Positions 1 through 34,299 of a stretch of 34,299 nt of DNA are shown here, piece by piece. Below the pieces are notes generated by a model. That model saw only the letters and a list, made by a program, of their open reading frames with translations. It had not been told where the DNA came from and did not search any database. Position 1 is the stretch's first letter; each line of letters opens with the position of its first letter. Source of the stretch: Oscillospiraceae bacterium (GTDB lineage: Bacteria > Bacillota > Clostridia > Oscillospirales > Oscillospiraceae); assembly GCA_017436785.1 (NCBI GenBank), contig JAFSCK010000003.1, positions 1 through 34,299 of the forward strand. The letters run 5' to 3'. The translations under genes and the position numbers were made by a program.

Positions 1-36
1 ATCGAGGACACAAAGGAAACTGAATAAGGCAATCAT

Positions 37-166
37 CAGGGTGCACAAAACGGAAGTTAACCGATTGTGTACCCTGAACGTATTCTGAGGATACTTTTTT
101 GCTTTTGGGCGAAAGAGTATCCTCAGAACCATTCTATAGGTTTCATTTTACCTGTAAAATGAAACC
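37..166. repeat. Three successive inverted repeats ahead of the zinc-ribbon cluster
   Basis: Three stem-loops lie in a row: arms 37-48/65-76 (12 pairs with one G-U type mismatch), 84-95/116-127 (12 perfect pairs, loop with a T run) and 139-151/154-166 (13 perfect pairs with only two bases between, so nearly a continuous palindrome). The last ends about 28 bases before the first gene. They could be a terminator of an unseen upstream gene plus an operator or leader structure for the downstream operon. No convincing promoter was identified among them. The structures are seen directly; the role is not known. Confidence 0.6.
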
Positions 167-194
167 ATCCGAAAGGAAAGGCGGTGAGCTGTGA

Positions 195-569
195 TTGAAG
201 AAACTGATTGAACTGATGTTGGAAAATCTGTCTACCAGAGATGTGTTTCTGTTCCGCATTGCCTGTGGTGCTTGCGGTAAGGAGTATGGCAACAGTCCCG
301 TGCGGTTCTCCAAAGCCGAGGTGATTCCCCAGACACCGAAAAAAGCGGCCCTCTATGAGGTGCTCTATGCGCAGGAGCTGGAAACGGCCAGACTCAGTGC
401 TGTCCGGGATGCGGCAGAGCATCTGAATTACTGTCCTATCTGCAAGCGGCTGGTCTGCAACCGTTGCTTCCTAATCTGTGAGGATCTGGATATGTGTAAA
501 CAGTGTGCATCCGCAATGGAGGAGACCGGCATCCCCGTGGTACCGGATATTCTGGAAATTGCAATCTGA
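195..569 (+). CDS. Small cysteine-rich zinc-binding protein
   Basis: This 124-residue protein has no signal peptide or membrane segment. It carries Cys pairs typical of zinc ribbons: CGAC near residues 25-28, then CPIC, CNRC and CKQC between about residues 78 and 103, so probably two or more metal sites. The start is a TTG preceded by a GGTGAG-like ribosome site; a downstream ATG at 216 is the alternative. It is the first gene of a tightly packed same-strand cluster and ends 23 bases before the SPFH gene, so cotranscription is likely. I do not recognise the family beyond the zinc-binding pattern. A role as an accessory of the SPFH/TPM membrane complex is inferred from position only. Confidence 0.72.
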   Translation: MKKLIELMLENLSTRDVFLFRIACGACGKEYGNSPVRFSKAEVIPQTPKKAALYEVLYAQELETARLSAVRDAAEHLNYCPICKRLVCNRCFLICEDLDMCKQCASAMEETGIPVVPDILEIAI

Positions 570-592
570 TTTGAGAAAAGGAGAAATGAATT

Positions 593-2107
593 ATGGGTCT
601 TATCAAAGCTGCATTTGGCGCAGCCGGTGGTGTGCTGGCTGATCAGTGGAAGGAATACTTTTACTGTGATTCCATTCCCGATAATGTTCTGATGGTTAAG
701 GGCGAGAAGCGTACAAGCAAGCGCTCTTCCAACACCAAGGGTTCTGATAATGTGATTACCAACGGCTCTGTTATCGCAGTTGCGGACGGTCAGTGCATGA
801 TGATCGTGGACAACGGCAAGATTGCGGAATTCTGTGCCGAACCCGGTGAATTTACCTACAATACCTCTCTGGAGCCTTCTATTTTCTCCGGTGATCTGGG
901 CGAGAGCATCAAGGCATCCTTCGCAACCTTCGGCCGCCGCTTCACCTTCGGCGGTGATGTAGGCCGGGATCAGAGAGTGTACTATTTCAATACCAAGGAG
1001 CTGATAGGCAACAAATACGGTACCCCCAGTCCCGTGCCTTTCCGCGTGGTTGACAATAACATCGGCCTGGATATCGAGATTTCCATCCGCTGCTTCGGTG
1101 AGTATTCCTACCGGATCTGTGACCCCATGTTGTTCTACAAAAATGTGGCAGCCAATGTAACAACGCAGTATACCAGAGAATCTCTGGACAGCCAGCTGAA
1201 AGCCGAACTGCTGACCGCCCTGGGGCCTGCCTTTGCTAAGATCTCTGCCAAAGGCATCCGCTACAGCGCACTGCCCGGTCATACCTTTGAGATCGCGGAA
1301 GCACTGAACGAGGTGCTTACCAACAAGTGGCGCAATCTCCGGGGGCTGGAAATTGTTTCCTTCGGTGTTTCCAACGTGAATGCCTCCGAAGAAGACGAAG
1401 CCATGATCAAGGAGCTGCAGAAGACGGCTGTCTTCCGCAATGCAAATATGGCAGGTGCCTATATGGTCGGTGCCCAGGGTGAGGCTATGAAGACCGCTGC
1501 CGCAAACCCCAACGGTGCCATGATGGGCTTTATGGGTATGGGCATGGCACAGACCGCAGGCGGTGTCAACGCAGCACAACTGTTCCAGATCGGTCAGCAG
1601 CAGACTGCACAGCAGCAGGCACAGCAGTTGATTGACGCCCAGGCTCAGGCAATGGCAAATGCGGCAGCAGCACCTGCTGGTGGCTGGAAGTGCAGCTGCG
1701 GCGCAACGGCTACCGGCAAGTTCTGCCCCGAGTGCGGCAGCAAGAAGCCGGAGCCCAAGCCTGTGGGTAGTTGGAAATGCTCCTGTGGTGCCATGGCAAC
1801 CGGTAAATTCTGCCCCGAATGCGGAAGCCCCAAGCCTGCAGATAACAGTTGGAAGTGCAGCTGCGGCGCAACCGTTACCGGAAAGTTCTGTCCCGAATGT
1901 GGAAGCAAGAAACCCGAAGACGGCTGGACCTGCTCCTGCGGTCAGGTAAACAAGGGCCGCTTCTGCCCCAACTGCGGCAGCAAGAAGCCCGCGGGCATCC
2001 CTCAGTATCGCTGCGACAAGTGCGGCTGGCAGCCTGCCGATCCCACCAAGGCACCCCGGTTCTGCCCCGAGTGCGGTGACCCCTTTGACAACGGCGATAT
2101 CATCTGA
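593..2107 (+). CDS. SPFH-domain protein with five C-terminal zinc ribbons (YdjI-like)
   Basis: The first ~290 of 504 residues match the SPFH/virion-core-like family typified by B. subtilis YdjI (N-terminus MGLIKAAFGAAGG, DQWKEYFYCDSIP, then the SPFH beta/alpha part). A Gln/Ala/Gly-rich linker follows (about 295-362). Five zinc ribbons then run from about residue 363 to 497: four built as CSCG-x(7)-FCPxCGS and a last one with CDKCGW and FCPECG. The near-identical ribbons make a degenerate tandem repeat in the DNA at about 1684-1990. SPFH proteins form membrane-associated scaffolds; YdjI works with YdjG and YdjH to hold PspA at the membrane under stress. Genes of both partner types lie downstream here. 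The start has an AAAGGAG site. The number of ribbons looks high for the family (from memory). Confidence 0.88.
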   Translation: MGLIKAAFGAAGGVLADQWKEYFYCDSIPDNVLMVKGEKRTSKRSSNTKGSDNVITNGSVIAVADGQCMMIVDNGKIAEFCAEPGEFTYNTSLEPSIFSGDLGESIKASFATFGRRFTFGGDVGRDQRVYYFNTKELIGNKYGTPSPVPFRVVDNNIGLDIEISIRCFGEYSYRICDPMLFYKNVAANVTTQYTRESLDSQLKAELLTALGPAFAKISAKGIRYSALPGHTFEIAEALNEVLTNKWRNLRGLEIVSFGVSNVNASEEDEAMIKELQKTAVFRNANMAGAYMVGAQGEAMKTAAANPNGAMMGFMGMGMAQTAGGVNAAQLFQIGQQQTAQQQAQQLIDAQAQAMANAAAAPAGGWKCSCGATATGKFCPECGSKKPEPKPVGSWKCSCGAMATGKFCPECGSPKPADNSWKCSCGATVTGKFCPECGSKKPEDGWTCSCGQVNKGRFCPNCGSKKPAGIPQYRCDKCGWQPADPTKAPRFCPECGDPFDNGDII

Positions 2108-2140
2108 TTGATTCAATAATGAAGAAAAGGAGAATGAAGT

Positions 2141-3190
2141 ATGGGTCTGTTTGATAGATTTAAGAAGCAGGACTGCGAAATCTGCGGCAAAGAAGTAGGC
2201 ATGTTCGGCTATAAAAAGCTGGAAGACGGTGAGATCTGCAAGGATTGCGTCAAGCTGCTTTCCCCCTGGTTTGAAGACCGCAGACATGCGACTGTGGCAC
2301 AGATCAAGGAACAGCTGGCATACCGCGAGCAAAATGCGAAAGAGCACGAGAACTTTACCATCTCCAGAAAGATCGGCGATGAAGAGTACTTCATGTACAT
2401 CGAAGAAGTCAGCGGTGTGCCCACCCGCTTCTTTGTGACGAGACTGTCTGACTACAAGGCTGAAAATCCCGATATTATTTCCTTCAAGGATGTTATTTCC
2501 TGTGTCACCGACATTCAGGTGCGGGATGAAGAGATCAAGCAGAAAAATGCCGAGGGACAGATGGTCAGCTGCAATCCCCGCCGTTACAAGCACCACCACG
2601 ACTTCTACATCAAAATGGAGATCCGCAACAATCCCTATTTTGATGACATCAAGTTCCGCATCAACGGCAGCTGCATCACGCTGGAAACCGTCGGCGATAT
2701 TGGCGGCGGCTTTGGCGGCGCAGCGCTGGCAGGTTTGCTGCAGGGTGTGGGTGTCAGCACTGCCGGTGTGCAGACCCATTCCTACCGGAATTCTTCCGAG
2801 AACCGCCGCTATGAAGAATGCCGCATGATCTGCCAGAAAATCGAGCAGGCTGTGGAGGACGGCAAGCGGGGCACCGCTGCCGCTCAGGGCAGCACGGTGG
2901 ATTCTCTGCTTACGATGATCTCCCGGATCAAAGATGCGCCCGATTTGCTTTCCGCCACCACCATTGCGGCTGAGGTTGCTCGTCAGGCAACCACACTTTC
3001 CGATCCTGATTGGGAGCGGGTTAAGACACTGAATAACGCAGCAGTAGCAGAGGCCAAACAACGGTTTGGCTATCAGGAACCTGGCAGTGCCCCTGCACAG
3101 GAAGCACCCAAACCCAAGTTCTGCCCCAACTGCGGCGCACCTTATGAGGGCGGCAAGTTCTGCCAGAGCTGCGGCAGCAAGCTGGTTTAA
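2141..3190 (+). CDS. DUF4428-type zinc-ribbon protein, paralogue 1
   Basis: This 349-residue protein has an N-terminal four-Cys zinc ribbon (CEICGKEVGMFGYKKLEDG then CKDC, residues ~9-36) of the DUF4428 type. A middle domain of ~200 residues follows, with a Gly/Ala-rich segment near residues 186-205 (GGGFGGAALAGLL). A short ribbon (FCPNCGAPYEGGKFCQSCGS) closes the C-terminus. There is no signal peptide. An AAAGGAG site precedes the ATG. The first ~60 and last ~25 residues are almost the same as in the next gene while the middle differs, which points to duplication followed by divergence or domain exchange. DUF4428 proteins have no established function that I know of. The context suggests a soluble partner of the SPFH/TPM membrane system. 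Confidence 0.82.
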   Translation: MGLFDRFKKQDCEICGKEVGMFGYKKLEDGEICKDCVKLLSPWFEDRRHATVAQIKEQLAYREQNAKEHENFTISRKIGDEEYFMYIEEVSGVPTRFFVTRLSDYKAENPDIISFKDVISCVTDIQVRDEEIKQKNAEGQMVSCNPRRYKHHHDFYIKMEIRNNPYFDDIKFRINGSCITLETVGDIGGGFGGAALAGLLQGVGVSTAGVQTHSYRNSSENRRYEECRMICQKIEQAVEDGKRGTAAAQGSTVDSLLTMISRIKDAPDLLSATTIAAEVARQATTLSDPDWERVKTLNNAAVAEAKQRFGYQEPGSAPAQEAPKPKFCPNCGAPYEGGKFCQSCGSKLV

Positions 3191-3228
3191 TGGCATTTTC
3201 GATTTGAAACAGAAAAGGAGAATGAATC

Positions 3229-4035
3229 ATGGGTCTGTTTAACATTTTTAAGAAGAAAGATTGCGAGATCTGCGGCAAGGAAGTGGGTATGTTCGGTTAT
3301 AAAAAGCTGGAAGACGGTGAGATCTGCAAGGACTGTGTAAAACTGCTCTCGCCCTGGTTTGAAGAGCGCAGACATTCCACCGTGGCAGAGATCAAGGCGC
3401 AGCTTGCCTACCGTGCCCGGAATGCGGAGGAACTGAAGAATTTCCACCCCACCATCGTGTATGGTGACAGCCATCGCCGCATGTTTGTGGAAGAACGGGA
3501 TGGTGTTCCTTACCGCTTCTGCATTGCAAACGGGGAAGACTATCTGGACGAAAACGCAGATCTGGTGCTGGTGGAGAATATCGAAGAGATCATCATCGAT
3601 ATTCAGGACAATGCCCATGAGCTGCTGCTCCATGAAGAGGAAAAGGATGAGGACGGTAACATCATCCAGGAGGAAGAATACTATGATCCTCCCCGCTATG
3701 ACTACAGCTATGAATTCAAGGCAACCCTGCTGCTCAAGAATATCCCCTGGTTTGATGCCATGGACATCCAGCTGAACCGGGAGAATCCGGAACTTTTCGA
3801 AGTTGGGGATATGGGCGATGCAGACGATGCGGCAGCCTATGCCCGGGCAAATCCCAATGAAGCGTTCTCTGAGAAGTTCCTGAAGTATAAGACCTGGTGT
3901 GACGAAATCGAAGCTCTGACAAAGCCCGGTGCAGCAGCTCCCGTACAGGAAGCCGCAAAACCCAAATTCTGCCCGGGTTGCGGCGCACCTTACGAGGGCG
4001 GCAAGTTCTGCCAGAGCTGCGGCAGTAAGCTGTAA
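3229..4035 (+). CDS. DUF4428-type zinc-ribbon protein, paralogue 2
   Basis: This 268-residue protein has the same plan as its upstream neighbour: an N-terminal DUF4428 ribbon (CEIC and CKDC), a middle domain, and a C-terminal ribbon with FCPGCGAPYEGG and FCQSCGS. The middle domain is shorter and more acidic, with a run of Glu/Asp around residues 140-155 (HEEEKDEDGNIIQEEEYY), and lacks the Gly-rich insert of paralogue 1. The spacing to the previous gene is 38 bases, with an AAAGGAG ribosome site, so both are probably in one transcript. The pair is a tandem duplication. The function is unknown; metal-binding by the ribbons is inferred from the cysteines. Confidence 0.82.
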   Translation: MGLFNIFKKKDCEICGKEVGMFGYKKLEDGEICKDCVKLLSPWFEERRHSTVAEIKAQLAYRARNAEELKNFHPTIVYGDSHRRMFVEERDGVPYRFCIANGEDYLDENADLVLVENIEEIIIDIQDNAHELLLHEEEKDEDGNIIQEEEYYDPPRYDYSYEFKATLLLKNIPWFDAMDIQLNRENPELFEVGDMGDADDAAAYARANPNEAFSEKFLKYKTWCDEIEALTKPGAAAPVQEAAKPKFCPGCGAPYEGGKFCQSCGSKL

Positions 4036-4063
4036 TCGATTTCTCTGAATAAGGAGTGGTCAT

Positions 4064-5287
4064 ATGGCAACTGGAATCCATACATACCAATGTCCAGCCT
4101 GCACCGGCCCGCTCCACTTTGGCGCGGGTTCCGGCAAGCTGGAATGTGAATACTGCGGCAGCAGCTATGAAGTGGCGGAAGTGGAAGCCTTCTATGCAAA
4201 GAAGGCAGCCGCCGCTTCGGTCTTGACCTGCCCTGCCTGTAAGGCGGAATTGAACTGTGATACCGGCGAAAAAGAAGCCACCTGCACAAGCTGCGGCGCG
4301 GAATTTGAGGTGGAAGCGCTGCTGGCCTATGCAGCACAGAAGGAAGAAAAGAAGCCCGACAACATGACCTGGGATACGCAGGCAGGCAGTCAGTGGCAGC
4401 AAGGCGAAACTGACGGTCTGCGGGTCTACAGCTGCAAGCAATGCGGCGGCGAGATCGTGGCAGACGAGACCACCGGTGCCACTCACTGCCCCTACTGCGG
4501 CAATCCCGTTGTGCTGACTGGTCATTTTGCAGGGCTGCTGAAGCCGGATCTGGTGATCCCTTTCAAGGTGGATAAAAAAGCGGCTATTGCGGCGCTGAAT
4601 AACCACTACAAGGGAAAACGCCTGCTTCCCAAGGTCTTCAAGGATCAGAACCATATCGAAGAAGTCAAGGGTCTGTATGTGCCGGTGTGGCTCTTTGATG
4701 CGGATGCAGATGCCCAGGTGGAATACGAAGCAACAAAGGTACATACCTGGAGCGACAGTGATTACGACTATACCGAAACCAGACATTATGCAGTCCTCCG
4801 GGGCGGTACGCTGGGCTTTGCAGATGTACCGGTGGACGGCTCCACCAAAATGGATGACACCCTGATGGAATCCGTCGAGCCCTTCGATATTTCCGGTGCG
4901 GTGCCCTTTCAAGCAGCCTACCTGCCCGGTTATCTGGCGGATAAGTACGATGTGGATGCCGATGCCAGCATTGGTCGTGCCAACGAGCGAATCAAGCGCA
5001 GCACAGAGGAAGCCTTCCGCTCGACGGTCATTGGCTATACTTCTGTGACAACTGTGGATTCCAATGTGCGGCTGGAAAATGGCCGGGCAAGATATGCACT
5101 CTTCCCCGTTTGGATTCTCAATACCCAGTGGAACGGCCAGAAGTTTACCTTCGCCATCAACGGGCAGACCGGAAAAATTGCCGGTGACTTGCCCATGGAT
5201 AAGGGGGCCTTCTGGAAATACCTGCTGGGTGTGACCGGTGCAGCAACTGCGTTGGCGTTTGCCATCAGCTACTGCATGTGGCTGTAA
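4064..5287 (+). CDS. Multi-zinc-ribbon membrane protein, YdjG-like
   Basis: The 407-residue protein begins with three zinc ribbons: CPAC/CEYCG (residues ~10-30), CPAC/CTSCG (~51-73) and CKQCGGE/CPYCGN (~122-148). A ~230-residue domain follows, with the family-typical stretch LLKPDLVIPFKVDKK and a W-rich core (LYVPVWLF, YALFPVWILNTQW). It ends with one membrane segment at the extreme C-terminus (GVTGAATALAFAISYCMWL), so it is probably tail-anchored with its bulk in the cytoplasm. This matches the TFIIB-type zinc-ribbon protein family that includes B. subtilis YdjG, which sits beside ydjH (TPM) and ydjI (SPFH), as it does here. A GGAGTGG site precedes the ATG. It lies 13 bases before the TPM gene. 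Confidence 0.85.
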   Translation: MATGIHTYQCPACTGPLHFGAGSGKLECEYCGSSYEVAEVEAFYAKKAAAASVLTCPACKAELNCDTGEKEATCTSCGAEFEVEALLAYAAQKEEKKPDNMTWDTQAGSQWQQGETDGLRVYSCKQCGGEIVADETTGATHCPYCGNPVVLTGHFAGLLKPDLVIPFKVDKKAAIAALNNHYKGKRLLPKVFKDQNHIEEVKGLYVPVWLFDADADAQVEYEATKVHTWSDSDYDYTETRHYAVLRGGTLGFADVPVDGSTKMDDTLMESVEPFDISGAVPFQAAYLPGYLADKYDVDADASIGRANERIKRSTEEAFRSTVIGYTSVTTVDSNVRLENGRARYALFPVWILNTQWNGQKFTFAINGQTGKIAGDLPMDKGAFWKYLLGVTGAATALAFAISYCMWL

Positions 5288-5300
5288 GGAGGTGGAAGCT

Positions 5301-6458
5301 ATGACCAGAAAAATCATTTCCGTGCTCCTTGCGCTGATTCTCTGCTTTAGTCTGGCGTTATCTGTTTCCGCGGAAGAAAGAAACATCGCTTTTGTTTATG
5401 ATGAACTGGGCTATCTGACCCAGGAAGAACGCACAGCTTTGAGTGACCGCGCCTGGGAAATCTATCAGGAAACCGGTGTAGGTATCTTCTATGCGTATCT
5501 CACAGCGGAATCCCTGCAGACTTATGACACGCGCTTCTTCGCAAAGGGTATCGAAAATTATGTGATCATGATGGAAAACGAGACCAGCTGGTATGTACAT
5601 CTGGGTGGTCAGGGTGAGATCATCGACCTTGAAGCGGAGAAAGAACTGCGGGCCATCTATGACGAAACCGAAACCTATGCAGAAGGCGTTATGGCCTTTA
5701 TGGAAGCTTCCGCGGAGTATTTCCCCACAATTCCTGCAGCTACCGATGCTGCCGAGGAAATTGCCTATGATGCAGAAGAACGCTTTCTCTACGACGATGC
5801 AGACCTTCTGACTGAGGAACAGGAAGCCGCTTTGGTGCAGAAGCTGGAGGATGTCAGTCATGCCCATAATACCCAGCTTGTGGTTGCCACACTCCCCGCT
5901 CTGAACAATGGTAACATAGATGATTTCGTGGAGTATCTGTACGACTCCATGGACTTCGGCTACGGGGAAACCAAGGAGGGCGTTCTGCTGCTGGTCTGCA
6001 TGGACCCTCGGGAGTACCGCATTCTGAGCAACGGTCAAGCGGGTGTGGCCATCGGTCCTGACCAGATCGATACCTTGTGCGACTTCATGGAGCTGTATCT
6101 TCCCAAAGGCAGCTACGCTGCCGCATTCAATTCCTTTGCCGATCAGTGCGGTGAAATGCTTCAGTACTATGAAAGCGGTTCTCCCTTCCAGGTGGGAAAG
6201 AATCTGGCCATCAGTCTGGTGATCGGCCTTGTGGTGGGCCTGATCGTTGCCTTTATTCTGAAGGGACAGCTGAAATCTGTCCGGAAACAATATGCTGCCC
6301 ATGTATATGTAAAGCAGGGCAGTATGCAGGTAACTCTCCAGCACGATATTTTCCTCTACCGGAATGTGACCCGCACCGAAAAACAGAAACGGGAGGAGTC
6401 TTCCAGTTCTTCCGGTTCCGATGGTACCGCACGAACCAAGGGCGGCGGTTCTTTCTAA
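5301..6458 (+). CDS. TPM-domain membrane protein, YdjH/YgcG-like
   Basis: This 385-residue protein has a signal peptide (residues 1-24, ending VSAEE), two successive TPM-like domains, one membrane segment (about 302-323, LAISLVIGLVVGLIVAFIL) and a Gly/Ser-rich cytoplasmic tail ending KGGGSF, as in many TPM proteins. The second TPM domain (about 150-285) is well formed: YDDADLLTEEQEAALVQKL, then YGETKEGVLLLVCMD. The first (about 28-130) is weaker and lacks the second motif. I chose the ATG with GGAGG eight bases upstream, immediately after the previous gene, over a longer reading that starts inside it. TPM proteins such as YdjH act outside the membrane and partner with YdjG and YdjI. This is the last gene of the cluster before a hairpin. 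Confidence 0.85.
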   Translation: MTRKIISVLLALILCFSLALSVSAEERNIAFVYDELGYLTQEERTALSDRAWEIYQETGVGIFYAYLTAESLQTYDTRFFAKGIENYVIMMENETSWYVHLGGQGEIIDLEAEKELRAIYDETETYAEGVMAFMEASAEYFPTIPAATDAAEEIAYDAEERFLYDDADLLTEEQEAALVQKLEDVSHAHNTQLVVATLPALNNGNIDDFVEYLYDSMDFGYGETKEGVLLLVCMDPREYRILSNGQAGVAIGPDQIDTLCDFMELYLPKGSYAAAFNSFADQCGEMLQYYESGSPFQVGKNLAISLVIGLVVGLIVAFILKGQLKSVRKQYAAHVYVKQGSMQVTLQHDIFLYRNVTRTEKQKREESSSSSGSDGTARTKGGGSF

Positions 6459-6465
6459 AAAAAGC

Positions 6466-6494
6466 GGGAAGTGACGGCAAGTCCGTCACTTCCC
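6466..6494. terminator. Strong hairpin after the SPFH/TPM cluster
   Basis: Perfect 12-pair stem (6466-6477 with 6483-6494) with a 5-base loop, starting seven bases after the TPM stop codon. An A run precedes it but there is no T run after it on the plus strand, so it is a good terminator only in the minus direction. On the plus strand it may serve as a processing or stability structure, or as a weak terminator. Confidence 0.55.
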
Positions 6495-6567
6495 AGCTGG
6501 GTCCTTGCAGGAAAATCTTGGCATAACCAGGACTTTCCTGTGAAGATCCATTGTGAGGAGTGGTTTT

Positions 6568-7998
6568 ATGAAAAAGAGAACAAGAATCTTTGCGGCGCTG
6601 CTTTCCGGCATTCTGCTGCTGGCAGGCTGTGCAAGTTCGGCCGATAATCGGAATACAACCACTGTGCCGCCTACAGTCAGGCAAGAGGAAAATACTGTTG
6701 CCGCAGAACAGGCAGATGCAGTATCTGCAGAGGCATCCCTGGTTTCCCTGCGGCAGGCCATGGTGGAAACGCCCCAGCTGTTTGCAGTAGCCTATTTCGG
6801 ATATCATGACACTATGGATTCCGATGAGCCCGTAGACCCCTATGCTGTGATGCGGGAACAGACACCAGAACTGTGCAAGGATCTTCCCTTCCTGCCGGAG
6901 ATCCCCGCGGAGCGGGTGATCGGCAATCATGGCGACCTGTTCTGCATCGTTCCGCTGGATGCGGATGCAACAGTGGCTGTCAGCAAGGGAACCTGGAATG
7001 AAACCAGTGAACAATACCTTTATGAAAAGTCCCTTTATTTCGCTGACAGTGGGGAGCCGATCCTGTTGTTCTGTAATGATGCAGGCTTCGAACCGGATAC
7101 TCAGATGTGCATCTCCGGTCCTTCCGGAGAGATCGTCTGGTACCCTCAGGCCGATGACAACCTGTGTGCCATGCCAATGTGCAACGACAACTGGGACGAT
7201 CTGTTTTTCGATTTCTCCCCCTACCGGGAGCTGCTTCTGGCAGAGTACCACAGCATGAACGGTGAATGGATGAAACCCACAGCGGAAATGCTTACCGGAA
7301 CTACCTGGGTCTGGGACAGGTACCTCGAGGATGGCAGAGAAGTCAGCTACCGGCTTACCTTTGGAGAGGATACCCTCAGTGTTCGCTGGAATGACGGCAT
7401 CGATGAAGAGGATCACGAATACCCGGATGCTGCCTGGGAGCTGATGGAGGAGGAAGGCTTCGCTGTTCTGTCCATCGATTTCCGGGAATTTGCCGGAGTA
7501 CTCCGCTATGATCTGATGTACAATGAAGAATTTGAATTGCTGTATGTGGGCATGGACGTGGTGCAGGAGGAACTGCCCATTGGCTGGGAGCCGCTGTACC
7601 GATATCTTGGGGAGCCAGAGCCACCGGAACCGGTGGAGATGTTGGGCGATTGGGAACTGGCCTGGACAGAAGTGGAGGGCGACAGGCAGGAGGCAGAACC
7701 CGGTTCCTGCACCATTGAGATCCTGATGTCCGCCTCAAGCGGTATGCTTATGAGCTATACCTCCCGGGAGTTCCCCCGTGATAATTTCGAGAACGAATTG
7801 CTGACCTTTGATAACCGGGAAATGTATTACGGATGCAGCAACGATGCCTGGGTTGCAGATCTTGACTATGTGGGTCCCTGGGACACCACCTACACCATGA
7901 CACTGACAGTGGAAGACATCTTGATCAAGCAGAACTATTTTATGGTGGACGGCGCACCCATGGTTAGTTATGAGTATTTCCGCCGGGCCGGAGAATAA
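6568..7998 (+). CDS. Predicted lipoprotein with lipocalin-like repeats
   Basis: The 476-residue product has a lipoprotein signal (Lys/Arg-rich start, hydrophobic stretch, LLLAGC with the lipid-bearing Cys at residue 21) and a Ser/Thr/Gln/Glu-rich linker after it, so it should be anchored outside the membrane. The C-terminal half contains two stretches that look like small beta-barrel (lipocalin-like) units: LTGTTWVWDRY (about 239) and LGDWELAWTEVEGDRQ (about 354), each followed by strand-rich sequence. That domain call is from pattern only. The ATG follows GAGGAG. A longer in-frame start exists but would bury the signal peptide. It is separated from the SPFH/TPM cluster by a hairpin. No family name is recognised. 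Confidence 0.75.
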   Translation: MKKRTRIFAALLSGILLLAGCASSADNRNTTTVPPTVRQEENTVAAEQADAVSAEASLVSLRQAMVETPQLFAVAYFGYHDTMDSDEPVDPYAVMREQTPELCKDLPFLPEIPAERVIGNHGDLFCIVPLDADATVAVSKGTWNETSEQYLYEKSLYFADSGEPILLFCNDAGFEPDTQMCISGPSGEIVWYPQADDNLCAMPMCNDNWDDLFFDFSPYRELLLAEYHSMNGEWMKPTAEMLTGTTWVWDRYLEDGREVSYRLTFGEDTLSVRWNDGIDEEDHEYPDAAWELMEEEGFAVLSIDFREFAGVLRYDLMYNEEFELLYVGMDVVQEELPIGWEPLYRYLGEPEPPEPVEMLGDWELAWTEVEGDRQEAEPGSCTIEILMSASSGMLMSYTSREFPRDNFENELLTFDNREMYYGCSNDAWVADLDYVGPWDTTYTMTLTVEDILIKQNYFMVDGAPMVSYEYFRRAGE

Positions 7999-8019
7999 AC
8001 GATAACGGGAGATGTTGGT

Positions 8020-8404
8020 ATGAAAAGAATCCCCATGATCCTGCTGCTGATGGCACCCGGTGCTACACTGGCTATATACTACCTGGCGGATCTGGATCTG
8101 ACACCCGGCTTGTTTGTTTGATGACCGTCTGCGGGATGGAAAGCATTACATTCCCTTTTCATATTTCAGCGGTGCGACACCGGAGAATGATTACATGCCC
8201 ACACAGCCCTTTACGCTGAATGTGGAGAGCAACCCCACCTCTGACGATACGCAGGGATATTTCAAAGTGACCCTCCGCAGCGGCGGTGCCGATTCTCCAC
8301 GAAGCATCCAGCTGCGGCAAAAGGGTGATGGTAAGTGGCTGCTTTGGGAGCAATACTTAATGGCGGATATTCGCTTGCCAAAATCGAAAGATCCGTGGAT
8401 GTAA
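8020..8404 (+). pseudogene. Frameshifted small exported or membrane-anchored protein
   Basis: An ATG at 8020 opens a reading frame with a signal-like N-terminus (MKRIPMILLLMAPGATLAIY) that stops after 33 residues at 8121. From about 8114 another frame continues without a start of its own for ~96 residues to 8404, with a clear domain (HYIPFSYFSGATPENDY, then RSGGADSPRSIQLRQKGDGK, ending KDPWM). That pattern resembles a small domain common in gut Firmicutes, possibly DUF6935; I am not certain of the number. Joined, the two parts make one ~130-residue protein, so a frameshift near 8105-8120 is likely. It sits 21 bases after the lipoprotein gene and was probably cotranscribed with it. A sequencing error cannot be excluded. 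Confidence 0.6.
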
Positions 8405-8432
8405 GAATTTCTTTCCTTTAGTGAAACCATAA

Positions 8433-8464
8433 AAAGCCAGCACCTTTGAATCGGTGCTGGCTTT
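8433..8464. terminator. Bidirectional rho-independent terminator
   Basis: Twelve-pair stem (8433-8444 with 8453-8464), loop of eight, with A-rich sequence before and TTT in the 3' arm. It separates the plus-strand lipoprotein/frameshifted gene from the converging minus-strand mobile-element genes and can serve both. Confidence 0.8.
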
Positions 8465-8520
8465 GAGATTGGTGGCGTTTTCAGAAAGATATGTATGATA
8501 TGATTCTAAATTTAAATCTT

Positions 8521-8793
8521 TTATGCTTTCTTCTTTTCCATTACTTCCAGCATTATTTTGGCACCCAGGCAAAAACTGTTTTGGAAAAGGAGGCATTCTG
8601 CCATGGCTTGATATTCCCGTACGCAATCTTGATAACGTAAGAACAGGTCTTTTTGTGAATCTGTCATGGTGGCAAGCAGCTTTTCTTCATTCCGGCTGAT
8701 CAGCTGGAGCAGTTCTTTGTATTCTTTACTTGAGCTGGTATCGTATTCTGTTGGTTCAATGTTACCATACCAGAATTCTTCCAGAATACTCAT
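8521..8793 (-). CDS. DUF6809-family protein
   Basis: This 90-residue helical protein begins MSILEEFWYGNIEPTEYD and ends in a helix with LLFQNSFCLGAKIMLEVME. This plan (an opening ILEEL/FWYGNI and a closing F-x-LGA-x-hM) matches the DUF6809 family found in Firmicutes integrative elements. Its start overlaps the end of the tnpV gene by four bases on the minus strand, so translation is probably coupled. No function is established for the family. It is the last gene of the xis-tnpV-DUF6809 run and is followed by a terminator. Confidence 0.8.
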   Translation of the reverse strand: MSILEEFWYGNIEPTEYDTSSSKEYKELLQLISRNEEKLLATMTDSQKDLFLRYQDCVREYQAMAECLLFQNSFCLGAKIMLEVMEKKKA

Positions 8794-9149
8794 ACCATCG
8801 CCTCCCCGTAGATCAGTTCCCGGAGGACCATCTCCTCTGCCCGGTTCCGGATATTATTCATACGCTGTACCCAAAGAATAGGGTTTGCTGCTTTCAGTTC
8901 TTCTGTAATGCCTTCGGCAGCTATCATTTGTTCCAGAATCCTCTCCAACCGATCTTGCGCCTGCTCGTTCAGATCAGCAAGATATGTATGAAAGTTTCCG
9001 GACAGGGCCAGCAGATTGAATTGTATGGGATGATGCTCTTTCAGGTAATCCCGGTGCATCCGCCCCCACTTGCCGACGGGCCGTTTTTCCTCAAGTAATT
9101 TCAGTTCGGGAATGTAACAATCCCCGCAGCGAATATAGTTCAGTTCCAT
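8790..9149 (-). CDS. tnpV: TnpV family transposon-encoded protein
   Basis: This 119-residue protein matches the TnpV family: MELNYIRCGDCYIPEL, a basic segment (GKWGRMHRDYLKEHHPIQFNLLALSG), then helices with LNEQAQDRLERILEQMIAAEGITEELKA split by a few residues, and WVQRMNNIRNRAEEMV. TnpV proteins are carried by integrative and mobilisable elements of Clostridia; their molecular role is not firmly known. The gene is 16 bases downstream of the excisionase and overlaps DUF6809, forming a three-gene minus-strand operon. No transposase or integrase is present beside it. Confidence 0.85.
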   Translation of the reverse strand: MELNYIRCGDCYIPELKLLEEKRPVGKWGRMHRDYLKEHHPIQFNLLALSGNFHTYLADLNEQAQDRLERILEQMIAAEGITEELKAANPILWVQRMNNIRNRAEEMVLRELIYGEAMV

Positions 9150-9165
9150 AATTCGTGCCTCCCCA

Positions 9166-9408
9166 TTATACCTTCCCCTTGAGCATGGGGCGGTACTTGG
9201 CGTAATGGGTGCTGAGGATATAGTCGATGGCCCATTCCTTTGGGATCAGATAGGCATTGCGAACATGGAGATGCTTCACATGGTTTTCATGGATCAGCTT
9301 CCTGGCAGTCTTGTCGCAGATGCCGCCCATTATGTTACAGAACTGCGGGACCGTCAGAACATCGGGATAATCCGCGAAACGGTTGCGGTAGTATTTTCGG
9401 TTTTTCAT
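9166..9408 (-). CDS. Excisionase-type helix-turn-helix protein
   Basis: An 80-residue basic protein with the layout of Tn916-type excisionases: a tyrosine/arginine-rich opening (MKNRKYYRNRFADYPDVLTV), the winged-helix core with LTVPQFCNIMGGICDKTARKLIHE, then VRNAYLIPKEWAIDYILS. Such proteins bend DNA at attachment sites and direct a tyrosine integrase toward excision. The chosen ATG has AGAGG nine bases upstream; a frame reaching to 9762 is open but runs through the tRNA fragment and is not believed. The integrase that should accompany it is absent from the flanking sequence, so the element is probably decayed or rearranged. Confidence 0.8.
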   Translation of the reverse strand: MKNRKYYRNRFADYPDVLTVPQFCNIMGGICDKTARKLIHENHVKHLHVRNAYLIPKEWAIDYILSTHYAKYRPMLKGKV

Positions 9409-9706
9409 AAGATCAATCCTCTCAAAAATCATATTGTCAATGACGGGAGGGATGTATCTTTTGTGTGGTGGATTTATGGGACAGTACGCGGGAAAGAAGG
9501 GGGATCCCTCCCGCATCCCTCCAACGTGCAAAAAATCTCTGCTAATTGACTTGAAATTATAGTGTTTGAAAAGAATTTGATAATCTTGATAATTGGGGAA
9601 AATACAAGTTTTTGCGATGGAATTGCATGGTTTTGATGCGCTTCGACAAGTGGATGGTACCTTTCCGTGCCTCTGAATACCCCCAGATTCCCGAAAAGCC
9701 TCTGCG
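9409..9706. other. Gene-free stretch between excisionase and tRNA fragment
   Basis: I find no convincing gene here. On the minus strand a TATAAT-type -10 lies at 9561-9556, about 150 bases before the excisionase start, with only a weak -35 (ATTATC). The rest is probably the terminal, attachment-site side of the mobile element. An integrase would be expected next to the att site but is missing. Confidence 0.4.
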
Positions 9707-9761
9707 CTCAAAATCCACCGCCAGCGATGGCGTACCGGTTCGAGTCCGGTCACCGGCACCA
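9707..9761 (+). pseudogene. 3' fragment of tRNA-Leu(CAA), probable attachment site
   Basis: The sequence from CTCAAAATCC onward has the anticodon loop with CAA, the 3' side of the anticodon stem (TCCAC), a variable arm GCCA-GCGA-TGGC (9720-9731), a T arm ACCGG-TTCGAGT-CCGGT (9734-9750), acceptor strand CACCGGC, discriminator A and CCA. The 5' half (acceptor GCCGGTG, D arm, anticodon 5' stem GTGGA) is absent; unrelated sequence stands in its place. That is the usual result of element integration into the 3' part of a tRNA gene, leaving the old 3' end as the far att site. A tRNA-type terminator follows directly. It is not a functional tRNA. Confidence 0.75.
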
Positions 9762-9770
9762 AACCAATAT

Positions 9771-9820
9771 AATCCGAACCAGTTTTTCCCAGTGGGAGAC
9801 GGGTTCGGATTTATTGTTTT
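9771..9820 (+). terminator. Terminator behind the tRNA-Leu fragment
   Basis: Ten-pair stem (9771-9780 with 9802-9811) closed by a long loop, then TATTGTTTTC. It lies ten bases after the CCA end of the tRNA fragment and is probably the original tRNA gene terminator, which supports the view that this side is the chromosomal 3' end. Confidence 0.75.
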
Positions 9821-9926
9821 CTTCAGCAAATTTGAGGACACGCATTTCCGAAACGGTGTTATAAAGCGGCCTGAATCGAAACCGAGAGGCCCAAGGAAAA
9901 GGAAACAAATTTAGGAGGACACTGTT

Positions 9927-10166
9927 ATGGAAAAGAAAATTTTATCTTGTGAGTTTAATATCGATACCGCTTGTGTGGAAGTTACGTATGAAGGTGGCAC
10001 TAAGCTATCCATTTGCTGTCCACGAGTGGAGGATATGGTGGCAGAGAATATGTATGAGCGGTCTGAGCTTAATTGGCTGGTTTACAACGCTCCGGTGGAC
10101 TATGTGAATCTGCTGCTTCATGGCGACATCAGGGTTTACCTGAACTGGAAAATCCCGCACAATTAA
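9927..10166 (+). CDS. DUF6061-family small protein
   Basis: The 79-residue product (MEKKILSCEFNIDTACVEVTYEGGTKLSI, written here in part, then VADNMYxRSEL-like VAENMYERSELNWLVYNAPVDY) fits the DUF6061 family of small Firmicutes proteins that occur in and around integrative elements. It has no signal peptide or membrane segment. A TTTAGGAGG ribosome site precedes the ATG, and a hairpin terminator follows at 10190-10220. The function is not known. It stands alone on the plus strand just outside the tRNA-type att site. Confidence 0.75.
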   Translation: MEKKILSCEFNIDTACVEVTYEGGTKLSICCPRVEDMVAENMYERSELNWLVYNAPVDYVNLLLHGDIRVYLNWKIPHN

Positions 10167-10189
10167 ATACTTATATAATCAAATACTCA

Positions 10190-10224
10190 TTCATTCTGTC
10201 AGTCAGAAGGACAGAATGAATTTT
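10190..10224 (+). terminator. Terminator after the DUF6061 gene
   Basis: Eleven-pair perfect stem (10190-10200 with 10210-10220), nine-base loop, followed by TTTT. Confidence 0.8.
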
Positions 10225-10388
10225 ACGAGAGAGAATCATTAAGCGAAATAGATAGCTGTATGCCAATGGGTGCAAAATCGAAATTCTGTAACGCTTTAGA
10301 ACTTAAAAAACAGAGAGGTAATACAAGTTCCTATCCTCACATAGAAAGGACGCATACAGCCATGCTCCGGGCTTCACAGATGGAAAAT

Positions 10389-10413
10389 GAGGTGCCACCA
10401 AAGGCGGCACCTC
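10389..10413 (-). terminator. Terminator of the small minus-strand gene
   Basis: Eight-pair stem (10389-10396 with 10406-10413) nine bases beyond the stop codon of the gene at 10423-10614. On the minus strand it is followed by ATTTTCC. On the plus strand it is followed by ACACGGTTTTT, so it could work in both directions. The stretch 10225-10388 holds no gene I can support. Confidence 0.65.
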
Positions 10414-10422
10414 ACACGGTTT

Positions 10423-10614
10423 TTAAGTATGGTCTTTTTGAACTGTTCTTTCCTGCACTTCTGCCTCACGCCGGGCCTTCCATTCCCGAAATTCCCGCTG
10501 ACCTTCCTCACTCTCATAGAGGGCGATAATGTCAGGCAGGATGCAACGGGCAATGTGCTCAATCTCATGCTGCGGAATGCCGGAATCGTTGATGAGCTTC
10601 TTCCTGCGAGCCAA
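10423..10614 (-). CDS. Small basic mobile-element-associated protein
   Basis: This 63-residue charged protein (MARRKKLINDSGIPQHEIEH, then a helix with ARCILPDIIALYESEEGQREF and a basic tail) resembles short uncharacterised proteins that are common in Clostridia integrative elements. The start is a TTG with GGAGG 12 bases upstream, just after an in-frame stop, so it cannot begin earlier. It has its own consensus promoter (10782-10810) and a ~160-base leader, and a hairpin terminator. No membrane segment or known catalytic motif is visible. The function is unknown. Confidence 0.65.
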   Translation of the reverse strand: MARRKKLINDSGIPQHEIEHIARCILPDIIALYESEEGQREFREWKARREAEVQERTVQKDHT

Positions 10615-10636
10615 GTAGTTATGTTACCTCCGATTT

Positions 10637-10687
10637 TCAGTTTTTGTACTTAGGTTTCTCACGGACGGTTCTGTAGTTGGCTGGCAT
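10637..10687 (-). CDS. 16-residue leader peptide candidate
   Basis: In the leader of the 10423-10614 gene, an ATG at 10687 preceded by AAAGGAG opens a reading frame for MPANYRTVREKPKYKN, stopping at 10637, about 22 bases before the TTG start of the main gene. The strong ribosome site and the position between promoter and gene argue for translation. It might be a leader peptide that couples or attenuates expression, or the remnant of a longer gene. Confidence 0.45.
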   Translation of the reverse strand: MPANYRTVREKPKYKN

Positions 10688-10703
10688 GGCTCCTTTCCTC
10701 GGG

Positions 10704-10768
10704 GAAACAGAAAATGCAGACACCTGCCAAGCAACTGCTTTCTCTGTGTCTGCAAATATTTCTGTTTC
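10704..10768 (-). promoter_or_regulatory. Long imperfect hairpin in the leader
   Basis: Arms 10704-10710/10762-10768 (GAAACAG with CTGTTTC) and 10715-10723/10746-10754 (TGCAGACAC with GTGTCTGCA) pair around an internal loop. It lies just downstream of the minus-strand promoter and upstream of the leader peptide, so it would form early in the transcript. Confidence 0.5.
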
Positions 10769-10781
10769 AATATTTGTTTGT

Positions 10782-10810
10782 ATTATAACAAAATCGGAAG
10801 ATACTGTCAA
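10782..10810 (-). promoter_or_regulatory. Perfect sigma-A-type promoter
   Basis: On the minus strand, TTGACA (10810-10805), a 17-base spacer and TATAAT (10787-10782) match the consensus at every position. It drives the leader and the small gene at 10423-10614. Confidence 0.85.
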
Positions 10811-11110
10811 GGTCAAAACGGGGTTCCAACACCCCTTCGAGTGTAACGATTTAGGTGAAAATGCGGTTGCAGCGCAATGGTTTTTCGGCCTGTTTATTGT
10901 GGAGGAATGTAAACATACCGGATTGGCGGAAATGGGGTTCTAGTGCGTTACGTGGAATCATTCAGAATATCTCTCAAGGCAATCATTCCAATATTGGACA
11001 CAGACTGTTAGTGTCCTTACATCAGGGACATTATGAGAATATGGAATCGAAGATAACAGATTCTATGGTAACACCTTCCATTCGGTAGTATCTTTCCGGC
11101 AATTGCCCGT
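10811..11110. other. Intergenic stretch without a supported gene
   Basis: Short open frames occur on the plus strand but have poor ribosome sites and no recognisable content. One small hairpin (GGACAC/GTGTCC, 10996-11001 with 11011-11016) is visible. The sequence may be residue of a decayed element. Confidence 0.35.
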
Positions 11111-11111
11111 C

Positions 11112-11166
11112 AAGTAACAGGCATTCCTGGCAGTCGCTTGCAAATTATCTGCATCAATGCTATTAT
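11112..11166 (+). promoter_or_regulatory. Promoter and putative TetR box of the membrane-protein gene
   Basis: AAGTAACAGGCA is followed by TTGCAA (11138-11143), a 17-base spacer and TATTAT (11161-11166). The block from AAGTAACAGGCA through TCTGCATCAAT recurs at 12681-12726 before the MMPL transporter gene, including the spacing of the promoter boxes. The copy supports a shared regulator, most simply the TetR protein encoded between the two sites. Regulation is inferred. Confidence 0.65.
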
Positions 11167-11201
11167 GAAACAGGATCATTTTGCCCAACGGGAGATAGCC
11201 T

Positions 11202-12014
11202 ATGAGAAAAGATTATTTACGCAAGCTAAAGAAATATCTCTATCGGAATAAGTCCTCTCTTGCGGTTTACTTTGTACTGCGCGGCCTAGTGCTGTTGTCC
11301 CTGGTCAGAGCATATTTTCGGGAAGATTACCAAAGCGTATTCTGGTGTGTGCTGACCCTGGTGCTGTTGCTGCTGCCAAGCATCCTGTCCCATAAGCTGG
11401 ATATCCATCTGCCAAGCGCGCTGGAAGTCGTGATCCTTCTGTTCATTTTCGCGGCGGAAATCCTGGGTGAGCTCAACAGCTTCTATGTCCGGGTCCCCAA
11501 TTGGGACACCATGCTGCATACCATCAACGGCTTTCTCTGCGCTGCGGTGGGCTTTGCCCTAGTGGATCTTCTGAACCGGGATGAGCGGTTTTCCCTACAG
11601 CTTTCTCCCAAATATCTCGCGCTGACGGCCTTCTGCTTTTCCATGACGGTTGGCGTCCTTTGGGAGTTTTTTGAGTATTTTGCGGATCTGCTGCTGGGGA
11701 TGGATATGCAGAAGGATACCGTTATCCATGCCATTCACACGGTAGCCCTTGACCGGAGCCTGACCAATACGGTAATTCATGTGGAGGATATCCAGGATGT
11801 GATTCTGGTTTCCTCAGACGGCACACAGCAGATGCTGGGCATTGGCGGATATCTGGATGTGGGCAATCACGATACCATGAAGGATCTTCTGGTGAATCTC
11901 ATCGGCGCGGTAGTCTTTTCTGTCATCGGATATATTGCCGCAGCAAAGAAAGGCAAAAGCCGGATCGCCGTGAAGTTCATCCCCCAGGTCAAGCCTTCTG
12001 ATAAGCAGATGTGA
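11202..12014 (+). CDS. Polytopic membrane protein, DUF2238/YjdF-like
   Basis: The 270-residue product has about six hydrophobic segments: near residues 22-38, 44-62, 70-88, 105-122, 140-158 and 240-256. Conserved-looking intramembrane motifs are WDTMLHTINGFLCA (about 100-113) and TVGVLWEFFEYFADLL (about 148-163); the pair of His- and Glu-containing motifs resembles the DUF2238 (YjdF) family. The loop between them and the last segment (HAIHTVALDRS, VEDIQDVILVSSDG) faces one side as a ~75-residue soluble part. The function is unknown. Its promoter carries the same box as the downstream transporter promoter, so it is probably part of the TetR regulon. The start ATG has GGGAGAT upstream. A strong terminator follows. 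Confidence 0.75.
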   Translation: MRKDYLRKLKKYLYRNKSSLAVYFVLRGLVLLSLVRAYFREDYQSVFWCVLTLVLLLLPSILSHKLDIHLPSALEVVILLFIFAAEILGELNSFYVRVPNWDTMLHTINGFLCAAVGFALVDLLNRDERFSLQLSPKYLALTAFCFSMTVGVLWEFFEYFADLLLGMDMQKDTVIHAIHTVALDRSLTNTVIHVEDIQDVILVSSDGTQQMLGIGGYLDVGNHDTMKDLLVNLIGAVVFSVIGYIAAAKKGKSRIAVKFIPQVKPSDKQM

Positions 12015-12027
12015 TATATATAACGAA

Positions 12028-12068
12028 CCCCTTTCGTGCAGTGTGATGCTGAACGAAAGGGGCCTTTT
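12028..12068 (+). terminator. Terminator between the convergent membrane-protein and tetR genes
   Basis: Ten-pair stem CCCCTTTCGT/ACGAAAGGGG (12028-12037 with 12053-12062), then CCTTTTTT. The T run abuts the stop codon of the minus-strand regulator. Confidence 0.85.
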
Positions 12069-12623
12069 TTATTCTTTCACTTCCAGAAGTTTGGAAACCA
12101 GTTCGATAAACGATTCTTCCTCGATGGGTTCGTCCTGCTTCAGAAAATGAAATATAGTATTTGTCAAACCTCCGGCACAAAAGGCCGCAGTCCCTTCAAT
12201 TTGGGTCTGACTCATGGAATCCTGTTTCGCACGGCGAAGGACCTGGGTAATATCAAAGCTGATCTGTTCCAGCAGAATGCTCAGCAGCATAGGGAACATA
12301 CTGCTTTCTTTGATATTCTGAATAAACTGCGCGTTTTCCCGGACAAAGCGCAGAGATTCCCGGCACATATGCAGCAGATAAGCATCCACTTCATCCTCTG
12401 CAATCTCCGGCGCAAGACGGTCCTGAAAGGCCTCCACCACTTCCTTAATGTAGAAAGTAAAGTATTCGTACTTATCCGCAAAGTGCTTATAGAAGGTTGT
12501 ACGGCGAATCATCGCCCTGTCGCACAGCTCATTGACGGTCAATTCCTCAAAGCGCTTTTCTGTCAGCAGCTCCATAAACGCATTGTGCAGTGCCAGATAT
12601 GTTTTCCGGATTCTCAGATCCAT
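12069..12623 (-). CDS. TetR-family transcriptional regulator
   Basis: This 184-residue protein has the N-terminal TetR helix-turn-helix: MDLRIRKTYLALHNAF, ELLTEKRFEELTVNELCDRA and RRTTFYKHFADKYEYF (residues ~1-55). An all-helical ligand/dimer domain follows. The ATG at 12623 was chosen because GGAGG lies five bases upstream; an ATG 12 codons earlier lacks such a site. The gene is divergent from the MMPL transporter. Its promoter -10 (12725-12730) overlaps the transporter -10 (12729-12734), so binding there would control both. Such regulators usually repress a neighbouring export gene until a ligand is bound; the ligand is unknown. Confidence 0.9.
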   Translation of the reverse strand: MDLRIRKTYLALHNAFMELLTEKRFEELTVNELCDRAMIRRTTFYKHFADKYEYFTFYIKEVVEAFQDRLAPEIAEDEVDAYLLHMCRESLRFVRENAQFIQNIKESSMFPMLLSILLEQISFDITQVLRRAKQDSMSQTQIEGTAAFCAGGLTNTIFHFLKQDEPIEEESFIELVSKLLEVKE

Positions 12624-12680
12624 TTTTTCCTCCACGATAACGCCTCCATTCGGAAACACTTTTGCTGCTTTTGTTCGTTA

Positions 12681-12753
12681 AGTAACAGGCAGTCGAGGCT
12701 GTCTCTTGCGGTTTTTCTGCATCAATATTATCATTATAATGTACTTTTGTCAA
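12681..12753. promoter_or_regulatory. Overlapping divergent promoters and likely TetR operator
   Basis: For the plus strand: TTGCGG (12706-12711), a 17-base spacer and TATCAT (12729-12734). For the minus strand: TTGACA (12753-12748), a 17-base spacer and TAATAT (12730-12725). An imperfect dyad ACAGGC-x6/7-GCTGTC (about 12685-12702) adjoins the plus -35. The block 12681-12726 is a copy of the one before the membrane-protein gene at 11112. The dyad is a candidate operator; this is not proven. Confidence 0.65.
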
Positions 12754-12781
12754 CTAACTATCAAGTGTGCAGGAAGGATTG

Positions 12782-15238
12782 ATGCGGATGCATGAGGATA
12801 CGAAAACCGTCCAGGAAGAAGGCGGCATGATGAAGGTTGCGGCATTCATTGTGGACAAGCGCAATCTGTTCTTCCTGATTTTGATCATTGGATTGATCTT
12901 CTCAGCTTTTTCTACCTCCTGGGTGCAGGTGGAAAACAGCCTGCCGGAATATCTGCCAGACGATTCGGAATCCCGACAGGGTCTGGATGTGATGTCAGAG
13001 CAGTTCATTACCTATGGAACGGCATCCGTTATGGTGGAGAATGTTTCTCTTGACCGGGCAGAAACCCTGTACGATGAACTGTGTGCCATTGACGGAGTCC
13101 AGAGCATCGGTTATCTGGAAAATGAGGACTATAACAATGTCTCTGCATTGTATGAGATCACCTTTGATTACAGTGAAACCGATGACCGTTGCCTTGAAAC
13201 ATTGGATGCCGTCAAGGAACATTTAAGTGCACACGATTACTATGTTTCTACTGCATTGGGCAATTCCACAGCGGAGATCATTGACAAGGAAGTCAGTGTC
13301 ATCATGGTGATCGTAGCCATCATTGTGGTAACAGTTCTGATTTTTACCTCCTCCACCTATGCAGAAGTTCCGGTACTTCTGCTGACCTTCGTATCTGCCA
13401 TGATCCTGAATCAGGGAACGCAGTTCCTTTTGGGAAAAATCTCCTTTGTGTCCAATTCTGTTACCAGTGTTTTGCAGCTGGCACTGTCCCTGGACTATGC
13501 AGTTATTCTGTGTAACCGGTTCAAAGAGGAGCGGGAAAGCCTACCCCTGCGGGAAGCGGTGGTCACTGCTCTGAGCAAGGGTATTCCGGAGATCACCTCC
13601 AGCAGCCTGACTACCATCGGTGGTATGGTTGCCATGATGTTTATGCAGTTTAAGATCGGCCCGGATATGGCAGTTTGTCTGATCAAGGCTGTGCTGTTTG
13701 CGCTGCTGGCGGTGTTTGTCATTATGCCGGGACTGCTGATGCTGTTTGGTCCCCTCATGGAGAAAACCAAGCACAGAAATTTCGTCCCTCATATTCCTTT
13801 TGTCGGTAAGTTCGCCTATAAGACCCGATACATCATTCCTCCGGTTTTTATTGTACTTATGCTATTGGGTTATCACTTTTCAAATCAATGTCCCTATGTT
13901 TATGGCTACGGTGAAATAGCAACACCGAAGCTGAATTATGTCCAGATTGCTGAGAATAAAATCCGGGACAATTTTGGTGCCACCAATTTCGTGGCTCTGG
14001 TCTATCCCAGGGATGATTACGAAATTGAAAAGGAAATGCTGGCAGAATTGGATACCTATGCCGAAATCGACTATTCTATGGGCCTTTCCAATGTGGAAGC
14101 CATGGATGGATATTGTCTGGCAGATAAGCTGATCCCCCGGCAGTTAGCGGAGCTGGCAGGATTGGACTACGAACTGGCCCAGGTGGTTTACGCAGCCTAC
14201 GCCACAGAGCAGGGAGACTATGGCAGCGTAGTCAGTAATCTTGCCACCTACAAGGTTCCTTTAATTGACATGATGCTTTTCGTCTGCGACCAGATCGATG
14301 CCGGACTGGTCACTCTGGAAGAAGATCAAATGGACATGTTGAAGGAGGCCCAGACCCAGATGAAGGCCGCCAAAGCACAGCTTCAGGGCGAAGAATATAA
14401 CCGGGTACTGATCTATCTGAATCTGCCGGAAGGCGGTGATGAGACCTATGCCTTCCTGGATACCATTCGTTCTGTTGCCAAAAAGTATTATCCCGGAGGA
14501 AATGTCTATGTGGTAGGTGATTCTTCTGTTGAGCAGGATTTTAAGTTATCCTTTGCATCAGATAATCTGGTTATCACCATTGTATCGATCCTGATCGTTT
14601 TGGCGGTTCTTCTGTTTACCTTCAAGTCTGCAGGCATGCCTCTGCTGCTGATCCTGGTGATTCAGGGCGCTATCTGGATCAACTTTGCAATTCCTGCCTT
14701 TACAAAGCAGCCTCTGTTCTTTATGAGCTATCTGGTGGTCAGCTCCATTCAGATGGGTGCTAACATCGACTATGCCATCGTCATTGCCTCCCGGTATCAG
14801 GAACTGAAGAACGAAATGCACCATCGGGATGCCATTATCGAGACAATGAACTTTGCATTCCATACCATCATTACTTCCGGTACGATCATGGCCTGTGCTG
14901 CTGCACTGATTGGTATGCTGACCTCGGAAGCTGCCATTGTTGGCATCGGTCAAAGTATGGGGCGCGGTACCATCATTTCCATTATTTTGGTCATGTTCGT
15001 TCTGCCCCAGATTTTGTTGGTGGGTGGCGAGATCGTAGATAAGACCTCTTTCTCCATGCCCAAAGCAAACCTGCCCAAAATCACCGGAAACGGTCATGTC
15101 CGTGTAGACGGCATGGTGCGCGGTGAAGTCCACGGCTTTGTCAGTGGTATCATCCGGGCAGACATCAACGGAGATGTTGACTTAAATTTGCTTTCTGGAA
15201 AATCCTTGGAGGAAGGAGGAATTACTGATGAAGCGTAA
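12782..15238 (+). CDS. MMPL/RND-family transporter with bactofilin-like tail
   Basis: This 818-residue protein has the RND/MMPL two-fold plan. TM1 (about 19-38) is followed by an outer domain, then a bundle of five segments (about 175-330). A second half repeats this: TM near 355-372, an outer domain, and segments from about 600 to 755. Typical features are ALSLDYAVILCNRFKEE in the first half and GANIDYAVI-like GANIDYAIVIASRYQEL in the second, each with the intramembrane Asp of proton-driven members. The last ~45 residues (GHVRVDGMVRGEVHGFVSG, IRADINGDVDL) are short beta repeats like those of bactofilins. MMPL proteins export lipids or other hydrophobic molecules. The chosen ATG follows AGGAAGG; a GTG at 12767 is possible. 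It overlaps the next gene by 11 bases. Confidence 0.88.
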   Translation: MRMHEDTKTVQEEGGMMKVAAFIVDKRNLFFLILIIGLIFSAFSTSWVQVENSLPEYLPDDSESRQGLDVMSEQFITYGTASVMVENVSLDRAETLYDELCAIDGVQSIGYLENEDYNNVSALYEITFDYSETDDRCLETLDAVKEHLSAHDYYVSTALGNSTAEIIDKEVSVIMVIVAIIVVTVLIFTSSTYAEVPVLLLTFVSAMILNQGTQFLLGKISFVSNSVTSVLQLALSLDYAVILCNRFKEERESLPLREAVVTALSKGIPEITSSSLTTIGGMVAMMFMQFKIGPDMAVCLIKAVLFALLAVFVIMPGLLMLFGPLMEKTKHRNFVPHIPFVGKFAYKTRYIIPPVFIVLMLLGYHFSNQCPYVYGYGEIATPKLNYVQIAENKIRDNFGATNFVALVYPRDDYEIEKEMLAELDTYAEIDYSMGLSNVEAMDGYCLADKLIPRQLAELAGLDYELAQVVYAAYATEQGDYGSVVSNLATYKVPLIDMMLFVCDQIDAGLVTLEEDQMDMLKEAQTQMKAAKAQLQGEEYNRVLIYLNLPEGGDETYAFLDTIRSVAKKYYPGGNVYVVGDSSVEQDFKLSFASDNLVITIVSILIVLAVLLFTFKSAGMPLLLILVIQGAIWINFAIPAFTKQPLFFMSYLVVSSIQMGANIDYAIVIASRYQELKNEMHHRDAIIETMNFAFHTIITSGTIMACAAALIGMLTSEAAIVGIGQSMGRGTIISIILVMFVLPQILLVGGEIVDKTSFSMPKANLPKITGNGHVRVDGMVRGEVHGFVSGIIRADINGDVDLNLLSGKSLEEGGITDEA

Positions 15239-18200
15239 GCTGCTTTCTTTCATTCTTGTAATATGTATTCTTTTTGGCTGCACGCTCCCGGCCTTTGCCC
15301 AGGAGGAAGAAACCGCAGATTTGCCTGTATATACGGAAACCATTGAGATAAACAGCACCGAGGACTTTCTTGCATTTGCCAGGAACTGTACCCTTGATGT
15401 CTGGTCTCAGGATAAGCTGGTTTCTCTGAATACCGATATTTCCCTTGCCGGAACCGGTTTTCTGCCGATCCCCACCTTTGGAGGCTGCTTTGCGGGCAAC
15501 GGGCATACCATAACCGGACTTTCTGTTACGGAGGAGATCGTCCCGACTGGTTTGTTCAGCTATCTGCAGCCCACAGCCGTTGTAAAAAATCTGAATGTAG
15601 CCGGAACCGTTACCCCCTCAGGGGATGCCAAATTTGTTGGAGGTATTGTGGGCGATAACCGCGGCACTCTGGAAAACGTGACTTTCTCCGGCACGGTGGA
15701 AGGTACCGAAAACGTGGGCGGCATTGCAGGAATGAACAGCGGAACCATTCTGAAGTGCTCTGCTGAGGGTTTTCTCATGGGAGAAAAAGCCACCGGCGGT
15801 ATTGCAGGGTACAATGTGGGGCAGGTGGAATCCTGCAAAAATGCTATGGATGTGAATATGGAAAGTGTGGATCCCACCATTGATCCCACAGACATCGATC
15901 TGGATTTCACCATGGATGTCAGTACACTGACAAACTTCAACACCAGTACAGCTGCCAGTGATACCGGCGGCATCGTGGGTTATTCTGCGGGCATCATTCT
16001 GGGCTGCAGCAATACCGGCACCATTGGTTATCCCCATATCGGCTATAACCTGGGCGGCATTGTGGGCAGAAACTGCGGTTATGTGGCAGCCTGCGAAAAT
16101 ACCGGAACCGTCTATGGACGCAAGGATGTGGGCGGTATTGCCGGTCAGATTGAGCCGGACATTGCAACGATCCTGTCTCCGGATTATCTGCAAAAGCTTA
16201 GTGACCAGTTTGAGCAACTGGGAAATATGATCAGTTCAGCCGGAAGTGCTGCCAGTGCCGCAGGCAGTGAATTTCAATCCTATATCCAGACCATCGCTGC
16301 CTATGAAAGTCAGGCAAAGGCCGCGCTGAATTCCATCCATTCCGGCATATCCGGCACCCTTTCCGGTCTTGGTTCCGGAGAACTGCCCTCCGCACCGGAC
16401 TTGAGCGGTTTTTCCAGTCTGGCAAGTGCCATTCAGGGACTGGTAAATACCACCCAGAGCATGGGCTATGCCATGGGAGAAAGTGTGGAGGACATGACCG
16501 GCAGTGTGGGTGCCATTTCCGGACAGATCAATTCCATCGCAAAGACCTTTGAAGCCGCAACAGAGGACGCTAAAAAAGAGGCGATCACCGATGTTTCCGT
16601 TGCGGATATCGCAGAGGTCAAAAGCGGCAAGGTTTTTGACTGCGTAAACAGCGGCAGCGTTCAGGCCGATCTGAACACAGGCGGCATTGTGGGTGTCATG
16701 GGACTGGAAGCGGAAGCTGATCCGGAGGATGATCTCCATGGCGGCGGTACCTTCTCCCAGCGCAGACAGTATGAGCTGAAGGCCATCGTGCAGTCGTGCA
16801 TAAACACAGGTCACGCAGAATCCAAGCAGAATTATGCAGGCGGCATCTGCGGCCGTATGGAGCTGGGGCTGATTACCGGAAGTGAAAATTACGGCAGCGT
16901 TGCCAGCACAAGCAGTGACTATGTGGGCGGCATCGCCGGTATTGCTGGCGGTACCATCCGAAGCTGCTATGTAAAATGCAGTTTATCCGGTAAAGATTAC
17001 ATAGGCGGCATCGCCGGTAATGGTGTGACCGAAGACATAACCGGCGGCAGCAGTCTGATCGCGGACTGCTACAGCATGGTGGAAATTGAGCAGGGCAGCC
17101 AGTACCTTGGTGCGGTTTCCGGCGGTGAGAACGGCACCTATACCGGGAATTATTATGTGTCAGATACCCTGGGCGGTGTGAACCGTGTAGGCTATTTTGC
17201 CCTTGCCGAGCCGATCTCCTATGAAGCTCTGCTGAAAACCGAAACCATTCCCACACAAATGAAAAAACTCACACTGACCTTTATGGCAGATGGAGAGATA
17301 TTGAAGCAGCTCTCCTTTGATTACGGAGATTCCTTCGACCATACCGTATTCCCCCGGATCCCGGAAAAGGAAGGACATTATGCCCGGTGGGATCGTGGTG
17401 AATTGACGGATCTACACTTCGACACCGTTGTGACAGCCCAGTATTTCCCACATATCACAGCTTTGAACAGCACAGATGTCCGTCCTAACGGAAATCCCGT
17501 TCTCTTCGTTCAGGGACAGTTCCAGGACGGGGATGTGCTGACAACCCAATTGGGTGAAACAAAATTTATTACTGGAGAGAATCAGCAACTTCTGGAGCAC
17601 CTGTGCATCAGCATCCCGGCAGATGGTCTGGATACCCACACCATCCGTTATCTCCCGGTGGAGGATTGCAGTATCTATGTTCTGAAAAACGGAAATTGGA
17701 CAAAGGCAGACACGGAGGAAATGGGCAGTTACCTGGCCTTCTCCGCTCCCGGTGCAGTGGTGGAATTTGTGTCCGTGCGGGAAAGCTTTGACTGGGTGAA
17801 GATTATCTATATTGCCGCAGGAGCGCTGATTCTGATCCTCTTGTTCATTATTCTGCTTCACAGAAAAAAGAAAGCTGCAAAGCAGAAAGACCAGCCGCAG
17901 GAAGCTGCTGCGAAAAAGCCAAAGCGCAGCAGGAAAAAGTGGCTGGTTCCGGGAATCGGAATCCTTCTGATCGCTGTTGTGATCTGTCTGCTGTATTATC
18001 TGCCCCAAACCCGGAAGGCTGTAGAAACCATCCGGGCCTATGACATCTTACGTGTTTATATGGAGCAGCCAGACCAGACCATGCACATGGATGTTCACGC
18101 AAAGATCGCTGACCGGGAACTGAATTTTGGCGCAGATGTCACCCGGACCGGTGTCGGAGACACCCCGGTCACCACCGTATCCGAAAACGGTCGAACCCTT

Positions 18201-19238
18201 TACTATGCCGATGATGTGGTCTTTCTTCCCGACGGTACCGCCTACAAGCTCAGCAGCGATGCGCCGGATTATTCCCGGATCCTGGATCAGCTGCTGGAGC
18301 TGTATTCTCTGGTAGATGTGGAAGCGGTAAACGGAATTTATACCGTCACCGCAGAGGGAGATTCCGCAAGGAAACTGCTGGAGCTGCTTCTGCCGGGTGC
18401 AAAGTCTCTGCTTTCCGATACCAACCGGCTGACGGTAGACCTTCTGACCGAAGCAGATGCACTGACGGAAATTCACTTTACCGGAGCCGGTAATCTGGCG
18501 GATTCTGTGAAAACACCCTTCTCAGTATCCGCTGTGGTGAAAATTCTGCCCCCTTCCGGCGGGAATATCCCCCAGGTCATATCGGATGCTGTGCTGTCCG
18601 GTGATTATCAGGCACAGGAAGTGTATTCCGATGACCTTGTGCGGCTGATTCATGCCTGGAAGGACTATAATGTCCGCAATCCGATAGGCGCTGACGTAAA
18701 AATTGCTGCTGACTTAGGCCCCATGGTGGTGAATGAGGATTTCCGCTTCTACCAGTGGAAGGTGGAAGAATCTGTGATCCATGGCATGGAAAAGGAGGGC
18801 CTGACGGTCTATCTGGCAAACGGAACCCTGTATGATGCGGAAGGCCACTCCGTGCCGTTGGGCAGCGCTCCCAAAATAGATATGGCAGCCACTCTGGATC
18901 TGGTTTATCAGAATTTCAGCAATGCCAGGTTCCAGTGCGAGAATACGGAAGAAGGAGCCCTTTACACCGTGACCCTGAACGAGGCCGGTATGAACGCGCT
19001 GATGACCGCGGTCCTTCCGGAAGCTGCGGAAATGGATATTTCCCACAGGGATGGTACCATGCAGCTTTTGATTCGGGATGGTGCCTTGCACAGCATCCGT
19101 ATTCTCTGCGGTGGAAGCGCAAAAGTGGCTGTGGTGGATGTGTCTGTGACGTTATCTATGGAAATGGTCATGATGGATACCATTTCGGCGGAGCTGCCGG
19201 AACCTGTCATTCTGCTGGCAGCAGACGATGAAGGATAA
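15228..19238 (+). CDS. Giant surface protein with GLUG-like repeats and two membrane segments
   Basis: The 1336-residue protein has a signal peptide (1-25, ending AFAQE). Gly-rich repeats of the GLUG/beta-helix type (GGIAGMNSG, GGIAGYNVG, GGIVGYSAG, GGIVGRNCG, GGIAGQIE) run from ~130 to 310 and again from ~480 to 640, split by an Ala/Ser-rich helical part (~325-470). A beta-rich part follows (~690-850). The first membrane segment is at ~857-879, then a Lys-rich loop (RKKKAAKQK), then a second at ~905-925. A C-terminal ~410-residue outer domain of alternating strands comes last (e.g. MHMDVHAKIADRELNFGADV), recalling LolA/LppX-like lipid-binding folds by pattern only. It is translationally coupled to the MMPL gene by an 11-base overlap. 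I infer that it extends the transporter outside the membrane. Confidence 0.8.
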   Translation: MKRKLLSFILVICILFGCTLPAFAQEEETADLPVYTETIEINSTEDFLAFARNCTLDVWSQDKLVSLNTDISLAGTGFLPIPTFGGCFAGNGHTITGLSVTEEIVPTGLFSYLQPTAVVKNLNVAGTVTPSGDAKFVGGIVGDNRGTLENVTFSGTVEGTENVGGIAGMNSGTILKCSAEGFLMGEKATGGIAGYNVGQVESCKNAMDVNMESVDPTIDPTDIDLDFTMDVSTLTNFNTSTAASDTGGIVGYSAGIILGCSNTGTIGYPHIGYNLGGIVGRNCGYVAACENTGTVYGRKDVGGIAGQIEPDIATILSPDYLQKLSDQFEQLGNMISSAGSAASAAGSEFQSYIQTIAAYESQAKAALNSIHSGISGTLSGLGSGELPSAPDLSGFSSLASAIQGLVNTTQSMGYAMGESVEDMTGSVGAISGQINSIAKTFEAATEDAKKEAITDVSVADIAEVKSGKVFDCVNSGSVQADLNTGGIVGVMGLEAEADPEDDLHGGGTFSQRRQYELKAIVQSCINTGHAESKQNYAGGICGRMELGLITGSENYGSVASTSSDYVGGIAGIAGGTIRSCYVKCSLSGKDYIGGIAGNGVTEDITGGSSLIADCYSMVEIEQGSQYLGAVSGGENGTYTGNYYVSDTLGGVNRVGYFALAEPISYEALLKTETIPTQMKKLTLTFMADGEILKQLSFDYGDSFDHTVFPRIPEKEGHYARWDRGELTDLHFDTVVTAQYFPHITALNSTDVRPNGNPVLFVQGQFQDGDVLTTQLGETKFITGENQQLLEHLCISIPADGLDTHTIRYLPVEDCSIYVLKNGNWTKADTEEMGSYLAFSAPGAVVEFVSVRESFDWVKIIYIAAGALILILLFIILLHRKKKAAKQKDQPQEAAAKKPKRSRKKWLVPGIGILLIAVVICLLYYLPQTRKAVETIRAYDILRVYMEQPDQTMHMDVHAKIADRELNFGADVTRTGVGDTPVTTVSENGRTLYYADDVVFLPDGTAYKLSSDAPDYSRILDQLLELYSLVDVEAVNGIYTVTAEGDSARKLLELLLPGAKSLLSDTNRLTVDLLTEADALTEIHFTGAGNLADSVKTPFSVSAVVKILPPSGGNIPQVISDAVLSGDYQAQEVYSDDLVRLIHAWKDYNVRNPIGADVKIAADLGPMVVNEDFRFYQWKVEESVIHGMEKEGLTVYLANGTLYDAEGHSVPLGSAPKIDMAATLDLVYQNFSNARFQCENTEEGALYTVTLNEAGMNALMTAVLPEAAEMDISHRDGTMQLLIRDGALHSIRILCGGSAKVAVVDVSVTLSMEMVMMDTISAELPEPVILLAADDEG

Positions 19239-19257
19239 TGTCATAAGGAGAATCGCT

Positions 19258-19323
19258 ATGAAAATGATAAAAGTTGGAATGGAGAGCAAAAAATGGATTA
19301 TACAAAAAAGCCTTTTAACCTGA
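19258..19323 (+). CDS. 21-residue overlapping ORF ahead of the GH3 gene
   Basis: An ATG at 19258 with a strong AAGGAG site six bases upstream opens MKMIKVGMESKKWIIQKSLL in a frame different from the GH3 gene, whose ATG (19293) lies inside it. It ends at 19323. Its ribosome site is better than that of the GH3 gene. It could act in translational coupling or be an accidental frame. Confidence 0.35.
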   Translation: MKMIKVGMESKKWIIQKSLLT

Positions 19324-21047
19324 CGGGAGCAGACCTTGCCTGGGTGGAGCAGACCTTCGCAGCCATGACCCAGGAGGAAAAGCTGAATCAGGTATTCGTG
19401 GATATGCTCTGGAACAATCCGCCCAAGGAGGTGGCTGCTTCTCAGGGCAAGTATCAGCTGGGCGGCTTCCGCTACAATAACATGAGTCCCGAAAAGCTCT
19501 ATGAGCAGAATGAAACCATCCAGAAAAGCAGTAAGATCCCGGCCCTGATCGCCGCCAATGTGGAAGCAGGCGGCAACGGTGCGGTTTCCGGCGGCACTCA
19601 TCTGGGCGAAGGTATCGCCTGCGCTGCTACCGGTGATCCCAAAAGCGCCTATGCCATGGGTTACTTCGGCTGCAAGGAGGCTGCCGCTGTGGGCTGCAAC
19701 TGGACCTTTGCGCCTGTGGTAGACATCGATTTCAACTGGCGCAACTGCGTGATCCCCACCAGGTGCTTCGGCAACGATCCCGATACCGTCCTTGCCATGT
19801 CCAAAGCCTATATGGAGGGTGCCCACAAGGCCGGTGTTGCCTGCTGTATGAAGCATTTCCCCGGTGACGGCTGTGACGAGCGGGACCAGCATCTGGTTAT
19901 GACCGTCAACGACCGGAGCGTGGAGGAATGGGATGCCAGCTACGGCAAGGTCCTCAAAGGTATGATCGATGCCGGTGTTCCCTCTGTGATGGTGGGCCAC
20001 ATTGCGCTGCCTTCCTATTCCCGGTTCTTTAAGCCCGGTATCGAGGACAAGGATATCCTTCCTGCCACCGTTGCGCCGGAACTGCTGCAGGGACTGCTCC
20101 GCCAGCGTCTGGGCTTCAACGGCCTGATTATCACCGATGCCACCCATATGGTGGGCATCACCGCGCAGATGCGCCGCCATGATTTCATTCCCCAGGCATT
20201 GATGGCCGGTTGTGATATGATCCTCTATTACCGTAATCACGATGAGGATATCGGCTATCTGAAGGAAGCGCTGACGGACGGCAGACTGACCCAGGAACGT
20301 CTGGACGAAGCTGTGAAAACCGTGCTCGCATTCAAGGCATCCATGAAGCTCCACGAAAAGCAGAAGGCCGGAACGCTGATGCCGCCCAGAGAAGATATGC
20401 AGGTCATCGGCTGTGAAGCGCACAAGGCTATGGCTGCTGAGATCATCGACAAATCCATCACCCTGGTCAAAAACACCCGGAATCAGCTGCCCCTTGACCC
20501 AAAGAAGCACAAGCGCATCGTGATCTACACTGTCCAGAGCGGCGGCCTGACCCAGAAGATCAAGCAGATCGCCCATGGCGGCAAGGGCGGCAGCGTCAGC
20601 GATACGCTGGCAGAAGAACTGAAAAAGCAGGGCTTCGAGCCTACGATCTACAAGGTCAATTATCTGAAATACATCAGTCCTCATGGTATCAACGGCAAGA
20701 AAGCACTGGCAGAGGTATCTGTTGGAGAGTTCGCAAAGATGTACGATGCTGCTATCGTGCTGTGCAATGTGGGGTCCTTCTCCACCACCAATGAGCGCAG
20801 CCTGCACTGGACCATCCCCATGGGACCCGAGATCCCCTGGTATGCCTCGGAGATCCCCACCATTGCCATTTCTGTTGCCCACCCCTTCCATCTGATCGAC
20901 CTGGCCATGGTGCCCACCTACATCAACACCTACTCCGGCTCTAAGGAAGCCATTCGCCAGACCGTTGCCAAACTCATGGGCAAGTCGGAATTTAAGGGCA
21001 CCAGCCCCGTGGATGCCTTCTGCGGCAGGTGGGATACCCGTGTGTAA
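19293..21047 (+). CDS. Glycoside hydrolase family 3 enzyme, beta-N-acetylhexosaminidase-like
   Basis: This 584-residue protein has no signal peptide, so it is cytoplasmic. The N-terminal GH3 barrel (about 15-345) carries KHFPGDGCDERDQHL (187-201), the counterpart of the NagZ-type KHFPGHG-x4-DSH loop. Asp198 and His200 would form the acid/base dyad, and LIITDATHM supplies Asp282 as nucleophile. In the loop the usual second His of KHFPGHG is Asp192. A C-terminal GH3_C-like part follows (about 385-570). Likely substrates are N-acetylhexosaminides from cell wall or host glycans. The GAGAGC site before ATG is modest. It lies 54 bases after the GLUG gene with no terminator between, so it may share that transcript. 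Confidence 0.85.
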   Translation: MDYTKKPFNLTGADLAWVEQTFAAMTQEEKLNQVFVDMLWNNPPKEVAASQGKYQLGGFRYNNMSPEKLYEQNETIQKSSKIPALIAANVEAGGNGAVSGGTHLGEGIACAATGDPKSAYAMGYFGCKEAAAVGCNWTFAPVVDIDFNWRNCVIPTRCFGNDPDTVLAMSKAYMEGAHKAGVACCMKHFPGDGCDERDQHLVMTVNDRSVEEWDASYGKVLKGMIDAGVPSVMVGHIALPSYSRFFKPGIEDKDILPATVAPELLQGLLRQRLGFNGLIITDATHMVGITAQMRRHDFIPQALMAGCDMILYYRNHDEDIGYLKEALTDGRLTQERLDEAVKTVLAFKASMKLHEKQKAGTLMPPREDMQVIGCEAHKAMAAEIIDKSITLVKNTRNQLPLDPKKHKRIVIYTVQSGGLTQKIKQIAHGGKGGSVSDTLAEELKKQGFEPTIYKVNYLKYISPHGINGKKALAEVSVGEFAKMYDAAIVLCNVGSFSTTNERSLHWTIPMGPEIPWYASEIPTIAISVAHPFHLIDLAMVPTYINTYSGSKEAIRQTVAKLMGKSEFKGTSPVDAFCGRWDTRV

Positions 21048-21092
21048 ACAGCGGCTGAGAAGCTGTTAATAATACTTAGGAGGAATCATACA

Positions 21093-21335
21093 ATGCAAAA
21101 AGATTTTCTGGACGAATTGATGGAAGAACTGGCAAAGCTCCACGAGGAAAAGAAGGTCTCCGGCCTGGCACCTGACATCGCCCGCGGCAGAACCATTGAG
21201 GCTTTTCTGCGTGTTGCAAAGAACCACAAGCTGTCCCCTGCGGAGAAGAAAGCATTCGTCACCGCTGCCGCCGCAATCGATGGGGATATTACCCTTAGTG
21301 AAGCTGAAATGATCAATGCCATGGATGCGGTATAA
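21093..21335 (+). CDS. Small helical protein of unknown function
   Basis: An 80-residue, mostly helical, soluble protein beginning MQKDFLDELMEELAKLHEEK and ending with IDGDITLSEAEMINAMDAV. The last stretch faintly resembles a TerB- or EF-hand-like turn, but key acidic positions are missing, so no assignment is made. TTAGGAGGAAT precedes the ATG. It lies 45 bases after the GH3 gene and is probably cotranscribed with it. Short hairpins and a terminator follow. Confidence 0.65.
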   Translation: MQKDFLDELMEELAKLHEEKKVSGLAPDIARGRTIEAFLRVAKNHKLSPAEKKAFVTAAAAIDGDITLSEAEMINAMDAV

Positions 21336-21349
21336 TAATCCGTAAAATA

Positions 21350-21413
21350 GCGATTCAAAGAATCGCGTAGCCGCAGTCTGTAAGACTGCGTTATCAGAAC
21401 ACATTTTGTGTTC
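21350..21413. repeat. Triple 17-base hairpin array
   Basis: Three perfect stem-loops of equal design, each seven pairs with a three-base loop: 21350-21366 (GCGATTC AAA GAATCGC), 21373-21389 (GCAGTCT GTA AGACTGC) and 21397-21413 (GAACACA TTT TGTGTTC), spaced by six and seven bases. It sits just after the 80-residue gene. The stems differ in sequence but not in geometry. Its role is unknown; it could be a dispersed palindromic element or an RNA-stabilising 3' structure. Confidence 0.8.
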
Positions 21414-21451
21414 GCCGGGGATTGGGGCGGAGCCTCAACAAGCTTGAAAAA

Positions 21452-21486
21452 CGTCCAAGCCGCAGACAGCGGTTTGGACGCTTTTT
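21452..21486 (+). terminator. Terminator of the MMPL/GLUG/GH3 transcript
   Basis: Twelve-base arms (21452-21463 with 21469-21480, one G-U), loop AGACA, followed by CTTTTT. Confidence 0.85.
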
Positions 21487-21632
21487 CGCATTTGTACTAC
21501 AAATGCATTGCTTGCGCATATTGTTTTAGCATATTTAAAATGTTATTTTTTAGTGAAAAATTTGGAAATTATATCCTTAAATTTGATAGTTTGGAAACTG
21601 GCAAGCAGTGTATATGTGGCTACATATACGAG

Positions 21633-21660
21633 AAAACACCGCCTTGGGAGCGGTGTTTTT
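21633..21660. terminator. Second terminator-like hairpin
   Basis: Ten-pair stem AAAACACCGC/GCGGTGTTTT (21633-21642 with 21650-21659), loop of seven, followed by a T. No gene lies between this and the previous terminator. The interval 21487-21786 is AT-rich with small palindromes (for example TATATGT/ACATATA around 21610-21627) but no supported gene. It may be an element end. Confidence 0.65.
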
Positions 21661-21786
21661 CAGCTTGTTGGGAAGCATCCCAATCCCTCTGATACTGCAA
21701 ATTCTTTGCAGGCTACGCATCCTCCGGTCGCTTTGGCGTTTCATGATTTACCCTCTCTAAAACAATAATGTTATGTTAATTCGGTG

Positions 21787-21815
21787 TTGACTTAAATGCG
21801 TATTTCGGTTAAAAT
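21787..21815 (+). promoter_or_regulatory. Promoter of the repressor-recombinase operon
   Basis: TTGACT (21787-21792), a 17-base spacer and TAAAAT (21810-21815), 33 bases before the repressor ATG. Confidence 0.75.
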
Positions 21816-21847
21816 AGAAACACGAGAAAATGATCAGGAGGTAGAAT

Positions 21848-22204
21848 ATGAAAATCGTTGGTCAGCGGCTGCGTGCTCTGCGGGAGAGTGTGAAGATGTC
21901 CCAGGCGAAGATCGGTGCGCTCTTTGGTTGTAAGCAGTCCAGCATCAACCGCTATGAGAGCGGTGAGGCATCTGCGCCCTATGAAGTCCTGCTTCAGTAC
22001 GCAGACCATTTCGATGTGTCAATGGATTACATCTTCGGACGGACAGACAACCCTCAAGGTAAGCTGTACGAAAACAAACCCAAGGTGGAGAAGATCTATC
22101 CCGAAATGGAGAAGTTTATCGAGATGTGTTTTGATCCCGGTTCACCCATGAATGAGCGGCTGAAGGAATCTCTGCTTCGCATGATGAAGGAGGGAGCAGA
22201 ATGA
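21848..22204 (+). CDS. Phage-type helix-turn-helix repressor (XRE family)
   Basis: This 118-residue protein has an N-terminal XRE/Cro-CI DNA-binding domain: GQRLRALRESVKMSQAKIG, ALFGCKQSSINRYESGEASA and LLQYADHFDVSMDYIFGRTD (residues ~5-62). A short helical C-terminus follows. The strong site CAGGAGG precedes ATG. It overlaps the recombinase start by four bases (ATGA), so the two are translated together. It probably controls its own promoter and the recombinase, as in other recombinase-borne elements. Confidence 0.9.
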   Translation: MKIVGQRLRALRESVKMSQAKIGALFGCKQSSINRYESGEASAPYEVLLQYADHFDVSMDYIFGRTDNPQGKLYENKPKVEKIYPEMEKFIEMCFDPGSPMNERLKESLLRMMKEGAE

Positions 22205-23568
22205 AAGCGGTCATCTATGCCCGGTATTCCTCTGACAGTCAGCGGGAAGAATCCATCGAAGGTCAGATCCGGGAATGTACCGCCTTTGCCGAGAAGAACG
22301 GCATCACCATTCTGAGGCACTACATTGACCGTGCCTACTCTGCAAAGACCGATAACCGCCCGGAATTTCAGAACATGATCAAGGACAGCAGCAAGAAGTT
22401 GTTCGATATGGTCATTGTCTGTCATACCGCTGATCTTTCCGAGAAAGTCATCCGCGGTATGACAGACAATGCGCTGAAATGTAAATACAACGGCGGCACG
22501 TTGCCTGTCGGTTACATCATCGATGAAGAACAGCACTTCCAAATCGATCCGCTGACCGCTCCCTTTGTTCTGGATGCTTTTAAGAAATACGACAAGGGAG
22601 CCACTATGACGGAGCTTCGGGATTGGCTGAATGAATGTGGAATTAAAAACACAAGAGGCCAGTCCATGAAGTACAACAGCATCCAGCATATGCTGACCAA
22701 CCGCCGCTACATCGGAGAGTTCAAATACCGGGATGTGATTGTACCGGACGGAATCCCTGCTATCGTCCCTCAAGACCTCTTTGACCGGGTTCAAAGGAAA
22801 CTGGAGCAGAACAAGAAAGCCCCGGCCCGAAATAAAGCCGAGGAAGAATATCTGCTGACTACCAAACTGTTCTGCGGTTATTGCGGAGCGTATCTCTGTG
22901 GAGAAAGCGGCAAAAGCAGAAACGGCACTGTCCATCACTACTATAAGTGTGTGTCCGTGAAAAAGAAGCGCACAGACTGCAAAAAGAAAGCAGCACGGAA
23001 GCAATGGCTGGAAGATCTGGTAGTCACAGAAGTTATGAAGGTGGTCATGGATGACAAGGCCATCGAAGCAATCGTATCTCAGGTGATGGACTTGCAGGAC
23101 AGAGAGAACACTACCCTGCCTGTTCTGGAAAGCAGTCTCCGGGAAGTGGAAACGGGAATCCAGAATATCCTGAATGCAATCCAAATGGGCATCCTCACCA
23201 AATCCACAAAGAGCCGTCTGGAAGAACTGGAAAGCTCTAAGGAGGATCTGGAAATCAAGATCGCCAACGAAAAGCTGGCAAAGCCCAGAATCAGCCCCGA
23301 GTTCGTCACCTTCTGGCTGCACAAATTCCGCAAACTGGACATCAACAGACAGGATCACCGGAAGTGGCTCATCCACGTTTTTGTTAATGCCATCTACCTG
23401 TATGATGACAAAATGGTCATTACCTTCAACTACAAGGATGGCACAAAAACCATCACGCTCGATGATGTAAAACGGGCAGTTAACAAAGATAATACCGGTT
23501 CGGATTTGGAATGCCATGGTGCACCAACGAAACAAGGACACCTCTATGGGGTGTCCTTGCTTCGTTAA
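22201..23568 (+). CDS. Large serine recombinase with internal deletion in the catalytic domain
   Basis: The 455-residue protein opens with the resolvase motif YARYSSDSQ (catalytic Ser10) and continues SIEGQIRECTAFAEKNGI. At residues ~73-78 the sequence jumps from LFDMVIV directly to ADLSEKV. Full-length relatives have about 50 residues there, including the Arg-bearing LDRFARN segment and ESVLEGYAEYYS. The rest is intact: recombinase domain (about 95-200, GTLPVGYIID, MLTNRRYIGEF), zinc beta ribbon (CGYCGAYLCG and a later Cys pair, about 225-265), coiled coil (about 300-365) and the usual C-terminus. The frame is kept, so a protein is likely made, but it lacks essential catalytic arginines. It may bind DNA without cutting. 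This is an inference from remembered relatives. Confidence 0.85.
   Translation: MKAVIYARYSSDSQREESIEGQIRECTAFAEKNGITILRHYIDRAYSAKTDNRPEFQNMIKDSSKKLFDMVIVCHTADLSEKVIRGMTDNALKCKYNGGTLPVGYIIDEEQHFQIDPLTAPFVLDAFKKYDKGATMTELRDWLNECGIKNTRGQSMKYNSIQHMLTNRRYIGEFKYRDVIVPDGIPAIVPQDLFDRVQRKLEQNKKAPARNKAEEEYLLTTKLFCGYCGAYLCGESGKSRNGTVHHYYKCVSVKKKRTDCKKKAARKQWLEDLVVTEVMKVVMDDKAIEAIVSQVMDLQDRENTTLPVLESSLREVETGIQNILNAIQMGILTKSTKSRLEELESSKEDLEIKIANEKLAKPRISPEFVTFWLHKFRKLDINRQDHRKWLIHVFVNAIYLYDDKMVITFNYKDGTKTITLDDVKRAVNKDNTGSDLECHGAPTKQGHLYGVSLLR
23526..23566 (+). terminator. Hairpin overlapping the recombinase stop
   Basis: Arms AACGAA (23526-23531) with TTCGTT (23561-23566) and AAGGACACC (23534-23542) with GGTGTCCTT (23550-23558) form a long stem over the last codons. 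No T run follows. It may be a terminator or part of the element attachment region. Confidence 0.5.
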
Positions 23569-23586
23569 TGTAGGCAGTGGACATCT

Positions 23587-23756
23587 CAGACTGTCGAAAA
23601 ACTTAGCTGTAGGGGCCGATGCCCACATCGGCCCTTTGCACGATTTCATGATTTCGCCGTAAAGTTTTTCTAATACGGCGGGTTTTCCTGCGGGGCGATG
23701 TGGGCATCGCCCCCTACGATTTTGTAATTCAGACTTTTTTGACACGCTGAGATGTC
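23587..23756. repeat. Small palindromic insertion element (MITE-like)
   Basis: A ~170-base element with related ends (CAGACTGTCGAAAAA at the left; TTTTTTGACACGCTG at 23735-23749, inverted). It contains two hairpins that are also complementary to one another: GTAGGGGCCGATGCCCACAT onward (23609-23634) and GGGGCGATGTGGGCATCGCC onward (23692-23717), plus GCCGTA/TACGGC between them. A 12-base direct repeat CAGTGGACATCT flanks it (23575-23586 and 23757-23768), like a target duplication. It encodes nothing and would need a transposase in trans. Confidence 0.7.
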
Positions 23757-23768
23757 CAGTGGACATCT

Positions 23769-23799
23769 GCAGCCACCAGTTCAAAAAACTGGCGGCTGC
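23769..23799. repeat. Inverted repeat beyond the insertion
   Basis: Thirteen-base arms (23769-23781 with 23787-23799, one mismatch) around CAAAA. It was probably joined to the recombinase end before the MITE-like insertion and could be that gene's true terminator or part of the element end. Confidence 0.5.
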
Positions 23800-23814
23800 C
23801 ATGGTGTAATCGGA

Positions 23815-23829
23815 TCCGGTCACCGGCAC
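23815..23829 (+). other. Short match to the tRNA-Leu 3' end
   Basis: TCCGGTCACCGGCAC here equals 9745-9759 in the tRNA-Leu(CAA) fragment, in the same orientation; the CCA end is not completed here. It could be a decayed attachment site bounding the 14 kb between them. The core is itself an 11-base palindrome, so chance cannot be excluded. Confidence 0.35.
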
Positions 23830-23853
23830 GGATTAAGAAAAGGGAAATAAACC

Positions 23854-23882
23854 TTGACAGAATCTTGAAAAAACCGCATAAT
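23854..23882 (+). promoter_or_regulatory. Promoter of the first LRR-like protein
   Basis: TTGACA (23854-23859), a 17-base spacer with an A run, CATAAT (23877-23882). The second paralogue has TTGACT-17-CATAAT. Confidence 0.8.
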
Positions 23883-23928
23883 ATTACAAGGTATGTTTAT
23901 CATTTCCTCAATTAAGGAGGGATTTTGT

Positions 23929-25476
23929 TTGAGCTTAAAAAAGAAGCTGCTGATGGTGCTGCTGGTTTTGCTGCTGCTGGTGTCGGTGCTGGCGGGGCTT
24001 TTGTGGCACCGGGATCATTATACGATGGTGGATTTCCGGTTCTATCCCAAGGATGCCCGAAATCTGGACCTGCGGGGCAAAAATATCAGTGTCCGGCATT
24101 ATGAAAAGCTCCTGCGGCGGATGCCCGGGGTGGATGTGATCTGGGATGTGCCTCTATCCGACGGCTCCTATCCCAGCAACGTCAAGGAGATCGCCATTAC
24201 GGGGCTGAAGGACAAGGACATTAAAACCATGGATTACCTGACCCGGCTGGAGCTGGTGAAGGCCGACGGCTGTGAGGACTATGCCCAGCTGCTGGCCCTG
24301 CAGCAGCACCGGCCCGATGTGGAGGTCAGCTACCGCATCCAGCTGGGACAGAAGATGGTATCCAACTCTGCCCGGGAGGCGGAAGTGAAGAATCCCACGC
24401 TGGAGCAGATCGAACTGCTGCAATACCTGCCTGTGCTGGAAACCGTGGTCTGCACCGGCGGCGAGGAGGAAGCTCTGACGGCCCTGCGGGAATACTGCAC
24501 AGTAAACAGCCTCCAATTCGGCATAGTAGTCAATGGCCAGACCCTGTTGGAAAATGAGAAGGAGCTTCGGCTGGTGGGCGCATCGGAGGAGGATGTGTTC
24601 CTGCTGCAGTTCCTCACCGGGGCGGAGCGCATCCATCTGGTGGAGCCGGAAACCGGCGCGGATAGCCTGCTTGCCCTGCGGCAGGCTCTGCCGGAGACTC
24701 AGGTCAGCTGGGAAAAGGAGATCTACGGGGAAAATCACTCCACCGAGGATACGGAGATCGACCTTTCCGAGGTCCCCATCCGCAGCTTGGACAAGCTGGA
24801 GCAGTCCCTTGCCTACTTCCCTGATGCGAAGACCGTGTATCTTGGCAAGCAGGAAATTGACAACGACACGCTGGCCAAGTACCGGGACCAGATGCGGGAT
24901 AAATACAAGGTGGCATGGCAGGTCCAGCTGGGCGAAAAGCTGACAGCCCGTACCGACGACACCACCTTCATGCCCGTCCGGGAAAGCGTGTACTACTTCA
25001 AGGATCACGAGGCGGTGAATCTGCGCTACTGCGAGGATATGGTCTGCATCGACATCGGACATATGAGCATTTCTGACATTTCCTTCGTAGAGTACATGCC
25101 CAATTTGGAATTTTTGATCCTTGCCCATACGCAGGTGCAGTACATTGAGCCCATCCGCAGCTGCAAGAATCTGAAATTCTTGGAGCTGGACTGGAGCCCC
25201 ATCCGGGACCTGTCCCCGCTGGTGGACTGCACAGGCCTTGAGGACCTGAACATCGGCAATACCTATGCCAGAGTGGACCCTGTGACCCAGATGACTTGGC
25301 TGAAAAACCTGTGGATGATCGGCTGCGGTCAGGGCAATATTTATAAGGCAGTACAGGGCCTGACGGATACGAAGATCATGTACAGCGGCGATGCCACCGT
25401 AGCCGGCGGCTGGCGGGAGCTGGACAACTACTTTGAAATGCGCGACCTGCTGGGCATGGAATATATGCCTTGGTAA
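23929..25476 (+). CDS. Membrane-anchored leucine-rich-repeat-like protein, paralogue 1
   Basis: A 515-residue protein with a short basic N-terminus and one membrane segment (LLMVLLVLLLLVSVLAGLL, about 7-25), so it is anchored with the bulk outside. The ectodomain starts with a conserved DFRFYPKDARNLDLRGKNIS. Two weakly repeated modules of ~90 residues follow, then C-terminal leucine-rich repeats (about 365-460: VCIDIGHMSISDISFVEYM, LEFLILAHTQVQYI, LKFLELDWSPIRDLSPLV, LEDLNIG). The TTG start was chosen because GGAGG lies eight bases upstream; the ATG at 23893 would lack a site. It lacks a sortase signal. It is followed by its own terminator. LRR proteins usually bind other proteins; the partner is unknown. 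Confidence 0.78.
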   Translation: MSLKKKLLMVLLVLLLLVSVLAGLLWHRDHYTMVDFRFYPKDARNLDLRGKNISVRHYEKLLRRMPGVDVIWDVPLSDGSYPSNVKEIAITGLKDKDIKTMDYLTRLELVKADGCEDYAQLLALQQHRPDVEVSYRIQLGQKMVSNSAREAEVKNPTLEQIELLQYLPVLETVVCTGGEEEALTALREYCTVNSLQFGIVVNGQTLLENEKELRLVGASEEDVFLLQFLTGAERIHLVEPETGADSLLALRQALPETQVSWEKEIYGENHSTEDTEIDLSEVPIRSLDKLEQSLAYFPDAKTVYLGKQEIDNDTLAKYRDQMRDKYKVAWQVQLGEKLTARTDDTTFMPVRESVYYFKDHEAVNLRYCEDMVCIDIGHMSISDISFVEYMPNLEFLILAHTQVQYIEPIRSCKNLKFLELDWSPIRDLSPLVDCTGLEDLNIGNTYARVDPVTQMTWLKNLWMIGCGQGNIYKAVQGLTDTKIMYSGDATVAGGWRELDNYFEMRDLLGMEYMPW

Positions 25477-25483
25477 GAAAATC

Positions 25484-25512
25484 AGCCCCGGACCGACAGG
25501 TCCGGGGCTTTT
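25484..25512 (+). terminator. Terminator between the LRR paralogues
   Basis: Eleven-pair stem AGCCCCGGACC/GGTCCGGGGCT (25484-25494 with 25499-25509), loop GACA, then TTT. Confidence 0.9.
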
Positions 25513-25526
25513 CCTGCAACTTTCCC

Positions 25527-25555
25527 TTGACTTATTAAAAAAATCGGCCCATAAT
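25527..25555 (+). promoter_or_regulatory. Promoter of the second LRR-like protein
   Basis: TTGACT (25527-25532), a 17-base spacer with a run of seven A, CATAAT (25550-25555). It is very like the promoter at 23854-23882. Confidence 0.8.
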
Positions 25556-25599
25556 AGACCTATCTAGGACGAAATTCATAAATCCCGGGAGGGGAAACT

Positions 25600-27147
25600 G
25601 TGAAAGATAACAAAAAGCTGATGATAATATTGGCAGGACTTTGCCTGCTGCTGGTGGCGGGCTTGGTCTGGATGCTGGCGACCCATCATGTGGTGGGCTG
25701 GCGGCTGTATCCCAAGGATGCGGCGGCGCTGGACCTTCGGGAGGAAAATCTGAGCATTGCCAATTATGATGCGCTGCGGCAGAAAATGCCGGAGATCCCC
25801 ATCCGCTGGAAGGTGCCCTTTCAGGGCGGCGCTGTGGCGGACGATATCACAGAATTGACAGTGACGGACCTGACGGAAGCGGACCTGAATGCGCTGGACC
25901 ATCTGCCCCAGCTGGAAACGGTCCATGCAGAGGGCTGCACCAACTATGCCGCCCTGTGGGCGCTGCGGCAGCGCCTCCCGGAGGTGCAAATCCACTACAG
26001 TGTCAATGTGGACGGTCAGGTGCTTCCTGAGGATACCGCAGCCCTGACGCTGGGCGGTATCACCATGGAGGAGCTTTCCCTGCTGTGCTACCTGCCGGAG
26101 CTGAAGTCCGTCACCGTCACCGGCGGTGACCGGACGGAAAACCTGCTCCCGCTGCAGGACCATTGCCGGGAGTGGGACATTGGGTTCTTCCTGCGCCTCG
26201 GCGGCGAGGATGTGCCGTGGGATGCTGAGGAATTGGAAGTTTCCGGCGTAACAGAGGGAGAGCTGAATCTTCTGGCCCTCCTACCCAACTTGACGCGGCT
26301 CCATCTGGAAGCGCCCGAAGCCTCTGCCGAAGCAGTCCTTGCCCTGAAGGAACGCTATCCCAAGGTGCAGACCACTTGGGCTGTGGACTTCGGCGGCGTG
26401 AGGGTGGCTTCTACGGATGATATGGAGGAGATCGACCTGTCCGGGGCCCAGCTGGAAAGCTTGGAGCAGCTGAAAGCCGGTATGACCTACTTCCCGGAGG
26501 CAGAGGTCGTGTTCCTTGGAGACTGCGCCTTTGAAAACGAGGACCTTGCCCAGCTGCGCAATGAAATGCGCCCGGAGTACAAGGTGGTCTGGATCGTGGA
26601 TTTCAACGGCAAATTGCCCAGCCGCACGGATATCAAGGACTTTTCTCCCGGCCGGGACGGGGTGTACCGCTTTAATAACGATGATGCCTATAATTTGCGC
26701 TACTGCGAGGAGATTGTCTGCATGGATATCGGCCATATGACGGTGCGGGATGTGGATTTCCTTGCCTTTATGCCGGATATCGAATATCTGATCCTTGCCC
26801 ATACCGAGGTTCAGTACATCGATGCCATTTCTAACTGCAAGAAGCTGAAATTCTTGGAGCTGGACTGGAGCTGCATCCGGGATGTGTCCCCGCTGGTGGG
26901 CTGCACCGGTCTGGAGGACCTGAACATCGGCAAGACATGGGTGGATGCTACCCCCATCTTTGAAATGACTTGGCTGAAAAATCTGTACATGATCCACGGC
27001 AACAAGGCACAGGCATGGCAGGCCAGTCAGGCTATGCCCGACACCCGGGTGGTGGCCAGCGGCCCCGTGACCGTGGGAAGCGGCTGGCGGCGGCTGCCCA
27101 ATTACTATGCCATGCGGGATTACTTAGGTGTGCCCTATATGAATTGA
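25600..27147 (+). CDS. Membrane-anchored leucine-rich-repeat-like protein, paralogue 2
   Basis: The 515-residue protein is a paralogue of the previous gene with the same length and layout: membrane segment about 7-26 (LMIILAGLCLLLVAGLVWML), the opening WRLYPKDAAALDLREENLSI, repeated ~90-residue modules, and C-terminal LRR units (CMDIGHMTVRDVDFLAFM, IEYLILAHTEVQYI, LKFLELDWSCIRDVSPLV, LEDLNIGKTW). It begins at GTG with GGGAGGGG upstream. The C-terminal LRR half is far more conserved between the two than the N-terminal half. The ectodomain is probably outside the cell. The next gene is a sortase, but neither LRR protein carries a visible sorting motif. Confidence 0.78.
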   Translation: MKDNKKLMIILAGLCLLLVAGLVWMLATHHVVGWRLYPKDAAALDLREENLSIANYDALRQKMPEIPIRWKVPFQGGAVADDITELTVTDLTEADLNALDHLPQLETVHAEGCTNYAALWALRQRLPEVQIHYSVNVDGQVLPEDTAALTLGGITMEELSLLCYLPELKSVTVTGGDRTENLLPLQDHCREWDIGFFLRLGGEDVPWDAEELEVSGVTEGELNLLALLPNLTRLHLEAPEASAEAVLALKERYPKVQTTWAVDFGGVRVASTDDMEEIDLSGAQLESLEQLKAGMTYFPEAEVVFLGDCAFENEDLAQLRNEMRPEYKVVWIVDFNGKLPSRTDIKDFSPGRDGVYRFNNDDAYNLRYCEEIVCMDIGHMTVRDVDFLAFMPDIEYLILAHTEVQYIDAISNCKKLKFLELDWSCIRDVSPLVGCTGLEDLNIGKTWVDATPIFEMTWLKNLYMIHGNKAQAWQASQAMPDTRVVASGPVTVGSGWRRLPNYYAMRDYLGVPYMN

Positions 27148-27176
27148 TGGTAAGATATTCTTAAGCTCAGGATGGG

Positions 27177-27206
27177 TTGACAGGATAATAGATTTTGTAC
27201 TATAAT
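27177..27206 (+). promoter_or_regulatory. Promoter of the sortase gene
   Basis: TTGACA (27177-27182), an 18-base spacer, TATAAT (27201-27206). Confidence 0.85.
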
Positions 27207-27240
27207 AGTAGTTCCCTAAGCAAATGGAGGTACTTACGCT

Positions 27241-28053
27241 ATGAGAAAAGTATTATTTTCCATCCTTGTGGTGCTGCTGGCGGCGGCCTTTGCCATCAGC
27301 GCCTTTCTGGTAGGCAGCTACCTGCTGGAAGGCAAGGAGCAGAAAGAGAAATATGAGCAGCTGTCGGATATGGTGGCAAATGCCCAGCCCCAGAGCACGG
27401 AAACCTTGGAAGAGGGGGAGACAGCTCCCTCTGAGACTGTGGACCGGACCATCATCCTGCGGGACGAGGACGGCATGCTGCTGTGCTATAAGAATCTGTA
27501 CGAGATGAACGATGACATGGTAGGCTGGCTGAAGATCAGCGGAACCCAGCTGGATTACCCTGTCATGCAGACCCCCGGTGACAACGAGTTCTATCTGGAC
27601 AAGGACTTCTACAAGGAAAAGAGCGACCGGGGCGCTATTTTCGCATGGGGTGAGGCAGATATCAACGAGCCCAGCGACAATATCACCCTCTTTGGCCACA
27701 ATATGAAGGACGGCAGTATGTTCGCCGCGCTGAATGCCTATGTGGACAAGGCCACATGGGAGGAAAATCCTATGATCATCTTCGATACCCTGACGGATTT
27801 CCACACCTATAAGATCTTCGCCGTGTTCCGCACCACCGCCACCAAGGACAAGGGCTTCTCCTATCACCAGTTCGTGGATGCGGAGAATGAGAAGGAATTT
27901 AATGACTTCGTGGCAGAGTGCAAGGAGCTGGCCTACTACGACACCGGCATCACCCCGGTCTACGGCGATAAGCTGATCTGCCTGTCCACCTGCGAATATA
28001 CCCACCCGGACCAGAACGGCCGTCTGGTGGTGGCGGCGTACCGCATTAGCTGA
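27241..28053 (+). CDS. srtB: Class B sortase
   Basis: The 270-residue protein has an N-terminal membrane anchor (about 5-28) and a class B sortase domain (about 85-268). The catalytic triad is His153 (TLFGHNM), Cys251 (ICLSTCEYT) and Arg261 (DQNGRLVV). The DDMVGWLKISGTQLDYPVMQ stretch is also typical. Sortases cleave a sorting motif of exported proteins and join them to cell wall or pilin partners; class B members often serve one or a few substrates encoded nearby. No protein with a clear C-terminal sorting signal is visible in this window. GGAGG lies 11 bases before the ATG. It has its own promoter and a terminator. Confidence 0.93.
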   Translation: MRKVLFSILVVLLAAAFAISAFLVGSYLLEGKEQKEKYEQLSDMVANAQPQSTETLEEGETAPSETVDRTIILRDEDGMLLCYKNLYEMNDDMVGWLKISGTQLDYPVMQTPGDNEFYLDKDFYKEKSDRGAIFAWGEADINEPSDNITLFGHNMKDGSMFAALNAYVDKATWEENPMIIFDTLTDFHTYKIFAVFRTTATKDKGFSYHQFVDAENEKEFNDFVAECKELAYYDTGITPVYGDKLICLSTCEYTHPDQNGRLVVAAYRIS

Positions 28054-28059
28054 TACAGA

Positions 28060-28091
28060 AACATCCCGGAGCTTCCTCCGGGATGTTTTGC
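28060..28091 (+). terminator. Terminator of the sortase gene
   Basis: Eleven-pair stem AACATCCCGGA/TCCGGGATGTT (28060-28070 with 28077-28087), loop GCTTCC, then TTG. Confidence 0.85.
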
Positions 28092-28127
28092 ATGAGAAGA
28101 AAATCGTAATTTATTGTACCACTTGTT

Positions 28128-28263
28128 GTAGGGGAGGGTCTTGACCCTCCCGCCCAAATTGCTTGCAATTTGGGATTTCCCGCAGGGAAATAATCGTTTT
28201 ATCGCCTACGGCGATGTCATTTTGTATAGCAAAATGACCGGGAGGGGCAAGCCCCTCCCCTAC
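28128..28263 (+). repeat. Hairpin-chain repeat, copy 1
   Basis: A 136-base unit with inverted ends (GTAGGGGAGGG / CCCCTCCCCTAC). It is made of six hairpins in a row: GGGAGGGTC/GACCCTCCC, CCCAAATTGC/GCAATTTGGG, TTTCCC/GGGAAA, ATCGCC/GGCGAT, CATTTTG/CAAAATG and GGGAGGGGC/GCCCCTCCC. A second copy in opposite orientation lies at 29854-29991. It encodes nothing. Confidence 0.88.
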
Positions 28264-28324
28264 GAATGCATCGATAAATGCCCATTTTTTGAGAAGTCCA
28301 TAAAATTTCATCCCCCGGGGGGGC

Positions 28325-28367
28325 TTCAATCGCTCTGGTTTTATTGATATAATACAGAAAACCAGAG
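28325..28367 (+). promoter_or_regulatory. Promoter of the ECF gene, -10 framed by an inverted repeat
   Basis: TTCAAT (28325-28330), a 17-base spacer, TATAAT (28348-28353). A ten-pair inverted repeat CTCTGGTTTT/AAAACCAGAG (28333-28342 with 28358-28367) encloses the -10, so it looks like an operator or a start-site structure. Confidence 0.6.
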
Positions 28368-28382
28368 AGGGAGGCCTTTCCT

Positions 28383-28937
28383 ATGAGAAATCATAATGCC
28401 ATCAAGAATATGACCCTTTGCGCTGTGTGCATCGCCCTGTGCGTGGTGCTGCCCATCGCCTTCCATTCCATCCCCAATGCAGGCAGCGTGTTCCTGCCCA
28501 TGCATATCCCCGTTCTGATCTGCGGCATGATCTGCGGCTGGCCCTACGGCTTCCTTTGCGGCCTTATGGGTCCCCTGCTGAGCAGTGCCCTCACCGGTAT
28601 GCCTCCCATTGCCATGCTGCCCGCCATGATGGTGGAGTGCGGTGTGTATGGTCTGGTATCCGGTCTGATGCTGAAGTTCGTCCATACCAGAAGCACCTAC
28701 GGTGACCTGTACATTTCTCTGGTCACTGCCATGCTGGCAGGCCGCGTGGTTTCCGGCATTGCCAAGGCCCTGATCTTCACCCCCGGCATGGCCATGTCCG
28801 CATGGATCACTGCCAGCTTCGTTACCGCCCTGCCCGGCATCCTGATCCAGCTGGTGTTCCTGCCCAGCGTGGTCTTCACCCTGATGAAGGCCCGTATCAT
28901 TCCCCTTCGGTATACAAAAGGAGAAATGACCACTTGA
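28383..28937 (+). CDS. ECF transporter S component, substrate unknown
   Basis: The 184-residue hydrophobic protein has about five to six membrane segments and the pattern of ECF-type substrate-binding (S) components: FHSIPNAGSVFLPMHIPVLI, CGMICGWPYGFLCGLMGPLL and TGMPPIAMLPAMMVECGVYG (about residues 27-90). S components bind a vitamin or metal and pair with a shared EcfT/EcfA1/EcfA2 energising module, which is not in this window. GGGAGG precedes the ATG. The stop codon overlaps the TTG start of the methyltransferase (TTGA), so the two proteins are probably made together and related in function. The His-rich tail of that partner hints at a metal or metal-containing cofactor, which is inference. 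Confidence 0.82.
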   Translation: MRNHNAIKNMTLCAVCIALCVVLPIAFHSIPNAGSVFLPMHIPVLICGMICGWPYGFLCGLMGPLLSSALTGMPPIAMLPAMMVECGVYGLVSGLMLKFVHTRSTYGDLYISLVTAMLAGRVVSGIAKALIFTPGMAMSAWITASFVTALPGILIQLVFLPSVVFTLMKARIIPLRYTKGEMTT

Positions 28938-29815
28938 ATAAGAAAGACATTGTAGAATTTTTTGACCGCTGTGCCCCCAGCTGGGATGCGGAGCTGATCA
29001 AAAACGACGCCATTATCGGCACCATTCTGGACAACGCGGAGATTGCCGCCGGACAGGACATTCTGGATGTGGCCTGCGGCACCGGCGTGATGTTTCCCTA
29101 CTATCTGGACCGGGGCGCAGCCTCCGTCACCGGTATTGATATTTCTCCCGAAATGGCGAAGCTCGCCGCTGCCAAGTATGAAGGCAGCGAGGTTATCCGG
29201 GTCCTTTGCGGCGATGTGGAGGAAACGGTCTTTGACCGCAAGTTTGACCGAGTGGTGGTGTACAATGCCTTTCCCCATTTCCCCAATCCCCAGCGGCTCA
29301 TCAAGACGCTGGCAGGCTTGCTGAAGGAGGGGGGACGGCTGACCATCGCCCACGGTGCCAGCCGGGCCGTCATCGACAACCACCACAAGGGCCCTGCCAG
29401 CAAGGTATCCAACGGCCTTATGTCTGCCGACAGCCTGAAAGGCCTCTTTGATCCTTACTTTGAAGTAGAGATTATGATCTCCAACAGCCGGATGTATCAG
29501 GTATCCGGTGTGAAACGGGATGCCATGACCCACAGCCATGGCGGTCACACCCATTCCCATGCCCATGGTCACGACCATCACCATCACGAGGACCTGTCCG
29601 GCGGCACGCCCATGGAGGAACTGCTGGCCCTGATGAAATTCATGGTCAGCCACAATGATGCCCATGCTCAGGAACTGGCAGAGCTTGCCGCCCAGATCAA
29701 GGGCGCAGGCCGGGACCGGGCCTATTACCAGATCATGGATGCGGTCAGCAATTTTGACATGGTCAACGCCCAGCTGGATGCGGTGGTGAAGGAACTGTCC
29801 GTGGAAGAATTTTGA
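28934..29815 (+). CDS. SAM-dependent methyltransferase fused to a His-rich domain
   Basis: A 293-residue protein. Residues ~1-195 are a class I methyltransferase: motif I ILDVACGTGVMFPYYL, then VTGIDISPEMAKLAAAKY, DRVVVYNAFPHFPNP and LLKEGGRLTIAHG. At 200-218 comes a histidine-rich stretch with 11 His in 19 residues (HSHGGHTHSHAHGHDHHHH). A two-helix C-terminal domain (about 225-293: LLALMKFMVSHNDAHAQELA, YYQIMDAVSNFDMVNAQLDA) follows, resembling small His-rich Firmicutes proteins often labelled cobalt transporter. The TTG start overlaps the ECF stop and has AAAGGAG upstream. Metal binding is likely; the methyl acceptor is unknown. Confidence 0.85.
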   Translation: MNKKDIVEFFDRCAPSWDAELIKNDAIIGTILDNAEIAAGQDILDVACGTGVMFPYYLDRGAASVTGIDISPEMAKLAAAKYEGSEVIRVLCGDVEETVFDRKFDRVVVYNAFPHFPNPQRLIKTLAGLLKEGGRLTIAHGASRAVIDNHHKGPASKVSNGLMSADSLKGLFDPYFEVEIMISNSRMYQVSGVKRDAMTHSHGGHTHSHAHGHDHHHHEDLSGGTPMEELLALMKFMVSHNDAHAQELAELAAQIKGAGRDRAYYQIMDAVSNFDMVNAQLDAVVKELSVEEF

Positions 29816-29821
29816 TACCCA

Positions 29822-29850
29822 ACCCTCCCGCGCAGGCGGGAGGGTTTTTA
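29822..29850 (+). terminator. Terminator after the methyltransferase gene
   Basis: Ten-pair stem ACCCTCCCGC/GCGGGAGGGT (29822-29831 with 29836-29845), loop GCAG, then TTTTA. Confidence 0.88.
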
Positions 29851-29853
29851 TTC

Positions 29854-29991
29854 GTAGGGGAGGGGCTTGCCCCTCCCGGTCATTTTGCATTGCAAAATGA
29901 CATCGCCATGGGCGATAAAAATCTTTATTTCCCTGCAGGAAGTCCACAATTGCCACGCAATTGGGGCGGGAGGGTCAAGACCCTTCCCTAC
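29854..29991 (-). repeat. Hairpin-chain repeat, copy 2 (inverted)
   Basis: A 138-base unit whose reverse complement aligns along its length with 28128-28263. The outer hairpins are nearly unchanged and the inner ones altered: CCGCAGGG has become CCTGCAGGG-like, and the CCCAAATTGC stem has mismatches. With copy 1 it brackets the ECF-methyltransferase pair. Confidence 0.88.
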
Positions 29992-30017
29992 GGGTTTGCG
30001 ATAATTTCACTTTCCCC

Positions 30018-30046
30018 TTGTCCTGCCGGGAAATCTGTTTTATAAT
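30018..30046 (+). promoter_or_regulatory. Promoter of the GH2 gene
   Basis: TTGTCC (30018-30023), a 17-base spacer, TATAAT (30041-30046). Confidence 0.75.
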
Positions 30047-30076
30047 GGGTAAAAATAGCCCAAAGGAGGCTTCTTT

Positions 30077-32419
30077 ATGCAGAGTCTTTGCAACAACTGG
30101 GAATTTATCCCCAACTGGTTTGACGGCTTTGAAAACGGAGAAGGGGAGGGCGTGCCTGTCCGGCTGCCCCATACGGTGCAGGAATGCCCCCAGCACTATA
30201 CGGACCATCTGTCCTACCAGATGGTCTGCGGCTACCGGAAACGGCTGGAATTGGGAACGGAACTGGCGGGAAAGCACCTGTTCCTGCAATTTGACGGTGC
30301 AGCCCATATCGCCACTGTGTATGTCAACGGCAGGGAAGTGGGGAGCCACCGCACCGGCTACACCGGCTTCCGGGTGGAGATCACCGATGCGGTGACACTG
30401 GGTGCAGAAAATATCGTTGCGGTGAAACTGGATACCACGGAGAATCCGGAAATTCCTCCCTTTGGCTTTGTCATCGACTACCTGACCTACGGCGGCCTGT
30501 ACCGGGAGGTCTGGCTGGATGTGAAGGAAAAGAGCTACATTGAGGACCTGTATATCACCACTCCCACCCTCACCACCCTGAAGATCAAGCCCACCTTGCG
30601 CAATGCCGATGGCTGCATTCTGCTGGTGGAGCTTCTCAAAGGGGAGCACCTGCTGGTGAAGAAGGCCTTCACCGCCGGGGGCACCATCACCATCGACTGC
30701 CCCATGGTGAAGCCTTGGGATACCGTCCATCCCGTGCGCTATACCTGCCGGGTGAGCCTGCTGAAAATCGGGCGGGTTCTGGATGTGCAGGAGCATAAGG
30801 TGGGCTTCCGCACGGCGGAATTTCAGGCCGACGGGTTTTATTTAAATGGTGTCAAGACCTTCCTCCGGGGCCTGAACCGGCACAAGTGCTGGCCCTATGT
30901 GGGCTACGCGGCACCGGAACGGCTGCAGCGGGAGGATGCGAGGATCTTAAAGGAGGAGCTGAGCTGCAACGCGGTGCGGACCTCCCATTACCCCCAGAGC
31001 CATTTCTTTTTGGACGAATGTGACCGTCTGGGCTTGCTGGTCTTCACCGAGATCCCCGGCTGGCAGCACATCGGCGGAGAAAGCTGGAAGCATCAGGCGG
31101 TGGAGAATACCCGGGAAATGGTGCTGCAATACCGCAACCATCCCAGCATCGTCCTGTGGGGCGTACGGATCAACGAAAGTCAGGACTGCGACGAGCTGTA
31201 CAAGCTGACCAACGCCGTGGCCCGGGAGTTAGACCCCAGCCGGGCCACCTCCGGCGTCCGATTTATCGAAAAGAGCCACCTTTTAGAGGATGTGTATTCC
31301 TACAACGACTTTTCCCATACCGGAAAGAACCCCGGCTGCAAGCCGAAAAAGGCTGTCATGAAGGAGGAGGGCAAGACCCTCATCATCTCCGAGCACAACG
31401 GCCACATGTTCCCCACCAAATCCTTCGACACTTGGCAGCGGCGGCAGGACCATGCCCTGCGGCACATGCGGGTCCAGAACGACGCGGCAGCAGATGGGGA
31501 CCACGCCGGCTGCTTCGGCTGGTGTATGTTCGATTATGCCACCCATAAGGATTTCGGCTCCGGGGACCGGATCTGCTACCACGGCGTTATGGATGCCTTC
31601 CGGAATCCCAAGCTGGCGGCCTATGCCTATGCCAGTCAGGGAGATGCCAGCCCGGTGCTGGCGGTGGGATCCTCCATGGACATCGGCGACTATCCCGGGG
31701 GCATGGTGGGGGATATTGCGGTGTTCACCAACGCAGATACCGTCAGCCTTTATAAAAACGGCAGCTTTGTTACGGAATTGACCCCCGGAGACTGGAAGGG
31801 CCTGCCCCACGGCCCCATGTGGCTGGACGATACCGTGGGCTGCCTGCTGGAGACGCAGGAGGGCTTCGACAAAAAGAAGGCAGAGCTGCTGCGGCAGTGT
31901 CTGCTGACCATCCAGAAGAAGGGCCTCGCCGGTATGGCCCCGGCGGATATCGCCAAAATGGGCTACGCCATGGTGCGCTATGGCCTGAAATACGAGGATG
32001 CGGTAGGCCTTTACGGCAAATACATCGGAAACTGGGGCGGCGAAGCCACGGTATGGCGCCTGAAAGCTGAAAAAGATGGAGAAGTGGTAGCCACCTATAC
32101 CTGCAAGCCCAGCGCCAAGCTCCATCTGGAAGTAAAGGCCAGCCATGTGGCCCTCCGGGAGGGGGATACCTACGACATGGCTGCCGTCCGGGTGCGGATT
32201 CTGGATGAAAACGGCAACATCGCCCCCTATGCCCAGCTCCCGGTGGAATTTATTCTGGAAGGGGACGCAGAACTGGTGGGTCCCCACGTTGCCGCCGCCG
32301 AAGGCGGCATGACCGGCACCTATGTCAGGACCACCGGCAAAACCGGCGAAGCAAAGCTGACCATCAAAACCGCCCAAACCGAGCCTGCAGTGCTGATTTT
32401 TAAGGTGGCAAAGGGATAA
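30077..32419 (+). CDS. Glycoside hydrolase family 2 enzyme (beta-galactosidase type)
   Basis: The 780-residue protein has no signal peptide, so it is intracellular. Domains in order: GH2 sugar-binding jelly roll (about 5-150, HLFLQFDGAAHIATVYVNGR, DYLTYGGLYREVWLDV), Ig-like domain (about 155-250), TIM barrel (about 255-545, FLRGLNRHKCWPYVGY, TSHYPQSHFFLDECDRLGLL), then C-terminal beta domains including one near 680-775 of the Ig/invasin type. The acid/base is Glu367 (LWGVRINES) and the nucleophile Glu439 (TLIISEHNG). It probably hydrolyses beta-galactosides or related sugars taken up by the cell. CAAAGGAGG precedes the ATG. Monocistronic, with its own promoter. Confidence 0.9.
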   Translation: MQSLCNNWEFIPNWFDGFENGEGEGVPVRLPHTVQECPQHYTDHLSYQMVCGYRKRLELGTELAGKHLFLQFDGAAHIATVYVNGREVGSHRTGYTGFRVEITDAVTLGAENIVAVKLDTTENPEIPPFGFVIDYLTYGGLYREVWLDVKEKSYIEDLYITTPTLTTLKIKPTLRNADGCILLVELLKGEHLLVKKAFTAGGTITIDCPMVKPWDTVHPVRYTCRVSLLKIGRVLDVQEHKVGFRTAEFQADGFYLNGVKTFLRGLNRHKCWPYVGYAAPERLQREDARILKEELSCNAVRTSHYPQSHFFLDECDRLGLLVFTEIPGWQHIGGESWKHQAVENTREMVLQYRNHPSIVLWGVRINESQDCDELYKLTNAVARELDPSRATSGVRFIEKSHLLEDVYSYNDFSHTGKNPGCKPKKAVMKEEGKTLIISEHNGHMFPTKSFDTWQRRQDHALRHMRVQNDAAADGDHAGCFGWCMFDYATHKDFGSGDRICYHGVMDAFRNPKLAAYAYASQGDASPVLAVGSSMDIGDYPGGMVGDIAVFTNADTVSLYKNGSFVTELTPGDWKGLPHGPMWLDDTVGCLLETQEGFDKKKAELLRQCLLTIQKKGLAGMAPADIAKMGYAMVRYGLKYEDAVGLYGKYIGNWGGEATVWRLKAEKDGEVVATYTCKPSAKLHLEVKASHVALREGDTYDMAAVRVRILDENGNIAPYAQLPVEFILEGDAELVGPHVAAAEGGMTGTYVRTTGKTGEAKLTIKTAQTEPAVLIFKVAKG

Positions 32420-32426
32420 AGAAACT

Positions 32427-32553
32427 GTCATTGCGAGGAGGGCAAAGCCCGACGTGGCAATCCCCCCAAATATCTGTGAAGAACCGTTAAAAGATACATT
32501 TCGGAAACTTGCAGGGGATTGCCACACCAGTGTGCGCACTGGTTCGCAATGAC
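32427..32553. repeat. Palindromic intergenic repeat of a third family
   Basis: A 127-base element with inverted ends GTCATTGCGA/TCGCAATGAC (32427-32436 with 32544-32553) and a second inner inverted pair TGGCAATCCCC/GGGGATTGCCA. It contains small hairpins (GGGC/GCCC near 32440, CCAGTG/CACTGG near 32527-32542). The type is recognisable as a dispersed repeat of gut Clostridia from memory. It is non-coding. Confidence 0.8.
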
Positions 32554-32570
32554 ATGCGGTGGGGCAAGAC

Positions 32571-32599
32571 TTGACTTTACACATAGAAAGTGATACTAT
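32571..32599 (+). promoter_or_regulatory. Promoter of the trigger-factor-like gene
   Basis: TTGACT (32571-32576), a 17-base spacer, TACTAT (32594-32599). Confidence 0.75.
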
Positions 32600-32635
32600 T
32601 TTCGGTACAAATAAAAGAAAAATGAGGTTTTTATC

Positions 32636-33580
32636 ATGAGCTTTACTTATCGCGGCCTGAAGGCCGAGTTGGACCGGCACATTGTGACCGGTGAGGAGAT
32701 CGACCGCCAGCTGGAGCGGCTGCGCCAGCAGAATCCCCGGATCGCACTGGTGGAGGACCGCCCTGCACAGCTGGGTGACGAGGTCGTTCTGGATTACGCA
32801 GGCTTCTGCGACGGTGTCCAGTTCCCCGGCGGAACTGCCGAGATGCAGACGCTGGTCCTTGGCAGCGGCATGTTCATCCCCGGCTTCGAGGAGCAGCTGG
32901 TGGACAAGGTCCCCGGCGAGGAAGTGTCCGTCAAGGTCATGTTCCCTGCCCAGTACCATTCCGCCGACTTGGCAGGCAAGGCTGCCGAGTTCCGCTGCAA
33001 GATCCACCAGATCCGCATCAAGACCCAGTATGAGCTGGACGACACCTTCGCCAAGGAGGTAGGCGGCTGCGAAACCTTCGAGGAAATGCGCACCAAGCTG
33101 GGCCAGAGCCTGCAGGCTTACACCGACGAGCGGGGCGAAATGGACCTGCAGGACCGTCTGCTGCGGCAGGCTGCTGCCACGCTGGAATTTACTCCCTCTG
33201 AAAAGCAGATCGAGGCCGAGGTCAATGAACAGATGCAGAATCTGGCTGCCCAGCTGAACCAGCAGGGCCTGACGCTGGAAATGTACTGCCAGTTCATGTC
33301 CACCACCGAGGAAAAGCTGCGGGAAGATGCCCGTCCCAACGCCGAGGCCTCCGTCCGCATTCAGGCCGCCATTGAGCAGGTGGTGTATCTGGAGAATCTG
33401 GAAGCTTCCAAGGAGGAGATCGGTGAGGCTGTGGCCATCATTGCCCGCCAGAACAACATGACGCTGGAGCAGCTGAAGCCCTACTACGATGCCGAGTTTG
33501 AGGCAGCTGTGATCCGCAGCGTGCTGACCACCAAGGTCATGAAGCTGATCCGGGACAGCGCCGAGATCGTGGAAAAGTAA
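32636..33580 (+). CDS. Trigger-factor-like chaperone lacking the ribosome-binding domain
   Basis: This 314-residue protein matches trigger factor from the linker onward. A short arm (YRGLKAELDRHIVTGEEIDR, QLERLRQQNPR) comes first, then an FKBP-type prolyl isomerase domain (about 42-125: GDEVVLDYAGFCDGVQFPGG, SGMFIPGFEEQLVDKVPGEE, VMFPAQYHSADLAGK). The C-terminal helical chaperone arms follow (about 130-314). The usual ~110-residue N-terminal ribosome-docking domain with its GFRxGK signature is absent; the ATG with an AATGAGG site leaves no room for it. It is therefore a ribosome-free folding factor or isomerase, and a full-length trigger factor is expected elsewhere in the genome. It is cytoplasmic. 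Confidence 0.85.
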   Translation: MSFTYRGLKAELDRHIVTGEEIDRQLERLRQQNPRIALVEDRPAQLGDEVVLDYAGFCDGVQFPGGTAEMQTLVLGSGMFIPGFEEQLVDKVPGEEVSVKVMFPAQYHSADLAGKAAEFRCKIHQIRIKTQYELDDTFAKEVGGCETFEEMRTKLGQSLQAYTDERGEMDLQDRLLRQAAATLEFTPSEKQIEAEVNEQMQNLAAQLNQQGLTLEMYCQFMSTTEEKLREDARPNAEASVRIQAAIEQVVYLENLEASKEEIGEAVAIIARQNNMTLEQLKPYYDAEFEAAVIRSVLTTKVMKLIRDSAEIVEK

Positions 33581-33597
33581 ACATATCGATATAATAC

Positions 33598-33640
33598 ACA
33601 GGCTTAAGTGCAGAAATGTGCACTTAAGCCTGTTTGTTTT
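33598..33640 (+). terminator. Terminator after the trigger-factor-like gene
   Basis: Fifteen-pair stem (33598-33612 with 33619-33633), loop GAAATG, followed by TTGTTTT. Confidence 0.9.
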
Positions 33641-33690
33641 ATGACTATTTAACAAAAAATATTTTGATTACCATTTTTTGGCAATTGTTG

Positions 33691-33719
33691 TTGACTTAAT
33701 CGCTTAAGAATGATACAAT
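33691..33719 (+). promoter_or_regulatory. Promoter of the formate-THF ligase gene
   Basis: TTGACT (33691-33696), a 17-base spacer, TACAAT (33714-33719). It leaves a ~120-base leader. Confidence 0.78.
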
Positions 33720-33729
33720 TTCATAGTAC

Positions 33730-33840
33730 CGATAAACAATTATCGATATAGGCGCTGGGCGTCACTTATGGTTAAAGTGCGGCGCCGACATTACATACCT
33801 TTCGGAGATAGTTAAGGCTCCGAAGGATTCCTTAAGGAGG
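33730..33840 (+). promoter_or_regulatory. Structured 5' leader of fhs, possible riboswitch
   Basis: Three stems follow each other: CGATAA/TTATCG (33730-33745); a two-part hairpin GGCGC...GCGCC (33751-33755 with 33782-33786) enclosing CACTT/AAGTG (33763-33767 with 33775-33779); and CCTTTCGGAG/CTCCGAAGG (33798-33807 with 33818-33826, one bulge). The loop of the last contains TTAAGG (33812-33817), complementary to CCTTAA (33830-33835), which overlaps the ribosome site AAGGAGG. A pseudoknot that hides the ribosome site is thus possible. By eye it does not match the ZTP or THF riboswitch signatures. Ligand control is inferred. Confidence 0.5.
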
Positions 33841-33847
33841 ATATTAT

Positions 33848-34299
33848 ATGGCAATCAATTTTGTTGATGGCAAGTACGTACATGCTGACGGCCATGTCAC
33901 TCTGGACCCCACCATGTACAAGGACTGGCAGATCGCTGAGGAAGCAGAGAAGACCCTGCCCTCTGTCGACTTCTTCCGTGAGAAGCTGGGCCTGCTGCCC
34001 GAGGAGATCATCCCCTACGGCAAGACCCCCAAGATCGACTTCATCAAGGTCATGGAGCGTCTGAAGGATAAGCCCGATGGCAAGTTCATCGAAGTCACCG
34101 CTGTTACCCCCACCCCCTTCGGCGAAGGCAAGTCCACCGTTTCTCTGGGTCTGATCGAAGGCCTGGGCTACATCGGCAAGAATGCCGGCGGCGCTCTGCG
34201 TCAGCCCTCCGGCGGCCCCACCATGAACGTTAAGGGTACCGCAGCAGGCGGCGGCAACGCTCTGCTGATGCCCATGACCGAGTTCTCCCTGGGCCTGAC
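33848..34299 (+). CDS. fhs: Formate-tetrahydrofolate ligase, N-terminal part (runs off the window)
   Basis: The first 150 codons are open to the window end. Hallmarks: [20 protein letters not shown] (the P-loop of the family, about residues 82-101), then [36 protein letters not shown] in overlapping pieces ([29 protein letters not shown]). The enzyme joins formate to tetrahydrofolate with ATP in one-carbon metabolism in the cytoplasm. Several positions differ from the common bacterial form, which has A-hREPS-LGP-hFGIKGGAAGGG-YAQV at this place, so this belongs to a divergent branch. AAGGAGG lies seven bases before the ATG. The leader may control it. Confidence 0.9.

What the first reader, a model, noticed from the sequence alone, without database searches (positions are those of the whole stretch)
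12782..19238. MMPL transporter coupled to a giant GLUG-repeat, two-pass surface protein: candidate new export system
The transporter carries an added bactofilin-like beta tail and overlaps by 11 bases the gene for a 1336-residue protein with outer beta repeats, a cytoplasmic Lys-rich loop and a large C-terminal outer domain reminiscent by pattern of LolA/LppX lipid carriers. In mycobacteria LppX-type proteins work with MmpL transporters. Here carrier, surface arm and pump could form one TetR-controlled lipid or glycolipid export machine in a single-membrane bacterium.
Basis: inference. Interest (0 to 1): 0.7.

Follow-up and report, generated by a model that had tools for sequence, protein, structure and literature searches.

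The report
MMPL pump with partner surface arm
Many gut bacteria carry a membrane pump whose gene overlaps, or is fused to, the gene for a large surface protein with a coiled-coil arm, so the two probably form one undescribed export machine, perhaps for lipids or other greasy molecules.

Summary
Genes for an MMPL-family pump (12782-15238) and a 1336-residue, apparently two-pass GLUG protein (15228-19238) overlap by 11 bases. The pairing recurs in gut Clostridia: a pump lies directly upstream in 138 of 139 distinct fetched loci with room to see one and in 20 of 20 fetched class and phylum loci (two fused). In at least two lineages the genes are fused. On a quick pump tree the GLUG partner needs one gain and one loss, the loss in a clade with coiled-coil partners instead. 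The GLUG protein carries a heptad-patterned insert, so it may supply in trans the coiled-coil arm that MmpL5 carries inside the pump. The last 412 residues are two copies of one domain, unmatched in Pfam, NCBIfam and PDB but distantly similar to DUF6612, whose best PDB match is LprG. The LppX/LprG idea is thus weakly to moderately supported. No fold could be computed; the substrate is unknown. Best reading: a proton-driven amphiphile or lipid exporter with its own surface arm, often TetR-linked. New variant of a known kind.

The parts
12069..12659 (-). TetR-family regulator gene, divergent from the pump
   Evidence: PF00440 and PF14278 over cut-off; TetR is the most recurrent neighbour of the pair
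12725..12753 (-). promoter-like site for tetR (TTGACA-17-TAATAT, 10 of 12)
   Evidence: consensus scan, (three sites found in the region, 0.7 expected); no inverted-repeat operator found
12782..15238 (+). MMPL-family transporter, 818 aa from ATG 12782 (longest ORF from GTG 12767)
   Evidence: PF03176 E 5e-44; DYA motif in both halves; MmpL3/4/5 chains in PDB by sequence
15086..15199 (+). bactofilin-like glycine/valine tail of the pump, predicted cytoplasmic
   Evidence: pattern in 123 of 140 pump tails; PF04519 below cut-off in 2 of 10 tails
15228..19238 (+). GLUG two-pass surface protein, 1336 aa; overlaps the pump gene by 11 bases
15228..15302 (+). signal peptide-like N-terminus (residues 1-25)
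   Evidence: hydropathy, residues read
15333..16142 (+). GLUG repeats, first block (residues 36-305), beta-solenoid inferred
   Evidence: PF07581 stretches; conserved columns in A1
16146..16625 (+). insert between the GLUG blocks, probable coiled-coil arm (residues 307-466); short and with a modest heptad signal in the window itself (lag-7 value 0.13)
   Evidence: family-wide autocorrelation peaks at lags 7 and 14; profile positions of the insert match coiled-coil and helical-bundle chains in PDB
16626..17207 (+). GLUG repeats, second block (residues 467-660)
   Evidence: conserved columns in A1
17265..17777 (+). conserved stretch before the membrane (residues 680-850), beta-rich by inspection
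   Evidence: A1 conservation; fold inferred
17802..17996 (+). TM1 (859-877), Lys/Arg-rich cytoplasmic loop, TM2 (905-923)
   Evidence: hydropathy
18000..18605 (+). C-terminal repeat domain, copy A (residues 925-1126)
   Evidence: hhalign against copy B, Prob 99.7, E 3e-25
18606..19235 (+). C-terminal repeat domain, copy B (residues 1127-1336)

Best explanation
The two genes encode one export machine. An MMPL (RND-superfamily) pump, driven by the proton gradient, lifts an amphiphilic, probably lipid-like molecule out of the membrane. The GLUG protein is its dedicated partner: a surface beta-solenoid anchored beside the pump, carrying a long coiled coil that reaches into or across the cell wall. 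In the subset to which the window belongs, the partner crosses the membrane a second time and adds two tandem LprG/DUF6612-like domains outside, which would take the released molecule and pass it on. TetR turns the cassette on when the substrate or a related amphiphile is present. Shown: gene pairing, overlap, fusion, clustered gain and swap of the partner on a quick tree, the heptad pattern of the insert, and the C-terminal duplication. Inferred: physical complex, proton drive, arm geometry, carrier function, lipid substrate, TetR control.
For: Pump directly upstream in 138 of 139 distinct loci with room (137 by script, plus L171 seen) and adjacent or fused in 20 of 20 class/phylum loci. Genes overlap in 130 of 142 loci, with modes 4, 8 and 11 nt. 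Single-ORF fusions in L136, L265 and L266, two changes forced by well-supported branches. The GLUG label needs two changes on the 149-row pump tree, one of them a nested clade of nine pumps without GLUG; among these, L196 has a heptad-rich extension fused to the pump and L198, L199 and L202 have a separate heptad-rich gene next to it. Insert: 138 of 142 partners have a GLUG-motif-free stretch of at least 120 residues, with a lag-7 value of 0.1 or more in 115 of these 138 (shuffled mean -0.01, sd 0.06). Tandem domain with distant DUF6612/LprG similarity. Two DY[AGS] motifs in 142 of 149 pumps. A coiled-coil tube in MmpL5 is reported in PMC12501195 (passages), and LprG-MmpL11 interaction and a need for LppX in PDIM translocation in PMC8427324 (passages).
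Against: No structure could be predicted, so arm geometry, lipid pocket and the complex itself are untested. No lipid-synthesis gene recurs in the neighbourhood, so the substrate class rests on family knowledge. The C-terminal domains have no match to LppX_LprAFG or DUF6612 in Pfam and none of note in PDB. A comparison with a smaller DUF6612 alignment was weaker (P 0.008), copy B alone gave P 0.026, and two short slices of GLUG-protein alignments scored as well as the merged half profile did. In the ORF scans only one DUF6612 protein (L230) passes the reporting threshold by itself; the others rank high with E from 0.01 upward. The window's own arm has a modest heptad signal (0.13), and 1 of 138 inserts has none. 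TetR was found near only 45 of 121 pairs with room. L100, and L109 (left out), have a GLUG relative without a nearby pump.
Confidence: 0.6

Rival explanations
1. Defence rather than envelope building: the pair is a TetR-induced efflux pump for toxic amphiphiles met in the gut, such as long-chain fatty acids, bile acids or plant phenolics, and the arm carries them past the wall.
For: TetR is the most recurrent neighbour. The staphylococcal pump FarE, divergent from its regulator FarR, is called a fatty acid efflux pump, and a farR mutant excreted about ten times more phospholipid than the parent or farE mutants (PMC8844917, abstract). Many record titles name gut or rumen samples.
Against: In the fetched set most pairs have no TetR nearby that our profile found (76 of 121 with room). 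A dedicated surface protein of roughly 840-1880 residues is costly for simple drug efflux.
Confidence: 0.3
2. The GLUG protein is an adhesin or wall-binding protein that uses the pump only as a membrane partner or regulator; transport is not its job.
For: GLUG repeats occur in other surface proteins with no pump found in the fetched stretch (L111-L113), and the solenoid is large and exposed.
Against: The clustered gain of the partner on the pump tree, two separate fusions and a swap for heptad-rich partners tie it to the pump. In the fetched close relatives it is without a pump only in L100 and L109.
Confidence: 0.1
3. The C-terminal tandem domains are not lipid carriers but a ligand-sensing or scaffolding module of unknown fold, an optional add-on to the arm.
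For: No direct family match and no PDB match of note. Found in 45 of 80 named loci; five changes on the pump tree, two of which (L118, L139) are contig ends.
Against: DUF6612 proteins dominate the next-best matches of the half profile among 2625 ORFs (hypergeometric about 2e-11) and among 1357 non-overlapping ORFs (about 1e-9), and the DUF6612 profile ranks LprG first in PDB (E 0.015).
Confidence: 0.4

Closest known systems
MmpS5-MmpL5 and MmpL4 of mycobacteria
   Same: MMPL pump with a long coiled coil outside the membrane and a small dedicated partner; coiled-coil insert of 196 residues in MmpL5 (PMC12501195, passages)
   Different: Here the coiled coil sits in a separate GLUG protein made by the overlapping gene; the partner is a large solenoid, not an Ig-like MmpS; the host group has no mycomembrane (general knowledge)
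MmpL7-LppX and MmpL11-LprG
   Same: MMPL pump working with an LppX/LprG-type lipid-binding protein (PMC8427324, passages)
   Different: Here the putative carrier is a tandem pair, covalently part of the surface arm and not a lipoprotein; the link to LprG runs only through DUF6612 profiles
FarE-FarR of Staphylococcus aureus
   Same: RND-superfamily pump (MMPL type as recalled) with a divergent TetR-family regulator in a single-membrane bacterium (PMC8844917, abstract and section list; FarR as TetR family, PMC10019231, title in listing)
   Different: No GLUG partner is mentioned in the abstract that I saw; pump sequences were not compared here
DUF6612 (PF20316) lipoproteins
   Same: Distant sequence similarity to each C-terminal copy
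   Different: No copy reaches the Pfam family in a direct scan
YhgE/Pip and EsaA/YueB proteins of Bacillota (recalled)
   Same: Membrane proteins with long helical arms reaching into the cell wall
   Different: Recalled only, not compared; they are not GLUG solenoids

Membership tests
MMPL transporter family (PF03176) | two MMPL domains over cut-off | tested here: met
   151 bits against 20.5, two stretches
MMPL transporter family (PF03176) | Asp-Tyr pair in both halves (proton relay; motif meaning recalled) | tested here: met
   DYA at 222 and 647 of P0001; 142 of 149 pumps have two such motifs
MMPL transporter family (PF03176) | proton-driven transport | not testable with these tools
   needs biochemistry
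Named MMPL subfamilies (TIGR00833, TIGR00921, HpnN, MmpL3) | score over NCBIfam cut-off | tested here: not met
   121.9 against 874.7, 125.3 against 351.9, 56.5 against 751.85, 47.9 against 1400
MmpL4/5-type pump | long coiled coil inserted in the pump's own outer domain | not tested
   no domain-level comparison of the outer loops was made; pump is 818 aa, MmpL4/5 chains listed are 739-1028 aa, some of them cut or tagged constructs
GLUG motif proteins (PF07581) | GLUG repeats over cut-off | tested here: met
   21.7 against 20.5 bits, four stretches
LppX_LprAFG (PF07161) | Pfam match of the C-terminal domains | tested here: not met
   none of 42 members at E up to 1
DUF6612 (PF20316) | Pfam match of the C-terminal domains | tested here: not met
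   none of 42 members at E up to 1
DUF6612/LprG superfamily | profile-level homology | tested here: inconclusive
   enrichment and copy A P 3e-4 for; copy B P 0.026, P 0.008 and no PDB match against
DUF6612/LprG superfamily | half-barrel fold with lipid cavity | not testable with these tools
   structure prediction switched off
Bactofilin (PF04519) | match over cut-off in the pump tail | tested here: not met
   2 of 10 tails below cut-off, window tail none
FarE-FarR-like pump and regulator | TetR gene divergent from the pump | tested here: met
   window TetR on the minus strand
FarE-FarR-like pump and regulator | fatty acid or phospholipid export | not testable with these tools
   needs lipidomics

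The most novel reading that the evidence does not exclude
A class of export machine in single-membrane bacteria in which the pump's wall-spanning conduit is a separate, swappable surface protein: a beta-solenoid with an inserted coiled coil, optionally carrying two covalently tethered lipid-shuttle domains, so that lipid is lifted, guided through the peptidoglycan and handed over by one two-gene unit.
Probability: 0.3. Interest if true: 0.8.

Novelty: new variant of a known kind. Interest (0 to 1): 0.55.

Why it matters
MMPL pumps export lipids, siderophores and drugs in mycobacteria, but how their cargo crosses the layers beyond the membrane is unsettled; the MmpL5 paper says substrates must cross the remaining space by a yet unidentified mechanism (PMC12501195, passage). 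A widespread gut-bacterial pump with a genetically fixed, modular outer partner offers a simpler setting to test how an arm and a tethered carrier extend such a pump. It would also give a function to a large GLUG family and to an unnamed tandem domain.

Tried and rejected
Direct family assignment of the C-terminal region failed in Pfam, NCBIfam and PDB (the few PDB rows shown have E of 0.26 or more). Reading the partner's Pfam and NCBIfam matches near the membrane (DUF6077, MFS, FILTED and others) as real was rejected: they are below cut-off and sit on the hydrophobic segments. Bactofilin membership of the pump tail was rejected. A conserved gene neighbourhood beyond TetR was sought; the next cluster occurs in 10 of 137 loci. 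No inverted-repeat operator was found between tetR and the pump, and no terminator-like site just after the pair. LppX_LprAFG proteins were sought in 199 genomes of the phylum for a profile comparison, but only one genome had a match, so that comparison was not made. Literature: no held paper has both MMPL and GLUG; the listings of searches showed no paper on the pair; DUF6612 gave no paper.

Rows dropped before counts: of the 120 matched genomes, I fetched 75 loci from 73 genomes, the strongest rows; 47 genomes with mostly weaker matches were not looked at. Of the 31 other matched genomes, I fetched 20. L109-L113 were left out (L109 a GLUG fragment without a pump in 12.5 kb, L110 a C-terminal fragment, L111-L113 other GLUG proteins without a pump). 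8 duplicates were removed there, and 4 loci ended at a contig edge. In the enrichment figures the ORFs of L251-L253 were left out because they had been fetched by, or from a hit of, the same profile; K of 20 counts the DUF6612 ORFs kept. The 2625-ORF set holds many antisense ORFs; the non-overlapping set was made to check that. L118 and L139 count as lacking the C-terminal domain on the trees but end at a contig edge. The overlap rule takes the ATG nearest the pump stop, which favours small values. Arm lengths of 149-506 come from the 65 of 142 proteins in which boundary patterns were found; one search used a looser rule on 141 of 142.
Full report
What is in the window. The window is one contig of a 3.05 Mb, 174-contig genome. 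The pump ORF runs to 15238; its best start is ATG 12782 behind AGGAAGG, giving 818 residues. It has two MMPL domains, matches MmpL3/4/5 chains in PDB by sequence, scores below the cut-offs of the named NCBIfam subfamilies, and has a DYA motif in both halves. The next gene starts at 15228, an 11-base overlap. Its 1336-residue product has a signal peptide-like start, GLUG motifs just over cut-off, two hydrophobic segments with a Lys/Arg-rich loop between, and a C-terminal region of 412 residues. A TetR gene is divergent upstream with a promoter-like site. The same genome holds a second pump-GLUG pair on contig C50 without the C-terminal region.

The pair is a conserved system. In 300 genomes of the window's family, 120 have a match to the GLUG protein at E up to 1e-5; this includes generic GLUG matches. 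I fetched 75 loci from 73 of these genomes, the strongest rows. Their titles name Clostridia, Oscillospiraceae, Ruminococcaceae, Lachnospiraceae, Roseburia, Faecalibacterium, Gemmiger, Oscillibacter, Solobacterium and Erysipelotrichales, and many name animal gut samples. Of these 80, 78 have the pump directly upstream on the same strand (one as a fusion, L136) and two begin at a contig edge. Pooled and freed of 8 duplicates, 143 distinct loci remain: 137 with an adjacent pump by script, L171 also (its GLUG ORF start was over-called; pump seen), four cut by a contig edge, and L100 without a pump. L109, left out of that pool, also lacks one. At class level 29 of 245 genomes, own included, match at E up to 1e-20; at phylum level 5 of 249, own included. 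In all 20 class/phylum loci fetched, the pump is next to the GLUG gene (18) or fused with it (2). Genes overlap in 130 of 142 loci, most often by 4, 8 or 11 bases.

Fusions. In L136 (Candidatus Darwinimomas equi, Lachnospiraceae) one 2152-residue ORF holds pump, GLUG solenoid, insert and C-terminal domains; the pump's tail is absent and the partner's signal peptide-like segment follows in the same frame. L265 and L266 have single ORFs of 1921 and 1912 residues. On a 169-row pump tree these three need two changes, forced by starred branches, so fusion happened at least twice.

Partner history. On a 149-row FastTree tree of pumps, the GLUG label needs two changes, which fits one gain and one loss in a nested clade of nine pumps, L195-L203. 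In that clade L196 carries a heptad-rich C-terminal extension in the pump itself, L197 and L203 are as long (by length only), L198, L199 and L202 have a separate heptad-rich protein next door, L195 has a similar ORF nearby, L200 stops at a contig edge and L201 has a gap of unknown letters. Further out, L210 and L211 have a coiled-coil-like gene with a signal peptide-like start just downstream; for L205-L209 no partner was noticed. The recurring element beside these pumps thus looks like a coiled coil rather than the GLUG solenoid as such. The tree is a quick one, and its checks warn of long branches among the outermost rows.

The arm. Between the two GLUG blocks lies an insert. In the 65 of 142 proteins that could be parsed by boundary patterns it is 149-506 residues long (median 231). 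Hydrophobic residues repeat at lags 3/4, 7 (0.22) and 14 (0.19); the flanking GLUG blocks show -0.06 and -0.07 at lag 7, and five coiled-coil-like partner stretches 0.44. With a looser rule, 138 of 142 proteins have a motif-free stretch of at least 120 residues; lag 7 is at least 0.1 in 115 of these 138, against a shuffled mean of -0.01 (sd 0.06). The window's own value is a modest 0.13, and one insert (L154) shows none. In a search of PDB with alignment A1, the insert positions match designed antiparallel coiled coils and helical bundles (best E 1.6e-6), which supports the class of fold, not kinship. In MmpL5 a 196-residue coiled-coil insert inside the pump forms a 13 nm tube (PMC12501195, passages read). 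That the GLUG protein supplies such an arm in trans is inference.

The C-terminal domains. The 412 residues are two copies of one domain of about 200 residues (hhalign probability 99.7, E 3e-25, 17% identity). Neither Pfam nor NCBIfam nor PDB gives a match of note. A profile of both copies, run against 2625 ORFs from the fetched DNA, finds its own family, then a 250-residue single-domain membrane protein (L252, same as L244; 61.6 bits), then DUF6612 protein L230 (18.4 bits, E 1.5e-4), then L253 and L251 (fetched through this profile, so not counted), then L220 (12.1 bits, E 0.013) and, at E above 0.2, L234, L232, L214, L224 and L231 among a few others. Except for L251-L253 these named ones are DUF6612 matches. 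In a stricter set of 1357 non-overlapping ORFs the order is much the same, and the one non-DUF6612 row above L234 (L263) proved to hold a remnant of the domain itself. The chance of six or more of 20 such proteins in the first ten is about 2e-11 and 1e-9, with the caveats given under dropped rows. hhalign of copy A against a DUF6612 alignment gives P 3e-4 over 180 columns, copy B 0.026, the merged profile 7e-4; reversed controls give 0.1-0.6, but two short slices of GLUG-protein alignments reach 7e-4 and 1e-3, and a DUF6612 signal-peptide match with the GLUG N-terminus reaches 7e-5. A smaller DUF6612 set gives only 0.008. The DUF6612 profile's best PDB match is LprG (E 0.015), with LppX at 0.42. 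I read this as a probable but unproven LprG-type fold. The module was found in 45 of 80 named loci and 10 of 75 unnamed ones besides the fragment L110. On the pump tree it needs five changes, which fits one gain and four losses, two of these (L118, L139) being contig ends.

Regulation and context. TetR lies upstream within 2.5 kb in 45 of 121 pairs with room, 26 divergent and 19 same-strand, in 34 of 137 loci as one BLAST cluster and in 14 of 20 class/phylum loci, in two of these downstream of the partner. The next most frequent neighbour cluster occurs in 10 of 137 loci. The cassette therefore looks self-contained, and context does not name the substrate.

Mechanism. Family knowledge of RND/MMPL pumps gives proton drive and amphiphilic cargo. 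In S. aureus the pump FarE is called a fatty acid efflux pump, and a farR mutant excreted about ten times more phospholipid than the parent or farE mutants (PMC8844917, abstract and section list only). LprG is reported to interact with the PD2 domain of MmpL11, and lppX mutants are defective in PDIM translocation (PMC8427324, passages). Put together, the best reading is an amphiphile or lipid exporter with a surface arm and, in the window's branch, tethered carrier domains. Pairing is close to certain, physical complex very likely, lipid cargo likely, carrier function open. No held paper on the pair appeared in searches; most subscription papers are not in that library.

Noticed in passing
L039 (own genome, contig C50): A second MMPL-GLUG pair in the same genome, partner 882 residues, no C-terminal domains.
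   Followed up: partly
L212:1674-6212: A 1512-residue MMPL pump with a very long run of helical-looking repeats inserted between its halves.
   Followed up: no
L196:2345-6022: MMPL pump with a long heptad-rich stretch fused to its C-terminus.
   Followed up: partly
L210:5169-7142 and L211:5345-7540: Coiled-coil-like proteins with signal peptide-like starts encoded directly after other MMPL pumps.
   Followed up: partly
L244:1489-2241: Stand-alone 250-residue membrane protein with one copy of the C-terminal domain, next to what looks like a Mur-ligase-like gene (ligase label recalled).
   Followed up: partly
L263:1352-2113: Just downstream of a GLUG gene without C-terminal domains, an ORF begins with what looks like the last part of such a domain before a kinase-like protein (kinase label recalled): a probable trace of domain loss.
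   Followed up: partly
window 593-6458: Run of genes with SPFH/Band 7, zinc ribbons, DUF4428 and a TPM domain.
   Followed up: no
window 23893-28053: Two leucine-rich-repeat proteins followed by a sortase.
   Followed up: no
window 21848-23568: HTH regulator followed by a serine recombinase, possibly from a mobile element.
   Followed up: no
window 19293-21047 and 30077-32419: Family 3 and family 2 glycoside hydrolases in the same window as the pair.
   Followed up: no
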